A stretch of DNA of 64,000 nucleotides from the NCBI RefSeq assembly GCF_020618415.1, contig NZ_CP085344.1:620001-684000 (forward strand), read 5' to 3'. Below the pieces are notes generated by a model, which was not told where the DNA came from, searched no databases, and saw only the letters and a program-made list of their open reading frames with translations. Shown here one piece after another: positions 1 to 64,000 of this stretch. Source of the DNA: Cupriavidus sp. MP-37 (GTDB taxonomy: Bacteria > Pseudomonadota > Gammaproteobacteria > Burkholderiales > Burkholderiaceae). Made by a program: the position numbers and the translations under genes. The first letter of the stretch is position 1; every line of letters begins with the position of its first letter.

Positions 1-2
1 AC

Positions 3-320
3 TATTGGTTATTGAACCGGGCTAACGAAGAGGCCGACGAATACACCCCTAACAAGAGACGGACCTTCAACATTCATTTCAGCAGCCGGCTAAAGAAACG
101 AGAGCCGTATGTGTTCTACGAAAATGTGTCGTTCCGGCGAGTGGCTTGCACCGTTAACCTGCCGGATCATTTGGGGCGGGATAATCCCGCGTTGAACGGC
201 CTTGTGGATAGGTATCACGCCTACGCCTATGCGCAAGTATTGCTGTTCGAGCATCCGACCTTTCCCGATGGTGCTGGCATGGAGCAAATCAAACCGGAGG
301 ACTATGGATGGAAAAATTGA
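3..320 (+). CDS. Unrecognised protein, 3' part of a gene that starts before the window
   Basis: The reading frame is open from the first complete codon (Tyr-Trp-Leu precede the first possible TTG at 12), so this is probably the C-terminal part of a longer protein rather than a complete 102-residue one. The visible part is rich in charged and aromatic residues (segment KRRTFNIHFSSRLKKREP) and has no membrane segment. I do not recognise the family. Its stop overlaps the start of the next gene, so the two are translationally coupled. Base composition is visibly lower in G+C than the genes from 971 onward, which suggests transfer. A toxin or effector C-terminus followed by its partner is possible but rests only on context. 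Confidence 0.5.
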   Translation, partial: YWLLNRANEEADEYTPNKRRTFNIHFSSRLKKREPYVFYENVSFRRVACTVNLPDHLGRDNPALNGLVDRYHAYAYAQVLLFEHPTFPDGAGMEQIKPEDYGWKN

Positions 321-958
321 AGCTGCAAGGCCACCTAGCGTTGGTTAGACGTTGGGCGGCTCTTGCCTTGCTGCCTGCTGCATTGAATGCCCGGGCTGGC
401 TTGGACAATGATGCGGCTCTGCCAAATGGCATGCAGCGCTACGTAATCCCAATGAGTGATTGCGCGGTCGAGTTTGTAGCGAAAGCTGGCGGCTATGCTG
501 ACCTAGCCGAGCCCAGTCCTTCTCTATTCGGCTATTTCCGACACAACAACCACTATCCGAAGGATCGCTATGATCGCGCCCTGCATTTCTCGATCAGCTG
601 TCATGTCGGAGCTGCTAAAGAGATATGTCCGAAACTAATGAAAGCATATCGCGGCGTTGATAAGGCCCATGCAAGGGATATTCAATTCAGACAACTTGGC
701 GAACTGAACCCACGCTACTACAGCGAGGCGTACATCGAGACATGGAGCGCAATTGCGCCGCCACGTCCTCGGACATTGGCCTTCTGCATGGGTGATGAGC
801 ATCGCGCGGTTATGAGTGAAAACGGCGACGTGCTATTAGGCTACGACCCGCGCGAGATCACCGAAACGCGCGGCAAGCCGATCTTGAAACGATCGGAGCG
901 AGCGTTACCCGACGTCCTGGCCATCATCCGTTCAATGCGATTCGTCCCCGACCCATAG
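308..958 (+). CDS. Exported protein of unknown function (possible partner of the upstream gene)
   Basis: A 216-residue protein whose N-terminus looks like a Sec signal peptide: basic start (MEKLKLQGHLALVRR), a hydrophobic stretch (AALALLPAAL) and an ANARA-type cleavage region near residue 30. The mature part has four cysteines (about residues 56, 97, 105 and 163) and no domain I recognise. The ATG at 308 lies inside the last codons of the upstream gene in another frame, so the pair overlaps by 13 bases. Low G+C matches the upstream gene and differs from the rest of the window. An exported product tightly coupled to a cytoplasmic or secreted protein is the arrangement of periplasmic immunity proteins in type VI effector pairs; this is an inference, not a family match. 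Confidence 0.6.
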   Translation: MEKLKLQGHLALVRRWAALALLPAALNARAGLDNDAALPNGMQRYVIPMSDCAVEFVAKAGGYADLAEPSPSLFGYFRHNNHYPKDRYDRALHFSISCHVGAAKEICPKLMKAYRGVDKAHARDIQFRQLGELNPRYYSEAYIETWSAIAPPRPRTLAFCMGDEHRAVMSENGDVLLGYDPREITETRGKPILKRSERALPDVLAIIRSMRFVPDP

Positions 959-970
959 CATCAGACGCTC

Positions 971-2383
971 TCAGTCGACCAACGTCGCCAACGCCTCCCG
1001 CGCCTCCCGCCTCAGCTTTTCCAGATCCAGCCCCACCACCGCCCCATCGCGCACCACCTGCCTCCCCCGCACCAGCACATCCCTAACCGGCGTCGGCTCT
1101 CCAGCCGCGACCGGTGCCGTGCCGATGTCATGGAACCCATGGAACCGCAGCCCGCTGACGTCATAGATCGCCAGGTCCGCCGATTGCCCGGGCGCGAGCG
1201 TGCCGATGCCGGGCAGCCCAAGTACCTGCGCTCCGCCTGCAGTGCCCCAGTGAATCACTTCCTCGACGCGCGTTTGCGCGGCACCGCCCAGCGCGCGATG
1301 CACCAGCCAGGCGAAATTGGCCTCGTGCACCATGCTGCCCGATTCATTCGACGCGACTCCATCCACCCCAAGCGATACCGGCACGCCCGCATCCGCCATC
1401 GCCCGCACCGGCGCGATGCCGCTGCCGAGCCGTGCGTTGCTGACCGGGCAATGCGCCATGCCGGTGTTGGTTACGGCCAGCATGCGGATTTCTTCGGGAT
1501 TCACCGTGACGAGGTGGGCGAACCAGACATCCGGTCCCAGCCAGTCGTGGTCGGCGACGAACTGCACCGGCGTGCACTGGTATTTCTCGCGGCAGAACCT
1601 GACGTAGTTGTCGGTCTCGGACAGGTGCGAATGCAGGCGCAGGTCCACGCCCCGGCCAAAGGCGGCGAGTTCGCGCAGCAGCGCGGGCGGTAGCGAGAAG
1701 GTCGGTGTCGTCGGTGCCACCACCACGCGGCGCAGGCCGTCGGGTGAGGCGTCGTGGTAGCGCGTTTTCAGCCGTTCGATGTCGGCCAGCATTTCGTCCA
1801 GCGTTTCGGGCACCAGGGCTGTTGCGCGCATGCCGGGATGATCCGAGGCTGACTGGATCGCGCCGCCGCGGCACAGCACCAGGCGCATGCCGAGCTCTTC
1901 CGCCACCTCGAACAGCACGTCGCCGGTTTCCGCGCCGTGGCCGTGGTGATACAGGTAGTGGTGATCGGCGCAGGTGGTGGTGCCGGACAGCAGCAGCTCC
2001 GCCATGCCCAGCCGCACCGCGGTGCGGAAGATCTCGGGGCTGAAGCGCGCCAGGCGCGGGTAGGCGACCGACGCGAGCCATTGCTCGAGTCCGGCGTTCA
2101 TGCCGCTGGGCACGGCCTTCAGCAGGTTCTGGAACAGATGGTGATGGGTGTTGACCCAGCCTGGATAGATTACGCAGCCGCTGGCGTCGAGCACGGCTTC
2201 GCCGTCCTGGCGCGGCAGGCTGGCGCCGATCTCGGCGATGCGGCCGTCGCGGATGCGGATGTCGGCGGCGCCCGCGCGCGCGGCAGTGCCGGCGCGGCCG
2301 GTCATCACGGCGGCGGCGTTGCGGATCAGCAGGGCGCCGGCCGGCGCGTTGGTGGCGTGGATGGTGTTGGTGTTAGGCACCAT
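971..2383 (-). CDS. COG0402 amidohydrolase, 8-oxoguanine/isocytosine deaminase type
   Basis: A 470-residue zinc-type deaminase of the amidohydrolase superfamily that hydrolyses an amino group from a purine- or pyrimidine-like ring. Visible ligands are the HxH of VNTHHHLFQN near residue 78, the HSHLSET motif, a later conserved HLV, and the catalytic Asp in GVDGVASNES. The THHHLFQ wording is typical of the 8-oxoguanine deaminase/hydroxyatrazine hydrolase branch, so substrate assignment stays open. I chose the ATG at 2383 because an AAGGGG lies about a dozen bases upstream; a longer start at 2437 would overlap the permease gene. The stop of the permease gene is only four bases upstream, so the two form an operon of uptake plus deamination. 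Confidence 0.85.
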   Translation of the reverse strand: MVPNTNTIHATNAPAGALLIRNAAAVMTGRAGTAARAGAADIRIRDGRIAEIGASLPRQDGEAVLDASGCVIYPGWVNTHHHLFQNLLKAVPSGMNAGLEQWLASVAYPRLARFSPEIFRTAVRLGMAELLLSGTTTCADHHYLYHHGHGAETGDVLFEVAEELGMRLVLCRGGAIQSASDHPGMRATALVPETLDEMLADIERLKTRYHDASPDGLRRVVVAPTTPTFSLPPALLRELAAFGRGVDLRLHSHLSETDNYVRFCREKYQCTPVQFVADHDWLGPDVWFAHLVTVNPEEIRMLAVTNTGMAHCPVSNARLGSGIAPVRAMADAGVPVSLGVDGVASNESGSMVHEANFAWLVHRALGGAAQTRVEEVIHWGTAGGAQVLGLPGIGTLAPGQSADLAIYDVSGLRFHGFHDIGTAPVAAGEPTPVRDVLVRGRQVVRDGAVVGLDLEKLRREAREALATLVD

Positions 2384-2387
2384 GTTT

Positions 2388-3737
2388 TCAGACCCCTTGG
2401 ACGTTGTCGGCATTGGCGGGCAGCGCGTCGGCTTCACGGGCTGGCAGGCCGTTGAGAATCAGGTTGAGGACCACGGAAACCACGCAGGCGATGATCACGC
2501 TGCTGTGGACAAAGGGCTGCAGGAAGCCGGGCAGCTTCTCCAGCATGCCGGGCAGCATCACCGGCATCATTGCGCAGCCCAGCGTGATCGAGACGATGGA
2601 CAGATTGTTGGGGTTGCGCTCATAGTCCACGTCGCCCAGCGTCTTGATGCCGGCGGCCACGACCACGCCGAACATCACCATGGTGGCGCCGCCCAGCGCA
2701 GCGGCGGGAATCGATGCAAACAGCGCGCCGATCTTGGGCACCAGTGCCACCGCGCACAGCATCACGCCGCAGGTGGCGACCACCCAGCGGCTGCGCACGC
2801 CGGTGACGATCACCAGCCCCACGTTCTCCATGAACGCGATGTACGGAAACGCCGCGAACATGCCGCCGATGGCGCTGGCCAGGCTGTTGGCGCGCAGGCC
2901 GCGGGTGGCGTCGCGCTCGGTCAGCGGGCGCTTGACGATATCGCCGACGGCGACGAACAGGCCCATCGATTCCACCATCTGCACCACCATCACGATCACC
3001 ATGGTGGTGATGGCACCGATGTTGAAGGTGGGCATGCCGAACGCGAACGGCGTCACCATGGTGAACCAGGGCGCGCGCGTGACTTCGTCGAAGCTGCCCA
3101 TGCCCAGCATCCACGCCACCGCGCCGCCGACCAGCAGGCCGATCACCACCGACAGGTTGCGCACCAGTTCGCCGCCGTGCCGGTTGATCAGCAGGATCAG
3201 TGCCACCACGCCGAAGGCGACCAGGAAAAAGATGGGCGCGCCGAAATCCGGCGCGCCCCTTCCGCCTCCAAACCAGTGAAACGAAACCGGGAACAGGGAC
3301 AGGCCCACCGCGGTGATGGTGCAGCCGCTCACCACCGGCGGGAAGAAGCGCTTGAGCTTGCCGATCACGGGCGCCAGGAACATCGCGATCACGCCGGCGG
3401 CGATGATGGCGCCGCAGACGCCGTTGAAGCCCAGCGCCGGGTCGGTGCCGATGGCGATGACCGGGCCGACGGAGCTGAACGCCACGCCCTGCATCAGCGG
3501 CAGGCGCACGCCGAACTTCCAGAAGCCCACGGTCTGCAGCAGCGTGGCGATGCCCGAGGTGAACAGCGCGGTGCTGATCAGCATGGTGGTCTGGGCCGGC
3601 GTCATCTTGAGCGCCCCGGCCACGATCATCGGCACCGCGATGGCGCCGAGATAACTGACCAGCATGTGCTGGAAGCCGAGCGACGCCATGGCGCGGGCCG
3701 GCAGGATCTGGTCGACGGGATGAACCGCTGCTTGCAT
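2388..3737 (-). CDS. NCS2-family nucleobase permease (xanthine/uracil type)
   Basis: A 449-residue inner-membrane proton symporter of the nucleobase-ascorbate transporter family, with the usual 14 hydrophobic segments. The substrate-site glutamate of TM8 is E256 (VQMVESMG). The NCS2 signature reads E304-N-V-G, with Glu where xanthine and urate carriers usually have Gln; uracil carriers also carry Glu there, so the ligand may be pyrimidine-like. The ATG at 3737 has a GGAGACAAC ribosome site; longer starts have none. It is followed four bases later by the deaminase gene, which suggests that the imported base is the deaminase substrate. A second NCS2 gene lies at 11898. Confidence 0.9.
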   Translation of the reverse strand: MQAAVHPVDQILPARAMASLGFQHMLVSYLGAIAVPMIVAGALKMTPAQTTMLISTALFTSGIATLLQTVGFWKFGVRLPLMQGVAFSSVGPVIAIGTDPALGFNGVCGAIIAAGVIAMFLAPVIGKLKRFFPPVVSGCTITAVGLSLFPVSFHWFGGGRGAPDFGAPIFFLVAFGVVALILLINRHGGELVRNLSVVIGLLVGGAVAWMLGMGSFDEVTRAPWFTMVTPFAFGMPTFNIGAITTMVIVMVVQMVESMGLFVAVGDIVKRPLTERDATRGLRANSLASAIGGMFAAFPYIAFMENVGLVIVTGVRSRWVVATCGVMLCAVALVPKIGALFASIPAAALGGATMVMFGVVVAAGIKTLGDVDYERNPNNLSIVSITLGCAMMPVMLPGMLEKLPGFLQPFVHSSVIIACVVSVVLNLILNGLPAREADALPANADNVQGV

Positions 3738-3840
3738 GATGTTGTCTCCTGCCGCTGCTGGGGAAAGTGCGCCATGCCGGCGGCGGCTGGCCCGGTCTGT
3801 GTTTGCCGGGTTCGGTCCGTCACGGTGCCATGCGCGGCGC

Positions 3841-3888
3841 ATGACGCGCGCATGCCTTGCACAGTAGTGATGTACGGCATGCCGTCAT
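3841..3888. promoter_or_regulatory. Interrupted dyad upstream of the permease/deaminase operon
   Basis: Left half ATGACG(cgc)GCATGCC at 3841-3856 and right half GGCATGCCGTCAT at 3876-3888 are reverse complements except for the three extra bases in the left half. It lies about 105-150 bases upstream of the permease start. A regulator site is likely; the adjacent AraC-type regulator is a candidate, but this is inference. Confidence 0.45.
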
Positions 3889-4038
3889 AGCGTTATTGCG
3901 AAGGCTGTGGCACGGGGCCGCAAGCGGGCTGGCGAAATGCGCGCTGGGGGCATCAGGGGTTTCCCTTGGGTTGCGTAAGCGGGGTGGGGGTCATAGGATG
4001 GATGACGTATCTCGCGGCGAGCGCTTTCCGCGTGTTTG

Positions 4039-4174
4039 CTCCCCTCTCCCGCTTGCGGGAGAGGGGCAGGGGGTGAGGGCAGGCGCCGGCATACCGACGG
4101 CGTGGACTTCGTTGACGCTCCGGCCCTCACCCCCACCCCTCTCCCGCGCGCGGGAGAGGGGAGCGTGAACCGCG
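4039..4174. repeat. Intergenic hairpin repeat, copy A (complete)
   Basis: Left hairpin CTCCCCTCTCCCGC-TT-GCGGGAGAGGGG, then GGTGAGGGCAGGCG, a core with GGCATACC and GGACTTCGTT, then GGCCCTCACCCCCACC and a right hairpin of the same sequence. The whole unit is itself an inverted repeat of about 135 bases. Other copies in this window are at 20928, 31388-31622, 37286 and 63250. Confidence 0.85.
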
Positions 4175-4243
4175 GCTGTTGGCAGTGGCATGCGTATCGG
4201 CAGGCAAGCCTTTGTGTTCTCCAACTTTCCGTCCCCATTACAT

Positions 4244-5251
4244 ATGCCACCCACCGCAGCCTGGTCCGCCGCAGCCCAGCGCCCGTCAGTCTCTCGCGGC
4301 GGCGACCTCGATCGCATCCAGTCGCTGTCCGGCCGCGTGTTCGGCCCGACGCGGCTGCGCGCGGCGGAGGATGATGCGGCGCTCGATGCGCGCATCGATA
4401 CCAGCACCATCGGCCGGCTGACGCTGGTGACCATCGCCTACAACCAGGCGGTGCAGATCGAGCCGCAGCCGAACAAGGACGAGTTCGTGATCCAGACCGT
4501 GCTGGCCGGCACGTGCCGCGTCGAGACGCCGCGCGGCGCGATGCTGATGCCGCCGGGAGCGACCTTCGTGTTCTCGCCGACGGTGCCGACCACGCTGTCG
4601 CTGGATCCGGGCTGCGAGCGCTTCAGCGTGGTGATCCGCCGCCAGCTGATCGAGGAAGCGTTCCGCCAGCAGTTCAGCTTCGAGCCGCCGGCGCCGATCG
4701 AATTCGACATGCAGCCGGTGGCCGACGATGGCCGTGCCGCTCGCTGGCAGGCGCTGGTGAGCTACCTGCGCGCGGAAACGCGCGTGCGGCGCGAAGGCAG
4801 CGGCGTGCCGGCCGTGGATGCCAGCATCGAACGCATCGTTTTGTCGACCCTGCTGCTCGACCGCTTCGCCGCGGACGGCAATATGCTGCCGCGGCGCTTC
4901 GAGGCGGTATTGCCCGACTACGTGCGCCAGGCCATTGCCTACCTGCGCGCCAACCTGGACCAGCCGCTGACGCTGGAGCAGATCGCCGCGCATTGCGGGG
5001 TGTCGGCGCGCACGCTGCAGCTGGGCTTTCGCAAGAGCAAGGACACCACGCCGATGGAGTACCTGCGGCTGCTGCGCCTGCATGGCGCGCGCGCCGACCT
5101 GCGGCGCGCGCCGCAAGAGAAGGGCATGGTCGGCACGATCGCGCTGCGGCACGGCTTTACCCACCTGAGCCTGTTCTCGCGCGAGTACCGGCGCGAATTC
5201 GGCGAGCTGCCGTCGCAGACCTTGCGCGCGGCCGCGTCGCAGCGGGACTGA
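4244..5251 (+). CDS. AraC-family transcriptional regulator
   Basis: A 335-residue regulator with an N-terminal AraC-type ligand-binding domain (about residues 50-190, cupin-like, including the PPGATFVFSP turn) and a C-terminal double helix-turn-helix from about residue 225 (LTLEQIAAHCGVSARTLQLGFRKSKDTTPMEYLR, then GFTHLSLFSREYRREFGELPSQ). This layout matches regulators of aromatic and amine catabolism. The start is uncertain: ATG 4244 and ATG 4190 are both possible and neither has a strong ribosome site; I chose 4244 because the extra 18 residues look like random sequence abutting the repeat. It is convergent with the COG0523 gene and reads away from the permease, whose operon it may control. 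Confidence 0.85.
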   Translation: MPPTAAWSAAAQRPSVSRGGDLDRIQSLSGRVFGPTRLRAAEDDAALDARIDTSTIGRLTLVTIAYNQAVQIEPQPNKDEFVIQTVLAGTCRVETPRGAMLMPPGATFVFSPTVPTTLSLDPGCERFSVVIRRQLIEEAFRQQFSFEPPAPIEFDMQPVADDGRAARWQALVSYLRAETRVRREGSGVPAVDASIERIVLSTLLLDRFAADGNMLPRRFEAVLPDYVRQAIAYLRANLDQPLTLEQIAAHCGVSARTLQLGFRKSKDTTPMEYLRLLRLHGARADLRRAPQEKGMVGTIALRHGFTHLSLFSREYRREFGELPSQTLRAAASQRD

Positions 5252-5285
5252 CGGCAAGCCAGCCCCGCTGCCGCCCGGCACGGCA

Positions 5286-6389
5286 TCAGGCGGCCTGCGC
5301 CACCGGCAGGCACACCTTCAGCAGTGTCTGCAGCCGCAGCTTGTCGAGATGGCGGCCGATAAAGACGAACTTGCTTTGCGCCGGTTCCGCGCCCCACGCC
5401 TCGGCGGGATGGAAATCCATCAGCCGGTGCACCGCCTGCAGCACGTAGCGGCGCTCATCGCCCGCCACCGCGACGATCCCCTTCATGCGGAACACATCGT
5501 CGCCCTGCGCGGCCAGCAGCGCCTTCAGCCCATGCTCGAGGCGCTGGCGGTCGAACGGCTGGTCGAACACCAGCGAGACCGAGGTCACCGACGGATCGTG
5601 ACGGTGGCCGTGCGTGTCGTCATCGTGCGCGTGGTCGCAGTGCTCGTCGCAGATGTGGTCGTGGTCGTGGTGATCCGCCTGGTCGTGCGCATGGGCGTGG
5701 CCGAGGTGGTCATCGTGCGCATCCGCCTGTATCGATCCCGGCGTAAAGCCGCCGATGCCGAGGATCTTGCCCAGGTCCACCTGCGCGAAGTTGGAGCGCA
5801 GGATCTGCGCGCCCTCGTTCAGGCGGTGGATGCGGGCTTCCAGCCGGTCGAGCTGCGCGGCGTCGACCAGGTCGGTCTTGTTGAGGATCACGCGGTCGGC
5901 GGCGACGATCTGGTCGACCGCCTGGTTGTCGAAGCCGGTCAGCTGGGGATCGTCGAGATGGCTTTCGATATGCACCGCATCGACCAGCGTCAGGATGCCA
6001 TCGAGCGTGACCTGTCGCGCGACTTCGTTGTCCATGAAGAAGGTCGCGGCGACCGGCGTCGGGTCGGCCAAGCCGCTGGTTTCGACCAGGATATGGTCGA
6101 AGCGCTCGGGGCGTTCCAGCAGCTTCTGCAGGATGCGCACCAGGTCCGTGCGCACGTCGACCACGCAGCAGATGCAGCCGTTGGTCATCTGGTAGATCTC
6201 TTCATCCGACGTCATCACCAGGTCGGAGTCGACGTCGACTTCGCCGAACTCGTTCTCGATCACGGCGATGCGGTGGCCGTGCTTCTGCGTCAGGATGTGG
6301 TTGAGCAGCGTCGTCTTGCCCGAGCCGAGGAAGCCGGTGAGGATGGTGACCGGGATGGGCGGCTGTTGTGCGACGGCAGGTGCGTTCAT
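5286..6389 (-). CDS. COG0523 (CobW/P47K) GTPase with His-rich loop
   Basis: A 367-residue cytoplasmic G3E-family GTPase, a putative metal chaperone or insertase. Walker A is GFLGSGKTT at 19-27, the family metal-binding motif GCICC is at 71-75, and the guanine-specificity NKTD is at 170-173. A loop at about 224-265 contains some 17 histidines mixed with Asp, giving a strong zinc/cobalt/nickel binding segment. The C-terminal CobW_C domain follows (about 268-360). The ATG at 6389 has a GGAGACAAC site. It lies 65 bases after the UbiX-type gene on the same strand and could be read with the Mo-hydroxylase operon, perhaps supplying metal to the cluster's amidohydrolases; that link is inferred. Confidence 0.9.
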   Translation of the reverse strand: MNAPAVAQQPPIPVTILTGFLGSGKTTLLNHILTQKHGHRIAVIENEFGEVDVDSDLVMTSDEEIYQMTNGCICCVVDVRTDLVRILQKLLERPERFDHILVETSGLADPTPVAATFFMDNEVARQVTLDGILTLVDAVHIESHLDDPQLTGFDNQAVDQIVAADRVILNKTDLVDAAQLDRLEARIHRLNEGAQILRSNFAQVDLGKILGIGGFTPGSIQADAHDDHLGHAHAHDQADHHDHDHICDEHCDHAHDDDTHGHRHDPSVTSVSLVFDQPFDRQRLEHGLKALLAAQGDDVFRMKGIVAVAGDERRYVLQAVHRLMDFHPAEAWGAEPAQSKFVFIGRHLDKLRLQTLLKVCLPVAQAA

Positions 6390-6454
6390 GTTGTCTCCTG
6401 ATTTCTACCGGTTGGGTACTGCGTTCCTCGCTGCGGCGAGGCGAAATCTTCTGC

Positions 6455-7051
6455 TCAGGCGGTGGCGACGTTGGGGCGCAGGCCTTGCCAGCGTTCCACC
6501 AGACCGCCGTGCGGCACGTCGAACAGGTCCAGCACGCGCCCCACGGTGTGGTTGACGATGTCGTCCACCGACTGCGGATGTGCGTAGAACGCCGGCACCG
6601 GCGGCAGCACGATGGCGCCCATCTCCGTGACCGTGGTCATGTTGCGCAGGTGCACCAGGTGGAAGGGCGTCTCGCGCGCCAGCAGCACCAGCCGCCGCCG
6701 CTCCTTGAGCATCACGTCGGCGGCGCGGGTGACGAGGTTGTCGGCCAGCCCGGTGGCGATAGCGGCCAGCGTGCGCATGGAGCAGGGCGCCACCACCATG
6801 CCGTCGCAGCGGAACGAGCCGCTGGCGATGGTGGCGCCGATATCGCGCACGTTGTGCACCACGTCAGCCATGGCCTCGATCTGCGGGCGCTGCAGGCCCA
6901 GTTCATGGTGCGCGGTCAGCAGGCCGGACGGCGAGCAGACCAGATGCGTCTCCCAGCCGTCCAGTGCCGCCAGCGCCTGCAGCATGCGCACGCCGTACAC
7001 CGCGCCGCTGGCACCGGTGATGGCAACGACCAGGCGTTGCTTGCGGCTCAT
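6455..7051 (-). CDS. UbiX-type flavin prenyltransferase of the catabolic cluster
   Basis: A 198-residue protein that joins dimethylallyl phosphate to FMN to make prenylated FMN, the cofactor of UbiD decarboxylases. The FMN-binding start VVAITGASGAVYGVRML, the [22 protein letters not shown] segment and the LKERRRLVLLARETP motif are those of UbiX. ATG 7051 overlaps the stop of the molybdenum subunit gene (ATGA), so it belongs to that operon. A second, probably housekeeping, paralogue is at 44434 next to grxD; this copy most likely serves the UbiD-type enzyme encoded at 13526. Confidence 0.93.
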   Translation of the reverse strand: MSRKQRLVVAITGASGAVYGVRMLQALAALDGWETHLVCSPSGLLTAHHELGLQRPQIEAMADVVHNVRDIGATIASGSFRCDGMVVAPCSMRTLAAIATGLADNLVTRAADVMLKERRRLVLLARETPFHLVHLRNMTTVTEMGAIVLPPVPAFYAHPQSVDDIVNHTVGRVLDLFDVPHGGLVERWQGLRPNVATA

Positions 7052-9335
7052 GGCTGTTTGCCTTCCCGCGCGGCCTTCTCCGCCAGCGCCTGCAGCACCT
7101 GTTCCGGCTTGATCGGGTAGTGCCGGAAGCGCACGCCGATGGCATCGAACACCGCGTTGGCAATCGCCGGCCCGATCGCGACGATCGGGTCTTCGCCCAC
7201 GCCCTTGGCGCCGAACGGGCCGCCGGGATCCGGCGCGGCTTCGAGGATCACGGTGCGGATTTCGGGCATATCCATCGCCAGCGGCATCTTGTAGTCGACG
7301 AAGTTGGCGTTGAGCGAGCGGCCGGTGCGCATGTCGATCTGGTAGTCCTCGTACAGCGTGTGGCCGATGCCCTGCTGGATGCCGCCTTCGATCTGGCCCG
7401 CGGCCGCCACCGGGTGGATCACCTTGCCGACGTCGTGTACCGGCACCACCTGGCGCACGGTGATGAAGCCGGTCTCGGTGTCGACCGCCACCTCGACAAA
7501 ATGCGCCGCGAACGAATACGACTTGGTCGGATGATAGGTGGCGGTGCCGACCAGCTGCGCGGCGGGAATGCCCTTGCGCGGCATCACCGCCTCGCGCACC
7601 GTCAGCGTGGGCCCGTCGCGGTCGCGCACGGCGATCACGCCGGCCGACAGTGTCAGGTCCTCGGGCTTGCATTCCATCAGCTTTGCGGCGCGCTCGAGCA
7701 ACTGGCGCTTGATCTCGCCCGCCGCCATCTGCGCCGCCTTGCCGACCATGTAGGTGGTGTGGCTGGCAAAGGCGCCGATGTCCCACGGCACGACGTCGGT
7801 GTCGCCGTGCACCACCGACACCGCTTCGAACGGCAACGTCAGTTCTTCCGCCACGATCTGGGCGAGCGCGGTATGCGCCCCGGTACCCAGCCCGGCCGCG
7901 CCGGTCAGCAGTACCACGGTGCCGTCCTCGTTCATCTTGATGATGGCGTTGCCCTGTTCCTTGATGCCGGGATAGGCGCTGCTGCCGTGCATCTCGCAGC
8001 CCAGGCCCCAGCCGGTGCGCACCGGGCCGCTGGTGTCGCGCGGGCGGCGGCGCAGCGCGGGCCAGTCGAGCAGGGCCATGCCTTTCTCGATGCAGGCTTC
8101 CAGGCCGTGCCCGATCAGCGGATGGTTCGAGGGCGCGATATCGCCTTCGCGCACTGCGTTCTTCAGCTTCAGTGCGGCGGGGTCCATGCCCAGGTGGGCG
8201 GCGGCCTCGTCCATCTGCACGTCGAGCGCGTAGTAGGTCTGCACCACGCCGTAGCCGCGGAACGCGCCGGCGATCGGGCTGTTGGTGTAGACACAGCGCC
8301 CTTCGAGCAGCACGTTGTCGCAGCGGTACAGCGACACCATGGCGGCGGTGCCGACGTTGGTCACGCCAGGGCCGTGCGAGCCGTAGGCGCCGGAATTGAA
8401 CACCACCTTGGCCTGGCGCGCGGTAATGGTGCCGTCGTTGCGGAAGCCCTGCTTCAGCCAGATCTTCGCCGGATGGCGCGTGCGGCCGCCGAGGAAGGTT
8501 TCCTCGCGGGTGTATTCCATGCGCACCGGCCGGCGCGTCTCGCGCGCCAGCAGCGCGCACAGGAACTCATGCTGGAACAGGTCCTGCTTGGCGCCGAAGC
8601 CGCCGCCCATGTGGTCGACCAGCACGCGCACCTTGTGCAGCGGCAGCCCCAGCACCTCGGCCATGATGCCGCGCACCATGAAGGCGGTCTGGGTCGAGAT
8701 CCACACCGTCAGGTTGCCGTTGCCGTCCCAGCTGCAGGTCAGCACGTTGGGCTCCATGTAGGCCGGCGTGGGACGGCCGCCCTCGTAGACGCCTTCGAGG
8801 ATGAAGTCGGCCTCGGCAAAGCCGGCTTCCACATCGCCGCGCCGGACGATCACCGGCGGCAGCACCAGGTTGCCGCCGGGCTCGCGCTCATGGATGCGCG
8901 GGGCGTCGGAGCGCTCGGCATCTTCCGTGGTGAAGACCGCGGGCAGCGTCTCGTATTCGACCTCGATCAGCTCGAGCGCGCGCTCGGCAATCTCTTCGCT
9001 GACCGCTGCCACCGCGGCCACGCCTTCGCCCCAGTAGCGCACCTTGTAGTCCAGGATGTACTGGTCGCAGGTCAACGACGCGGAGCGCGGGTGCGGCGAG
9101 CCGGCGTGCAGCACGCGCGGCACGTTCTCGTGCGTCAGCACCGCCTTGACCCCGGGCAGCGCCAGCGCGCGCGAGGTGTCGATGCGGCGGATGCGGGCGT
9201 GGGCGACGTTGCTGCGCTTGATCTTGCCGTACAGCAGGCCGGCGAAGGGCATGTCGGCAACGTACTTTGCGTTGCCTGTGACCTTGTCGAGCAGGTCGGT
9301 GCGCTTGACGCTGTGTCCGATCACGGCGTGGGTCA

Positions 9336-9336
<1 letters not shown>
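7048..9336 (-). CDS. Molybdenum hydroxylase large (Mo-cofactor) subunit, xanthine dehydrogenase family
   Basis: A 762-residue catalytic subunit of a three-component molybdenum hydroxylase that inserts water-derived oxygen into an aromatic or N-heteroaromatic ring. Domains: Ald_Xan_dh_C N-terminal (about 18-125), then the Mo-cofactor-binding domain with GGGFGAKQD, AGAFRGYG and the active-site Glu in GAKGVGED near residue 713. The AFRGYG loop replaces the cysteine-bearing loop of CO dehydrogenase, so this is not a CO dehydrogenase. Two ATGs overlap the stop of the FeS gene; I chose 9336 because GAGGAGG is four bases upstream, and only one base from the ATG at 9339. The length fits 4-hydroxybenzoyl-CoA reductase or furoyl-CoA dehydrogenase alpha chains; the substrate is unknown. 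Confidence 0.92.
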
Positions 9337-9835
<499 letters not shown>

Positions 9836-9848
<13 letters not shown>

Positions 9849-10720
9849 GATGCTCCGCGCAAGGCGGCCTCCAGGGCTTGTTCGAGGGCGCGGCGGGTCA
9901 GCACGCTGACCATCTGCCGCCGGTAGGCTTCGCTGGCGCGCACGTCGCTGATCGGACGGGCTTCGTCCATGGCGGCGTGCGCGGCCTGCAGGATCAGGGC
10001 CTCGGTCAGGCGCTGGCCGCGCAGCAGGTGCTCGGCGCGCGCCGCGCGCACGGGCGTGGGGCCGACCGCCGCCAGCACGATGCCGGCGTCGGCGCAATGG
10101 CCGCCCTGCACCGTCAGCGATACCGCTACGCCGACGGTGGCGAGTTCCATCTGCACGCGGCGCCCATGCTTGAGATAGACCTTGCCGGTGCCGGGCCGCG
10201 GCGCCGGCACGGTGATGCGGGTGACGATCTCGTCCGGCGCGATGGCGGTCTTGCCGACGCCGGTGACAAAGTCCTCGACGCGCAGTTCGCGCGAGCCGGA
10301 CATGCCGTACAGGTGCACCGAGGCGCCGTCGGCCACCAGCGGCGCAATCGAATCCGCCGACGGCGACGCCCGGCAGACATTGCCGACCACGGTGGCGCGA
10401 TGGCGCACCTGGATCGAGGCGAAGTCGGTCACCGCCTTGGCCAGGCCGGCGTAGTGGCGCTGCACGAAGCTGGAGGTCTCGACCGCGCGCGTGGTCACCA
10501 GTGCGCCGATGCGCAGGCCGTTGACCGGATCGAACGTCAGCACGTCCATGCCCGGGATCTTCTTGATGTTGATGACCTGCTCGGGCTTGCGCACGGACTC
10601 CTTGATCTGCACCAGCAGATCGGTGCCGCCGGCGAGCACGCTGGCCTTGCCGCCGCACCGGTGCAGCATGGCCGAGGCTTCCGCCAGCGTCGCCGGTTCG
10701 AAATACTCAAACGCTCTCAT
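9836..10720 (-). CDS. Molybdenum hydroxylase medium (FAD) subunit
   Basis: A 294-residue subunit of the CoxM/XDH-B type. It binds FAD through VLAGGTDLL near residues 28-36 and the TVVGNVCRASPSAD loop near 110, and has the CO_deh_flav_C domain at the end. It lacks the insertion that carries a [4Fe-4S] cluster in HcrB of 4-hydroxybenzoyl-CoA reductase, so that enzyme is unlikely. ATG 10720 follows a strong AGGAGGAG site and is the first gene of the operon FAD-FeS-Mo-UbiX, all with overlapping ends. The LysR gene is divergent and the shared upstream region holds a candidate operator at 10837. Confidence 0.93.
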
Positions 10721-10836
10721 TGCTCCTCCTGGTCTGTGCCGTCGGCGGCGGCTGCCGGTGCTGTTGCCGGCCTGTGGGGCGCGCGCCGTTGAATTCATCA
10801 TGGGCGCAGGGCCTTCATCGGTAAAGGCCTGCAAAC

Positions 10837-10866
10837 GGATTAATTGATCGTGTTACCCTCTGAATC
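10837..10866. promoter_or_regulatory. Candidate LysR operator, site 2
   Basis: A 30-base element, GGATT-N19-TGAATC with central AATTGATCGTGT, located between the divergent Mo-hydroxylase operon and the LysR gene. It shares 22 of 30 positions and identical spacing with the element at 13462-13491 upstream of the second NCS2 permease. The position, 63-92 bases before the regulator's GTG, is typical of LysR-family autoregulatory sites. Confidence 0.55.
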
Positions 10867-10928
10867 AGACGCGCCAGCCAGACCACGGCAACAGCAAGCG
10901 CGCATCCGCATCTCCGGAGGTAGACCAC

Positions 10929-11852
10929 GTGCCCAACCTGAGCAACATGAACGTGTCGCTGCGCCAGTTGCGCGCGTTCATCGCCGTGGCGCAGGAGCGC
11001 CACTTCACCCGCGCGGCCGAAAAGCTGGACCTGTCGCAGTCGTCGGTCAGCGCGCTGATCCATGAGCTGGAAGCCAACCTCGGCCTGAAACTGTTCGACC
11101 GCCACACGCGCCAGCTGCACATCACCCAGGCCGGTGCCGAGCTGCTGCCGCTGGTGAAGAAGGCGGTCGCCGATATCGACAGCGTGATCGAGAACTCCAG
11201 CGAACTGCGCACGCTCGGGCGCGGGCGCGTGTCGATCGCGGCGTCGTCGATCCAGGCGGCGTTGATGCTGCCGCGCGTGATGCGCGAGTTCTGCGTCAGC
11301 CATCCGGGCGTGAAGGTGGAGCTGCACGATGTGTCCGAGCACGAAGTGACCAAGATGGTCAGCTCGGGCGAGGTCGACTTCGGCATCGGCACCATCCCCG
11401 AGGGCCAGCCCGACCTGAGCGCGCACCGGCTGATGGACGATGCCTTCGTCATCGTGATGCCCGCGCACCATCCATTGCGCCGGCGCAAGACGCTGCGCTG
11501 GGAGGACGTGGCGGGCCTGCCGGTGATCGGGCCGCACAAGGGCAACCCGATCCGCGACTGCCTGGACACCGCGCTGGCCGCGCGCGGCATCACGCTGCAG
11601 CGGGTGCACGAGGTGTTCCTGCCGCTGACCATGGTCGGCATGGTCGACGCCGGCCTGGGCATCGCCGTGATGAGCGCGGCGGTCACGCGGCTGACCACCG
11701 CGCTCGGGCTGGCGACGGTGATGCCGACCGATCCGGTGATCCACCGCGAGATCTCGCTGCTGGTGCACGCGGACCGGTCGCTGTCGCCGCCGGCCCAGGC
11801 CTTCCGCGATTTGCTGATGCGCTATCGCGCCAGGCTGGCCGAATCCGCCTGA
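10929..11852 (+). CDS. LysR-family regulator of the Mo-hydroxylase/decarboxylase region
   Basis: A 307-residue LysR-type regulator: winged helix-turn-helix at about 8-67 (LRQLRAFIAVAQERHFTRAAEKLDLSQSSVSALIHELE in outline) and a periplasmic-binding-like effector domain from about 98. The start is GTG 10929 with GGAGG at 10916-10920. It is divergent from the Mo-hydroxylase operon and convergent with the permease gene; matching 30-bp sites upstream of both suggest that it controls both. Its effector is presumably the substrate or an intermediate of the pathway. Confidence 0.92.
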   Translation: MPNLSNMNVSLRQLRAFIAVAQERHFTRAAEKLDLSQSSVSALIHELEANLGLKLFDRHTRQLHITQAGAELLPLVKKAVADIDSVIENSSELRTLGRGRVSIAASSIQAALMLPRVMREFCVSHPGVKVELHDVSEHEVTKMVSSGEVDFGIGTIPEGQPDLSAHRLMDDAFVIVMPAHHPLRRRKTLRWEDVAGLPVIGPHKGNPIRDCLDTALAARGITLQRVHEVFLPLTMVGMVDAGLGIAVMSAAVTRLTTALGLATVMPTDPVIHREISLLVHADRSLSPPAQAFRDLLMRYRARLAESA

Positions 11853-11897
11853 CCGCGGTTGGCTGCGTCTGACCGTGGCTGACTTCGGCCGGCTACG

Positions 11898-13289
11898 TCA
11901 TGCCGGTTCCTTGGCCAGGCCGTGGGGCTGGGGGGCCGGCGAACGCGCGTTGAACAGCAGGTTCAGCAGCACCGCGGTCAGCGTGCCGAGCAGGATGCCG
12001 TTCTGGCAGAACTTGGCCAGCAGCTCCGGCATCTGCGCGAAGAACTTGTCGGACACCAGCGGGATCATGCCCAGCGCCACGCTGACGGCGACGATGTAGG
12101 CGTTCTTCTTGTTCTCGACAAAGTCCACATGGCCGAGGATGCGCACGCCGGTGGCCGCGACCATGCCGAACATCACCAGCGCCGCGCCGCCCAGCACGTA
12201 CTGCGGGATCGAGGCCGCGAAGAAGGCCAGCTTGGGCAGGCAGCCCAGCACGATCAGGATGCCGCCGGCGGTGGCGCAGACCCAGCGGCTGCGCACGCCG
12301 GTGACCTGCACCAGTCCCACGTTCTGCGCGTACGAGGTGTAGGTGAAGGTATTGAACACCGCGCCCACCAGCGCGCCGACGCCGTCCGCACGCAGGCCGC
12401 GCGCGAGGTCTTCGGGGCCGACGGGGCGGTCGACGATTTCGCCCAGCGCCAGGAACTGGCCCACGCCCTCGATCATGATCACGATCATCACCACGCACAG
12501 CGTGACCGCGGTCATGGCGTCGAAGGTGGGCCAGCCGAAGTGGAAGGGCGTGATGAACTCGACCCAGTGCGCGCTGTGCAGGCCGTCGAAGTTGACCTTG
12601 CCCAGCGCCAGTGCGATCACGAAGCCCACCCCAATCCCGATCAGCACCGCCACGTTGCACAGGAAGCCGCGCGCAAAGGCGACCAGCGCCAGCACCGTGC
12701 ACAGCACCGCGGTGGCGATGGCGATGTTCACCGGCAGGCCGAAATTGGGGTTGGGCACCGGGCCGGCCGCGGTGTTGAGGGTGGGGTTGCCGCCCGCGGC
12801 CCAGTTGATCCCGACCCGCATCAGCGAGACCCCGATCACCAGCACCACGGTGCCGGTCACCACCGGCGGGAACCAGCGCACCATCTTGCCGACATAAGGC
12901 GCGGCAAAGTAGGTGAAGATGCCCGCCACCATCACCGCGCCGAACACCGCTGGCAGCCCCAGCGACGGATTGGAGCCGGTGGCGATAATCGGCGCGATCG
13001 CGGTAAAGGTGACGCCCATCATCACCGGCAGCCGGATGCCGACCTTCCAGATGCCGATGCTCTGGATCATCGTCACCAGGCCGCAGCAGAACAGGTCGGC
13101 GGCGATCAGGAAAGCCACCTGGTCCTTGGGCAGCTTGAGCGCGCCGCCGATGATCATCGGCACGGCAATGGCGCCGGCGTACATCACCAGCACATGCTGC
13201 AGGCCCAGGGCGAGCAGGCGGGGCGGGGGCAGGACCTCGTCGACGGGATGCACTGGGGCATGCCCTTGCGTAGGCAGGGTGGGGTTCAT
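11898..13289 (-). CDS. NCS2-family permease, xanthine/urate-like
   Basis: A 463-residue proton symporter of the nucleobase-ascorbate family. The TM8 glutamate is E274 (MIEGVGQF) and the family signature reads Q322-N-V-G, as in xanthine and uric acid carriers, unlike the ENVG of the paralogue at 2388. ATG 13289 follows AAGGAG. The gene follows the decarboxylase gene on the same strand with a 236-base gap that holds its own candidate operator, so it may be transcribed independently. Its placement between the LysR gene and the UbiD gene makes it the best candidate importer of the pathway substrate, which would then be a bicyclic or purine-like anion; this is inference. Confidence 0.9.
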   Translation of the reverse strand: MNPTLPTQGHAPVHPVDEVLPPPRLLALGLQHVLVMYAGAIAVPMIIGGALKLPKDQVAFLIAADLFCCGLVTMIQSIGIWKVGIRLPVMMGVTFTAIAPIIATGSNPSLGLPAVFGAVMVAGIFTYFAAPYVGKMVRWFPPVVTGTVVLVIGVSLMRVGINWAAGGNPTLNTAAGPVPNPNFGLPVNIAIATAVLCTVLALVAFARGFLCNVAVLIGIGVGFVIALALGKVNFDGLHSAHWVEFITPFHFGWPTFDAMTAVTLCVVMIVIMIEGVGQFLALGEIVDRPVGPEDLARGLRADGVGALVGAVFNTFTYTSYAQNVGLVQVTGVRSRWVCATAGGILIVLGCLPKLAFFAASIPQYVLGGAALVMFGMVAATGVRILGHVDFVENKKNAYIVAVSVALGMIPLVSDKFFAQMPELLAKFCQNGILLGTLTAVLLNLLFNARSPAPQPHGLAKEPA

Positions 13290-13456
13290 GCTGTCTCCTT
13301 TGGTCGGTATCACGCCGGTTGCGCATTGCGCTAACGTGTCGCCAAGGTCGCCGGCGTTTCCTCTGCGGGATGGTCGTGCCATCCTCTCGTGCGAAGCCCG
13401 CGCCAGTCCTGTCTGTCAGTCCAGCATGACAGCGGCGCAGGGAAGGTACAACGTTC

Positions 13457-13497
13457 ACGGCGGATTTATCGATCGGGTGAAACGATGAATCCGCCGT
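13457..13497. promoter_or_regulatory. 15-bp inverted repeat and candidate LysR operator, site 1
   Basis: Arms ACGGCGGATTTATCG (13457-13471) and CGATGAATCCGCCGT (13483-13497) are reverse complements with one mismatch, separated by 11 bases. The inner 13462-13491 part matches the site at 10837-10866. It lies about 175-200 bases upstream of the permease start and just after the UbiD stop. No T-run follows on the minus strand, so a regulator site is more likely than a terminator for the UbiD gene. Confidence 0.55.
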
Positions 13498-13525
13498 TTT
13501 CAGCGGGTTATCCCTGAGCCTCGCC

Positions 13526-14968
13526 TCACGGCATGTGGGATGGCCCACGCTCCAGCCGTGCCAGCAACGCGGCCGCGCGCGCCATCGCGGCAGGATCGAT
13601 GCGTGCGCGGATGCCATCGAAATTCGGCCCGCGCGTCGCATCCAGTCCCATGCGTGACGTGGTGCCGACACCGGATGCCGACGGATCGAGCGCGCTGCCG
13701 GGCAGGCCGTCCACCACCACCACATCCAGGTGCGGCTGCAGGTGCGTGGCCATGGCCCACAGCACTTCCTCGTCGCGCGTGATGTCGACATCCTCGTCCA
13801 CCGCCACCACCGTTTTCAGGTAGGGGTCCCAGCCGAGCAGGCCCAGCATCACCTGGCGCGCCTCGCCCGGGCGGCTCTGGCGCAGCGCCACGTAGGCGTG
13901 GAAATGCGTGCCGGAGCTGGGGTAGTGCACCGCGGTGACGCCCGGGAAGCGCTCCCTCAGCTTCTCGACCATCTCGGATTCGCGCGGGATGCGGCCCAGG
14001 TTCAGGTGCTCGGCCGAGTTGCCGCCGACCACGTCGACCAGCCACGCGTCCGTGCGCCGCATCACGCTCTGCACCCGCAGCAGGTTATTGGTCGAGCGGT
14101 CCGACGAGTAGCCGGTGAACTCGCCGAACGGGCCTTCGTCGACGCGCGCCTCGGCATCGATCACGCCTTCGAGCACGATCTCGGCATGCGCCGGCACCAG
14201 GATGCCGTGGCGCGGCGTGCGTACCACTTCCAGCGGCGCGCCGAACAGGCCGCCTGCGACATGGCGCTCGTCCACGCCGAACGGCAGCCGCGCCGCGCCG
14301 GCCAGCATGAACAGCGGATGCGCGCCGATCACCATCGCCACCGGCAGCGGCCGGCCCAGTTCTGCGGCGCGCTGCTGCATGCGCCACAGGTGGCCGCGCG
14401 AATGCAGGCTGGTGGCGATCTCGGTGGGCGAATGCAGCATCGAGCGGTGGTAGCTGGCGTTGCCGATGCCGCTGTCGGGGTCTTCCGCGATCAGGATCGC
14501 GTTGGTGATGTAGGGGCCGCGGTCGGTGGCGAAATGCTTGATCGCCGGGAGCGTGCACAGGTCGATGTGTTGCGTCTCGACCTGGCCGGTGACGGCGCCG
14601 CTGTCCAGCACGCGCGGTGCCACCATGCGGCGGCTGCGGGCCTGGTACTCGGCATGGATGCCGGCGGGCGGCACGCCGCCGAGCATGCGCCCGACGCGCT
14701 CGCGCGAGGCAAAGAGATTGGTGGCCAGCGCTGTGCCCAGCCCTTCGACGTGGTCGAACAGCAAGGCCGGATGGCGGCCTTGCGCCGCCAGCGCCCACAC
14801 CAGCGCGGTCGGGTCCTGGTCGGCGCCGACCGGCTCGCGGACATGCAGCACGTCTTCGGGAAAGGCCTCGCGGTAGGCCGCCAGGAACTGGTGGAAATCC
14901 TGCGAGGTATCGTGGAAAGGCTGGTGCGCCGCTGCCGTCGAGGCGAAGGGCGCTGAAGGCGAGTTCAT
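13526..14968 (-). CDS. UbiD-family prFMN-dependent (hetero)aryl decarboxylase
   Basis: A 480-residue decarboxylase that removes or adds CO2 on an aromatic, heteroaromatic or acrylic acid using prenylated FMN. The catalytic triad of the family is visible as R175 (ASYHRSM), E278 and E283 (DEGPFGEFTGY), and cofactor/metal ligands are N170, H193 and probably E234. The conserved VDEDVDITRDEEVLWA segment is near residue 420. ATG 14968 has an AGGAG site. It sits 102 bases after the first amidohydrolase gene. Substrate specificity cannot be read; 2,5-furandicarboxylate, pyrrole-2-carboxylate and hydroxybenzoate decarboxylases are relatives. Confidence 0.92.
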   Translation of the reverse strand: MNSPSAPFASTAAAHQPFHDTSQDFHQFLAAYREAFPEDVLHVREPVGADQDPTALVWALAAQGRHPALLFDHVEGLGTALATNLFASRERVGRMLGGVPPAGIHAEYQARSRRMVAPRVLDSGAVTGQVETQHIDLCTLPAIKHFATDRGPYITNAILIAEDPDSGIGNASYHRSMLHSPTEIATSLHSRGHLWRMQQRAAELGRPLPVAMVIGAHPLFMLAGAARLPFGVDERHVAGGLFGAPLEVVRTPRHGILVPAHAEIVLEGVIDAEARVDEGPFGEFTGYSSDRSTNNLLRVQSVMRRTDAWLVDVVGGNSAEHLNLGRIPRESEMVEKLRERFPGVTAVHYPSSGTHFHAYVALRQSRPGEARQVMLGLLGWDPYLKTVVAVDEDVDITRDEEVLWAMATHLQPHLDVVVVDGLPGSALDPSASGVGTTSRMGLDATRGPNFDGIRARIDPAAMARAAALLARLERGPSHMP

Positions 14969-15070
14969 GATCGGCTCCTGTGGTCAGGGTTGGCCAGGGC
15001 GAAGGCTGCCCCGGCGGCCGCGCCTGCGCGCGGGCCGCCGTGCCGTGCCTGCCTGCCGAACTGCTACCGG

Positions 15071-15985
15071 CTAGCGCGTGCTGGCGTAGGTATCCTTCAG
15101 CCGCGCCAGCGCTTCTTCCTGTGTCCTGGGCGGCGCCGTGGTCTCGATGCCGACCAGCCGGGCGATGTTGTTGCCCATGTAGTCCTCGAGCCCGTCCTCG
15201 TCCAGGTCCATGCCCTGCGGCGCGGGGCCGCACAGCATTTCCAGCTCGCGCAGCCACATGCCGGGCTCGTTGGGCGGCGTGTCGGTGCCGAACACGATCT
15301 TGTCGCGCGGCAGCTGGCGCGCGAACTCGACGATGCGCGACTGGAAGCACCAGCCCGATTCGCAGTACACGTTGGGCGTGTCCATCGCCATCCAGAACGC
15401 CTCGAACGAGTAGTTGCCGCCGGTCTGGATGCCGAAATGCCCGATGATGAAATTGACCATCGGGAATTCGCGGATGATCGGGTAGAACATCGTCGGGATG
15501 GTGTACGGGCCGTCGCCGGTGTGGATCAGCACCACCACGTTGTACTTGGCGCAGACCTTCATCGCCGGGCGCAGCCAGTCGAGCGCGCGGTCGGGCCGGT
15601 AGCCGTGCATGTTGGCATGCAGCTTCAGCATCTTGAAGCCGTACTCCTTGACGTGGAATTCCAGCTCCAGCGCGCCTTCTTCCGGGCCCCAGCGCGGGTT
15701 GAAGGTGAAGTTGCCGATAAAGCGGTCAGGGTACTTCTGGCACAGCTCGGCGATATACGCCATGTAGTCGCGGATGCCTTCGCGGCCGCGGCGGTTGCCG
15801 TCGCGGTAGCCGGTGTTGCCCGGTGGCGGCTGGATAAAGCCCATGTCGATGCGGCGCGGCTTGCCGTTGATCATGTAGGGGCCGTCCATCATCTTGAGCA
15901 TGCGCTCGCCGTTGAAGGGCTCGCCGGTGTGGCGCCAGGCTTCGTCGACCAGGTTGGTCGGGTGCAGGTGGGTGTCGATAATCAT
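15071..15985 (-). CDS. Amidohydrolase_2 (ACMSD-like) enzyme with intact metal site
   Basis: A 304-residue TIM-barrel protein of the ACMSD/gamma-resorcylate decarboxylase group, which performs metal-dependent non-oxidative decarboxylation or hydrolysis of aromatic and heteroaromatic acids. All ligands are visible: HxH as H6 and H8 (DTHLHP), H155 (LIHTGDGPY), H183 (IGHFG) and D235 (FGTDTPP). It is 44 bases downstream of its paralogue at 16030 and leads into the UbiD gene, so they form one operon. Isoorotate decarboxylase and 5-carboxyvanillate decarboxylase belong to the same group, so the reaction could be a decarboxylation; ring hydrolysis is the alternative. Confidence 0.88.
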   Translation of the reverse strand: MIIDTHLHPTNLVDEAWRHTGEPFNGERMLKMMDGPYMINGKPRRIDMGFIQPPPGNTGYRDGNRRGREGIRDYMAYIAELCQKYPDRFIGNFTFNPRWGPEEGALELEFHVKEYGFKMLKLHANMHGYRPDRALDWLRPAMKVCAKYNVVVLIHTGDGPYTIPTMFYPIIREFPMVNFIIGHFGIQTGGNYSFEAFWMAMDTPNVYCESGWCFQSRIVEFARQLPRDKIVFGTDTPPNEPGMWLRELEMLCGPAPQGMDLDEDGLEDYMGNNIARLVGIETTAPPRTQEEALARLKDTYASTR

Positions 15986-16029
15986 GTCGGGTGCTCCGGA
16001 GTCCGTTGTCGTTGGCGCGGGTGCGGGGC

Positions 16030-16932
16030 TTAGGCGGCCAGGCGCGCTTTCGCTTCTTCCAGCGTGCGCGGCACCGGCGTCGGCTCCAGGCCGATCATCC
16101 GGGCGACGTTGTTGCCGAGGTAGTCCTCGAGCGTGTCTTCATCCAGGTTCAGGCCCTGGGGCGGCTCGAAGCACAGCACTTCCAGCAGGCGCAGCCACAT
16201 GCCGGGCTCGTTGGGCGGGGTGTCGGAACCGAACAGGATCTTGTGCTTGGGCAGCACCTTGGCGAACTCGACGATGCGCGACTGCAGGCACCAGCCCGAT
16301 TCGCAGTAGACGTTGGGCATGTCCATCGCCATCTGGAACGGCTCGAAGCAGTAGACGCCGCCGGTCTGCACGCCGAAGTGGGCCATGATGAAGTTCACGG
16401 TCGGGAACTCCTTCATCATCGGCACCCATTCGGTCGGGATGCTGTAGGGACCGTCCCCGGTATGCAGCTTGACCAGCACGCCCAGCTCGGCGCATTTCTG
16501 CAGCGCCGGGCGCAGCCAGTCGAGCGCGCGGTCCGGGCGGTAGGCGTGCATGTTGGCCTGGAACTGGACCATCTTGAAGCCCAGCTTCTTCACGTAGTGC
16601 TCGATCGCGTTGACGCCGTTCTGCACGCCGCAGCGCGGGTTGTAGACGAAGCAGCCGATAAAGCGGTCGGGGTACTTCTTCACCATCTCGACCGTGTACG
16701 CCATGTACGCGTCGATCGATTCGCTGCCCGACTTCACGCCATCGGTGTAGGTGTAGATGGTGTTGCCTTGCGGCGGCTGGATAAAGGCCTTGTCGATGCG
16801 GCGCGGCTTGCCGTTGATGGTGAATGGGCCGTCCATCATCTGGATCAGGCGCTCGCCGGTGAACGGGTCGCCATCGTGGCGCCAGGCCAGGTCCACCAGG
16901 TTCGTCGGATAACAGCTGGTGTCGATGATCAT
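16030..16932 (-). CDS. Amidohydrolase_2 paralogue that lacks the HxH metal motif
   Basis: A 300-residue paralogue, highly similar to the product at 15071 along its whole length (shared TNLVD, NGKPRRID, YRPDRALDWLRPA, HTGDGPY, FGxDTPPNEPGMW). The N-terminal DTHLHP is replaced by DTSCYP, so both histidines of HxH are gone, while H157, H185 and D237 remain. Codons read unambiguously on the minus strand. It may bind metal differently, act on another substrate, or form a non-catalytic half of a heteromer with the neighbour. ATG 16932 follows AGGGG; it is the first gene of the operon leading to UbiD. Confidence 0.85.
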   Translation of the reverse strand: MIIDTSCYPTNLVDLAWRHDGDPFTGERLIQMMDGPFTINGKPRRIDKAFIQPPQGNTIYTYTDGVKSGSESIDAYMAYTVEMVKKYPDRFIGCFVYNPRCGVQNGVNAIEHYVKKLGFKMVQFQANMHAYRPDRALDWLRPALQKCAELGVLVKLHTGDGPYSIPTEWVPMMKEFPTVNFIMAHFGVQTGGVYCFEPFQMAMDMPNVYCESGWCLQSRIVEFAKVLPKHKILFGSDTPPNEPGMWLRLLEVLCFEPPQGLNLDEDTLEDYLGNNVARMIGLEPTPVPRTLEEAKARLAA

Positions 16933-17347
16933 GGGAGATCCCCTAACAATGACTAGGTTGGACACGCATGCGGCGGGCGCGCGCGAACGACGCCGCGGGG
17001 CCGGCCTTGCATGCTGCGATCGGGAGTCTTTGTCAGGGGAGCGTCTGGACCACTGCGCCACCGACGAAACACTCCGTCAGTGAGCAATCTCCAGTTGAAC
17101 GTCGCGGCATTGCGCCGCTGCTGTCCAATCGACCGCTTCTACCCACGCGCTCTTTATACATAGCGCTTCGGCACGGGTCAAGCGCATCATGTGTTGCGCC
17201 GCACGAACAGTGGGGCCGGCCTGCATTCCAAAGCACGGTGCGAATCCGCTACATTGCGCAGACCGTGCCGGCAGGCCCTGCCGCGCGGGGCATCGACAAT
17301 ACGGGCCGCTTGCTTGGAACGGGGTTCATCACAGGGAAGGGGAAAAC
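16933..17347. other. Intergenic region between divergent operons
   Basis: About 415 bases between the divergent amidohydrolase operon and the GH114-like gene. It should contain both promoters. I see no repeat copy, no convincing small gene, and no match to the 30-bp LysR candidate element apart from an isolated GCGATCGGG near 17018, which I do not regard as significant. Confidence 0.6.
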
Positions 17348-18247
17348 ATGCACGGCAACGATCCGATGAAGGCGAGGGCCATGCTGTCCGTAGCGCTGGT
17401 TGCGCTGGTTGCGCTGACCACGCTGGGCGGCTGCGGCGGCGATGGCGGACAGACCGGGATGGTGTCACCGACGGCCGCTTCCGCGACGCGGTACATCAAC
17501 GAAACTACCACCAGTGCCACCACCCGCTGGGCCCCGGCGCTCACCGACACCTGGCAGATTCAGCTGACCGGCAGGCTCAACACCAGCTATGCCGTGACCG
17601 CCTATGACTTCGACCTGTTCGATACGCCGCAGGCCACCATCGATGCGCTCAAGGCGCAGGGCCGGCGCGTGATCTGCTACTTCTCGGCGGGCAGTTCCGA
17701 GGACTGGCGTCCCGACTTCAACCAGTTCACCGAGGCCGACCAGGGCGCCGCGCTGTCGGGCTGGGCCGGTGAGCGCTGGCTGGATACGCGCTCGGCCAAC
17801 GTGCGCCGCATCATGCAGGCGCGCATGGACCTGGCGGTCAGCAAGGGCTGCGATGCGGTCGATCCCGACAATGTCGATGGCTATACCAACAGCAGCGGCC
17901 TGCCGTTGACGGCCGAGACCCAGCTCGACTACAACCGCTTCCTGGCCGCCGAGGCGCATGCGCGCGGGCTGGCAGTCGGTTTGAAGAACGATGTGGCGCA
18001 GGTGGCCGAGCTGGCGGCCAGCTTTGACTTCGCCATCAATGAACAGTGCTTCCAGTACCGCGAGTGCGGCGCCTATACCGCGTTCACGGGGCAGGGCAAG
18101 CCGGTGTTCCAGATCGAATACGCCACCAAGTACCGCGACGCCGCCACGCGCGCCGGACTGTGCGCCAAGGCGCAGGCAGCCAACCTGCGCACCCTGGTGC
18201 TGCCGAGGACGCTGAACGGGTCGTTCCGCTACGCCTGCGACGCCTGA
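17348..18247 (+). CDS. Lipoprotein of the GH114 / endo-alpha-1,4-polygalactosaminidase-like family
   Basis: A 299-residue predicted lipoprotein: signal sequence with lipobox LGGC (Cys near residue 29), then a single TIM-barrel domain. Segments WQIQLTG, YDFDLFDT, VICYFSAGSSEDWRPD, KGCDAVDPDNVDGY and AVGLKND are characteristic of the DUF297/TM1410 group to which alpha-1,4-polygalactosaminidases (GH114) belong. The likely role is cleavage of a galactosamine-containing exopolysaccharide at the cell surface. ATG 17348 follows GAAGGGGAAAAC. The gene ends inside the convergent metallopeptidase gene (19-base overlap). Confidence 0.8.
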   Translation: MHGNDPMKARAMLSVALVALVALTTLGGCGGDGGQTGMVSPTAASATRYINETTTSATTRWAPALTDTWQIQLTGRLNTSYAVTAYDFDLFDTPQATIDALKAQGRRVICYFSAGSSEDWRPDFNQFTEADQGAALSGWAGERWLDTRSANVRRIMQARMDLAVSKGCDAVDPDNVDGYTNSSGLPLTAETQLDYNRFLAAEAHARGLAVGLKNDVAQVAELAASFDFAINEQCFQYRECGAYTAFTGQGKPVFQIEYATKYRDAATRAGLCAKAQAANLRTLVLPRTLNGSFRYACDA

Positions 18248-18762
18248 GCGCGCGGATCGATGCCGCCGGCGGGGGCGGCGCGTTCCAGCTCCCGCCAGGC
18301 CAGGTAGAGCCGCGTATCGAACTCGAGCTGGTGGTAGCGCGGCTCCATGTATTCGCAGAGCCGGTAGAAGGCCTTGTCGTGCTCGCTTTCCTTCAGGTGG
18401 GCAAGCTCGTGCACGACGATCATGCGCAGGAACTCCGGCGGCGCCTCCTTGAACAGCGAGGCGACGCGGATCTCTTTCTTGGCCTTGAGCTTGCCGCCCT
18501 GCACGCGCGAGATCGCGGTATGCAGGCCGAGCGCGCGCTGGGCGGAATCCAGGCGCGCATCGAACCCCACCTTGTGCAGCGGCGGCGCGCTGCGCAGGTA
18601 TGCCTGCTTGAGGTCCGTGGTGTATTCGTACAGCGCGCGGTCGGTCTGCACGGTGTGGCGCCCCGGATAGCGGCGGGCAAGGTGGTCCCCGAGCCGGCCG
18701 GCGGCGACCAGTTCGCGCACCTGCTCCAGCACAGTAGGCGGATAGCCGCCCAGGAAGCGCAT
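18229..18762 (-). CDS. YgjP-like (M48/WLM group) metallopeptidase-fold protein
   Basis: A 177-residue protein of the DUF45/YgjP family with the zinc motif HELAHLKESEHDKAFY (HExxH plus a downstream His). Family members have a gluzincin-like metallopeptidase fold; E. coli YgjP has been reported as a nucleotide pyrophosphatase, so the activity is uncertain. I chose ATG 18762 because AAGGA lies a few bases upstream; GTG 18801 adds 13 residues without a ribosome site. It follows the zinc-ribbon gene on the same strand and overlaps the end of the GH114-like gene. Confidence 0.82.
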   Translation of the reverse strand: MRFLGGYPPTVLEQVRELVAAGRLGDHLARRYPGRHTVQTDRALYEYTTDLKQAYLRSAPPLHKVGFDARLDSAQRALGLHTAISRVQGGKLKAKKEIRVASLFKEAPPEFLRMIVVHELAHLKESEHDKAFYRLCEYMEPRYHQLEFDTRLYLAWRELERAAPAGGIDPRAQASQA

Positions 18763-18811
18763 CGGGTCCTTGCCGGCGGGACGCCAGGTCTCATTCACCA
18801 CGGCGGCCGGC

Positions 18812-19036
18812 TCAGTGGTGGTGGTGATGGTGGTGCATCCAGCTGTTGTCCAGCGAATTGACGAAGGACTCGACCGCGTCCTTGTCGCCGGTGGCGTGGC
18901 GCATCATCTCGCCGCACTTGCAGAAACCCTGGTACGGGGTGATGTGCGAGCACGCCGACGTCTTCTGCAGGTACAGCGTGACGGGTTTGGTGCACTTCTT
19001 GCACTTGAACTTCAGGGTCAGGGCGGGTTTGCTCAT
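18812..19036 (-). CDS. Small zinc-ribbon-like protein ending in seven histidines
   Basis: A 74-residue protein with CxxC (FKCKKC), a lone Cys and a CKC motif (GFCKCGEMM), which together look like a compact zinc ribbon, and a C-terminal run of seven His as its last residues. The natural poly-His tail should bind zinc, nickel or copper. ATG 19036 begins MSKPALTLKFK; a longer reading upstream has random composition. It lies upstream of the YgjP-like gene on the same strand, so the two metal-linked genes may be co-transcribed, and is divergent from ettA. No named family is recognised. Confidence 0.75.
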   Translation of the reverse strand: MSKPALTLKFKCKKCTKPVTLYLQKTSACSHITPYQGFCKCGEMMRHATGDKDAVESFVNSLDNSWMHHHHHHH

Positions 19037-19185
19037 GGCGATGGCTTGAAAAATCAGCGGAAAGACGAACCTGGGATTGTACCGGCGCAGGCCAAAGCTG
19101 GCCGGGCCCGGGCGGCGCGTCCCGGCGTGCCTGATACACTCCGCCATTCCCGCACCTACTCCAGCACCATCACCAACACGCACCC

Positions 19186-20853
<1,668 letters not shown>

Positions 20854-20927
20854 TGGGCTACGTTTTCGATGGAGTGCCGGACTGAGAGACCGCACGTTGC
20901 TGACTACCCTGACACACAGCGGGCTTG

Positions 20928-21035
20928 CTCCTCTCTCCCGCTTGCGGGAGAGGGGCAGGTGGTGAGGGCAGGCGCTGGCATACCACCGGCCAGGACTTCG
21001 TTATAGACGCCTGGCCCTCACCCCAACCCTACCCA
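20928..21035. repeat. Intergenic hairpin repeat, copy B (right arm interrupted)
   Basis: CTCTCTCCCGC-TT-GCGGGAGAGGGG, then GTGAGGGCAGGCGCTGGCATACC, GGACTTCGTT and GGCCCTCACCCCAACCCT as in copy A, but the right hairpin expected after CCAACCCT is replaced by unrelated sequence. A matching half hairpin appears about 195 bases later at 21228-21251. Confidence 0.8.
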
Positions 21036-21090
21036 GGAACCGTTGCTAACCCATTGATTCTGCTAGTACCGCCAAAGAATCAAATGCCAC

Positions 21091-21182
21091 CGTCATTCCC
21101 GCGAAGGCGGGAATCCAGCGTCTTAAAAGTCCCCCTTCGGGGGACAGAAAGCCACTGGGTCCCCGCCTTCGCGGGGACGACG
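21091..21182. repeat. Palindromic REP/MITE-like element
   Basis: Ends CGTCATTCCCGCGAAGGCGG (continuing GAATCCA) and TGGGTCCCCGCCTTCGCGGGGACGACG are imperfect inverted copies; each end is itself a hairpin (CCCGCGAAGGCGGG type) and a small hairpin with CCCCC/GGGGG lies in the middle (21128-21145). Such elements are common non-coding mobile repeats in proteobacteria. No coding capacity. Confidence 0.75.
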
Positions 21183-21227
21183 CCCCGGTTCGTGGCAGCA
21201 AGTCGGCAAGTGCAAGACGTGCGTTGA

Positions 21228-21251
21228 TCTCTCCCGCAAGCGGGAGAGGGA
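21228..21251. repeat. Lone hairpin of the intergenic repeat family
   Basis: TCTCTCCCGC-AA-GCGGGAGAGGGA, matching the terminal hairpin of copies A and E. It probably is the displaced right arm of copy B. Confidence 0.65.
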
Positions 21252-21292
21252 GCACACAGGTGGCACTTCCAGACCGAGGCGCCGCCACATGC

Positions 21293-21323
21293 AAAGCCCC
21301 GACTCAGTTGAGCGGGGCTTTTT
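21293..21323. terminator. Rho-independent terminator, probably bidirectional
   Basis: Stem AAAGCCCCG / CGGGGCTTT extended inward by CTCA/TGAG, with five T after it on the plus strand. It lies 25 bases past the stop of the minus-strand metallophosphoesterase gene and about 440 bases past ettA, so it could serve either side. Confidence 0.75.
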
Positions 21324-21347
21324 GCTTTGCTTCAGCGGCAACCATGC

Positions 21348-22493
21348 CTACCCCCGCACCAACCTCACCCGCGTAATCTCCGACGGCGCCCCGAACCGCT
21401 TCGGCGGTCCCCAATAGCCGGTGCCGCGGCTGATATAGACCCACAGCGAACCATGCCGCACCAGCCCCGCGGTGTACGGCTGCTGCATCGGCACGAACAG
21501 GTTCCAAGGCCAGAACTGGCCGCCATGGGTATGTCCCGACAGTTGCAAATCGAAACCGGCTTGCGCCGCCGCGGGCGCGGTGCGGGGCTGGTGGGCCAGC
21601 AGCACGCGCACGCCGGCGTCGGCGGGGGCGCCGGCGATGGCGCGCTGCGGGTCGCTGCGGTGGCTGTCGTGGAAGCGGCCGGCGGAGTAGTCGGTCACGC
21701 CGCCCAGCACCAGCGCGGCGCCGTCATGCTGCAGCACCACGTGCTCGTTCATCAGCACGCGCAGGCCCAGCCGGCGCAGTTCGTCGATCCACGGCTGCGC
21801 GCCGGCGTAGTACTCGTGGTTGCCGGTGACGAAGTAGGCGCCGTGGCGCGCGCGCAGCCGGGCCAGCGGCGCGGTGTGGGCGGACAGCTCGGGCACGGTG
21901 CCGTCGACGAGGTCGCCGGTGATGGCGACGGCATCGGCCTGCAGGCTGTTGACGCGCTCGACGATGCGCTCTAGGTAAGGCCGCTTGATGGTGGGACCGA
22001 CATGGATGTCGCTGATCTGGGCGATGGTGAAGCCATGCAGCGCCTCCGGCAGGCCGCGCACCGGGACGTCGACCTCAACCACGCGCGCCAGCCGGCGCGC
22101 GTTGACATAACCCGCCAGCGTGACCAGCAAGGCCAGCAGCGGCACCGCCACGGCGCTGCCGGCGGCGAGTCCGGGCGCACGCCAGCCGAGCAGCTGCCCC
22201 GCCAGCCAGGCGGCGGCGAACGCCACGTCGCGGACCAGCGTCAGCACCAGCAGCGATGAGAAGAAGCCCATGGCGAGCATGCCGATCCACGACACCAGGT
22301 CCGACCACGGCTGGCTGACGCGCCGGGCCAGCAGTCCGGCCGGCAGCAGGGCGCAGGACAGGGCCAGCCAGACCACTGCCAAGGCCTTGACCGCCACCGG
22401 CACCGGCATCGCCGGCAACAGGCGCAGCCCGATATAGCCATGCAGCAGCGCCGTGATGAGGGCCGCGGTCAGGATGGTGGTGCGTGGGGGCAT
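21348..22493 (-). CDS. Membrane-anchored metallophosphoesterase (YkuE/YaeI-like)
   Basis: A 381-residue protein with four hydrophobic segments in the first 140 residues and a calcineurin-like phosphoesterase domain after that. Metal and catalytic motifs are in order: ISDIHVGP near residue 160, TGDLVDG, VTGNHEYY, LLAHQP and SGHTHGGQFW near 317. Related proteins act on phospholipids or UDP-diacylglucosamine-like substrates at the membrane; the actual substrate is not known. The ATG at 22493 has no clear ribosome site but is the first Met before the first hydrophobic helix. A terminator follows the stop. Confidence 0.88.
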   Translation of the reverse strand: MPPRTTILTAALITALLHGYIGLRLLPAMPVPVAVKALAVVWLALSCALLPAGLLARRVSQPWSDLVSWIGMLAMGFFSSLLVLTLVRDVAFAAAWLAGQLLGWRAPGLAAGSAVAVPLLALLVTLAGYVNARRLARVVEVDVPVRGLPEALHGFTIAQISDIHVGPTIKRPYLERIVERVNSLQADAVAITGDLVDGTVPELSAHTAPLARLRARHGAYFVTGNHEYYAGAQPWIDELRRLGLRVLMNEHVVLQHDGAALVLGGVTDYSAGRFHDSHRSDPQRAIAGAPADAGVRVLLAHQPRTAPAAAQAGFDLQLSGHTHGGQFWPWNLFVPMQQPYTAGLVRHGSLWVYISRGTGYWGPPKRFGAPSEITRVRLVRG

Positions 22494-22862
22494 GGGGCAG
22501 GGGCCGGGATGGAGTGTTCAGAGATGAGGGCCGCGGCGGCCGGCTTCAAGGGCCGGGACGGTGGCACCGGGCCATGCAAGATGCACACCCGCTGCGCCCG
22601 CGCGCGCCGCAACGGCGCATTGCGGCTTGACGCCGCCTCGCCGCGGCCCAATGCCTGTCTTATTGGGACGATCCGCGCGTCCTTCGGGGCGGGCGGCTGA
22701 TCTGTCCGTTTTCTGGCGGATCCTGAATGTTTTCGAATCGGATTGTTCCCATTGACGGGCTAATCTAGATTCGCGAAATGGGCCGCCTGTTGTGCAGCAT
22801 GGTGCCCGCGAGTGCCGGCCGGCTGGCCAGCCGGCGCAGGCGGCGCCCTCCCGGAGAAACCC
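22494..22862. other. Divergent promoter region
   Basis: About 370 bases between two divergent genes. The half nearest 22863 is visibly AT-richer (22715-22775), as expected for a promoter, but I cannot pick a well-spaced -35/-10 pair. No repeat copy or convincing small gene is seen. Confidence 0.55.
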
Positions 22863-25286
22863 ATGTCGTTTCGGTTAAAGCAGACCAGCGCGCTGATCGC
22901 GGCGGCCTGGCTGGCGCTGGCCCCGTTCGCGCCCCAGGCCGCCACGCCGCCCAAGTCGTCGTCTTCGTCGGCGGCGGCCGCGGCACCGCTGACCTGGCCG
23001 CGCAACTTTGATACGGCCGCCGACCATGTCGAGCTGTACCAGCCCCAGATCGAGACCTGGGAGGGCAACCGACTGTCCGGGCGCGCCGCGGTGGCGGTGG
23101 GCGACAAGGCGGCCTCGCCGACCTACGGCGTGGTCCATTTTTCTGCCACCGGCGATATCGACAAGCCGTCCGGGCTGGTGCAACTGAGCCGCATCACGGT
23201 CGACAGCGTCGAGGTCCCCACCCGCCCCGACGCCGCCGACCGCGTGCGCCAGGCACTGGTATCGCGCCTGCCGGCCAACGGGCTGACGGTGCCGCTGGAC
23301 CAGCTGCAGGCCAGCTATGCCGTATCGCAGCAACTGGCGCAAGCCGGCCGCGTCGCGGTGCGCAATGACGCGCCGCAGATCCTGTTCGCCACCACGCCGA
23401 CGCTGCTGGTGCTGGTCGATGGCGAGCCCGCCTGGCGCACCGTGCCGGGCACTTCGTACGAACGCGCGCTGAACAGCCGCGCGCTGCTGCTGCGCGCGCC
23501 GGGCGGCGAGCTGTTCCTGAAGGCGGCCGGCTACTGGTATCGCTCGGAATCCGCCGGCGGCGCCTGGGAGGCGGTGGCGACGGTGCCCCAGGCGCTGGAA
23601 AGCGCCGCCGGCAAGGCGGCGGCCGGCATGAAGCCCGATGCGATGCTGCCCGCCGACGGCAAGCGGCCGGCGCGGGCCCCGGCGATCCTGTTCGCCACGC
23701 AGCCGACCGAGCTGGTGGTGACCAGCGGCGCGCCGCAGATGGCGCCGGTCAGCGGGGTCAGCCTGCTGACCATGGCCAATGCCGACCACGCGGTCTTTGT
23801 CGATCCAGCCGCCAACCAGTATTACGTGCTGGTCTCGGGGCGCTGGTTCCGCGCGCCGATGCTGACCGGGCCGTGGCAGTACGTGCCTGGCAGCCAGCTG
23901 CCGGCGGACTTCGCGCGCATTCCGCCGACCGATCCCAAGGCCAATGTGCTGGTCTCCGTGCCCGGCACGCCGCAGGCGCGCGAGGCCGAGATCGCCGCCA
24001 CCATCCCGCAGACCGCCACGGTGTCGCGCAGCAAGGCCAGCCTGACGGTCACGTATGACGGCGCGCCGCGCTTCGTGCCGATCACCGGCACCTCGCTCAG
24101 CTATGCGGTCAATACCGGCACGCCGGTGATCGAGGTCGACGCCAGCCATTACTACGCGGTGGCCAACGGCGTCTGGTTTGCCGCGCCGGCGCCGACGGGC
24201 CCCTGGCAGGTCGCGACCGAGGTGCCGTCCGCCATCTACACCATCCCGCCGACCTCGCCGGTGTACTACGTCACCTATGTGCGCATCTACGCCGTCACGC
24301 CACAGACCGTGGTGGTGGGCTACACCCCGGGCTACATGGGGGTGGTGGTAAGCGCCGACGGCACCGTGGTCTATGGCACCGGCTATGTCTATCCGCCCTA
24401 CGTGGGCGCGGTCTACTACGGCTATCCGGCCACCTACGGCTACGGCGCGGGCTTCGGCATCGGCCTGGCCGAGGGCTTCGCCTTCGGCTTCGCCGCGGGC
24501 GCATTCTGGGGCGCGGCGTCGCCATACTGGGGCCCGTACTGGTGGGGCGGCCCTTATAACTGGAACTACGTCAACGTCAACCAGGCCAATTTCTACGGCC
24601 GCTGGGGCCAGGGCACGGTGACCCACGCGCAGGGCTGGAATGCCTGGACCGGCACCGAGTGGCGCGGTACCGCGGGCGCCGGCTACAACCCCGCCACCGG
24701 CGCGCGCTACCAGGGCAGCCGCGGCGCCGCCTTCAACCCGTATTCCGGCGACTACGCGGCCGGCCGCCAGGGCAGCTTCGCCAACCCGTCGACCGGGCGC
24801 GAAGGCGCGGCGCGCGGTGGCGTGGCCGGCAACACCTACAGCGGCGACTATGCGGCAGGACGGCAGGCCGCCGGCTACAACGCGCAGACCGGCCGCGTCG
24901 GCGCGGCCGAGGCCGGCATTGCCGGCAATACCCAGACCGGCCAGCACACCGCCGGCAGCCGCGGCTTTGTCGCCAACCCCGGCAAGGACAACGCGGTGGT
25001 GTGGAACAACGGCAATGTGTATGCCGGGCACGACGGCTCGGTCTACCAGCACACCGACAACGGCTGGCAGAAGCACACCCCCGGCGGATGGGAGCCGGTG
25101 CAGCCGGGCAACGACGCCACCGCCAGGCTGGAGCAACAGCGCCAGGCACGCGAGACCGGCCAGCAGCGCCTGCAGGGCATGGCGGGAGCCTGGCAGGGGC
25201 GCGGCCTTGGCGGCGCTGGTGGAGGATTCGCCGGTCGCGCCGGGGGTTTCCGCGGCGGCGGTTTCCATGGCGGCTTTCGCCGCTAA
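22863..25286 (+). CDS. Large secreted protein with xGPW repeats and Gly/Tyr-rich C-terminus
   Basis: An 807-residue protein with a Sec signal peptide (MSFRLKQTSALIAAAWLALA, cleavage near APQAA). After an N-terminal domain there are three related modules with the pattern ILFAT-P-T-L-V ... YY/YW ... GxWFxAxxxxGPW, at roughly residues 170-245, 275-345 and 395-465. Then follow a strongly hydrophobic Gly/Tyr segment (about 515-575) and a C-terminal region built of NPxTGxxYxGSRG / SGDYAAGRQ repeats ending in GGFRGGGFHGGF. Similar proteins in this group are often labelled carbohydrate-binding family V/XII; I cannot confirm binding. ATG 22863 follows CGGAGAAA. Likely an envelope or surface protein. 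Confidence 0.75.
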   Translation: MSFRLKQTSALIAAAWLALAPFAPQAATPPKSSSSSAAAAAPLTWPRNFDTAADHVELYQPQIETWEGNRLSGRAAVAVGDKAASPTYGVVHFSATGDIDKPSGLVQLSRITVDSVEVPTRPDAADRVRQALVSRLPANGLTVPLDQLQASYAVSQQLAQAGRVAVRNDAPQILFATTPTLLVLVDGEPAWRTVPGTSYERALNSRALLLRAPGGELFLKAAGYWYRSESAGGAWEAVATVPQALESAAGKAAAGMKPDAMLPADGKRPARAPAILFATQPTELVVTSGAPQMAPVSGVSLLTMANADHAVFVDPAANQYYVLVSGRWFRAPMLTGPWQYVPGSQLPADFARIPPTDPKANVLVSVPGTPQAREAEIAATIPQTATVSRSKASLTVTYDGAPRFVPITGTSLSYAVNTGTPVIEVDASHYYAVANGVWFAAPAPTGPWQVATEVPSAIYTIPPTSPVYYVTYVRIYAVTPQTVVVGYTPGYMGVVVSADGTVVYGTGYVYPPYVGAVYYGYPATYGYGAGFGIGLAEGFAFGFAAGAFWGAASPYWGPYWWGGPYNWNYVNVNQANFYGRWGQGTVTHAQGWNAWTGTEWRGTAGAGYNPATGARYQGSRGAAFNPYSGDYAAGRQGSFANPSTGREGAARGGVAGNTYSGDYAAGRQAAGYNAQTGRVGAAEAGIAGNTQTGQHTAGSRGFVANPGKDNAVVWNNGNVYAGHDGSVYQHTDNGWQKHTPGGWEPVQPGNDATARLEQQRQARETGQQRLQGMAGAWQGRGLGGAGGGFAGRAGGFRGGGFHGGFRR

Positions 25287-25503
25287 AGCTACGGCATCAG
25301 GCTACGGCAGCAGCGCGCTGACAGGGCGCTTTCGAAAGCAGTAAAGACGTCGACAAAAGAATTGAATTGGCGCGCGGCCGGGCCGGGCCTTACCCTGCCG
25401 GAGAGAAGGGGAGCGCGGCCGGCGGACCGGTGCGGCGTAACATGGCCGGCCACGGCGTCCGCCCGCAGCCATCGCATGCATAACCATGGCGGGAGAGGGA
25501 TCC

Positions 25504-26736
25504 GTGAATACTGCATTCCATTGGCGCGGTGCGCTCTGGCTGGCCTGCGCCATGACGCTGGCCGCCTGCGGCAACGACAAGCCGGCAGCGCATGCGCCAC
25601 CGGCAGCCGAAGTCACCGTGATGACCGTGGCGCTGCGCGACGTCCCCATCGTCTACGACTTTGTCGGCCAGACCCAGAGCTCGCAGCAGGTGGAGATCCG
25701 CGCCCGGGTCAATGGCTTTCTTGACCAGCGCGTCTATACCGAAGGCGCCGTGGTCAAGGCCGGCCAGACCATGTTCCTGATGGATCCCAAGCCGTTTGCC
25801 GCGGCGCTGGACGCGGCCAACGCCGAGCTGGCGCAGCAGGTGGCGCGGCTCAAAACCGCCAACGCCGACCTGGCGCGGGTACGCCCGCTGGCCGAGCGCA
25901 ACGCGTTGAGCCAGCGCGACCTGGACGACGCGACCGGCAAGCAGCAGTCCGCCGCGGCCGCGGTCGAGGCGGCCCGGGCCAACGTTACCAACGCCAAGCT
26001 CAACCTGGGCTACACCACCATCAAGTCGCCGGTCACCGGCGTGTCCAGCTTTGCCAAGAAGCAGGCAGGCAGCTATATCGATCCTTCCAACAGCCTGCTG
26101 ACCTACGTCGCCAAGCTCGACCCGATGTGGGTCAACTTCAGCCTGTCGGAAAACGAGGTGTTGACCGCGCGCACCGGGCAGGAATCCGGCGCGCTCAGGT
26201 TCCCGGCGCAGGGCGCGTTCGACGTGGTGATCGTGCTGGCCGACGGCAGCCAGTTCCCGCATCACGGCAAGATCACCTTTGCCGATGCCGCCTTCAACGC
26301 GGAAACCGGCACCTACATGATCCGCGCCGAGGTTGCCAATCCCGAAGGCACGCTGCGCCCCGGCCAGTTCGTGCGCGTGAAGCTGCATGGCGCCGAGCGC
26401 AGGCAGGCCATCGCGGTGCCGCAGGAAGCCATCATCCAGGGTCCGCGCGGCCAGCAGGTGTGGGTGGTGGGTCCCGACAACAAGGTGCAGCAGCGCGTGG
26501 TCGAGGCCGGTCAGTGGAGCGGCGACAACTGGATCGTCAGCACCGGCCTGAAGGCCGGTGAGCGCGTGGTGGTCAGCGGCATGCTGCGGCTCGCGCCGGG
26601 TGCTCCGGTGCGGCCGGTGGAAGCCACCGCGGCGCGGCCGGCGCCCGCTGCCGCGTCCGGCCCGGCCGCTGCAGCCGCGGCAGCCGCGCCGCCACCCCAG
26701 CCCCAGGCTGCCGCCGGCGCCGGGGGCAAGCCATGA
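25504..26736 (+). CDS. RND efflux periplasmic adaptor (membrane fusion) lipoprotein
   Basis: A 410-residue AcrA/MexA-type adaptor that links the inner-membrane pump to the outer-membrane channel. The start GTG 25504 has GAGAGGG just upstream; an ATG at 25486 adds six residues. Lipobox LAAC near residue 22, then a lipoyl/barrel-sandwich half (IRARVNGFLDQRVYTEGAVVKAGQ), a helical hairpin (about 95-165), the second lipoyl half (YTTIKSPVTGVSS) and beta-barrel. An Ala/Pro-rich tail ends the protein. Its stop overlaps the ATG of the pump gene. Confidence 0.95.
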   Translation: MNTAFHWRGALWLACAMTLAACGNDKPAAHAPPAAEVTVMTVALRDVPIVYDFVGQTQSSQQVEIRARVNGFLDQRVYTEGAVVKAGQTMFLMDPKPFAAALDAANAELAQQVARLKTANADLARVRPLAERNALSQRDLDDATGKQQSAAAAVEAARANVTNAKLNLGYTTIKSPVTGVSSFAKKQAGSYIDPSNSLLTYVAKLDPMWVNFSLSENEVLTARTGQESGALRFPAQGAFDVVIVLADGSQFPHHGKITFADAAFNAETGTYMIRAEVANPEGTLRPGQFVRVKLHGAERRQAIAVPQEAIIQGPRGQQVWVVGPDNKVQQRVVEAGQWSGDNWIVSTGLKAGERVVVSGMLRLAPGAPVRPVEATAARPAPAAASGPAAAAAAAAPPPQPQAAAGAGGKP

Positions 26737-29700
26737 AGCTATCCCATTTCTTTATCGACCGGCCGATCTTTGCCTCGGTGCTGTCCATCATCATCGTGGT
26801 GGGCGGCCTGGTGGCGCTGACCAGGCTGCCGATCGCCCAGTTCCCCGAGATCACGCCGCCGTCGATCACGGTCAGCACCAAGTATCCGGGCGCCAGCGCC
26901 GAGGTGGTGGCGCAGAACGTGGCCGCGCCGATCGAGCAGCAGGTCAACGGCGCCGACAACATGATGTACATGAACTCGTCGAGTTCCTCCACCGGGGACA
27001 TGACGCTGAACGTGTATTTCGAGATCGGCACCGACCCGCAGCTGGCGCAGGTGGACGTGCAGAACCGCGTCAACCTGGCGCTGCCGACGCTGCCGGATGC
27101 GGTCACGTCGCAGGGCGTGTCGGTGCAGAAGCGGTCATCGGCGTTCATGATGGTGATCGCGCTGTATTCGCCGGACAACAGCTACGACCAGACCTTTGTC
27201 GGCAACTACGCCAACATCTATGTGCTGGATGCGCTCAAGCGCATTCCCGGCGCCAACCAGGCGTCGATCTTCGGCAGCCCCGACTACGCCATGCGCATCT
27301 GGCTGCGGCCGGACCGGATGGCGTCGCTCGGCATCACCGTGGAAGACGTCAAGAACGCGGTCAGCGCGCAGAACCAGCAGTATTCCGCCGGGCGCATCGG
27401 CCAGTCGCCCACCGACGGCGAGGTCAAGCTGACCTTCCCGATCGCCACCAAGGGCCGCATGACCGAGCCCGCCGAGTTCGAGAACATGATCCTGCGCGCG
27501 CAGTCCGGCGATGCCGCGCTGGTGCGGCTGAAGGACGTGGGCCGGGTCGAGCTGGGCCAGAAGGACTACTCGCTGCGCAGCCGCTACAAGGGCAAGACCG
27601 CGACGCTGATGGCGGTCTACCAGCAGCCCGGCGCCAATGCGCTGGACGTGGCCAAGCAGGTGCGCGGCACGCTGGCCGAGCTGAAGAAGTCGTTCCCGCC
27701 CGGCCTGGAGTATGAGGTGGCGCTGGACACCACCGAGTTCGTGCAGGAGTCGATCGGCGAGGTGGTGCACACGCTGCGCGACGCGGTGATCCTGGTGATC
27801 CTGGTGGTGTACCTGTTCCTGCAGAGCTTCCGCGCCACGCTGGTGCCGATCCTGGCGGTGCCAGTGTCAATTATCGGCGCCTTTGTCGGCATGAGCATGT
27901 TCGGTTTCTCGGTCAACATGCTGACGCTGTTCGGCATGGTGCTGGCGATCGGCATCGTGGTCGACGACGCGATCGTGGTGATCGAGAACGTCGAGCGCAA
28001 CATGACCGAGTTCAACCTGCCGCCCAAGGAGGCCGCCAAGCGCGCCATGGACGAGGTCAGCGGGCCGGTGGTGGCGATCGTGCTGGTGCTGCTGGCGGTG
28101 TTTATCCCGGTGGCGTTCCTGTCGGGCATCACCGGCCAGCTGTACAAGCAGTTCGCGGTGACGCTGGCGGTGTCGGTGGTGCTGTCCGGCGTGGTCGCGC
28201 TGACGCTGTCGCCGGCGCTGGCGGCGATCCTGCTCAAGCCCGGCGAGCAGAAGAAAAACCGCTTCTTCCGCTGGTTCAACGCCAGGTTCGACCGCCTGAT
28301 CGAGCGCTATGACGCCGCCAACCGGGCGGTGATCCGGCGCACGGTGGTGTCGCTGGGGGTGATCGTGGCGATGCTGGCGGCGATCGGGCTGATGTTCGCG
28401 CGCATCCCGTCGTCGTTCCTGCCGGTGGAGGACCAGGGCTATCTGCTGGGCGCGGTGATCATGCCGGATGCGGCCAGCCTGGACCGCACCCAGGCGCTGT
28501 CGCGCCGCGCCGAGGACTGGTTCTCCAAACAGCCGGGCGTGGCCGCGGTGGCGGCGCCGACCGGCTTCAGCCTGATCGATTCGCAGAACAAGTCCAACGC
28601 CGGCACGCTCTTTGTCTCGCTCAAGGGCTTCAGCGAGCGCGGCGACGGCGAAAGCGCGGCCGACCTGATCGCCAACGCAAAGAAGGAGTTTTCCACCTAC
28701 CAGGAGGGCGTGGTGATACCGATCAACCCGCCTTCGATTCCGGGCCTGGGCAGCACCGGCGGCTTCGAGTTCTGGCTGCAGAGCACCGGCGACGGCACCT
28801 ACCAGCAACTGGAGGCCAGGGTGCGCGCGTTCATCGCCAAGGCGCACGAGCGGCCCGAGCTGACCGGCGTGAATTCCACCATCAACACCCGTTCGCGCCA
28901 GCTGATGGTGGAGGTGGACCGCGAGCGCTCCGAGACCCAGGGCGTGCCGGTGGAGCAGGTCTACTCGGCGCTGCAGACCATGTTCGGGTCGCTCTACGTC
29001 AGCCAGTTCCCGAAGAACAGCCGGCTGTTCCAGGTGATCCTGCAGGCCGAGCCGGACTACCGCTCGCGCCCGGAGGATATCGACAAGGTCTACGTGCGCA
29101 ACCGCAACGGCGAGATGGTGCCGATCAAGGCGGTCACCACCGTGAAGTACGTGCCCGGGGCCGACATCGTCACGCGCTTCAACAACTTCCCGGCCGCCAA
29201 GATCATGGGCGACGCCGCGCCTGGCTACAGCTCGGGCCAGGCGCTGCAGGCGATGGAAGACATCGCCAGGGAAGTGCTGGGCGAAGGCTACAGCTTCTCC
29301 TGGAGCGGCCAGGCGTACGAGGAAAAGACCGCGGGCTCGACCGCGGTCTATGTCTTTGCCTTTGCCTTGCTGATGGTGTTCCTGATCCTGGCGGCGCAAT
29401 ACGAGAAGTGGTCGTTGCCGATCGGCGTGCTGCTGGCGGTGCCGTTCGCGCTGTTTGGCGCGCTGCTGGCGATCCTGATGCGCGGCATGCAGAACGACGT
29501 GTACTTCCAGATCGGCCTGACGGTGCTGATTGCGCTGGCGGCCAAGAACGCCATCCTGATCTTCGAGTTCGCGGTGGAGATGCGCCACAAGGAAGGCCTC
29601 AGTGCCTACGACGCCGCGCTGCACGCGGCCAGGTTGCGGCTGCGGCCGATCATCATGACCTCGCTGGCATTTATCCTGGGCTGCGTGCCGCTGGCGATTG

Positions 29701-29918
29701 CCAGCGGCGCCTCGGCGGCGAGCCGGCAGTCGCTCGGCACCGGCGTGATCGGCGGCATGCTTGGGGCCACGGTGATCGCGCTGTTCTTTATCCCGCTGTT
29801 CTTCTGGGGCCTGGAGACGATGTCCGAGCGCAAGCCCAAGGCCAAGGGCGCCGCGCCGACGACAACTACACCGCCCACAACGCCACCGGCCACGCCGCCG
29901 ACGGGAGAGCCGTCATGA
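26733..29918 (+). CDS. RND multidrug efflux pump, HAE1 (AcrB/MexB) type
   Basis: A 1061-residue inner-membrane proton/drug antiporter with the 12-helix, two-porter-loop layout of AcrB. The start MKLSHFFIDRPIFASVLSII is typical. The proton-relay aspartates are in GIVVDDAIVVIENVER near residue 406. The SFLPVEDQG and QYEKWSLPIGVLLAVPFA motifs are present. A Thr/Pro tail ends the protein. ATGA overlaps join it to the adaptor and to the channel gene, so all three are one operon. Substrates cannot be predicted; no regulator gene is adjacent, and upstream lies the secreted repeat protein. Confidence 0.97.
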   Translation: MKLSHFFIDRPIFASVLSIIIVVGGLVALTRLPIAQFPEITPPSITVSTKYPGASAEVVAQNVAAPIEQQVNGADNMMYMNSSSSSTGDMTLNVYFEIGTDPQLAQVDVQNRVNLALPTLPDAVTSQGVSVQKRSSAFMMVIALYSPDNSYDQTFVGNYANIYVLDALKRIPGANQASIFGSPDYAMRIWLRPDRMASLGITVEDVKNAVSAQNQQYSAGRIGQSPTDGEVKLTFPIATKGRMTEPAEFENMILRAQSGDAALVRLKDVGRVELGQKDYSLRSRYKGKTATLMAVYQQPGANALDVAKQVRGTLAELKKSFPPGLEYEVALDTTEFVQESIGEVVHTLRDAVILVILVVYLFLQSFRATLVPILAVPVSIIGAFVGMSMFGFSVNMLTLFGMVLAIGIVVDDAIVVIENVERNMTEFNLPPKEAAKRAMDEVSGPVVAIVLVLLAVFIPVAFLSGITGQLYKQFAVTLAVSVVLSGVVALTLSPALAAILLKPGEQKKNRFFRWFNARFDRLIERYDAANRAVIRRTVVSLGVIVAMLAAIGLMFARIPSSFLPVEDQGYLLGAVIMPDAASLDRTQALSRRAEDWFSKQPGVAAVAAPTGFSLIDSQNKSNAGTLFVSLKGFSERGDGESAADLIANAKKEFSTYQEGVVIPINPPSIPGLGSTGGFEFWLQSTGDGTYQQLEARVRAFIAKAHERPELTGVNSTINTRSRQLMVEVDRERSETQGVPVEQVYSALQTMFGSLYVSQFPKNSRLFQVILQAEPDYRSRPEDIDKVYVRNRNGEMVPIKAVTTVKYVPGADIVTRFNNFPAAKIMGDAAPGYSSGQALQAMEDIAREVLGEGYSFSWSGQAYEEKTAGSTAVYVFAFALLMVFLILAAQYEKWSLPIGVLLAVPFALFGALLAILMRGMQNDVYFQIGLTVLIALAAKNAILIFEFAVEMRHKEGLSAYDAALHAARLRLRPIIMTSLAFILGCVPLAIASGASAASRQSLGTGVIGGMLGATVIALFFIPLFFWGLETMSERKPKAKGAAPTTTTPPTTPPATPPTGEPS

Positions 29919-31363
29919 GCGCGCGCCGCACGCTTGCCGGCGCCTGCCTGGCCGCGCTGCTGGGCGGCTGCGCCATCGGCCCCAACTACCAGCGCCCCGA
30001 GACCCCGGACCCGGCGCAGTACCGCCTCGACACCGGCGTGCTGGCAGTGGCCGCGGACAGCGCGTGGTGGGACAGCTTTGGCGACCCGGTGCTCAATGCG
30101 CTGGTGGAGGCGGCGCTGCGCAACAACTACGACGTGCGCATCGCCGCGGCCCGCATCGACGAGTTTCGCGGCCAGCTGATGGTCGCGCGCAGCGGCTTCT
30201 TCCCGCAACTGGGGCTGTCCGCGTCAGCGGCGCGCCAGCGTGCCGGCACCTTCAACGGCACGCCGTTCGCGGGACTCGACGGTCCGCGCAATAGCTACCA
30301 GCTGCTGGCCAACGCCAGCTGGGAACTGGACCTGTGGGGCCGCATCCGGCGCCAGGCCGAGGCCGCCGAAGCCGAAGTCTGGAACGCCGAGTACGGGCGC
30401 CGCGGCGTGGTGCTGGCGCTGGCGGCGTCGGTGGTGCAGGGCTATGCGACGCTGCGCGGGCTCGACGCGCAGCTGGAGATCGCACAGCAGACGCTGGTGT
30501 CGCGCGCCAGCGGGCTCGATATCTTCCGCCAGCGCTACGAGGGTGGCGTGATCTCGCAGGTCGAGCTGGCGCAGGCGGAAAACGACTACTACTCGACCGA
30601 GGCGTCGATCCCGCCGCTGCGCACCGCCATCGCCCAGACCGAGAACGCGCTGTCGCTGTTGCTGGGGCGCGAGCCCGGTCCGGTCGAGCGCGGCAAGCCC
30701 GTGCACGACCTGCTGCCGCCGCCGGCGGGCGCCGACCTGCCGGCGGCGCTGCTGTCGCGCCGCCCCGACGTGCTGCAGGCCGAGCAGGCCGCCATCGCCG
30801 CCAACGCGCAGCTGGGCGCGGCGCAGGCGCTGTACCTGCCAGCGGTGAACCTGAGCGGGCTGTTCGGCGCCATTGCCAGCACGCCCGGGGCGCTGTGGCA
30901 CAGCGCGTCGCAGGTGTGGGGCATCGGCGCCGGCCTGACCCAGCCGGTCTTCCAGGGTGGCGCCATCCGCGGCCAGGTGCAGAGCGCCGCGGCGCAGCGC
31001 CAGCAGGCCATGCTGGCCTACCAGGGCACCGTGCTGGCGGCGCTGGCCGACGTCAACAGCGCGCTCGCCAACAGCATCGAAACGCGCAAGCGGCTGGTCA
31101 GCCTGCGCCAGCAGGAGAAAAGCCTGCTGGTCTATGCCGACCAGTCCAGTGCGCGCTACGAGGGCGGCTATTCCAGCTATCTGGAAGTGACCACCGCGCA
31201 GGAGAAGCTGTTTGCCACGCAGCTGGCGGCGGTGCAGGGCCAGGTCGATGTGCTGACCGGTGCCGCGGCGCTGTACAAGTCGCTCGGCGGCGGCTGGCCC
31301 GCGGTGCCGCAGGATGTGCGCGAGGCAGGGATGCAGGGGGATGCGAAGGTGTTGACGCGGTAG
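29915..31363 (+). CDS. Outer-membrane efflux channel lipoprotein (OprM/NodT type)
   Basis: A 482-residue TolC-family channel with lipobox LLGGC (Cys near 21) followed by AIGPNYQRPE, the usual NodT/OprM start. Two OEP repeats are visible; landmarks are WWDSFGDPVLNALV, SYQLLANASWELDLWGRIRR, LLSRRPDVLQAEQ and QVWGIGAGLTQPVFQGG. ATG 29915 overlaps the pump's TGA. Hairpin repeats begin about 25 bases after the stop and may help end transcription. Confidence 0.96.
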   Translation: MSARRTLAGACLAALLGGCAIGPNYQRPETPDPAQYRLDTGVLAVAADSAWWDSFGDPVLNALVEAALRNNYDVRIAAARIDEFRGQLMVARSGFFPQLGLSASAARQRAGTFNGTPFAGLDGPRNSYQLLANASWELDLWGRIRRQAEAAEAEVWNAEYGRRGVVLALAASVVQGYATLRGLDAQLEIAQQTLVSRASGLDIFRQRYEGGVISQVELAQAENDYYSTEASIPPLRTAIAQTENALSLLLGREPGPVERGKPVHDLLPPPAGADLPAALLSRRPDVLQAEQAAIAANAQLGAAQALYLPAVNLSGLFGAIASTPGALWHSASQVWGIGAGLTQPVFQGGAIRGQVQSAAAQRQQAMLAYQGTVLAALADVNSALANSIETRKRLVSLRQQEKSLLVYADQSSARYEGGYSSYLEVTTAQEKLFATQLAAVQGQVDVLTGAAALYKSLGGGWPAVPQDVREAGMQGDAKVLTR

Positions 31364-31387
31364 CGCGCGGTCTTTTTTGGTCCTTAC

Positions 31388-31622
31388 CGCTGCCACGAAG
31401 TGCATGTCCTCGCTATTGCCAGCGCCGGCCCTCACCCCCCTCTCCCGCAGGGAGAGGGGGGCAAACAGTGGAACCGTCGCGCGGAGCTTGCCGTTTGGGT
31501 ACTCCCTCTCCCTCTGGGAGAGGGTTGGGGTGAGGGCGGGCGCTGCCACGAAGTGCATGTCCTCGCAATTGCCAGCGCCGGCCCTCACCCCCGCCCCTCT
31601 CCCGCAGGCGGGAGAGGGGAGC
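31388..31622. repeat. Intergenic hairpin repeats, copy C (tandem pair)
   Basis: Two units of the hairpin repeat family. A 52-base direct repeat beginning CGCTGCCACGAAGTGCATGT occurs at 31388-31439 and 31541-31592 with one mismatch, each running into CCCTCACCCCC and a terminal CTCTCCCGC hairpin. Between them lies a CTCCCTCTCCC/GGGAGAGGG hairpin. The core wording ACGAAGT recurs in copy E. Confidence 0.85.
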
Positions 31623-31646
31623 CAACCGGCAGTGTCGTTCAACCCA

Positions 31647-33005
31647 TTACCGCGCCGACCACTCCCCCTGTCTGACCCCCAGCGCCGTGACCACGCCATA
31701 CGCCGTGATCCCCAGCGCCACGCCCAGGAAATGCCCGTCCAGCCCCATGCCGAAGATATTGGCCAGCACCCAGCCGCCGCCCGCGGCCAGCGCGATCCGG
31801 CACAGCCCGGCCGCCACCGGCCAGCGCATGCGGCCCGCGCCCATCGAGGCGAAGTACAGCGCCATGCCGAGGCCGAAGCCGCCGAATGCCGGTCCCACCC
31901 ATGACAGCGCGCGCGCGGCGATGGCGATCACTTCGGGGTCATGGGTGAACAGGCTGGCGAAGCGCACCGGCGCCAGGCCGACGGCGGCGCCCGCGCTGCC
32001 GGCGATGGCCAGCGCCAGCATTGCCCCCACCCACGCCGTGCGCCGCGCGGTGTGCCAGTCGCCGGCGCCCACGGCGCGGCCGACCAGCGCCGTCAGCGCC
32101 GAGCCCACGCCGAAGGCCAGCGGGATCATCAGGAATTCCAGCCGCGCCGAAATGCCGTAGGCCGCCACCGCGGCAGTGCCATGGTGGCGCAGCTGCGCGG
32201 TGACCAGGATGGTGGTCAGGTTGGCCACCGAGGCCAGCGCGCACGCCACCAGCCCCACCGACAGGATGCGCGCGAACAGCGGCCACGACAGCCGCACCCG
32301 CAGCACCGGCACGAAGCCCGCGCCGCCGCGCGCCACCACCACCGCCATCGCCAGCGCCGCCGCCCACGACACCGCCGCCAGCGCCGCGCCGATGCCGGCC
32401 AGCCCCATGCCGGCGGGCTCGGCCAGCAGCCACGACAGCACCGGGTACGCGATCCACATCAACGCCAGCACGCGCGCCGCCAGCGCATGGCGGCCGCCGC
32501 CGCGCAGCACCGACGCCAGCGTGTTGGCGAGCCAGGCCGGGATCGCACCGGCGCCGAACAGCCAGATCGCATAGGTGGCGGCGGCCTCGGCGGCGGTGGC
32601 GCCCGCCACCGCGCCCAGCACCGCGCGCGGGAACCCCGCCAGCGCCACGGCAAACGCCAGCCCGGCGATCACGGCGATCCACAGCGCATGCATCACCAGC
32701 GCCGAGGCATCGTCACGCTTGTTGGCGCCCAGCGCGCGCGCAATGGCGGCGACCACGCCGCCGCCCATGGCGCCGGTGGACATCTGCTGCAGCAACAGCG
32801 CAAACGGCAGCACCACGGCCCAGCCGGCCAGCGCCGCCGTGCCCTGGCGCGCGGCCAGCCAGGTTTCGATCAGCTGGGCGGCCGCCTGCAGCAGCGCGAT
32901 CAGCGCGGTGGGTCCGGCCAGCTTGCCGATGCGGCGGGCGATTTCGGTGGCCGGCACCGCGTCGGCCGGCAGGCTGCCCGCGGGCAAGGCGCGCGTGTCA
33001 GTCAT
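31647..33005 (-). CDS. MATE-family multidrug/cation antiporter
   Basis: A 452-residue integral membrane protein with 12 hydrophobic segments in two homologous halves, beginning TEIARRIGKLAGPTALIALL. It resembles NorM/DinF-type exporters that use sodium or protons to expel cationic compounds. The ATG at 33005 overlaps the end of the HxlR gene by eight bases, so it is the second gene of a regulator-transporter operon. The operator-like inverted repeat at 33532 should control it. Confidence 0.87.
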   Translation of the reverse strand: MTDTRALPAGSLPADAVPATEIARRIGKLAGPTALIALLQAAAQLIETWLAARQGTAALAGWAVVLPFALLLQQMSTGAMGGGVVAAIARALGANKRDDASALVMHALWIAVIAGLAFAVALAGFPRAVLGAVAGATAAEAAATYAIWLFGAGAIPAWLANTLASVLRGGGRHALAARVLALMWIAYPVLSWLLAEPAGMGLAGIGAALAAVSWAAALAMAVVVARGGAGFVPVLRVRLSWPLFARILSVGLVACALASVANLTTILVTAQLRHHGTAAVAAYGISARLEFLMIPLAFGVGSALTALVGRAVGAGDWHTARRTAWVGAMLALAIAGSAGAAVGLAPVRFASLFTHDPEVIAIAARALSWVGPAFGGFGLGMALYFASMGAGRMRWPVAAGLCRIALAAGGGWVLANIFGMGLDGHFLGVALGITAYGVVTALGVRQGEWSAR

Positions 33006-33507
33006 GGCCGCGCTCCGGTCCGACCGCCCCGGCTTCGCCGAAGCGACGGCGCAGGAAGCGGCCAGCGCCCGGCCCAGGCAGCACGCGCACGTCATCGAGC
33101 GTGATCGCGCTGCCGTCGGCGCGCGTCAGCGCGGGCTCGGCGATCTCGGTGCCGGTGCGGCGGTCCTGCAGCAGCGTCAGCGGCCCCTTGTCGTCGGTCA
33201 TCCAGCGGTCGGCCCAGGCCTTGAGCGCCACATAGGCCGGAAAGAAATCGCGGCCCTTGTCGGTCAGCTGGTAGACATGGCGGGCGCCGCCCTCGGGCGC
33301 GACGCGCGCCAGCAGCCCGTGCGCGACCAGCGTCTTCAGGCGCGCGCTGAGGATGTTGGGGGCGATGCCCAGGTTGCGTTCGAATTCGTCGAAGCGCGTG
33401 CTGCCGTAGAAGGCCTCGCGCAGCACGAGGATGGCCCAGCGTTCGCCCAGCACGGCCATCGAGCGGGCCACGGGGCAGGGCATCGCGGTGAAATCGGTAG
33501 GGGGCAT
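32998..33507 (-). CDS. HxlR-family winged-helix regulator of the MATE gene
   Basis: A 169-residue regulator: HxlR domain at about 8-100 (CPVARSMAVLGERWAILVLREAFYG, FERNLGIAPNILSARLKTLV, YQLTDKGRDFFPAY) plus a 60-residue C-terminal extension with IxEPALTRADGS. HxlR proteins sense electrophiles, aldehydes or drugs. ATG 33507 has GGAG upstream; longer starts would cross the inverted repeat. It is first in the operon with the MATE gene and probably represses it. Confidence 0.9.
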   Translation of the reverse strand: MPPTDFTAMPCPVARSMAVLGERWAILVLREAFYGSTRFDEFERNLGIAPNILSARLKTLVAHGLLARVAPEGGARHVYQLTDKGRDFFPAYVALKAWADRWMTDDKGPLTLLQDRRTGTEIAEPALTRADGSAITLDDVRVLPGPGAGRFLRRRFGEAGAVGPERGHD

Positions 33508-33531
33508 GGGTCTCCGCCGTTGCGTGCTGCT

Positions 33532-33580
33532 TGCTTTCAAATTGCAAGCTGGTTGCAGCATAGCTTGCAAATTGAAAGCA
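33532..33580. promoter_or_regulatory. Near-perfect inverted repeat upstream of hxlR-MATE operon
   Basis: GCTTTCAAATTGCAAGCT at 33533-33550 and AGCTTGCAAATTGAAAGC at 33562-33579 are reverse complements with one mismatch, extended by a T/A pair outside, with an 11-base spacer. It lies 25-73 bases upstream of the HxlR start. Each arm also contains its own partial symmetry (TTGCAA). It is very probably the HxlR operator covering the promoter. Confidence 0.8.
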
Positions 33581-33640
33581 TGCAGGCGGCGGGCGACCAT
33601 CGCCGGCTGAAAACGTGCGTTCACCGGCCAGCGGTGCCGG

Positions 33641-34555
33641 CTACTTCACCGCATCGCGGAATACCTCCAGCTTGTCCAGTTCCTCGCGCAGGAAGCCGAT
33701 CAGCGCGCGCGTGGCCATCGACGGATGCAGGTTGGGCGTGGTGATGATGAACAGCTTGTTGCCCAGCCCTTCCGGACGCCAGTCCGGCAGCACCGGCACC
33801 AGATGGCCCGCCCGCACTTCTTCCCAGCCGATATAGACCGGCAGCATGCCGATGCCGTGGCCTTCGCGCACGGCGCGAGCCAGGAACAGGAAGTGCTCGG
33901 ACTGCAGCGTGGGCGTCAGCGCCACGTCCACGCGCTGGCCGTCGCGGTACAGCGACAGCGGGAACTGCCGCGGCGGATACGGCGGGCACAGGAAGCTGCA
34001 GCCGGCCAGGTCAGGCGGCACCCGCACCGGCGCAATCCTGGCGAGGTATTGCGGCGATGCATACAGTTGCCAGCGGATATCGCAGATTTCACGCGCCACA
34101 TGGTCCAGCGGCGGCGCCGAGGTGACCTTCAGCGCCACGTCGATCTCGGCCGCGATCAGGTCGTTGACGCGGTTGGCAAAGAACACGCGCAACGTAATCC
34201 CGGGATGCTTGTGCGCAAACTGCAGCAGCAGCGGCGCGATATAGGCGTCGCCCAGCCCGGTGGGCACGCTCACGCGCACATGGCCGCGCAGGGTCCGGCC
34301 CAGGCTGTCGATCTCGGCCTGTGCCGAGGCGACCTCCTGCAGGATGCGCACGCCGTGCTGGTACAGCGCATGGCCGGGTTCGGTCAGCTCGAGCCGGCGC
34401 GTGGTCCGGCGCAGCAACTGCGCGCCGGCCTGGTGTTCCAGCTCGCGCAGCTGGCGGCTGACCTGCGATCGCGTGACGCCGCGCCGGCGCCCGGCTTCGG
34501 CCAGGTTGCCGGCATCGACGATGTCGACGAAGGCCTGGATCAGGTTGAGGTCCAT
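33641..34555 (-). CDS. LysR-family regulator, divergent from acyl-CoA ligase
   Basis: A 304-residue LysR regulator of the CrgA/AaeR-like subgroup: HTH at about 1-60 (MDLNLIQAFVDIVDAGNLAEAGRRRGVTRSQVSRQLRELE in outline) and effector domain from about 88. It is divergent from the acyl-CoA ligase/Bug pair with a 121-base shared region, so it likely controls that operon. Confidence 0.9.
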   Translation of the reverse strand: MDLNLIQAFVDIVDAGNLAEAGRRRGVTRSQVSRQLRELEHQAGAQLLRRTTRRLELTEPGHALYQHGVRILQEVASAQAEIDSLGRTLRGHVRVSVPTGLGDAYIAPLLLQFAHKHPGITLRVFFANRVNDLIAAEIDVALKVTSAPPLDHVAREICDIRWQLYASPQYLARIAPVRVPPDLAGCSFLCPPYPPRQFPLSLYRDGQRVDVALTPTLQSEHFLFLARAVREGHGIGMLPVYIGWEEVRAGHLVPVLPDWRPEGLGNKLFIITTPNLHPSMATRALIGFLREELDKLEVFRDAVK

Positions 34556-34676
34556 CGGGGATTGCCTGCAGGATTGTCACGTCTGGCGCAACATTGTGAT
34601 TCCACCTCGCCCGATTGTCGATGCGTGGCTGCGCCGATACAGTGGTCGGCTGACGAACCCGGCAAGGAGACAGCGG

Positions 34677-36170
34677 ATGGCCACGGACCTTTGGTATCAA
34701 GACATGCACCGCAGCGGCGAGGCCTTGCTGGCGCGCGGCGCCCGGCTGGCCGGCGGCCTGCGCGCGCTGGGCGTGCAGGAAGGCGACGTGGTCGCGGTCC
34801 TGCTGCGCAACGATCCGGTGTATGCCGACGTGGTCCATGCCTGCCGCATCGCCGGCTGCTACTACTGCCCGATCAACTGGCACTTCACCGCCGAGGAAGT
34901 GCGTTTTCTGCTGACCGACAGCGGCGCCAAGGTGCTGCTGGTGCAGGACGACCTGCTGCCCGCGGTGCGCGACGCCGTCCCGGCCGGCATGGTGGTGCTG
35001 TCGGTGGGCGGCCCCGCCGAAGGTGCCACCGAATACGAGGCCTGGCTTGCGCAGCAGCCCGCCTACGACGGCCCGCGCGTGGCGCCGCGCGGCCATATGG
35101 CGTACACCTCCGGCACCACCGGCCGGCCCAAGGGCGTGGTGCGCCAGCCGCTGCCGCTGGACGGCCTTGAAGAGCAGCTGGCGCGCGTGCGCTCGGTGGT
35201 GCGGCAGAGCTACGGCCTGGAGCCGGGCTGCCGCGCGCTGATGTCGGCGCCGCTGTACCACAGCGCGCCGGGCTCATTTATCCAGAACGCGCTGCAGATG
35301 GCCGAGCGCCTGGTGCTGACGCCGCGCTTCGACGCCGAGCAGGTGCTGGCGCTGGTGGAGAAGCACCGCATCGACGTGCTCTACCTGGTGCCGATCATGT
35401 ACGTGCGGCTGCTCAAGCTGCCGCCGGAGGTGCGCGCCCGGTATGACTTGTCCTCGATCCGCTTCGTCGCTTCGACCGGGTCGCCGTGCGCGCCCGAAGT
35501 CAAGCGCGCGATGCTGGAGTGGCTGGGCCCGGTGATCCATGAAACCTATGCCTCCAGCGAAGCCGGCATGATCACCGTGGCCACGCCCGCCGACGCCGCC
35601 GCGCGCCCCGGCACCGCCGGCAGGCCGGTCGACGACGCGCAGCTGCGCATCCTGGACGAGCACGGCCGCGAATGCGCGCCGGGCGAAATCGGCCTGGTCT
35701 ATGTGCGCCAGCCCGCTTACCCCGACTTCACCTACCGCAACAATGAGGCCGCGCGCGCCGCGATCGACCGCGACGGGCTGGTGACGCTGGGCGACATGGG
35801 CTATGTCGATGCCGACGGCTACCTGTTCATCTGCGACCGCGCTTCGGACATGGTGATTTCCGGCGGCGTCAACATCTACCCGGCGGAGATCGAGCATGAG
35901 CTGGTGCGCTACCCCGGCGTGGCCGACTGCGTGGTGTTCGGCATTCCCGACGCGGAATACGGCGAACGGTTGCTGGCCATGGTGCAGCCGATGCCGGGCG
36001 CGGACATCCGCGAGGCCGAGGTGATCGACTGGCTGCGCCAGCGACTGTCAGGTTTCAAGGTGCCGCGCAGCATCGTGGTCGAGGCGCAACTGCCGCGCGA
36101 CGAAACCGGCAAGCTGGCCAAGCGCCGGCTGCGCGACCGATACTGGGAAGGCCGCCAGCGCCGCGTCTAA
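34677..36170 (+). CDS. AMP-dependent acyl-CoA synthetase/ligase
   Basis: A 497-residue ANL-superfamily enzyme that activates a carboxylic acid to its CoA thioester through an acyl-adenylate. P-loop YTSGTTGRPKG is at 143-153; GDMGYVDADGYLFICDR and the hinge lie near 370-385; the C-terminal catalytic lysine is in PRDETGKLAKRRL. ATG 34677 has AAGGAG seven bases upstream. Substrate is not evident. It is followed by a Bug-type binding protein gene and preceded by a divergent LysR gene, a usual arrangement for catabolism of an imported organic acid. Confidence 0.92.
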   Translation: MATDLWYQDMHRSGEALLARGARLAGGLRALGVQEGDVVAVLLRNDPVYADVVHACRIAGCYYCPINWHFTAEEVRFLLTDSGAKVLLVQDDLLPAVRDAVPAGMVVLSVGGPAEGATEYEAWLAQQPAYDGPRVAPRGHMAYTSGTTGRPKGVVRQPLPLDGLEEQLARVRSVVRQSYGLEPGCRALMSAPLYHSAPGSFIQNALQMAERLVLTPRFDAEQVLALVEKHRIDVLYLVPIMYVRLLKLPPEVRARYDLSSIRFVASTGSPCAPEVKRAMLEWLGPVIHETYASSEAGMITVATPADAAARPGTAGRPVDDAQLRILDEHGRECAPGEIGLVYVRQPAYPDFTYRNNEAARAAIDRDGLVTLGDMGYVDADGYLFICDRASDMVISGGVNIYPAEIEHELVRYPGVADCVVFGIPDAEYGERLLAMVQPMPGADIREAEVIDWLRQRLSGFKVPRSIVVEAQLPRDETGKLAKRRLRDRYWEGRQRRV

Positions 36171-36224
36171 GCGCAACGGTGGGACTGCACCAGGCCCAAG
36201 CCGATAACCACAGGAGGAGACGCG

Positions 36225-37241
36225 ATGCAGAACAAACCGACCAGGACAACCGGACTCAAGCCACGGCGCGCCTGGCTCGCCGCGATCGCGGCCGGCGCGG
36301 GGTGCGCGCTGGCGCTCTGGGGCGGAGCCGCGCAGGCGGCCTATCCCGACCGGCCGCTCAAGCTGGTGGTGCCGTACACGCCGGGCGGCTCGACCGACCA
36401 GTTCGGCCGCGCGCTGGCCGATGGCATGTCGCGCCAGCTGGGCCAGACCGTGGTGGTGGAAAACCGTCCGGGTGCCGCCACCATGATCGGCACCACCAGC
36501 GTGGCGCGCGCGCCGGCCGACGGCTACACCATGGTGCTGGCGACCAACGGCAGCATGGTGCTCAACCCGATGCTGTACAAGAAGATCCAGTACGACCCGC
36601 CCAAGGATTTCCGCATCTTCAGCATCGGCGCCGAGGCGCCGCTGGTGGTGGTCACCAACACCAAGGTGCCGGCCGGCAATATCCGCGAGTTCGCGGCCTA
36701 CGCCAAGGCCGAGGGCGGCAAGCTCAACTATGCCTCGGTGGGCCTGGGCAACGCGCTGCAGCTGGCCACGGAGATGCTCAAGACCGAACTGGGCATCGGC
36801 GTCACGCACGTGCCCTACAACGGCAGCGCGCCGGCGCTGGCGGCGCTGCTGGCCAACGACGTGCAGCTGATGGTGGACGTGGTCAGCACCTCGCTGCCGC
36901 ATATCAAGGCAGGCAAGCTCAAGGCGCTGGCCGTCACCGGGCGCCGCCGCCTCGAGGTGCTGCCCGACGTGCCGACCGTGGCCGAGAGCGGCTATCCCAA
37001 CTTCCAGGCCGCCACCTGGTTCGGCCTGGCCGTGCCCGCGCAGACGCCGCCCGAGGCGGTCGCCAGGCTGCAAGCCGCCGCCGACCACGTGCTGAAGGAC
37101 CCGCAGTTCCGCGCCACCTTCAGCGCCCTGGGGCTGCTGGTGCAGCCGCCGCGCACGCAGGCCGAGATCGACCGCTATCTCGAAGCCGACCGCGCGCACT
37201 GGGGGAAGGTGATCAAGGCGAACAACATCTCGCTGGACTGA
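36225..37241 (+). CDS. Bug/TctC-family periplasmic solute-binding protein
   Basis: A 338-residue tripartite-tricarboxylate receptor with a long signal peptide ending near AAQA (about residue 38). Family marks are YPDRPLKLVVPYTPGGSTDQFGR, VVVENRPGAATMIGT and HVPYNGSAPAL. The ribosome site AGGAGGAGA is strong. It binds a carboxylate in the periplasm; membrane partners are not nearby, as is usual for the many orphan Bug proteins of this group. It probably delivers the acid activated by the upstream ligase. Confidence 0.94.
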   Translation: MQNKPTRTTGLKPRRAWLAAIAAGAGCALALWGGAAQAAYPDRPLKLVVPYTPGGSTDQFGRALADGMSRQLGQTVVVENRPGAATMIGTTSVARAPADGYTMVLATNGSMVLNPMLYKKIQYDPPKDFRIFSIGAEAPLVVVTNTKVPAGNIREFAAYAKAEGGKLNYASVGLGNALQLATEMLKTELGIGVTHVPYNGSAPALAALLANDVQLMVDVVSTSLPHIKAGKLKALAVTGRRRLEVLPDVPTVAESGYPNFQAATWFGLAVPAQTPPEAVARLQAAADHVLKDPQFRATFSALGLLVQPPRTQAEIDRYLEADRAHWGKVIKANNISLD

Positions 37242-37285
37242 CGCGCCGGAACTTGGTGCGAATGCTTTTCCGCACCGCCGGCTTT

Positions 37286-37315
37286 CTCCCCTCTCCCGCT
37301 TGCGGGAGAGGGGAG
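37286..37315. repeat. Intergenic hairpin of the repeat family, copy D (single arm)
   Basis: CTCCCCTCTCCCGC-TT-GCGGGAGAGGGGAG, identical to the terminal hairpin of copy A, standing alone 45 bases after the Bug gene. It may act as a transcription end. Confidence 0.8.
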
Positions 37316-37504
37316 CGTTCACCAGCGGTGGCAGGCTTTTCCCGACTGGGTCGGCAGGACGCAAGTCTGTCCCAGCTTGCGCATTCATCCGCCGATCACC
37401 GGCCCCGGCCAGGTCGTCGCATTGACGTTGGGCGTATAGTTCAACGTCATCCCGGTACCCGCCGCCATACGCGCCGCGCCGGATGCCTACGCCACGTCCC
37501 AGTC

Positions 37505-38995
37505 ATGACCGATCGCGAGCCCAACGATCCCAAGCCTCCCGCTTTTTCTTCCACCGATCCGGACGCCAGCCCGGACTCCGAGGCACGCCCCGATGCCGGT
37601 ATCCCCCCTCCCGATCCCCGCCTGCTGCACCAGATCAGCCGCCGCGCGCGCGTGGCGGCTTGGCGCAAGTCGCGCCAGGCCGGCCGCATCTCGCGCACCA
37701 CGCTGCGCTATGCGGCGTTCATGTTCGGCGCGGGCTGCGTCGGGCTGTTCGCGCTGGTGTTCGCGTGGATCGCCGAAGTGGCGCTGCACTGGAACCGCCA
37801 GCTGACCCAGGCCACGCCGTGGCTGGCGTTCGTGATGCTGCCGTTCGGGCTGGCCGCGCTGCGCTGGCTGACCATCCGGTTCGCGCCGCAGGCGCGCGGC
37901 AGCGGCATCCCGCAGGTGATCGCGGCGGTGACCTTGCCGCCGTCGGGCCCGGCGCAGACGTTGCTGGTGTCATTGCGCCAGTCGATGTGGAAGGTGGTGC
38001 TGACCGCCGCCGCGCTGCTGGCCGGCGCCTCGGTCGGGCGCGAGGGCCCGTCGGTGCAGGTGGGCGCGGCGGCGATGCTGGCCTGGGGGCGCTGGTGCCA
38101 GGAGAAGCTGCGCTTTCGCATCGGCTTCCATCCCAATGCGCTGATCGCCGCCGGCGCGGCCGGCGGGCTGGCGGCGGCGTTCAACACGCCGCTGGCCGGG
38201 GTGGTGTTCGCGATCGAGGAACTGGGCCGCGGCACCGCGGTGCGCTGGGACCGCCTGGTGCTGTCGGGCGTGCTGACCGCGGGTTTCGTGTCGCTGGCGG
38301 TGCTGGGCAACAACCCGTACTTCGTGGTCAAGGTGCCGATGCTGGGCCTGCATGAGGCCTGGGGCCCGGTGCTGCTGTGCGCGGTGGTCACCGGCGTGCT
38401 GGGCGGCGTGTTTGCCAAGGCGCTCAAGGGCGGCGTGCCGGCGCTGCTGCCGGGCGCGTGGCGCGACTGGCCGGGACGGCATCCGGTGTGGACCGCGTTC
38501 GGTTGCGGGCTGGTGGTGGCGCTGCTCGGCTGGGCCACCGCGGGCGCGACCTTCGGCACCGGCTATGAGCAGGCCGCGGCGCTGATCAATGGCGAATCGC
38601 AGGCCACGCTGTGGTTCGGGCTGGCCAAGCTGGTGGCGACCGTGGTGTCGTACTTCGCCGGCATCCCGGGCGGCATCTTCACGCCCGCGCTGGCGATCGG
38701 CGCGGGCATCGGCGAAAACGTCGCGCACCTGGTCAGCGGCATGGCCGAGCCGCGCGTGCTGGCGCTGGTGTCGATGGCGGCGTTCCTGGCCGCGGCGACG
38801 CAGGCGCCGATCACCGCCAGCGTGATCGTGATGGAAATGACGCGCACGCAGGACCTGACGGTGTTCCTGCTGGCGGCGTCGCTGCTGGCGTCGTTTATCT
38901 CGCGGCAGTTCTCGCCGCACCCGTTCTACCACCAGGTCGGCCACACCTTCCGGCGCGAGGCGCTGGCGCTGGCGCGCAAGCCCCAGGCGGGTTGA
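37505..38995 (+). CDS. ClC-type chloride channel/antiporter
   Basis: A 496-residue ClC protein with a hydrophilic N-terminal extension of about 70 residues (acidic/Pro-rich, then Arg-rich) before the first helix. Selectivity motifs GSGIP, GREGP (with the gating Glu) and GGIFTP are present. The FAIEE in LAGVVFAIEELGRG carries the internal proton-glutamate position of bacterial antiporters, which suggests chloride/proton exchange. ATG 37505 has no strong ribosome site. It is separated from the Bug gene by about 260 bases containing repeat copy D. Confidence 0.92.
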   Translation: MTDREPNDPKPPAFSSTDPDASPDSEARPDAGIPPPDPRLLHQISRRARVAAWRKSRQAGRISRTTLRYAAFMFGAGCVGLFALVFAWIAEVALHWNRQLTQATPWLAFVMLPFGLAALRWLTIRFAPQARGSGIPQVIAAVTLPPSGPAQTLLVSLRQSMWKVVLTAAALLAGASVGREGPSVQVGAAAMLAWGRWCQEKLRFRIGFHPNALIAAGAAGGLAAAFNTPLAGVVFAIEELGRGTAVRWDRLVLSGVLTAGFVSLAVLGNNPYFVVKVPMLGLHEAWGPVLLCAVVTGVLGGVFAKALKGGVPALLPGAWRDWPGRHPVWTAFGCGLVVALLGWATAGATFGTGYEQAAALINGESQATLWFGLAKLVATVVSYFAGIPGGIFTPALAIGAGIGENVAHLVSGMAEPRVLALVSMAAFLAAATQAPITASVIVMEMTRTQDLTVFLLAASLLASFISRQFSPHPFYHQVGHTFRREALALARKPQAG

Positions 38996-39173
38996 TGCCG
39001 GCGCGGCGCCCAAGGGGCGGCGGCGCCGGCGCCATCGGGTAAGCTAGCGCACGCCCCCTTGTCGCCCTTGCCGTGCGCGGCCGCAAGTGAACCGTGCGCC
39101 ACGATCTTGCGCCGCGCCGGAACAACCCGGCGGGGGCGGGCTCCAACCCGGAGCCTTTCACCAGGAGTCCGTT

Positions 39174-39893
39174 TTGAAATTCCCCGTTGCCGGGCTGGCG
39201 CTTGCCGGCCTGCTGGGCGCCGCCGGCGCCCCTGCCGCCCCTACCGCCACCCCCGCCTCCGCGCCGGCCGCCAAGCCCTCGGCCCAGGCCGAAAACAGCG
39301 CGCTGTCGCCGCTGCTGGCCATGCTGGAAATCGGCAACCCGCTGCCGGCGCTGCCGGACTGCGCCGACAAGCGCTCGCCCGACGGCCGCGATGTCACCGG
39401 TTTTTGCGTCGAACTGAAGGGCGACGGCCTGATGCGCCAGGTCGGCGTGCCGCGCGCACAGCGCCCGGCGTTCATGGATGGTCCCTATGTGGTGGCCTTT
39501 GTCGACCGCAATGCGCTGGTCGGCCTGGTGGTGCCGACTGCCGGCGCCAATTCGCAGCAGGCCGCGGCCGACAGCATCAGCGCGCTGTACGGCAAGCCCT
39601 TCCGCCAGGAGCAGGAGGACATGCCCGACAAGGCGGGCAAGACCGTCAAGACGCTGCATGCCGGCTGGATGCAAAGGCCGCTGACGGTGGAACTGTACGC
39701 GATGCCGGAAGACCCCAACACCGGCACCATCGAGATGCTGCTGCCGCAGGCGCGCGCGCTGATGGCGCACAAGGACGCCGAGGTCGACAAGCAGCTCAAC
39801 CCGGCCTCGGCGCCGGCGGCCAAGGGCAAGGCCGCCGCCGCCAAGCCCGCGCTGAAGGCCACTCCCAAGCCGGAAAGGCCGGGCAGCTGGTAA
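39174..39893 (+). CDS. Secreted protein of unknown function
   Basis: A 239-residue protein. I chose the TTG at 39174 because AGGAG lies eight bases upstream and it gives a clean signal peptide (MKFPVAGLALAGLLGAAGAPA); an upstream ATG at 39087 would bury the signal. A Pro/Ala linker is followed by one compact domain (about 45-205) with two cysteines (CADKRS and GFCVEL) and a charged Ala/Lys/Pro tail. I do not recognise the domain. It stands alone, convergent with the DapB-like gene. Confidence 0.7.
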   Translation: MKFPVAGLALAGLLGAAGAPAAPTATPASAPAAKPSAQAENSALSPLLAMLEIGNPLPALPDCADKRSPDGRDVTGFCVELKGDGLMRQVGVPRAQRPAFMDGPYVVAFVDRNALVGLVVPTAGANSQQAAADSISALYGKPFRQEQEDMPDKAGKTVKTLHAGWMQRPLTVELYAMPEDPNTGTIEMLLPQARALMAHKDAEVDKQLNPASAPAAKGKAAAAKPALKATPKPERPGSW

Positions 39894-39938
39894 CGGCACG
39901 CGCAGGCGGCGACCCGCCCGCCTGCGTCGCCGGCAGCC

Positions 39939-40748
39939 TCACAGTCCTTCCATCACCTTGTCCAGCCCCCGCACCACGCCGCGCACGGTGTGGACCTTGC
40001 GGATCGCCAGCAGCGCGCCGGCAACATAGGGCTTGGAGCCGTCGCCGGCCTCGTGCTTCAGGTGCAGGCGCTGGCCGTCGGCGCCGAAGATCACTTCCAC
40101 GCCCAGCTGGTAGCCCGGCAGCCGCACCGCGTGCACCTGCGTGCCCGACATGGTCGCGCCGCGGGTTTCCTTCGGGCCGTTGACCTGGTCGACCGGCACC
40201 GCCTGCGCGGCGGCCTTGACCTGGCCGAGCCGGTACGCCAGCTCGCGCACCGTGCCGGAGGGCACGTCGATCTTGCCGGCCTTGGCGTAGTCGATGATCT
40301 CCCAGTGTTCCAGGTGGCGCGCCGCCATCTCGGCAAACTTCTGCAGCAGCACCACGGTGATGGCGAAATTGCCGCAGGCGAGCACGCCGCGCTCGGCCCG
40401 GCGCGCGGCCGCGTCGATCTCGGCATAGTCGTCGTCGGTCAGTCCGGAGGTGCCCACCACCACGTGTGCGCCATGCGCCAGCGCCTGCAGGATGTTGTGC
40501 TTGGCGATGCCCGGTTTGGTGTATTCGACGTAGACGTCGTAAGGCGTCTCGCCCAGCGACTCGATGCTGGCGGCGGCCACGCCCGGGGTCCCGGCATGGC
40601 CGGTCAGCTGCGCCAGGGTCTGGCCGGCGGCGCCGCGCGACAGGCCGGCCACCAGGGTCATGTCGGCCGCATGGGCCACGCCGCGCGCCAGTTCGCCGCC
40701 GGCCCAGCCGGTCACGCCGCCCACGGCGACACGGATCGGATTGTTCAT
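39939..40748 (-). CDS. DapB-like reductase with altered catalytic motif
   Basis: A 269-residue protein of the dihydrodipicolinate reductase fold. The nucleotide-binding loop is GGVTGWAGGEL near residue 10, and the C-terminal motif reads EIIDYAKAGKIDVPSGT against the usual EIIExHHxxKxDAPSGT: the lysine and PSGT remain but both histidines, including the catalytic one, are missing. It is unlikely to be the housekeeping dapB. ATG 40748 follows GGAG. It lies 45 bases downstream of the lrp-type gene on the same strand, next to lysine-catabolic genes, so it may reduce a related cyclic imine or dehydrogenate an amino acid; function is unproven. Confidence 0.75.
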   Translation of the reverse strand: MNNPIRVAVGGVTGWAGGELARGVAHAADMTLVAGLSRGAAGQTLAQLTGHAGTPGVAAASIESLGETPYDVYVEYTKPGIAKHNILQALAHGAHVVVGTSGLTDDDYAEIDAAARRAERGVLACGNFAITVVLLQKFAEMAARHLEHWEIIDYAKAGKIDVPSGTVRELAYRLGQVKAAAQAVPVDQVNGPKETRGATMSGTQVHAVRLPGYQLGVEVIFGADGQRLHLKHEAGDGSKPYVAGALLAIRKVHTVRGVVRGLDKVMEGL

Positions 40749-40793
40749 GTTCTGTTGCTCCGCAAAGGCTGATGGGTCTGGCAGCATACCGCG

Positions 40794-41243
40794 TCAGCCG
40801 GCGGCGCGCCGGCGGTCGAGCTTGCGCGCCAGCACGATCGAGGTGGTGGTGTGGTTGACGCCGTCGAGCATGCCGATCTCGTCGAGCAGCCGGTCGAGCC
40901 GGTCATGCGTGTCGCAGCGGATCGCCACCAGGTAGTCGACCGGGCCGCTGACCGAATTGACTTCTTCGATCTCGGGCAGCCGCTGCAGCGCGCGCAGGAT
41001 CGCGGGCGCGGCCTTGGGCTGCACCGACAGGCCGCAGTAGGCCAGGATCGCGTTGTCTTCCATGCGCTGGCCCAGCCGCACGCCGTAGCCGGCAATCACG
41101 CCGCTGCGCTCCAGCCGCGCAATGCGCGCGACCACGGTGGTGCGCGCGATTCCCAGGTGCCGGGCCAGGTTGGCGGCGCTTTCGCGGGCATTGGCCTGCA
41201 GCAGCGACAGCAGGTGGCGGTCGGTGGTGTCGAGTTCGGTCAT
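40794..41243 (-). CDS. Lrp/AsnC-family regulator
   Basis: A 149-residue regulator: N-terminal HTH (LDTTDRHLLSLLQANARESAANLARHLGIARTTV region, about 5-60) and RAM effector domain (about 68-145). It is divergent from the lysine dehydrogenase/ALDH operon across 127 bases and probably responds to lysine or a product, as Lrp-type regulators of amino acid catabolism do. It precedes the DapB-like gene on the same strand. Confidence 0.92.
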   Translation of the reverse strand: MTELDTTDRHLLSLLQANARESAANLARHLGIARTTVVARIARLERSGVIAGYGVRLGQRMEDNAILAYCGLSVQPKAAPAILRALQRLPEIEEVNSVSGPVDYLVAIRCDTHDRLDRLLDEIGMLDGVNHTTTSIVLARKLDRRRAAG

Positions 41244-41370
41244 TGCGTCGGGATGCCTCGTCGTTTCGTTCGATTATGGCGGTTTTTCGTCGTTCTTGGG
41301 CCTTCATTGTGCCGGCCGGGCTATCCATACTCCAGTCAACGGAACCCTCTTTTTTGTGGACGGAGACATC

Positions 41371-42552
41371 ATGCAAGCCTCGAATCTCGGCCGGCAGGCC
41401 CCGCGCGACCTGCCCGCGGCGGCCCGCCCGCTGCACGTGACGGTGCTGGGCGCCGGCAAGATCGGCCGCACCATTGCGGCCATGCTGCACGACAGCGGCG
41501 ACTACCGCGTCAGCGTGGTCGACCATGACGGGCGCCGCCTCGATGGCCTGCCGCGCGGCGTGCTGGCGCGCGCCGGCGATCCCACCGAGCCCGGCACCTG
41601 CGCCGCGCTGCTGGCCGGCGCCGACGCCGTGCTCAACGCGCTGCCGTTCCATGCCGCGATCAGCGTGGCCTCGGTGGCGGCGCGCCTCGGCGTGCATTAC
41701 TTCGACCTGACCGAGGACGTCGCCGCGACCCAGGCCATCCGCCAGCTGGCGCAGGGCTCGCGCTCGGTGCTGATGCCGCAATGCGGACTGGCGCCGGGCT
41801 TTATCGGCGTGGTCGGGCACGACCTGGCGCAGCGCTTCCTGCGCGGCGGTGGCGAGCTGCTGGACCTGCAGATGCGGGTGGGGGCGCTGCCGCGCTACCC
41901 CAGCAACGCGCTCAAGTACAACCTGACCTGGAGCACCGAGGGACTGATCAACGAGTACTGCAACCCGTGCGAGGCCATCGTCGACGGCCGGCGCGTGGAA
42001 CTGACGGCGCTGGAAGGGCTGGAGAGCTTTGCGCTGGACGGCATCGAATATGAAGCCTTTAATACATCGGGCGGCCTCGGCACGCTGCCCGAGACGCTGG
42101 CCGGGCGCGCGCGCCATGTCGATTACAAATCGATCCGCTATCCCGGCCACTGTGCGCTGATGAAGCTGCTGCTCAACGACCTGCGCCTGCGCGAACGCCG
42201 CGACTGGCTGCGCGATATCTTCGACCGCGCCATTCCGCTGACCGAGCAGGACGTGGTGATCGTGTTCGCCACCGCCACCGGCTATCCGGCCGGCGGCGAA
42301 CGCGGGCGCGGGCCGCTGACGCAGGCTTCGTTCTCGGCGCGCATCGGCGGGGTCGACGGCGCGGACGGGCATGTCAATGCGATCCAGCTGACCACCGCCG
42401 CGGGCATCTGCACCGCGCTCGACATGGTGGCCACCGGCGCGCTGCCGCAGGCGGGCTTCGTGCGGCAGGAGTCGATGCCGCTGGACGCCTTCCTGGCCAA
42501 CCGCTTCGGCCGCCACTACACGCAGCATCCGCTCCAGGAGAGCCTCGTATGA
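41371..42552 (+). CDS. Saccharopine dehydrogenase-family enzyme, probable lysine 6-dehydrogenase
   Basis: A 393-residue NAD(P)-dependent enzyme: Rossmann start VTVLGAGKIGRTIAAML near residue 24, then the Sacchrp_dh_C domain with LMPQCGLAPGFIG and NLTWSTEGLINEYCNPCEAI. This wording is typical of bacterial lysine 6-dehydrogenases, which oxidise the epsilon-amino group to give piperideine-6-carboxylate. ATG 41371 has CGGAGA. Its stop overlaps the ATG of an ALDH7-type gene, whose product would take the aldehyde/imine to 2-aminoadipate, supporting this assignment. Confidence 0.85.
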   Translation: MQASNLGRQAPRDLPAAARPLHVTVLGAGKIGRTIAAMLHDSGDYRVSVVDHDGRRLDGLPRGVLARAGDPTEPGTCAALLAGADAVLNALPFHAAISVASVAARLGVHYFDLTEDVAATQAIRQLAQGSRSVLMPQCGLAPGFIGVVGHDLAQRFLRGGGELLDLQMRVGALPRYPSNALKYNLTWSTEGLINEYCNPCEAIVDGRRVELTALEGLESFALDGIEYEAFNTSGGLGTLPETLAGRARHVDYKSIRYPGHCALMKLLLNDLRLRERRDWLRDIFDRAIPLTEQDVVIVFATATGYPAGGERGRGPLTQASFSARIGGVDGADGHVNAIQLTTAAGICTALDMVATGALPQAGFVRQESMPLDAFLANRFGRHYTQHPLQESLV

Positions 42553-44066
42553 AAGCGCAAGAATTTGCTGCCTGCTGGGATTCGCTGGGCCTGCCGCGGC
42601 CGTGGCGGGAAGGGACGCCGGCCGGCGCCGTGACGGTGCGCTCGCCGGTGGACGGCGAGGCCATCGGCCACCTGCCGGCCTGCACGCCGGCGCAGGCCGA
42701 CGCGCTGATCGCGCGCGCCCATGCGGCGCAGAGCACCTGGGCGCTGCTGCCGGCGCCGGCGCGCGGCGAGATCGTGCGGCGCTACGGCGAGGTGCTGCGC
42801 GAACACAAGCCGGCGCTGGGCCGGCTGGTGTCGCTCGAAGCCGGCAAGATCCTGCAGGAAGGGCTGGGCGAGGTGCAGGAGATGATCGACATCTGCGACT
42901 TCGCGGTCGGCCTGTCGCGCCAGCTGCACGGGCTGACCATCGCCTCCGAGCGCCCGCAGCACGCGATGCGTGAGACCTGGCACCCGTACGGCCTGTGCGG
43001 CGTGATTTCGGCGTTCAACTTCCCGGTGGCGGTGTGGGCGTGGAATGCCGCGCTGGCGCTGGTGTGCGGCAACGGCGTGATCTGGAAACCGTCGGAGAAG
43101 GTGTCGCTGTGCGCGCTGGCCGCGCACGGCCTGCTCGAGCGCGTGCTGGCCGCGGCGGCGCCGCAGCACAACGGCATCTCGGCGGTGCTGCCGGGCGGGC
43201 GCATGCTGGGCAGCCACCTGGTGGCGCATCCGGCGGTGCGGCTGGTCAGCGCGACCGGCTCGACCCGCATGGGCCGCGAGGTCGGCATCGCCTGCGCCGG
43301 GCACTTCAAGCGCTGCATCCTCGAGCTGGGCGGCAACAACGCCGCCATCGTCGCCCCGTCGGCGGATATCGAGCTGGCGGTGCGCGCCATCACCTTTGCC
43401 GCGGCCGGTACCGCGGGGCAGCGCTGCACCACGCTGCGCCGCTGCTTTATCCATGCCGACCTGATGGACACCATGGCGAGCCGGCTGATCACCGTGTTCG
43501 ACCGCCTGCCGGTCGGCGATCCGCTCGAAGACGGCACGCTGGTCGGCCCGCTGATCGACACCGCCGCCGGCGATGCCATGGCCAACGCGCTGGCGGCGTG
43601 CCGCGCGCAGGGCAATATCGTCACCGGCGGCGAGCGCCTGCTGGCCGACCGCTATCCGCATGCGCACTACGTGCGGCCCGCGCTGGTGATGACCGATGCG
43701 CAGCACGACACCATGCTGACCGAGACCTTCGCCCCGATCCTGTACCTGATGCCGTACACCACGCTGGACGAGGCCATCGCGCTGAACAATGCCGCCGCGC
43801 ACGGGCTATCGTCGTGCATCTTCACCGAATCGATGCGCGAGGCCGAGCGCTTCCTGTCCTCGGCGGGCAGCGACTGCGGTATCGCCAATGTCAATATCGG
43901 CACCAGCGGCGCGGAAATCGGCGGTGCCTTCGGCGGCGAGAAGGCGACCGGAGGCGGCCGCGAGTCAGGCTCGGATGCGTGGAAGGGCTATATGCGCCGC
44001 GCCACCAACACCATCAACTACGGCGATTCGCTGCCGCTGGCGCAGGGCATCCGCTTCGAAATCTGA
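42549..44066 (+). CDS. ALDH7-type dehydrogenase, probable piperideine-6-carboxylate/aminoadipate semialdehyde dehydrogenase
   Basis: A 505-residue aldehyde dehydrogenase with N157 (AFNFP), E259 (LELGGNN) and nucleophile C293 (AGQRCTT). The GQRCTTLRR and NIGTSGAEIGGAFGGEKATGGGRESGSD segments are those of antiquitin-like (ALDH7) enzymes, which oxidise 2-aminoadipate 6-semialdehyde. It overlaps the lysine 6-dehydrogenase-like gene by four bases. Together they convert lysine to 2-aminoadipate. Confidence 0.92.
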   Translation: MKAQEFAACWDSLGLPRPWREGTPAGAVTVRSPVDGEAIGHLPACTPAQADALIARAHAAQSTWALLPAPARGEIVRRYGEVLREHKPALGRLVSLEAGKILQEGLGEVQEMIDICDFAVGLSRQLHGLTIASERPQHAMRETWHPYGLCGVISAFNFPVAVWAWNAALALVCGNGVIWKPSEKVSLCALAAHGLLERVLAAAAPQHNGISAVLPGGRMLGSHLVAHPAVRLVSATGSTRMGREVGIACAGHFKRCILELGGNNAAIVAPSADIELAVRAITFAAAGTAGQRCTTLRRCFIHADLMDTMASRLITVFDRLPVGDPLEDGTLVGPLIDTAAGDAMANALAACRAQGNIVTGGERLLADRYPHAHYVRPALVMTDAQHDTMLTETFAPILYLMPYTTLDEAIALNNAAAHGLSSCIFTESMREAERFLSSAGSDCGIANVNIGTSGAEIGGAFGGEKATGGGRESGSDAWKGYMRRATNTINYGDSLPLAQGIRFEI

Positions 44067-44201
44067 CGGCATCCCGGGGGCGGGCGAGATGGCGCGTAGG
44101 GAACGGTAACAAGCGTTACACGGCCTTGACGCCGTATTACGCGTTCCGCCCGTATAACGTCAGCAAGGCAGGCACATGCCCGTTGCGACCCCAAGGATGA
44201 A

Positions 44202-44405
44202 ATGATGAGAATGCTGACGATTGGACTGGCTGCCGCTGCGGCATCGATGACCCTGCTGGGCGGCTGCGCCGTCTATCCCACGCCCGCCGGCCCGGCGGTC
44301 GGTCCGGCGCCGGTGTACGTGGCGCCCGCGCCGGTGGTGGTGGCGCCGCGTCCGTACTACTACGGCGGCTACGGCTACTATGGCCGCGGCTATCGCCGCT
44401 GGTAA
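44202..44405 (+). CDS. Small Tyr/Pro-rich lipoprotein
   Basis: A 67-residue protein with signal sequence and lipobox LLGGC (Cys near 22), then a Pro/Val/Ala stretch and a Tyr/Gly-rich end (PYYYGGYGYYGRGYRRW). Such tiny lipoproteins are common in this group; function unknown. AAGGA at 44193-44197 supports the start at 44202 (a second ATG follows directly). A GTAAC-aagc-GTTAC dyad lies about 90 bases upstream. Confidence 0.75.
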   Translation: MMRMLTIGLAAAAASMTLLGGCAVYPTPAGPAVGPAPVYVAPAPVVVAPRPYYYGGYGYYGRGYRRW

Positions 44406-44433
44406 GCGGTCCCGGTAAGCGCGCCGGCGCGGC

Positions 44434-45057
44434 TCAGTTGCCGGCCGCGTCGCCGGCGCGGGCGTTCAGGCCGCCCCAGCTGGGCGCGAGGGCCTGGCCG
44501 ATTTGCGGCAGGTCGACCAGGTCCAGCACCCGCCCGACCGTATGGTCGACCAGCTCGGCAATGCTTTGCGGCTTCTGGTAGAAGCCCGGCACCGGCGGGA
44601 ACACGATCCCGCCCATTTCCGTCACCGCCGTCATGTTGCGCAGATGCGCAAGGTTCAACGGCGTTTCCCGCACCATCAGCACCAGCTTGCGGCGCTCTTT
44701 CAGCGTGACGTCGGCGGCGCGCGTGATCAGGTTGTCCGAGAATCCGTGCGCGATCGCCGCCAGCGTGCGCATCGAGCACGGCGCCACCACCATGGCCTGC
44801 GCGCGGAACGAGCCGCTGGCGATGGTCGCGCCGATGTCGCGCACGTTGTGCACGACGCTCGCCAACGCTTCCACCTCGGCGCGGCCGATGTCCAGCTCGT
44901 GCTGCAGGTTCATCACGCCGGCCGGCGAAATCAGCAGGTGGGTTTCCACCGCGGGCGCCGCGCGCAGCACCTGCAGCAGGCGCACGCCGTAGATCGCCCC
45001 GGTGGCGCCGGTGATGGCGACGATCAGCCGTTGCGGTGTGCCGCCAGCCCCGGACAT
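44434..45057 (-). CDS. ubiX: Flavin prenyltransferase UbiX
   Basis: A 207-residue prenyl-FMN synthase for the UbiD decarboxylase of ubiquinone synthesis. Motifs are as in the paralogue at 6455: [43 protein letters not shown] and [24 protein letters not shown]. It sits at the end of the conserved hemA-prfA-prmC-grxD-ubiX string, which marks it as the housekeeping copy. ATG 45057 lies eight bases after the grxD stop. Confidence 0.94.
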
Positions 45058-45065
45058 GGCCGGAC

Positions 45066-45377
45066 TCAGCCCTTCAGCAGGGTTTGCAGTTCGCCGTTCT
45101 GGTACATCTCCATCATGATGTCCGAGCCGCCGATGAACTCGCCGTTCACGTAGAGCTGGGGAATGGTCGGCCAGTTGGCGTATTCCTTGATGCCCTGGCG
45201 GATGCCTTCGTCGTCGAGCACGTTGACCGTGGTCGGCGCGTCGACGCCGCAGGCCTTCAGGATCTGGATGGCGCGGCCGGAGAAGCCGCACATCGGGAAT
45301 TGCGCGGTGCCCTTCATGAACAGGACTACGGGATTGCCCTTGACGATCTGGTCGATCTGTTGCTGCACGTCGCTCAT
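45066..45377 (-). CDS. grxD: Monothiol glutaredoxin, Grx4 type
   Basis: A 103-residue CGFS glutaredoxin (C30-G-F-S33; [13 protein letters not shown]) with the later [19 protein letters not shown] motif. These proteins bind and pass on [2Fe-2S] clusters with glutathione and BolA partners in the cytoplasm. ATG 45377 begins [15 protein letters not shown]. It lies between prmC and ubiX on the same strand. Confidence 0.96.
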
Positions 45378-45497
45378 GGTTTGCTTTTCAGTGGGGCGAG
45401 GCCGTGTCGCGGGCGCCGCCTGGGGAGAATGGGATACCGCGCGGCCGGGCCGCACGGCGGGAATCTGAGGCGATTTTACCGGAATCGCCGCCGCGCT

Positions 45498-46391
45498 TCA
45501 GGGCGCCGCGGCCGTGCCGGCGGGCTGCGCGCCCGGCCAGCGCCCGCCGGTGCAGCGCTCCAGCCCGGCCAGGTCGCGCGCGGTGAAGACCTCGTCGAAG
45601 CCGGAGGCTTCAAGCAGCTGGCGCGTCGCCGCCGCCTGGTCATAACCGTGTTCCATCAGCAGCCAGCCGCCGGGCAGCAGCCGCGCGCCGGCGCCGCCGA
45701 CGATGGCGCGCAGGTCGGAGAGGCCATCGTCGTGGTCGGTCAGCGCGTCGATCGGCTCGAAGCGCAGGTCGCCTTCGGCCAGGTGCGGGTCGCCCGCGGC
45801 GATATAGGGCGGATTGCTGACGATCAGGTGGAAGCGCAGGTCCGGCGGCAGCGCCGCGTACCAGTCCGAGACCAGGAACTCGATGCGCTCGGCGCCCAGC
45901 GCGCGGGCGTTGTCCTGCGCCACCATCAGCGCGCCGGGCGAAATGTCGGTGGCCCAGACCCGTGCGTCGCGCCGCTCGCGCGCCAGCGTCACGGCAAGGA
46001 TGCCGGAGCCCGTGCCGAGATCCAGCACGTTGGGCTGCGGCACCGTGGCCAGGCGCGCGAGCGCCGCTTCCGCGGCAACCTCGGTGTCGGGGCGCGGGAT
46101 CAGCACATCGGGGGTGACGCGGAACTTGCGGCCGAAGAATTCACGCTCGCCGATCAGGTAGGCCATCGGCTCGCCCGCCAGCCGCCGCGCCAGCAGCGTG
46201 GCAAACGCGTCGCGCTGGGCGATGGTGAGCGCGTCGGTGTCGCGCGTGATCAGTTGCGTGCGGCTCAGGCCGGTGACATGGGTCAGCAGCATGCGCGCTT
46301 CCAGCGCAGGCAGGCCTGCCATGGCGGCCAGGGTCTGCGCCTCGCGCAACGTGGGGGTTGCCGGCAGCGCGGTGGAATCGGTGGAGGACAT
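45498..46391 (-). CDS. prmC: Release-factor glutamine N5-methyltransferase PrmC
   Basis: A 297-residue SAM-dependent methyltransferase that modifies the GGQ glutamine of RF1 and RF2. The N-terminal helical domain is followed by the SAM loop LDLGTGSGILA near 124 and NPPY at 193-196, the catalytic motif. The target, RF1, is encoded 680 bases upstream. A minus-strand terminator lies just before its start, so it probably has its own promoter. Confidence 0.96.
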   Translation of the reverse strand: MSSTDSTALPATPTLREAQTLAAMAGLPALEARMLLTHVTGLSRTQLITRDTDALTIAQRDAFATLLARRLAGEPMAYLIGEREFFGRKFRVTPDVLIPRPDTEVAAEAALARLATVPQPNVLDLGTGSGILAVTLARERRDARVWATDISPGALMVAQDNARALGAERIEFLVSDWYAALPPDLRFHLIVSNPPYIAAGDPHLAEGDLRFEPIDALTDHDDGLSDLRAIVGGAGARLLPGGWLLMEHGYDQAAATRQLLEASGFDEVFTARDLAGLERCTGGRWPGAQPAGTAAAP

Positions 46392-46424
46392 CAGCGGGGC
46401 AAGGGACGGTTCTGGTGCCGGCTA

Positions 46425-46462
46425 TAAAAAACCCCACCGGTGCGAGACCTGGCGGGGCTTTG
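46425..46462 (-). terminator. Rho-independent terminator of the Ala-rich lipoprotein gene
   Basis: On the minus strand: AAAGCCCCGCC, a 12-base loop, GGTGGGGTTTTTT. Six T follow a GC-rich stem about 90 bases after the lipoprotein stop and about 35 bases before prmC. Confidence 0.85.
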
Positions 46463-46548
46463 GGGCGGTGCTCTGCGGTGAAGCTTCCGGCTTCGCGCCA
46501 GTGTACCGCTCATCGGCCGCGGCGGGCGCAATGGCCCTGCCGGGACGA

Positions 46549-46878
46549 TTACTTATTGACGGCGTCCTTGGCCTTGTCGGCGCCGGCGTTGACGGCATCC
46601 TTGGCAGCCTGCTTGGCGTTCTCCATGGCGTTGCCGGCGTCTTCCTTGGCCTTCTCCGCGGCGGCCGAAGCGTTCGAGGCGGCGTCGCTGGCGGCAGCCC
46701 TGGCGGCATCTGCGGCGTTGCTGGCGGCAGCGGCGGCATCGCTTGCAGCGGCCTTGGCGGATTCCGCGGCGCTCTGCATCGCGCTCTCGGCATTCGAGGC
46801 GGCGGGCGGCGCTTCTTCCTTCTTGCTGCAAGCGGCCATGGCCGCGGTAATCATCAACAGCGCGAGCAGTTTTTTCAT
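46549..46878 (-). CDS. Ala-rich helical lipoprotein
   Basis: A 109-residue lipoprotein: MKKLLALLMITAAMAAC with the lipidated Cys at 17, then SKKEEAPPA and an almost pure Ala/Lys/Asp/Glu/Ser region built of short imperfect repeats such as ASDAAAAASNAADAA and AEKAKEDAGNAMENAKQAA. The sequence should form one long amphipathic helix or coiled coil, as in Lpp-like or LEA-like stress proteins. It lies between prfA and prmC with its own terminator. No specific function known. Confidence 0.8.
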   Translation of the reverse strand: MKKLLALLMITAAMAACSKKEEAPPAASNAESAMQSAAESAKAAASDAAAAASNAADAARAAASDAASNASAAAEKAKEDAGNAMENAKQAAKDAVNAGADKAKDAVNK

Positions 46879-47069
46879 GATTTCGTCCTAGCTATGTTCT
46901 CGGGAGTGACTACCCGGCACCATTCTCCGTTTGCCGGTCGAAATCGATTATAGACAGCGACTTTACCCCCGCCAGTGCTGTTTCAAGCATTTACAAGAAA
47001 TACAAAGATATCGGCGACTTTACGCGGTGTTCATTACCGAAGCGTCGGCAGACGCCGCAGAAGTGGCGC

Positions 47070-48152
47070 TCAGGCGTCTTCGCCCAGCGCTGCCAGCTGA
47101 TCTGCCTGGTGCTCGGCGGCCAGCGCCGACAGCAGTTCGTCCATGTCGCCGTCCATGATCATGTCGATCTTGTACAGCGTCAGGTTGATGCGGTGGTCGG
47201 TCACGCGGCCTTGCGGGAAGTTGTAGGTGCGGATGCGGTCGCTGCGGTCGCCGGAGCCGATCAGGCTGCGCCGCGTGCTGGCTTCGCGCGCCTGCGCGGC
47301 GCGCGCCTGCATGTCCTTGATGCGGGCGGCGAGCACCTTCATCGCCTTGTCCTTGTTGCGGTGCTGGCTGCGGTCGTCCTGGCACTCGACCACGATGCCG
47401 GTCGGCAGGTGGGTCAGGCGCACCGCGGAATCGGTCTTGTTGACGTGCTGGCCGCCCGCGCCGGAGGCGCGGAAGGTGTCGATGCGCAGGTCGGCGGGAT
47501 TGATCTCGACCTCGCCAAGCTCGTCGGCCTCGGGCATCACGGCGACGGTGCAGGCCGAGGTATGGATGCGGCCCTGGGCCTCGGTGGCCGGCACGCGCTG
47601 CACGCGGTGGCCGCCCGATTCGAATTTCAGCCGCGAAAACGCGGCATCGCCGGCGATCCGGATGATCACTTCCTTGTAGCCGCCCAGGTCCGATTCCGAT
47701 TCGCTCATCACCTCGACCTGCCAGCGCTGCCGCTCGGCATAACGCGTGTACATGCGCAGCAGATCGGCGGCGAACAGCGCGCTTTCCTCGCCGCCGGTGC
47801 CGGCGCGGATTTCCAGCAGCAGGTTGCGGTCGTCGTTGGGGTCCTTGGGCAGCAGCAGGCGCTGCAGGCTGGCCTGCAACGCTTCCAGCCGCTCGCGCGC
47901 GGCGGCGATCTCGTCGGCGGCGAAGTCCTTCATTTCCGGATCGTCGAGCAGCGCCTGCGCGGTGGCGAGGTCATCCTGGGCCTGCCGGTACTGCCCGTAT
48001 TGCTCGGCCACGGGAGACAGCTCCGCATGCTCGCGGCTGAGCTTGCGGTACTGGTCGATATTGGCGGTCGCGTCTTCGCGCGCGAGCAGGGCGTTGACTT
48101 CGTCGAGTCGCTCGGCCAGTTGGTCGAGCTTGGCAAGCATGCTGGCTTTCAT
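47070..48152 (-). CDS. prfA: Peptide chain release factor 1
   Basis: A 360-residue class I release factor for UAA and UAG. The codon-reading tripeptide PAT is at 188-190 and GGQ is at 233-235, the same positions as in E. coli RF1. ATG 48152 ([12 protein letters not shown]) is the usual start. It lies between hemA and the lipoprotein gene; its GGQ is methylated by PrmC encoded downstream. Confidence 0.97.
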
Positions 48153-48248
48153 CGGGGCGGACAGGGAATCGGGTGGGCCGGGCCGCGCGCGCAAAGAGGG
48201 GCGGCGGCGAGGGGCGTGCGGCGCGGCGCGCCGGCGAGGCAAGCGCGG

Positions 48249-49553
48249 CTAGCGCTCGGAATGGCTGCTGTGGCGGAACAGGCCCGGCACCAGGCGCAGC
48301 AGCGCCTCGCGGTCCTCGCCCTGGGTGTGGTTGAGCGCGTGCGTGGGGCCGTGCAGGAACTTGCGCGTCAGCGCGCCGGAGAGCGCCTCGAGCACGGCCT
48401 GCGGGTCGTCGCCGCGCGCCAGCATGCGGCGCGCGCGCTCCAGTTCGGCCTGGCGGATGGCTTCGCCGCTGCTTTGCAGTTCGCGGATGACCGGCACCAC
48501 GCTGCGGGTTTCCAGCCAGTGCATGAAGTTCTGCACGCGGCTTTCGATGATGGCTTCGGCCTGCGCCACCGCGGCCTGGCGCAGGGCGTTGCCTTCGCGC
48601 ACGACCGCGCCGAGGTCGTCGACGGTATACAGGAAGACGTCGTCCAGGCGCGAGACTTCGGGCTCGACGTCGCGCGGCACGGCCAGGTCGACCATCATGA
48701 TGGGACGGTGCTTGCGCCGCTTGACCGCGCGCTCGACCGCGCCCAGGCCGATGATCGGCAGCGAGCTGGCGGTGCACGACACCACGATGTCGAACTCATG
48801 CAGACGCTCGCCCAGGTCCGACAGGCGGATCGCGTTGGCGGTCAGGCCCTGGCCGCTGAGCTGCTCGGCCAGCTTCTCGCCGCGCTCGACGGTGCGGTTG
48901 GCCACCACGATCTGGCGCGGCTGCTGCGCGGCAAAGTGGGTGGCGCACAGTTCGATCATCTCGCCCGCGCCGATAAACAGCACGCGCTGGGTCGAGACGC
49001 TTTCGAAGATCCGCTGCGCCAGCCGCACCGCGGCCGCGGCCATCGACACCGAATGCGCGCCGATCTCAGTCTGGCCGCGCACTTCCTTGGCCACGGCGAA
49101 GGTGCGCTGGAACAGCTGGTTCAGGTAGGTGCCGAGCGAGCCGGCTTCACCGGCGGTGCGCACCGCGTCCTTGAGCTGGCCCAGGATCTGGGTTTCGCCC
49201 AGCACCATCGAATCCAGCCCGCTGGCCACGCGGAAGGCATGGCGCACGGCTTCGGACTGCGGCAGCGCGTACAGGTGCGGCGCCAGCTCCGTGGCCGGCA
49301 CGTTGTGATGCTGCGACAGCCAGCGCAGGGTATGTTCGAAGCCATCCGTGCCGGGCGTCAGGACGTCGGTGGCACAGTAGATTTCGGTGCGGTTGCAGGT
49401 GGAGAGGATGGCGGCTTCGGTGCCGCTGCGCCCCGACAGGTGGGAGCGCAGGGCCCCCAGCGCCGGCTTGATCTGCTCGAGCGGAAACGCCACCCGCTCG
49501 CGCAGCGAGACAGGTGCCGTGGTGTGATTGATGCCGATCGCGAGCAGTTGCAT
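48249..49553 (-). CDS. hemA: Glutamyl-tRNA reductase
   Basis: A 434-residue NADPH-dependent enzyme making glutamate-1-semialdehyde, the first step of the C5 haem pathway. The N-terminal catalytic domain starts [19 protein letters not shown] with nucleophile C53 (STCNRTEIY); the [15 protein letters not shown] motif, an NADP domain ([11 protein letters not shown]) and C-terminal dimerisation helix follow. It begins the hemA-prfA string. Confidence 0.97.
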
Positions 49554-49719
49554 TGTTGGGGACTGGTGTGGTCCGGAGCGCGGCCGGACCGGATGCCATT
49601 ATACCGCCGGGACCGATCATTGCAGTCACCCGCCCCTACGGGTGGCAGCGGCCGCGGATTGCAGTATCGTTATGCCGCGGCCCATGGTGGCTGTGATGCA
49701 AACAACACAGGAGAAGCGG

Positions 49720-49965
49720 ATGCTGGGCACCTTGATCGTCGGTTTGCTGGTGGGCCTGGCGGCGCGCCGGCTGCACCCGGCAGGGCGCGTGGTGACCCTG
49801 CCGGCCGCGCTGGTGCTGGGCGCGGCGGGCGCGGCGGCAGCTTTCTACGGCGGCCGCGCGCTGCACTGGTTTGTCGACGGCCAGCTCGGCAGCTGGCTGG
49901 CGGTGATCGCCGGGTCGGCGCTGCTGGTGGGCGTCTGGGGCACGGTGCGCCCGCGCGGACGGTAA
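49720..49965 (+). CDS. Small membrane protein (GlsB/YeaQ-like)
   Basis: An 81-residue protein with three hydrophobic segments and the start MLGTLIVGLLVGLAARRLHP, which resembles the transglycosylase-associated GlsB/YeaQ/YmgE family of stress membrane proteins. ATG 49720 is supported by AGGAGA at 49709-49714. It is divergent from hemA and convergent with the next gene. The family match is moderate. Confidence 0.7.
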   Translation: MLGTLIVGLLVGLAARRLHPAGRVVTLPAALVLGAAGAAAAFYGGRALHWFVDGQLGSWLAVIAGSALLVGVWGTVRPRGR

Positions 49966-50037
49966 ATACTGAACCGACTTTCCGGTCAGGAATCTGCGGG
50001 GGGTTTGATCCCGGTCAGACGGCCGCGTTGCCTGGCG

Positions 50038-50805
50038 TCAGGCCCTGGCCGCGAGCAGACGGCGCAGTACCCCGCTGGAATAGTGGCTGGCGACGTCCGT
50101 CAGGAATGCCGAAAAATCCACATGCGCGGTGTCGTCGGCGCGGTCGGAGATGGTCCGCATCACCGCGTAAGGCACGCCATATTCATGGCAGACCTGCGCC
50201 ACCGCGGCGCCTTCCATCTCGACCGCGAGCAGGCCCGGCAGCCGCTCGCGCAGTTCCGCCACCGCGGCGGGCGAGCCGATGAACTGGTCGCCGCTGGCGA
50301 TCATGCCGTGGTGCAGGGCGGGCGCCGCGACGCCAAACTTCTCGCGCACCGCCAGCGGCACGTCGACGGCCAGGTCGTGGCGCAGGAAGTCCGCCGCGGC
50401 CGCATGCAGCTCGGCAGTCAGCGCCGGATCGGCCGGGAATTCGGCGCGCTCCAGCAGCGGCACTTCATGGCGGCCGAAGAAGGGGCGCGCATCCAGGTCA
50501 TGCTGCAAGGTGCGGTCGGCGATGACGATGTCGCCCACCTGCGTGGTCGCACCAATGCCGCCGGCCAGTCCGGTAAAGACGATCTGCGTGGCGCCCAGCT
50601 CGCGGATCAGCGTGACCGTGGTGGCCGACGCCGCCACCTTGCCCATGCGCGCCAGCACCAGCACGCACGGCTGCCCGTACAAATGGCCGGCGTAGTAGTC
50701 GCGCATGCCGATGGTGCGTACGGTCGCACGGCTGTCGTCATGCCGCATGGCGGCGACGAGGTCGTCGACTTCATCGTGGATGGCGGCAAGGATTCCGAGG
50801 GTCAT
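50038..50805 (-). CDS. 5'-methylthioadenosine/S-adenosylhomocysteine nucleosidase family protein
   Basis: A 255-residue PNP_UDP_1-fold nucleosidase or phosphorylase. The start MTLGILAAIHDEVDDLV, the FTGLAGGIG loop near 87 and the VEMEGAAVAQVC motif with catalytic SDRADD near 230 are those of MTA/SAH nucleosidase (MtnN/Pfs). It would hydrolyse MTA and SAH to adenine. The FFGRHEVPLLER insertion is typical of a betaproteobacterial subgroup, so the precise substrate may differ. Start 50805 has the common MTLGIL wording. Confidence 0.87.
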   Translation of the reverse strand: MTLGILAAIHDEVDDLVAAMRHDDSRATVRTIGMRDYYAGHLYGQPCVLVLARMGKVAASATTVTLIRELGATQIVFTGLAGGIGATTQVGDIVIADRTLQHDLDARPFFGRHEVPLLERAEFPADPALTAELHAAAADFLRHDLAVDVPLAVREKFGVAAPALHHGMIASGDQFIGSPAAVAELRERLPGLLAVEMEGAAVAQVCHEYGVPYAVMRTISDRADDTAHVDFSAFLTDVASHYSSGVLRRLLAARA

Positions 50806-50955
50806 GGGCGAAGCCTGGAGAAAAGGCCACAGCATACCGCCCCGCGCAGGCCGGGCCCAGATGCGCGCGCGGCCGCACGCCCCCTCCCACGCGACAGGTG
50901 CGGCCCAGGTATCACTTTGCTAAAGTCGCCGTCATTCCAGCACGCAAGGGCGAGC

Positions 50956-52002
50956 ATGCAAGCAACCCGCATCGGAGCAAATGGCCCGGACCGCGAAGCC
51001 GTCGGCGAGCGGCGCGCCGTCCGCCAGGCACTGGCCCACTGGCGCGCGCTGCGCCGCCTGGCGCCGGCAGCGGTGGCCGCGCCATGGGCGCGCACCGAAC
51101 CGGTCGCCGCGGACTGGCGCCGCTGGCTGGACACCGCGCTGATGGCGCTGGGCACCGCCCTGCTGTGCGCCGGCGTGATCGTGTTCTTTGCCTTCAACTG
51201 GCAGGACCTGCACAAGTTTTCCAAGTTCGGCTTGCTGGCCGGCGCCATCACGCTGCTTGCCGGCTTTGCCTGGCTGCGCCCGGCCGGCGATGCCGCCGGC
51301 CGGGCCGCGCTGGGCGGCGCGCAGGTGGTCGCGGGCGTGCTGCTGGCTGTGATCGGCCAGACCTACCAGACCGGCGCCGACGCCTGGCAGCTGTTCACGC
51401 TGTGGGCGCTGCTGGCGCTGCCGTGGGCGCTGGCGGCACGCGCGGCGCCGCACTGGTGGCTGGTGATCGTGGTCGGCAACCTGGCGCTGCTGCGGTATTT
51501 CAGCATCCGCTTCGGCGTCGACGGCGTGTTTTCGCTGCTGTTCGATTCACGCCACGTGCGCACCGCCACGCTGGCGTTGCTGGGCGCGGTGGCGCTGCAG
51601 CTGGTGCTGTGGCAGCTGCTGTGCGCGAAGGCGCCGGCGCTTGGCTTTCGCGGGCTGACCGGCGGGCGCATGCTGGCGGCGCTGGCGTGCCTGCATGCCG
51701 GCTCGCTCGGGCTGGCCAGCCTGCTGCGCAGCGACTTCGACGCCGCCGCCTTCGCGCTGGCGGTGCTGGCGCTGGCCGCGCTGGTCTGGTGGTTCCGCTG
51801 GCATGCCTTCGACATCGTGGTGCTGAGCCTGGCCTGCCTGACCGGCATCGTGCTGGCCGTGGCCGCGGTCGCCAAGGTGCTGTTCGAGGGCAAGGACGAT
51901 TTCGGTGCTTTCCTGTTGCTCGGCCTGCTGACCATCGGCCTGGCCGCCGCCGCGGCCGCCTGGCTGATGCGGGCCTGGCGCAGCCAGCTGGAGCGGGCAT
52001 GA
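50956..52002 (+). CDS. DUF2157 membrane protein
   Basis: A 348-residue inner-membrane protein: cytoplasmic N-terminus of about 50 residues, then about nine hydrophobic helices. The VIVFFAFNWQDLHKFSKFGLL segment is the DUF2157 hallmark. Function unknown. It is the first gene of a three-gene operon joined by ATGA overlaps (DUF2157, DUF4401, GDYXXLXY), a combination found together in many proteobacteria. Confidence 0.85.
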   Translation: MQATRIGANGPDREAVGERRAVRQALAHWRALRRLAPAAVAAPWARTEPVAADWRRWLDTALMALGTALLCAGVIVFFAFNWQDLHKFSKFGLLAGAITLLAGFAWLRPAGDAAGRAALGGAQVVAGVLLAVIGQTYQTGADAWQLFTLWALLALPWALAARAAPHWWLVIVVGNLALLRYFSIRFGVDGVFSLLFDSRHVRTATLALLGAVALQLVLWQLLCAKAPALGFRGLTGGRMLAALACLHAGSLGLASLLRSDFDAAAFALAVLALAALVWWFRWHAFDIVVLSLACLTGIVLAVAAVAKVLFEGKDDFGAFLLLGLLTIGLAAAAAAWLMRAWRSQLERA

Positions 52003-53114
52003 GCAACGTACTGCAGACTGAGCAACGGCTCTGGCAACAACTCGCCGCACGCGGCGAGGTCCAGGGCGAGCCGCCCGCGCATCCCCATACGCCGTGGGCG
52101 GTGCGCTGCCTGATGGGCGCGGCGGGCTGGCTGGGCGCCTTGTTCTTCCAGTTCTTCCTGATTGGCACGGTCTTCGTTGCCGCACGCGAGAACGGCGTGG
52201 CGATGGCCGTCACCGGGCTGGCCATGATCGCGCTGGCGGCGCTGCTGTACTGGCGCGGCGGCGGTATTGCGGCGGGGCAGTTCGCGCTGGCTGTCAGCCT
52301 GAGCGGGCAGGGCATGGCCGTGTTCGGCCTGACCGAGGCGCTGGGCTTCACGCGCGTGGCCGAGAGCGCCGGCTTCTGGGCCGCACTGGCGCTGTTCGAG
52401 GCCGCGCTGGCCTGGCTGGTGCCCAACCGGCTGCACCGGCTGCTGTGCGGGCTGGGCGTGTGGATCGGGGTGGCCGGCGCGGTGCATCTCGCCATCGCCG
52501 GCAGCAAGCCGCAGGACTGGCTGTTGCTGACGTGGTCGCTCGGCTGGCTGGTGCCGCTCGGCGCGGCCCTGGCGGCCGGCTTCACGCTGGCCGAAGCCCG
52601 CCTGTGCGCGCACGGCCGCCATGCGCTGCTGGAACCGCTGGCCGACGCGACCCTGCTGTTCACGCTGGCGGCGGCTCTGGTGGTCACCGGCATGAGTCAT
52701 CCGCTGGCGTGGCTGGAGGGCCCGGAAGCCGCGCGCATCCCGCTGGCGCACTGGGCCGCGGGCGGACTGGTCACGCTGATGCTGGCCGGCTTCGCCCTGG
52801 CCGAATGCCGCCGCCTGGCGCTGGGCCCGGCCATGCAAGGCGCCGTGCTGGGCGGCCTGGTGGCATTCGGCGCGCTGATGGCGGCCGCGCCCGCGGTGGT
52901 GGCCGGCGTGCTCGCGCTGGGGCTGGCGCTGCGCCGCGCCTCGATGCCGTGGCTGGGCCTGGGCGTCACCAGCATCGCCATCGGCTTTATCTGGTACTAC
53001 TCGGCGCTGCACTGGACCCTGCTGGCCAAGTCCGCCACACTCGCCGCCGCCGGCGTGCTGCTGCTGGCCGGCCGCCACTGGCTGCTGCGCCGTGCACGGA
53101 TGGAGATCGCATGA
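51999..53114 (+). CDS. DUF4401 membrane protein
   Basis: A 371-residue membrane protein with about ten hydrophobic helices after a short hydrophilic start (LQTEQRLWQQLAARGEV). Conserved wording includes AAGWLGALFFQFFLIG and the C-terminal IGFIWYYSALHWTLLAKSATL, which is typical of DUF4401. It overlaps both neighbours by four bases. Function unknown; it probably forms one complex with them. Confidence 0.82.
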   Translation: MSNVLQTEQRLWQQLAARGEVQGEPPAHPHTPWAVRCLMGAAGWLGALFFQFFLIGTVFVAARENGVAMAVTGLAMIALAALLYWRGGGIAAGQFALAVSLSGQGMAVFGLTEALGFTRVAESAGFWAALALFEAALAWLVPNRLHRLLCGLGVWIGVAGAVHLAIAGSKPQDWLLLTWSLGWLVPLGAALAAGFTLAEARLCAHGRHALLEPLADATLLFTLAAALVVTGMSHPLAWLEGPEAARIPLAHWAAGGLVTLMLAGFALAECRRLALGPAMQGAVLGGLVAFGALMAAAPAVVAGVLALGLALRRASMPWLGLGVTSIAIGFIWYYSALHWTLLAKSATLAAAGVLLLAGRHWLLRRARMEIA

Positions 53115-53608
53115 AACGATGGATCCTGATCGCGTGGGCGCTGACGCTGGCGCTCGCCGCCGTCGGCATCGCCGGCAAGGAGCGCCTGCTGGCGCGCGGC
53201 GATACTGTTTTCCTGCGGCTGGCGCCGGTGGACCCGCGCTCGCTGATGCAGGGCGACTACATGGCGCTGAACTTCGACATCGGCAACCAGATCCGCGCCG
53301 CGCAGGCGCAAGACCGCCAGCTTCCGCGCGACGGCGTCGCCGTGATCCGCCGCGACGCACAGGGCGTGGCCAGCTTCGTGCGCGTGCACCGCGCCGAGCC
53401 GCTGGCTGCCGGCGAGCAACTGCTGCGCTACCAGACCGCGCGCTCGCGCTGGGGCGGCATGCAGGTGCAGGTGTCGACCGACGCGTATTTCTTCCAGGAA
53501 GGGCAGGGCCAGCGCTTCGCCCAGGCCGAATACGGGGAATTCCGCGTCGGGGCGGACGGGCAGGCGCTGCTGGTGGGGTTGCGCGGGAAGGGGATGGAGA
53601 AGCTGTGA
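53111..53608 (+). CDS. GDYXXLXY-domain protein
   Basis: A 165-residue membrane-anchored protein: one N-terminal helix (ILIAWALTLALAAVGIAG) and a periplasmic domain with the family motif GDYMALNF, then SRWGGMQVQVSTDAYFFQEGQGQRFAQAEYGEFRV. It is the third gene of the DUF2157/DUF4401 operon. A bidirectional hairpin follows its stop. Confidence 0.88.
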   Translation: MKRWILIAWALTLALAAVGIAGKERLLARGDTVFLRLAPVDPRSLMQGDYMALNFDIGNQIRAAQAQDRQLPRDGVAVIRRDAQGVASFVRVHRAEPLAAGEQLLRYQTARSRWGGMQVQVSTDAYFFQEGQGQRFAQAEYGEFRVGADGQALLVGLRGKGMEKL

Positions 53609-53633
53609 AGCGGGCGCGACAGGCGCCGCGCCC

Positions 53634-53660
53634 GTAAAAAAGCCCGCATCGCTGCGGGCT
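53634..53660 (-). terminator. Terminator of ychF, also facing the GDYXXLXY operon
   Basis: AGCCCGCA-tcgc-TGCGGGCT; on the minus strand the stem is followed by six T. It lies 22 bases after the ychF stop and 26 bases after the opposite gene's stop, so it can serve both. Confidence 0.85.
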
Positions 53661-53681
53661 CTTTCATGGGTCTGGCGGGAA

Positions 53682-54773
53682 TCAGACGTTGAACAGGAAG
53701 TTCATCACATCCCCATCCTTCACCACATATTCCTTGCCTTCGGCGCGCATCTTGCCGGCTTCCTTGGCGCCGGTTTCGCCCTTGAAGGCGATGAAATCGT
53801 CATAGGCGATGGTCTGCGCGCGGATGAAGCCGCGTTCGAAGTCGGTGTGGATCACGCCGGCCGCCTTGGGGGCGGTGTCGCCCACGTGGATGGTCCAGGC
53901 GCGCACTTCCTTGACGCCGGCGGTGAAGTAGGTCTGCAGGCCGAGCAGCTTGAAGCCGGCGCGGATCACGCGGTCCAGGCCCGGCTCTTCCATGCCCAGG
54001 TCGGCCAGGAACTCGGCCTTGTCGGCGTCGTCGAGGTCGGCGATCTCGGCTTCGATGGCGGCGCACACGGCGACCACGGGGGAGTCGGTCTGCTTGGCGT
54101 ACTCGCGCACCGCGTCCAGGTGCGGGTTGTTGTCGAAGCCATCTTCACGCACGTTGGCCACGTACATGGTCGGCTTGGCGGTGATCAGGCAGAACGGGCG
54201 GATCGCATCCCACTCTTCCGGCGCCAGGTCCAGGGTGCGCACGGCCTTGGCCTGGTCGAGCACGGACTGGGCTTTCTCCAGCACCGCGACCAGGCGCTGG
54301 GCTTCCTTGTCGCCGGCGCGGGCCGGCTTGACGTAGCGGGCCAGCGCCTTTTCGACGGTGGCCAGGTCGGCCAGCGCCAGTTCCGTATTGATGACTTCGA
54401 TATCCGACAGCGGGTCGACACGGCCAGCCACGTGGATCACGTTGTCGTCCTCGAAGCAGCGCACCACGTGGGTGATGGCATCGCATTCGCGGATATTGGC
54501 CAGGAACTGGTTGCCCAGGCCTTCACCCTTGGAGGCGCCCGCCACCAGCCCGGCAATGTCGACGAACTCGACCGTGGCCGGCAGGATGCGCTCCGGCTTG
54601 ACGATGTCGGCCAGCTTCGCGAGCCTCGGATCCGGCACTTCCACCACGCCCACATTGGGCTCGATGGTGCAGAACGGATAGTTTTCGGCGGCGATGCCGG
54701 CCTTGGTCAGGGCATTGAACAGCGTGGACTTGCCGACGTTGGGCAGGCCGACGATGCCGCATTTGAGGCTCAT
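53682..54773 (-). CDS. ychF: Redox-regulated ATPase YchF (OLA1 family)
   Basis: A 363-residue Obg-like ATPase: [17 protein letters not shown] with P-loop GLPNVGKST near 9-17, coiled-coil insertion (about 125-200) and C-terminal TGS-like domain ending [18 protein letters not shown]. It binds ribosomes and prefers ATP over GTP. ATG 54773 is the conserved start. Confidence 0.97.
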
Positions 54774-55058
54774 GGTGTGGTCTTCGGAAACAATGGGTTG
54801 CGTGATGCCGCTGGTGCCGGCAGCGCCGTGGCAGCCGCGCATTGCGCGCTACCGCCGGAAACTGCGTCGGGACGAGACAAAGACATCACATCGCGCTGGC
54901 TCGGCGAAGTTGCACGCGTTGCCACGGAAAACCGCGATTGTAACCTTTTGGGGGGGCGGAGCGGTGTCAGGGCAGAAGTGACGCCCTGGCAAAGAAAACG
55001 GCCAAGGTATCAGCCTGGCCGTGCCTCGTGGTGTGGTGCCGGATCGTGATGGTCGCGA

Positions 55059-55346
55059 TCAGGCGCCGTCGGTGAACTGGTCACGCATATCCGAGGTTTT
55101 CGCGCCGTCCGTGAACGTGTCGCGGGTTCCGGTCGTGCGCGCGCCGTCGGTGTAGACATCGAACTTCGAAACCTTCGCGCCATCGGTGTAGACATCGAAC
55201 TTCGAACCCTTCGCGCCGTCGGTATAGACATCAAATTTCGAAACCTTCGCGCCGTCCGTATAAACATCGCGAAGCCCGGTACCCCCGAATGCCGTGCCCA
55301 TGGCCCCTGCGGTAGCGACGGCAATCAATAGTGCTTGTTTGAGCAT
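55059..55346 (-). CDS. Small exported protein made of YTDGA repeats
   Basis: A 95-residue protein: signal peptide MLKQALLIAVATAGAMGTAFG, then six tandem units of the form D(V/T/Q)(Y/F)TDGA(K/R)xxxx, the first four nearly identical (DVYTDGAKVSKF). The DNA of the central units is a 36-base direct repeat, so copy number could vary. The ribosome site GGGAGGTGG before ATG 55346 is strong, which supports real and high expression. No family recognised; the mature protein is acidic-basic alternating and lacks Cys. Confidence 0.75.
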   Translation of the reverse strand: MLKQALLIAVATAGAMGTAFGGTGLRDVYTDGAKVSKFDVYTDGAKGSKFDVYTDGAKVSKFDVYTDGARTTGTRDTFTDGAKTSDMRDQFTDGA

Positions 55347-55592
55347 CGTTCCACCTCCCTTCAGGTGGTAAGTTCCCCGGCCAGAAACATTTCGATTCAC
55401 TATAGGCCCGTGCGTATCCAAACACGGCAGCGCTGACCCGATTGTTTAGTTCTAAGGCTTATGACCTGCAGCTATATGGATCGGCCCAACCAGGGGCGCA
55501 GCGTCGGAACTTCATCAGGGCTGCCCCAAGGCGCCCCGGAGGCCACTACCGCGCGGGCAAGCAGGCCCGGACGGGCCCCGGAGTGACGTGGC

Positions 55593-55598
55593 TATAAT
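55593..55598 (+). promoter_or_regulatory. Perfect -10 box immediately before the monooxygenase gene
   Basis: TATAAT at 55593-55598, seven bases before ATG 55605. If used, transcription would begin at or next to the start codon, giving a leaderless message; no ribosome site is seen upstream of this ATG. No clear -35 box is present, so the call is tentative. Confidence 0.4.
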
Positions 55599-55604
55599 CC
55601 AGCC

Positions 55605-56894
55605 ATGACCCGATCCCACGCGTCCGCGCGACCTGCCGCGCGCAAATCCTCCGCTTTCCAGGTTGCCGTCGTCGGTGGCGGCATCGTCGGCAAGTCCTGC
55701 GCGCTGCTGCTGGCCCAGCAGGGCATGGATGTCGCGCTGATCGCGCCCAAGCCGGCGCGCGCCGCGGCCAGCGCTGGGCCGGACGACTGGGACAGCCGCA
55801 TCTACGCCTTCTCCGCCAGCTCGCAGGCGCTGCTCGAACGCATGCGCGTGTGGGAGGCGCTGGACCCGGCGCGGATCCAGCCGGTGCGCGACATGCGCGT
55901 GTTCGGCGACGTCAGCGCCGGCGAGACTTCGCCCAGCTTCGACGGCGACCTGCATTTCTCCGCGTATGCCGCGGCGGTGCCGCAGCTGGCGTGGATCATC
56001 GAGTCGCGCCTGGTCGAGCGCGCGCTCGACACCGCGCTGGGCTTCCAGCACCAGGTGACGTGGCACGACGGCACCGCCGGCGTGTGCGAGCGCGATCCCG
56101 AAGGCATCACCCTGACGCTGGACAATGGCAGCAAGGTGCGCACCGCGCTGGCGATCGGGGCCGACGGCGCGCGTTCGTGGCTGCGCCAGCAATGCCATAT
56201 CGGCGTCAGCACGCGCAAGTACCGCCAGCTTGGCGTGGTGGCCAACTTTGCCTGCGAGCGGCCGCACCGCGAAACCGCGTGGCAGTGGTTCCTGGGCGCG
56301 CCGGAAAAGCTGATGGCCGACGAGGAGCCCGCCAACGGCGAAGTGCTGGCGATGCTGCCGCTGCCGGGCAACCATGTGTCGATGGTCTGGTCCGCCGACG
56401 AGGCTCACGCGCGCGAACTGCTGGCGCTGTCGCCCGAGGCGCTGGCCGCCACCGTGATGCAGGGCGCCAGCGGCGCGGTCGGCGCGCAATTCGGCACGCT
56501 GCGCTGCGTGACCCCCGCGCAGGGCTTCCCGCTGGTGCTGCAGCGTGCCGACCAGTTCGTGCAGCCGCACGTGGCGCTGGTGGGCGACGCGGCCCACGTG
56601 GTGCATCCGCTGGCCGGCCAGGGCATGAACCTGGGCCTGCGCGACGTCGCGGAACTTGGCCGCGTGATGGCCGACAAAGAACCTTTCCGCAGCGAGGGCG
56701 ACCTGCGCCTGCTGCGCCGCTACGAGCGCGCGCGCGCCACCGACCTGTTGTCGCTGACCGCGGCCACCGACGGGCTGCACCGGCTGTTCTCGCTGCCGGG
56801 CAGCGTGGCGCGGGTGGTGCGCAATACCGGCATGCGCGCGGTGGGCGGTCAGTCGCTGCTCAAGCGCTTGCTGATCGGGCGCGCGCTCGGCTGA
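55605..56894 (+). CDS. UbiH/COQ6-family FAD-dependent monooxygenase
   Basis: A 429-residue flavoprotein hydroxylase. FAD motifs are VAVVGGGIVGKSCALLLAQQG near residue 20, an AIGADGARSWLRQ motif near 185 and HVALVGDAAHVVHPLAGQGMNLGLRD near 325. This set defines the UbiH/UbiF/VisC/COQ6 ring hydroxylases of ubiquinone synthesis. Which ring position it hydroxylates cannot be told. dsbC lies 47 bases downstream on the same strand. Confidence 0.9.
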   Translation: MTRSHASARPAARKSSAFQVAVVGGGIVGKSCALLLAQQGMDVALIAPKPARAAASAGPDDWDSRIYAFSASSQALLERMRVWEALDPARIQPVRDMRVFGDVSAGETSPSFDGDLHFSAYAAAVPQLAWIIESRLVERALDTALGFQHQVTWHDGTAGVCERDPEGITLTLDNGSKVRTALAIGADGARSWLRQQCHIGVSTRKYRQLGVVANFACERPHRETAWQWFLGAPEKLMADEEPANGEVLAMLPLPGNHVSMVWSADEAHARELLALSPEALAATVMQGASGAVGAQFGTLRCVTPAQGFPLVLQRADQFVQPHVALVGDAAHVVHPLAGQGMNLGLRDVAELGRVMADKEPFRSEGDLRLLRRYERARATDLLSLTAATDGLHRLFSLPGSVARVVRNTGMRAVGGQSLLKRLLIGRALG

Positions 56895-56941
56895 GTCCGC
56901 GGGCATCGTCCGAACCCCTTACCGAATTCCCTGGAGTCCAC

Positions 56942-57700
56942 ATGTTCCCATTCCTGCGCCGCCGTCCCGCCATCACCGCCACGATCGCGGCCATCGCCGG
57001 CGGCCTGGCCGCGGCCGGCTTCGCGCTGCATGCCATGGCGGCGGGCGAGCCCGGCACCGACCGCATCAAGGAGTCGCTGCAGAAGATGCTGGGCGGCCGC
57101 GCCGAAGTAAAGAGCGTCGGCAAGACCCCGGTGCCGGGCCTGTACGAAGCCAATATCGGCGGCCAGGTGGTGTACACCGACGCCACCGGCCGCTACATCC
57201 TGAACGGCGAGATGATCGATACCCGCACCGGCACCAACCTGACCGAGGAGCGGCTGGCCGAGATCAACCGCATCAAGTGGTCGGACCTGCCGCTGGCGCG
57301 CGCGATCAAGTGGACCAAGGGCGACGGCAGCCGCCAGATCGCGGTGTTCTCCGATCCCAACTGCGGCTACTGCAAGCGCATCGAGCAGACCTTCCAGCAG
57401 ATGGACAACATCACCGTGTACACCTTCCTGTACCCGGTGCTGTCGCCCGATTCGGAAACCAAGGCCAAGCAGGTCTGGTGCGCGGCCGACCGCACCAAGG
57501 CCTGGCGCGACTGGATGCTCAAGCAGGTGGCGCTGACCGGCAACGGCAGCTGCAAGACTCCGCTGGAAGAAAACCTGGCGCTGGGCCACAGCATGAACGT
57601 GACCGGCACGCCGGCGGTGTTCTTCACCGACGGCACCCGCATTCCCGGCGCGGCGGACGTCGCCACGCTCGAGCGCAAGCTCGCCAGCATCAAGAAATAA
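56942..57700 (+). CDS. dsbC: Thiol:disulfide isomerase DsbC
   Basis: A 252-residue periplasmic isomerase with signal sequence, an N-terminal dimerisation domain (about 40-105) and a thioredoxin domain with CGYC at 141-144 and the cis-proline loop TGTPA near 220. A second Cys pair (about C180 and C204) is present as in DsbC. It corrects wrong disulfides and may act with a DsbD encoded elsewhere. ATG 56942 follows GGAG. A stem-loop follows the stop. Confidence 0.93.
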   Translation: MFPFLRRRPAITATIAAIAGGLAAAGFALHAMAAGEPGTDRIKESLQKMLGGRAEVKSVGKTPVPGLYEANIGGQVVYTDATGRYILNGEMIDTRTGTNLTEERLAEINRIKWSDLPLARAIKWTKGDGSRQIAVFSDPNCGYCKRIEQTFQQMDNITVYTFLYPVLSPDSETKAKQVWCAADRTKAWRDWMLKQVALTGNGSCKTPLEENLALGHSMNVTGTPAVFFTDGTRIPGAADVATLERKLASIKK

Positions 57701-57729
57701 GCGCGCGCCGGACCTGTCCCGGCTCGAGC

Positions 57730-57753
57730 GACGGCCGGACTTGTCCGGCCGTC
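57730..57753 (+). terminator. Stem-loop after dsbC
   Basis: GACGGCCGGAC-TT-GTCCGGCCGTC, an 11-base perfect stem 30 bases after the dsbC stop. Only a short T run (GTGCTTT) follows, so it may be a weak terminator or an RNA 3'-end protector. Confidence 0.6.
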
Positions 57754-57812
57754 GTGCTTTGCGCCATTCCCATCCCGACACGCGATCGCCGCCAGGCGAC
57801 CAAGGAGACACC

Positions 57813-58817
57813 ATGACCTTCCAGGCTTTGCTGCTGACCCAGGCCGACGGCGCGACCCAGGCCAACCTCGCCACCCTCGACGAGGCCCAGTTGCCCGCCG
57901 ACGGCGACGTGCTGGTTGCCGTCGATTACTCCACCATCAATTTCAAGGACGGCCTGGCCATCACCGGGCGCTCGCCGGTGGTGCGCAAGTGGCCGATGGT
58001 GGCGGGCATCGACGGGGCCGGCACGGTGCTGGAATCCGCGCATCCGCGCTGGAAAGCCGGCGACAAGGTGGTGCTGAACGGCTACGGCGTGGGCGAGACC
58101 CACTGGGGCTGCCTGGCGCAGCGCGCGCGCCTGAAGGGCGACTGGCTGGTGCCGCTGCCAACTGCCTTCACTACGCGCCAGGCCATGGCGATCGGCACCG
58201 CGGGCTATACCGCGATGCTGTCGGTGCTGGCGCTGGAGCGCGGCGGCGTCAACGGTCCGGTGCGTCCGGGCGACGGCGAGGTACTGGTGACCGGGGCCTC
58301 GGGCGGGGTGGGTTCGGTGGCGATCGCGCTGCTGAGCAAGCTCGGCTACAAGGTGGTGGCGTCGACCGGCAAGACGCGCGAGGCGGATTTCCTCAAGGCG
58401 CTGGGCGCCGACGACGTGATCGACCGCGCCGAGCTGGGCGCGCCCGGCAAGCCGCTGCAGAAAGAGCGCTGGGCCGCCGTGATCGATGCGGTGGGCTCGC
58501 ACACGCTGGTCAATGCGTGCGCGCAGGTTCGCTACGGCGGCGTGGTGACGGCGTGCGGGCTGGCGCAGGGACTGGACTTCCCCGGCTCGGTCGCGCCCTT
58601 CATCCTGCGCGGCATCACGCTGCACGGCATCGACAGCGTGATGGCGGCGATGCCGCTGCGCGAGCAGGCCTGGCAGCGGCTGGCCAGCGACCTGGAGCCG
58701 GACCGGCTCAATGCGCTGACGCGCGAGATCGGCCTGGGCGAGGCGATCGAGGCCGGTCGCAAGATCATGGAAGGCGGCATGCGCGGGCGCGTGGTGGTGG
58801 ATGTGAATCGCGGCTGA
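57813..58817 (+). CDS. acuI: Acrylyl-CoA reductase/YhdH-type quinone oxidoreductase
   Basis: A 334-residue zinc-independent medium-chain dehydrogenase/reductase of the AcuI/YhdH group, which reduces acryloyl-CoA to propionyl-CoA with NADPH. Landmarks are VDYSTINFKDGLAITGRSPVVRKWPMVAGIDGAGTV, the NADP loop VTGASGGVGSVA near 160, and GLDFPGSVAPFILRGITLHGIDSV. ATG 57813 follows AAGGAGA. It is a monocistronic-looking gene after the dsbC stem-loop. Confidence 0.88.
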   Translation: MTFQALLLTQADGATQANLATLDEAQLPADGDVLVAVDYSTINFKDGLAITGRSPVVRKWPMVAGIDGAGTVLESAHPRWKAGDKVVLNGYGVGETHWGCLAQRARLKGDWLVPLPTAFTTRQAMAIGTAGYTAMLSVLALERGGVNGPVRPGDGEVLVTGASGGVGSVAIALLSKLGYKVVASTGKTREADFLKALGADDVIDRAELGAPGKPLQKERWAAVIDAVGSHTLVNACAQVRYGGVVTACGLAQGLDFPGSVAPFILRGITLHGIDSVMAAMPLREQAWQRLASDLEPDRLNALTREIGLGEAIEAGRKIMEGGMRGRVVVDVNRG

Positions 58818-58891
58818 GCGGCACCAGGCCGTCTCACCGCGCCTTCCCCCGTCGGCGCCGCATGCAGGCGCCGACGTTACAATCCTTGCCC

Positions 58892-60706
58892 ATGACGCCG
58901 ATCCGCTACGCCATCGCCCCGCTTCAGCCCGAAGCGCACCTGTTTGCCGTTACCGTTACCGTCAGCGAGCCCGATCCGGCCGGGCAGTGCTTCTCGCTGC
59001 CGGCGTGGATTCCGGGCAGCTACATGATCCGCGACTTCGCCCGCAATATCGTGCGCATCCGCGCCGACGCGGGCGGGCGCGAGGTCGCGCTGACCAAGCT
59101 CGACAAGCAGCGCTGGCAGGCCGCGCCGGTCACCCTGGCCGACGGCCCGCTGACGCTCAGCTACGAGGTCTACGCGTGGGACCTGTCGGTGCGCGCCGCG
59201 CACCTGGACACCACCCACGGCTTCTTCAACGGCAGCTCGGTGTTCCTGTGCGTGGAAGGGCAGGCCGAGCGGCCGTGTACCGTCGACATCCATGCGCCCG
59301 CGGGCGAGGCCTACCGCGACTGGCGCGTGGCCACCGCCATGCGCGAGGCGCCGGGCCGCGAGGGGGCGAAGCGCTACGGCTTCGGCCGCTACCAGGTGGC
59401 GGACTACGACGAGCTGGTCGACCACCCGGTCGAGATGGGCACCTTCCAGCTGGCCAGCTTTCGCGCCTGCGGCGCGCAGCACGACGTGGTCTTCACCGGC
59501 CGCGTGCCGCAGCTGGACCTCGAGCGCGTGTGCCGCGACCTGAAGCGCATCTGCGAGACCCAGATCCGGCTGTTCGAGCCCCGCAGCGCGCAGGCGCCGT
59601 TCCTCGACAGCAACCGGCGCTACGTGTTCATGACGATGGTCACCAGCGACGGCTACGGCGGCCTGGAACATCGCGCCAGCACCGCGCTGATCTGCTCGCG
59701 CAACGATTTGCCGGTGCGCGGCAACAGCGAAACCAGCGAGGGCTACCGCACCTTCCTCGGGCTGTGCAGCCACGAGTATTTCCACACCTGGAACGTCAAG
59801 CGCATCAAGCCGGCCGCGTTCGTGCCTTACCGGCTGGCGCAGGAAACCTACACGCCGCTGCTGTGGCTGTTCGAGGGCTTTACCAGCTACTACGACGACC
59901 TGGTGCTGGTACGCTCGGGCTGCGTCACCGAGGCGCAGTATGTCGAGATGCTGGCCAAGACCTGGAACGGCGTGCTGCGCGGCAACGGCCGCACCAAGCA
60001 GAGCGTGGCCGAAAGCTCGTTCGACGCCTGGACCAAGTACTACCGCCAGGACGAGAACGCGCCCAACGCCATCGTCAGCTACTACACCAAGGGCGCGCTG
60101 GTGGCACTGGCGCTGGACCTGACCATCCGCGACAAGACCCGCGGGCGGCGCTCGCTGGACGATGTCATGCGCGCGCTGTGGCGCGGCTACGGCCGCGGCT
60201 TCTATGCGCCGGGCGCGGTGCAGCGCGGCGTCACCGAGGCCGAGGTCCATGCGCTGTTCGATGAGGTCACGGGACTGCGCCTGGGGCCGCTGCTGCGCAC
60301 GCTCACCGAAGGCACCGGCGAGCTGCCGCTGCCGGGGCTGTTCAAGGCGTTCGGGATCAAGGCCGAGGCACAGAAGCCGGCGCGCACCGCCGCGCTGGGG
60401 ATCAAGGTCAAGACCGAGGACGGCTGGGTGCGCGTGACCCAGGTCCTAGACGGCGGCGCGGCGCAGGCCGCGGGTTTGTCCGCGGGCGACCTGCTGGTGG
60501 CGCTCGACGGCCTGCGCGCGGCGCCGGGCCAGCTCGACAAGCTGCTGGCGCGCTACCGCACCGGCGACCGCATCGAGGTGCACGCGTTCCGCCATGACGA
60601 GCTGCACGTGCTGCCGGTGACGCTGGCGCGCGAGCCGGCGGCGCAGTACAAGCTCAGGCCGGAAGGCGGACGCCACGCGGCGCGCTCGCGCTGGCTGGGC
60701 CAGTGA
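58892..60706 (+). CDS. M61-family glycyl aminopeptidase-like metalloprotease with PDZ domain
   Basis: A 604-residue peptidase. Zinc motif HEYFHTWNVKRIKP begins at residue 294 and the downstream zinc Glu is in WLFEGFTSYYDD near 327. A PDZ domain spans about 490-590 (VRVTQVLDGGAAQAAGLSAGDLLVALDG). M61 enzymes release N-terminal Gly or Ala. No signal peptide is visible, so it is probably cytoplasmic. The start ATG 58892 was chosen on MTPIRYAIAPLQPEAHLF wording; another ATG at 58862 is possible. Confidence 0.92.
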   Translation: MTPIRYAIAPLQPEAHLFAVTVTVSEPDPAGQCFSLPAWIPGSYMIRDFARNIVRIRADAGGREVALTKLDKQRWQAAPVTLADGPLTLSYEVYAWDLSVRAAHLDTTHGFFNGSSVFLCVEGQAERPCTVDIHAPAGEAYRDWRVATAMREAPGREGAKRYGFGRYQVADYDELVDHPVEMGTFQLASFRACGAQHDVVFTGRVPQLDLERVCRDLKRICETQIRLFEPRSAQAPFLDSNRRYVFMTMVTSDGYGGLEHRASTALICSRNDLPVRGNSETSEGYRTFLGLCSHEYFHTWNVKRIKPAAFVPYRLAQETYTPLLWLFEGFTSYYDDLVLVRSGCVTEAQYVEMLAKTWNGVLRGNGRTKQSVAESSFDAWTKYYRQDENAPNAIVSYYTKGALVALALDLTIRDKTRGRRSLDDVMRALWRGYGRGFYAPGAVQRGVTEAEVHALFDEVTGLRLGPLLRTLTEGTGELPLPGLFKAFGIKAEAQKPARTAALGIKVKTEDGWVRVTQVLDGGAAQAAGLSAGDLLVALDGLRAAPGQLDKLLARYRTGDRIEVHAFRHDELHVLPVTLAREPAAQYKLRPEGGRHAARSRWLGQ

Positions 60707-60774
60707 GCTAGTCTTCTTCCGCGACGTCTTCCGCGACACCAGCCACCGCCACCGCAGTCCACCGCCCCCGCTGC

Positions 60775-63216
60775 ATGCAATACGCGCACGATCCCCGCAC
60801 CTTCCTGTATTCGCATTATGTCTACCGGGGGCTGCGCTCGGCCACGGGGGTGATCGGCGCGACGCTGATCGCGCTGCACTTCAGCGACCTGCCCACCGCC
60901 ATGGTGGTGTCGATGGGCGCGCTGTGCACCAGCCTGATGGACCTGCCCAGCCCGCTGAACCACAAGTTCAACGAGATGCTGGCCAGCGTGCTGCTGTGCA
61001 GCGTGGTCACGCTGGTGGTGGCGCTGGCGACGCCGTTCCCGCGCGTGATGCCGTTCCTGCTGGTGCTGGTGACGTTCCTGGCCGGCATGATGACGGTGTA
61101 CGGCAACAAGACGCTGCCGCTGCAGTTCGCCGCGCTGTTCGTGATGACGCTCACCATCAACGAAGACTTCCTGGTGCGGCGCGCGCTGGAGCATGCGGCG
61201 CTGTTCAGCATCGGCGCGGTGGCCTACCTGGGCTACGCGATGCTGGTGAGCTGGGTCACCGAGCGCCGCACCCGGCAGCAGGTGCTGGCCGAATCGCTGT
61301 ACGAGCTGGCGGGCTATCTCGAAATCAAGGCCGGCTTCTACGACGCCGGCAATGACTTCGAGGCCCAGTTCAACCAGCTGGTGCGCCAGCAGATCGTGGT
61401 GGCCGAGCGCCAGCAGGCCGCGCGCGACCTGGTGCTGCGCGGCAACCGCACCCCGCACGACGGGCTGCTGGTGCAGGTGCACCTGCGCATGCTCGACCTG
61501 TACGAGTACATCCTGTCGACCAACACCGACTATCCGATGCTGCGCCAGACCTTCGCCGGCACGCCGGTGCTGGACCACCTGCGCGGGCTGGTGATGCAGA
61601 TGTGCAAGGACGTGGAAGAGATCGCCTACGAGGTCACGCGCGGACGCGGCTCGTACGCCACGGTGGAATACCGCCAGGGCCTGCGCGCGGTCGAGGCCGA
61701 GATCGCGCAGCTGCGCCACCACCACATCAACCCGGCGGCGATGACGGCGCTGGTCGAAACGCTCGACATGATGCGCGGCGCGATCACGCTGATCGGCCAG
61801 CTGCACGAGGCCTCGCGCACCCCGGTGGAGCCGGCCAAGGTGCTGCCCGGCTCGGACATGACGCCGTTCCTGACGCGCCAGAAGTACGAGCTGAGCGTGC
61901 TGCGCGACAACCTGAAGTGGCGCTCGCCCGCGTTCCGCTTTGCGCTGCGGGTGTCGATGGCGGTGGCGCTGGGGCTGTGGATCGCCGAACGCCTGCCCTA
62001 CGTGTCGCACAGCTACTGGATCCTGCTGACCATCATCGTGATCCTGAAGCCCAACTTCAGCATGACCAAGCAGCGCTACAACGACCGCGTCATCGGCACG
62101 CTGATCGGCTGCGTGGTGTCGGTCGCGATCCTGAAGGTGGTGCACCAGCCGCTGATCCTGCTGGGCGTGCTGTTCCTGTCGCTGGTGGCCAGCGCGGCGT
62201 TCGTCACCATCAAGTACCGCTACACCGCGATCGCCGCCTGCATCCAGGTGCTGATCCAGATCCACCTGCTGATGCCGGGGAGCCCCACCGTGGCGGGCGA
62301 GCGGCTGGTGGATACGGTCATCGGCGGCATCATCGCGTCGCTGTTCAGCTTCGTGCTGCCGAGCTGGGAGTACCGTGCCATCCCCAAGCTGGTGGAGAAC
62401 GTGCTGCAGGCCAACCGCCGCTATATCGCGGCCACGCGCGACCTGCTGCTGCGCCGGGCCAAGGATGACTTTGCCTACCGCGTGCAGCGCAAGCAGTTTA
62501 TGGACAACCTGTCGGCGCTGATCTCGTCGTTCCAGCGCATGCTCGACGAGCCCAAGAGCCGGCACCGCGCGGTGGACAACCTGAACCGCTTCATCGTGCA
62601 GAACTACCTGGTCGCCGCGCACGTGGCGGCGGCGCGCATCCAGGTGCGCCAGCATTACGACGAGCTCGATCTCCCGGCCGCCGAAGCCGCGATCGAACAA
62701 GCCACCGAGGCCGCCAGCCACAGCCTGCAGGTGGCCAGCGAACGGCTGCACGCCGACGAGCGCGGCGGCGGCCGCGGCGCCGGCTTTATCCGCGGCGCCA
62801 AGGCGCCGGTGGAACGCAAGGAAGCCGTGGCCGCGCAGGCGCAGACGCCGGTGGCGGTTGGCGCGCAAGCCGCGGTGCCAGCGCCCGAGCCGGTGGCCGA
62901 AGCAAGCGCCGAGCCGGCGGTGGAAACCGTCACGCCCGAAACGCCCGAAGCGGCCGAAGCCGCCGAAGCCGCGGAAGACGCCGCCGCGGAACGCCGCGCA
63001 CGGCTGGCGGATTCCGCCGACAAGCGCCGCACCGACACGCTGGTGCAGGCCGCCGCGGCGGGAGAGTCGAGCGAACAGGCGGGGGCGACCTCCAGCTCGA
63101 CCGGACGTCCCGCCAACGCGGTGCTGGAGCGCCGGCTGCGCGCGCTGCGCGAAGACGCGGCGAAGATTGCGCTGCGGACGGGGGCGATTGGCAGGGCGAT
63201 GCGGGCGCGATCATAA
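60775..63216 (+). CDS. FUSC/YccS-type membrane protein with long acidic tail
   Basis: An 813-residue membrane protein with two blocks of about five hydrophobic helices (roughly 20-165 and 380-530) separated by a large cytoplasmic domain, the layout of the FUSC/aromatic acid exporter group. After about residue 670 comes an Ala/Glu/Pro-rich low-complexity tail (AEAAEAAEDAAAERRARLADSADKRRTD) ending in a basic helix. Relatives are linked to efflux of aromatic acids, but function is unproven. Starts 68 bases after the peptidase gene. Confidence 0.85.
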   Translation: MQYAHDPRTFLYSHYVYRGLRSATGVIGATLIALHFSDLPTAMVVSMGALCTSLMDLPSPLNHKFNEMLASVLLCSVVTLVVALATPFPRVMPFLLVLVTFLAGMMTVYGNKTLPLQFAALFVMTLTINEDFLVRRALEHAALFSIGAVAYLGYAMLVSWVTERRTRQQVLAESLYELAGYLEIKAGFYDAGNDFEAQFNQLVRQQIVVAERQQAARDLVLRGNRTPHDGLLVQVHLRMLDLYEYILSTNTDYPMLRQTFAGTPVLDHLRGLVMQMCKDVEEIAYEVTRGRGSYATVEYRQGLRAVEAEIAQLRHHHINPAAMTALVETLDMMRGAITLIGQLHEASRTPVEPAKVLPGSDMTPFLTRQKYELSVLRDNLKWRSPAFRFALRVSMAVALGLWIAERLPYVSHSYWILLTIIVILKPNFSMTKQRYNDRVIGTLIGCVVSVAILKVVHQPLILLGVLFLSLVASAAFVTIKYRYTAIAACIQVLIQIHLLMPGSPTVAGERLVDTVIGGIIASLFSFVLPSWEYRAIPKLVENVLQANRRYIAATRDLLLRRAKDDFAYRVQRKQFMDNLSALISSFQRMLDEPKSRHRAVDNLNRFIVQNYLVAAHVAAARIQVRQHYDELDLPAAEAAIEQATEAASHSLQVASERLHADERGGGRGAGFIRGAKAPVERKEAVAAQAQTPVAVGAQAAVPAPEPVAEASAEPAVETVTPETPEAAEAAEAAEDAAAERRARLADSADKRRTDTLVQAAAAGESSEQAGATSSSTGRPANAVLERRLRALREDAAKIALRTGAIGRAMRARS

Positions 63217-63249
63217 CGGCCGTACTGCGGTCCGCCTTGCGAGGGTTCG

Positions 63250-63377
63250 CTCCCCTCTCCCACGCCAGTGGGAGAGGGGCCAGGGGTGAGGGCGGGCGAT
63301 ACTACGAAGTGAGCGCCTTGCCTGCTGCAAGCTCCCGCCCTCACCCCCGCCCCTCTCCCGCAAGCGGGAGAGGGGAG
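63250..63377. repeat. Intergenic hairpin repeat, copy E (complete)
   Basis: CTCCCCTCTCCCACGCCAGTGGGAGAGGGGC, GGTGAGGGCGGGCGATACTACGAAGT core, then CGCCCTCACCCCCGCCCCTCTCCCGC-AA-GCGGGAGAGGGGAG. It lies between the convergent FUSC and ABC genes and could act as a two-way transcription end. Confidence 0.85.
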
Positions 63378-63393
63378 AAAACCCGCGGCAGGC

Positions 63394-63999
63394 TCATGCT
63401 CCGTGCCCCGCCCCCCCCCCATCCTCCGGCAACGTCAACCTCCCGCTGTTGTAGCTGTACTCGAAGATCTCTCCATACCGCCCCCACCCGATCGCCACAC
63501 TCAGCACGCGTTCGGCCTCCGCCGGCTTGAGGAACTGCTCCAGTTCCTCGAGCACCTGTTCCTCGCCGATCTCGCCGGATTCGCTCGCCACCAGCTCGCG
63601 CCGTACATGCGCGGCCAGCGCGACGTTGGCAAGCAGTTGCCGGCCGAAGATCGCCTTGCGCTGCTGCGGCCCGGCGGCGTAGTAGGCGCGGCCCGCGTCG
63701 GTGGCGGTGATGTCGCCGGCCTCGATCGACACCAGCTGCACCAGTTGCAGCGCTTCGCAGGCCGGCAGCAGTTCGTCGTCGGTCAGGCCGGCCTCGTCGG
63801 CCAGGTGGGGCAGGTCGGCGCGGCAGTGGAAGGGCGCCTCGCACAGCAGGTCGAGGATGGCCTCCATCTGGCTGATATCGGCGTCGGGCAGGCGGTAGCC
63901 GATCTCGCGCGCCGGCGCGGGCACGGGCGCTTCCGTTGGGGCCGTCATCAGCGCGTAGATTTCATCGACCAGTGCGCGCACCTGCGCGCTGTCGCGGTT
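63394..63999 (-). CDS. C-terminal (AAA-associated) part of a nitrate/sulfonate-type ABC transporter ATPase
   Basis: The frame is open at the window edge, so this is the 3' part of a longer minus-strand gene (about 201 residues visible). The segment GYRLPDADISQMEAILDLLCEAPFHCRADLPHLADEAGLTDDELLP and the later ILNVAxGWGRYGEIFEY-like wording are the AAA-associated C-terminal domain found fused to NitT/TauT ABC ATPases. A run of ten G (63411-63420 on the minus strand) codes the Gly-rich end EDGGGAGHGA; slippage there would change only the last residues. The ATPase core lies beyond the window. Confidence 0.82.
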   Translation of the reverse strand, partial: NRDSAQVRALVDEIYALMTAPTEAPVPAPAREIGYRLPDADISQMEAILDLLCEAPFHCRADLPHLADEAGLTDDELLPACEALQLVQLVSIEAGDITATDAGRAYYAAGPQQRKAIFGRQLLANVALAAHVRRELVASESGEIGEEQVLEELEQFLKPAEAERVLSVAIGWGRYGEIFEYSYNSGRLTLPEDGGGAGHGA

Positions 64000-64000
64000 G

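Follow-up and report, generated by a model that had tools for sequence, protein, structure and literature searches.

A gene cluster of Cupriavidus sp. MP-37 may break down pterins to xanthine, a reading whose chances we judge to be about even, and may include the genes, hitherto lacking, for EC 5.5.1.3, an enzyme activity first reported several decades back. The gene set is kept together across related loci from soil and plant-associated bacteria, which counts in favour of this reading.

Organisation and conservation of the cluster

The stretch analysed (the window) comprises 64,000 nt of contig NZ_CP085344.1 (assembly GCF_020618415.1; positions 620,001–684,000, forward strand), and its genes were called by Pfam and NCBIfam profile matches (Table 1). 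A preliminary description had placed the cluster at 5286–16932 and listed a Mo hydroxylase trio, UbiX, UbiD, a LysR regulator, NCS2 permeases, and two amidohydrolases. All of these are present, and the coordinates confirm the overlaps it reported between the FAD and 2Fe-2S, 2Fe-2S and Mo, and Mo and UbiX genes; however, CobW lies within that range and went unmentioned, whereas NCS2a and AHa lie outside it and yet belong to the conserved set. The cluster is thus broader than first described, with CobW, NCS2a, and AHa all members.

Table 1. Features of the cluster, in coordinates of the 64,000-nt window.
Feature	Position	Strand	Profiles and remarks
AHa, COG0402 deaminase (PRK12393 family)	971..2437	-	PF01979; start probably 2383
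NCS2a permease	2388..3842	-	PF00860; start probably 3737
AraC-family regulator	4190..5251	+	PF14525/PF12833; divergent from NCS2a-AHa
CobW/COG0523 GTPase	5286..6389	-	PF02492/PF07683
UbiX flavin prenyltransferase	6455..7051	-	PF02441; PRK06029 288.8 bits, cut-off 188
Mo-cofactor subunit, Mo hydroxylase	7048..9339	-	PF02738/PF20256/PF01315
2Fe-2S subunit, Mo hydroxylase	9336..9848	-	PF01799/PF00111
FAD subunit, Mo hydroxylase	9836..10720	-	PF00941/PF03450
LysR regulator	10929..11852	+	PF03466/PF00126; divergent from Mo trio
NCS2b purine permease, pbuX-type	11898..13382	-	PF00860; start probably 13289
UbiD-family prFMN decarboxylase	13526..14968	-	PF01977/PF20696/PF20695; TIGR00148
AH1, Amidohydro_2 (ACMSD-like)	15071..15985	-	PF04909; HxH intact
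AH2, Amidohydro_2 (ACMSD-like) paralogue	16030..16932	-	PF04909; HxH absent
Putative diverged NMT1/xanthine riboswitch aptamer	17077..17149	-	RF03054; AH2 operon leader; own covariance model 17070-17150

AH2 and AH1 are adjacent in all 86 related loci. In 85 of these, the next gene downstream is UbiD in the same orientation, the sole exception being L065, whose contig stops inside AH1; this linkage exceeds chance. Among the 86 loci, many of which are cut at the flank, UbiD is found in 85, UbiX in 80, an NCS2 or BMP-type transporter in 80, a Mo hydroxylase in 71, CobW in 70, and a deaminase in 59. Against the pterin-to-xanthine reading, no Mo hydroxylase was found within the flank in 9 of the 70 loci of at least 20 kb, no deaminase in 16 of these 70, and no UbiX in loci L114 and L115. 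Joint conservation of the two halves of the cluster had been set beforehand as a test of the idea that they form a single system, one that takes up an N-heteroaromatic compound resembling a nucleobase and degrades it by hydroxylating the ring, by prFMN-type decarboxylation, and by amidohydrolase chemistry. The halves are kept together across the 86 loci, which supports that idea.

The permeases recur, as does the NCS2a-AHa neighbourhood, and NCS2b scores 538 bits against TIGR03173, the pbuX xanthine permease subfamily (cut-off 414). In 5 of the 86 loci, a BMP-type ABC transporter takes the place of the permease. CobW falls below every NCBIfam equivalog cut-off listed and is probably a metal chaperone.

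A proposed route from pterins to xanthine

In the proposed pathway, an NCS2 permease would import a pteridine, and AHa would produce 7-oxolumazine by deaminating isoxanthopterin or a similar 2-aminopteridine; the FAD/FeS/Mo hydroxylase would then oxidise 7-oxolumazine at C6 to 2,4,6,7-tetraoxopteridine. AH1 and AH2 would carry out a metal-assisted hydrolysis of an amide bond in the oxidised pyrazine ring, with CobW the probable metal supplier; the uracil amine would then react with the oxalyl amide, closing an imidazole ring, the net result being isomerisation to xanthine-8-carboxylate. UbiD, with prFMN from UbiX, would release CO2 from this acid, and the resulting xanthine would enter the ordinary purine catabolism of the same genome. 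There, one xanthine dehydrogenase above cut-off and two OHCU decarboxylases show that the downstream route is present, a further point for the model. In this genus and some others, the leader ahead of AH2 would switch translation off when the end product is plentiful. We infer all substrates, the order of steps, and the ligand of the variant aptamer. The pathway departs in two respects from the preliminary description, which had an acid imported and decarboxylation preceding hydrolytic opening: here, the carboxylate would arise inside the pathway, and opening would come before decarboxylation.

The step assigned to AH1 and AH2 corresponds to EC 5.5.1.3, which we take to be tetrahydroxypteridine cycloisomerase, converting tetraoxopteridine to xanthine-8-carboxylate. 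Work of the 1960s on Alcaligenes faecalis reportedly traced isoxanthopterin to xanthine-8-carboxylate and on to xanthine, including a tetraoxypteridine isomerase; the proposed reaction is the same, and each flanking step (deamination of isoxanthopterin, hydroxylation, and decarboxylation to xanthine) has its counterpart in the gene set. EC 5.5.1.3 stood on a 2007 list of orphan activities, and that survey gives no sequence for it, whereas two ACMSD-like paralogues, one without the metal motif, are proposed here (PMC1940265). We found no sequence assigned to this activity with which AH1 and AH2 could be compared, and a search of an open-access library listed no paper tying these genes to a pterin-to-xanthine pathway.

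The amidohydrolase pair

Both amidohydrolases match PF04909 (AH1 164.1 bits, AH2 120.4 bits; cut-off 26.4), in keeping with the two ACMSD-like enzymes first reported, but they are not equivalent, since AH2 has lost the metal-binding HxH near its N-terminus. AH1 of the window retains HxH together with H155, H183, and D235, and the motif is HLH in 86/86 loci; the AH2 site reads DTSCYPT, with S-C-Y replacing HxH in every one of the 86. AH1 is proposed to be the catalytic subunit of a tetraoxopteridine cycloisomerase and AH2 a non-catalytic or substrate-shaping subunit, and we infer that the two form a heteromer. Placed on this step by elimination and gene context, they are candidate genes for the orphan activity.

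The AlphaFold model of AH1 (pLDDT 78.3, pTM 0.84) has as its nearest folds ACMSD, LigW, resorcylate and isoorotate decarboxylases, LigJ, PDC lactonase, and uncharacterised amidohydrolases. Most of these are decarboxylases, which counts against the cycloisomerase model. AH1 and AH2 differ from the ACMSD-type decarboxylases (ACMSD, LigW, gamma-resorcylate, and isoorotate) in being paired intact and degenerate paralogues, and in forming a separate branch, as their plasmid matches stand either at 80% or above or below 60%.

The deaminase AHa

AHa scores 794 bits against NF009059 (PRK12393; cut-off 543), a model named merely 'amidohydrolase family protein'. It shares 52% identity over nearly its full length with 2paj, which we take to be the isoxanthopterin deaminase of Hall et al. 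2010, and 39% with 3hpa, presumably an 8-oxoguanine deaminase. By these similarities, AHa is a probable isoxanthopterin/pterin deaminase. The isoxanthopterin deaminases of the 2010a work, cited in PMC11121863 and PMC5270733, act in the excerpted accounts on isoxanthopterin and pterin-6-carboxylate, and neither excerpt gives a pathway or gene cluster for 2paj. In four alphaproteobacterial copies of the cluster, a CodA-like deaminase stands in place of AHa; the Sinorhizobium one is possibly like the pterin deaminases Arad3529 and Variovorax F1 PDA, cyclic-amidine deaminases that deaminate pterins in folate degradation and for which an excerpt of PMC9513972 describes no downstream genes.

Among 250 Burkholderiales genomes, an AHa-like deaminase occurs in 16 and AH1 in only 4, and in L103 AHa lies behind a canonical NMT1 RNA in another operon, without the cluster; relatives of AHa thus work elsewhere too, perhaps on guanine-like bases, which counts against the pterin-to-xanthine model. 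In an alternative reading, the substrate is a purine: AHa deaminates an 8-substituted compound of the guanine type, which is converted to xanthine or urate, UbiD removes an 8-carboxylate, and AH1/AH2 act on a side branch. L103 speaks for it, as do the co-occurrence of PRK12393 deaminases with genes for purine oxidation and canonical xanthine riboswitches (PMC7373994), the score of NCS2b above the pbuX cut-off, and the oxidised purines sensed by this riboswitch class; however, it leaves unexplained why a Mo hydroxylase and two amidohydrolases should be needed to turn a guanine-like base into xanthine, and AHa is closer to 2paj than to 3hpa. We regard it as improbable.

The Mo hydroxylase

In the pterin-to-xanthine pathway, the Mo hydroxylase is proposed to be a pteridine C6/C7 hydroxylase. 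The trio was also considered as an XdhABC xanthine dehydrogenase and rejected: the Mo subunit is below all NCBIfam xanthine dehydrogenase equivalogs listed (666 against a cut-off of 780; 313 against 849.5), as are the FeS (184.6; cut-off 217) and FAD (213.5; cut-off 310) subunits, and the genome holds a separate xanthine dehydrogenase of 1369 bits. The Mo slot is filled by two only distantly related hydroxylases, the second replacing the trio in many genera, which counts for the Mo step of the model.

The hmf clusters of furoate/HMF catabolism comprise a Mo hydroxylase trio, UbiD, UbiX, a CoA ligase, and a thioesterase/hydrolase. The three-subunit Mo hydroxylase, UbiD, and UbiX are common to both systems, but a deaminase, an amidohydrolase pair, and purine permeases occur here instead of the remainder; no Pfam family of a CoA ligase or thioesterase/hydrolase was found among the scanned cluster genes, as had been noted earlier.

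The UbiD decarboxylase

UbiD matches PF01977 (194.8 bits; cut-off 23.3) and TIGR00148 (271.6 bits; cut-off 244.85), and its best solved relatives are 6h6x/6h6v and AnInD (7p9q). The arginine of its NASYHRSM motif aligns with that of 6h6x and 7p9q, and EGPFGEF aligns with EGPFGEY (6h6x) and EGPFAEV (7p9q); we take this arginine and the Glu-x4-Glu to be the catalytic residues of UbiD enzymes. Presumably, 6h6x is HmfF of furan catabolism, and AnInD an indole-3-carboxylate decarboxylase, hence active on an N-heteroaromatic acid. The enzyme here is proposed to be a xanthine-8-carboxylate decarboxylase.

The original model, which starts from an imported carboxypyrimidine, pyridine, or pyrrole acid and proceeds through hydroxylation, decarboxylation, and hydrolysis, suits the enzyme classes equally, and isoorotate decarboxylases among the nearest folds of AH1 and 6h6x (presumably HmfF) as the nearest solved UbiD are in line with it. 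It does not account for the conserved COG0402 deaminase or the xanthine riboswitch, and its prospects are poor. The 52% identity of AHa to 2paj and the leader make a pteridine-to-xanthine route likelier; the substrate, once considered unreadable, is thereby narrowed to a probable pteridine.

A different order of steps would apply to pterin-6-carboxylate, which arises when folate is degraded: import, deamination by AHa, Mo-dependent oxidation at C7, removal of the C6 carboxylate from the pteridine by UbiD, and ring opening by AH1/AH2 last. The kinship of UbiD with AnInD, presumably an indole-3-carboxylate decarboxylase, would suit this, and pterin-6-carboxylate is the second substrate in the excerpted accounts of this kind of deaminase; an excerpt of PMC9513972 also gives lumazine-6-carboxylic acid as a candidate intermediate of folate breakdown. 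Such a route would, however, need an extra step, with no gene assigned to it, to reach xanthine, to which the riboswitch points, and the tightest unit, AH2-AH1-UbiD (85/86), suits UbiD acting after AH1/AH2 at least equally well. We consider it unlikely.

A probable diverged xanthine riboswitch

Judged from its sequence, the AH2 leader belongs to the NMT1 (xanthine) riboswitches as a diverged member, the ligand of the variant being a prediction. RNAs of the NMT1 class are OFF switches with xanthine and urate as ligands, and among the genes they precede are those of PRK12393, the family of AHa (PMC7373994). The P1/P2 layout and eight ligand contacts are common to both, but the leader here precedes amidohydrolase-UbiD genes; a term search found neither 'UbiD' nor 'decarboxylase' in the main text of PMC7373994.

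The window leader scores 25.4 bits against RF03054 (E 0.0017 in 401 bases), below the Rfam gathering threshold of 36. When its own 6.1-Mb genome is scanned with RF03054 (150 of 943 first-look candidates scored), this leader, exactly ahead of AH2, is the sole match listed up to E 10 (E 0.006); weak matches occur at E<=10 in 12 of 14 control genomes too, and at E<=0.01 in none. Orthologous leaders score 43.4 (Sinorhizobium L091), 34.4 (L115), 32.6 (L114), 26.0 (L018), and 24.3 bits (L028), the Sinorhizobium one being the only leader scored above the cut-off; seven loci had no match at the gathering threshold, and the L009 leader none at E<=1. By our own covariance model, 33 of the 86 loci carry the leader in front of AH2, and the other 53, which include all the Pseudomonas ones, do not. 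The sub-threshold score, these absences, and L009 count against the pterin-to-xanthine model; with a single-strand fold z of only -1.4, they could also mean that the leader does not serve the AH2 operon as a riboswitch, or that it responds to an unrelated signal, its likeness to RF03054 being convergence or a relic. This is very improbable given the position of the sole match, the Sinorhizobium score, and the conservation set out below.

The ligand contacts of the xanthine riboswitch are A6, A9, G10, C11, G35, A39, U40, and U41 (PMC8266621); with numbering mapped in this analysis, all eight are invariant in 23/23 distinct leaders. Changes fall elsewhere: 3 of the 23 have T at G7, the nucleotide that holds a metal ion through its phosphate, and A16 is G in 15. 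Position 38 (consensus C) is G in 22 and A in one, as a result of which 18 leaders cannot form the 13-38 pair and 5 form it as a U-G wobble. The pathway as a complete pteridine-to-purine ring-contraction set—a heteromer of AH1 with AH2 as pseudoenzyme, UbiD acting on a purine acid, and an aptamer for xanthine-8-carboxylate or tetraoxopteridine rather than xanthine—is a tentative extension that we think rather unlikely.

Within P1 and P2, 93.8% of cells are paired and six pairs have changed on both sides, a number reached by 4 of 500 shuffles; none of the 500 attains the covariation score, the shuffles in both cases ignoring relatedness. In Herminiimonas (L031), a second copy of the leader precedes the CobW-transporter-AHa genes.

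Gene organisation

The Cupriavidus host of the window has a 6.1-Mb genome in two contigs, and its cluster proteins share 93%–100% identity with their counterparts in C. necator SHC 2-3 (L001) and C. alkaliphilus ASC-732 (L003). The cluster comprises two ACMSD-like Amidohydro_2 genes (AH2, without the HxH metal motif, and AH1, in which it is intact), UbiD and UbiX, the FAD, FeS, and Mo subunits of a Mo hydroxylase (Mo trio), a COG0523 GTPase (CobW), two purine-type permeases (NCS2a and NCS2b), and a COG0402 deaminase (AHa). Overlaps occur at the FAD/FeS, FeS/Mo, and Mo/UbiX gene boundaries. The preliminary description had proposed a catabolic cluster of Mo hydroxylase, UbiX, UbiD, two amidohydrolases, and NCS2 permeases; these genes are as described, but the proposed cluster ends before NCS2a and AHa and omits CobW.

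Two other readings of the gene set were rejected. A furan route of the hmf type would call for a CoA ligase or thioesterase, and neither is found among the cluster genes, whereas the cluster does encode a deaminase and purine permeases. Nor does the Mo trio correspond to a canonical xanthine dehydrogenase (XDH): all three subunits score below the equivalog cut-offs, and another XDH is present in the genome.

Coordinates of cluster genes, leader elements, and neighbouring features (window positions unless a locus is named)
Feature	Position	Strand	Remark
AH2	16030-16932	-	First in transcription order
AH1	15071-15985	-	Second, after AH2
UbiD	13526-14968	-	Third, after AH1
NCS2b	11898-13382	-	Fourth, after UbiD
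FAD, FeS, Mo subunits, UbiX, CobW (in that order)	10720 down to 5286	-	Divergent from LysR gene
NCS2a, then AHa	3842 down to 971	-	Divergent from AraC gene
Diverged xanthine (NMT1) riboswitch, AH2 operon leader	17070-17150 (Rfam match 17077-17149)	-	RF03054
Second copy of variant riboswitch	L031 1748-1830		Herminiimonas
Canonical xanthine riboswitches	L103 2831-2899; L107 14282-14348		Above Rfam cut-off
CodA-like deaminase, 431 aa	L091 26990-28285; L093 4849-6144		Alphaproteobacterial copies, beside BMP-type ABC transporter
M20, XdhC, and racemase-like neighbours (examples)	L060 18282-20749; L045 8414-9628; L021 15284-15988		Listed jointly
GH114 glycoside hydrolase gene	17189-18247	+	Begins just upstream of AH2 leader
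Inverted repeat	4038-4164		Between NCS2a and AraC gene

Conservation of the cluster

A scan of genomes for AH2 yielded 175 confirmed loci, the best 80 of which were tabulated together with four plasmid loci and two further Burkholderiales loci, using identity thresholds chosen per gene. The resulting sample of 86 is uneven, as the six additions were picked for a wider range and the 80 are enriched in Cupriavidus, Paraburkholderia, and Pseudomonas. AH2 sits next to AH1 in every locus, and UbiD comes next on the same strand in 85/86, the exception being a locus (L065) whose contig stops within AH1. UbiX and a transporter (NCS2 or BMP-type) are each present in 80/86 loci and CobW in 70/86. A Mo hydroxylase accompanies 71/86 (the XDH-type trio in 19 and another, distantly related Mo protein in 52) and a deaminase 59/86 (AHa type in 55, CodA-like type in 4). 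Absences arise in part because flanks extended 10 kb, AHa lying 14.5 kb from AH2 in the window; of the 70 loci that span 20 kb or more, a Mo hydroxylase was not seen in nine and a deaminase was not seen in 16.

Most often the genes run AH2-AH1-UbiD-UbiX-CobW-NCS2a-AHa. NCS2b and a LysR gene instead follow UbiD in 15 of the 19 Cupriavidus-type loci, with the Mo trio also after UbiD in 14 of these 15 (the contig is cut in L010), and Massilia-type loci display a different gene order. Two genomes (G399 and G553) have the Mo trio after UbiD in the same orientation, and no UbiX was found in their cluster loci. The same trio lies nearby in Sinorhizobium, Ensifer, and Herminiimonas, with Mo subunits 73%–81% identical. 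This co-conservation, including the placement of the Mo trio in G399, G553, and the three latter genera, bears out the earlier proposal that the two halves belong together.

Other genes recur at the edges of these loci: an M20-family hydrolase gene near AHa in 11 Pseudomonas-type loci, an XdhC-family gene after AHa in L060, and an Asp/Glu racemase-like gene (arylmalonate decarboxylase family) near the cluster in 13 loci.

The deaminase and a proposed pteridine-to-xanthine pathway

AHa passes the PRK12393 model (794 bits; cut-off 543), and its closest solved relative is 2paj (E 1.6e-137; 52% identity, versus 39% to 3hpa), which we take to be the isoxanthopterin-deaminating enzyme in Hall et al. 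2010. The Massilia-type AHa clusters with 2paj in a 52-sequence tree. Enzymes of this kind are described as deaminating isoxanthopterin and pterin-6-carboxylate (PMC5270733), and Hall et al. 2010 is cited for isoxanthopterin deaminase in PMC11121863. Four alphaproteobacterial loci (Ochrobactrum, Sinorhizobium, Paracoccus, and Ensifer) carry a CodA-like deaminase in place of AHa. This protein is possibly related to the pterin deaminase Arad3529.

Within one sample of 250 Burkholderiales genomes, an AHa-like protein (E<=1e-100) occurs in 16 genomes, including all four that encode AH1, although this AH1 count is weak, two of the four coming from one genus and two from one family. As AHa occurs without AH1 in the other 12 genomes, and lies behind a canonical xanthine riboswitch in one locus of this kind (L103), AHa by itself is no proof of pterins. 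By eye, dioxygenase-like and ABC transporter-like genes separate the riboswitch from AHa in L103.

The simplest scheme that assigns each gene one job leads from a pteridine to xanthine. An NCS2 permease would import isoxanthopterin or another 2-aminopteridine, AHa would deaminate it, and the Mo enzyme would hydroxylate the deaminated product to 2,4,6,7-tetraoxopteridine. AH1/AH2 would then contract the ring to give xanthine-8-carboxylate: one amide of the dioxopyrazine ring may be hydrolysed to an oxalylamino-aminouracil, whose amine would cyclise onto the oxalyl amide, eliminating water and forming the imidazole acid. Decarboxylation by UbiD/UbiX would yield xanthine, which could be used further since the genome encodes one xanthine dehydrogenase above cut-off and two OHCU decarboxylases. 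Alignment of UbiD with 6h6x and 7p9q shows that the expected Arg and Glu-x4-Glu are kept. For AH1 and AH2, the Foldseek and VIA matches do not tell a hydrolase from a decarboxylase.

The same route, from isoxanthopterin via xanthine-8-carboxylate to xanthine, was reportedly traced in Alcaligenes faecalis in the 1960s, and McNutt is said to have worked on isoxanthopterin. EC 5.5.1.3 is tetrahydroxypteridine cycloisomerase. This activity is among the 228 reviewed orphan activities in a 2007 list, with the rank difficult (PMC1940265), and tetrahydroxypteridine and xanthine-8-carboxylate share one mass entry in a metabolomics table (PMC5941619).

The enzyme families of the cluster are already known; what appears new is the gene combination, the degenerate partner, the assignment to this pathway, and the linkage of a riboswitch to AH/UbiD genes. 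Among the matches listed from the open-access literature, nothing ties these genes to pterins or xanthine-8-carboxylate; subscription papers were mostly outside this scope, and an earlier description is possible. Should the scheme be right, it would supply genes for EC 5.5.1.3, extend the substrate range of UbiD enzymes to a purine acid, offer an active/pseudo-subunit pair for mechanistic study, identify a naturally occurring xanthine riboswitch variant, and, for bacteria of soils and plants (Cupriavidus, Burkholderia relatives, Pseudomonas, and Sinorhizobium), connect purine metabolism with folate/pterin waste. The pathway claims are directly testable, with few proteins sufficing for each step.

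A probable variant xanthine riboswitch ahead of AH2

When upstream sequences from the window and from 11 Cupriavidus-type loci were aligned, a strongly conserved stretch of ~100 nt emerged, which resembles the NMT1 riboswitch. This leader falls outside the cluster boundaries of the preliminary description. At 25.4 bits (E 0.0017 over 401 bases), the window leader falls short of the RF03054 gathering score of 36, and it is the sole match listed at E<=10 for the whole genome (E 0.006; 150 of 943 first-look candidates scored). Control genomes gave some match at E<=10 in 12/14, none above cut-off, and at E<=0.01 in 0/14. The Sinorhizobium leader reaches 43.4 bits, above the cut-off; four others score 34.4 (L115), 32.6 (L114), 26.0 (L018), and 24.3 bits (L028), and for L009 no match is listed at E<=1. 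Rfam at the gathering threshold returned no match in seven loci, the leaders having come from E-value mode.

Our own covariance model, built from 23 distinct leaders, locates the element no more than 600 nt ahead of AH2 in 33/86 loci, including all 19 Cupriavidus-type loci, most of the 33 having contributed to the model. The lowest accepted match scores 45.4 bits and the next match 21.5. In the remaining 53 loci (Pseudomonas-type and others) the leader was not found; two of these loci, L045 and L057, have <200 nt of upstream sequence. A second copy (50.2 bits) precedes CobW, a BMP transporter, and AHa in Herminiimonas. In the 250-genome sample, under stricter filters at E<=0.001, only the four AH1 genomes match; because three of these contributed to the model, the informative part is the 0/246 elsewhere. 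RF03054 itself matches 14/250 genomes at E<=0.01, eight of them above cut-off.

The eight nucleotides making contact with the ligand or sandwiching it, in the crystal numbering of PMC8266621 as mapped by us, are invariant in 23/23 leaders. Three leaders have T in place of G7, the phosphate of which binds a metal ion, and 15 have G in place of A16. Position 38 (family consensus C) is G in 22 leaders and A in one, the 13-38 pair thus being absent from 18 leaders and reduced to a U-G wobble in five. Stems P1 and P2 covary among leaders; as a single-strand fold, the window leader is unexceptional (z -1.4).

NMT1 RNAs are described as OFF switches that bind xanthine and urate and are located ahead of, among others, PRK12393 deaminase genes (PMC7373994). 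As C8 is described as the only solvent-accessible position of the ligand (PMC8266621), an 8-carboxylate could fit, and the aptamer could accommodate a ligand of the xanthine-8-carboxylate type. One Cupriavidus genome (G255) carries, in addition to the variant before AH2, two xanthine riboswitches above cut-off elsewhere (contigs 141 and 3); these separate copies would be consistent with the variant having another ligand. Canonical riboswitches also occur in L103 and L107, where an AHa-like deaminase is present and AH1/AH2 are absent.

Two further regulatory candidates were set aside. Between the LysR-FAD intergenic sequence and the sequence ahead of AH2, the best 18-mers agree at 13/18 positions, taken as chance without a control; it was this comparison that brought the conserved leader to light. 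For a sigma-70 promoter seen by eye directly before the leader (TTGACC, 17 nt, TATAAA), a consensus scan counted zero.

Flanking features

The GH114 gene on the strand opposite the AH2 leader lies beside the cluster in 6/80 loci, all Cupriavidus. MicroRNA-family matches at 4035-4166 were taken as chance, as they fall on the long inverted repeat at this site, the 35-nt arms of which are 89% complementary and 57 nt apart.
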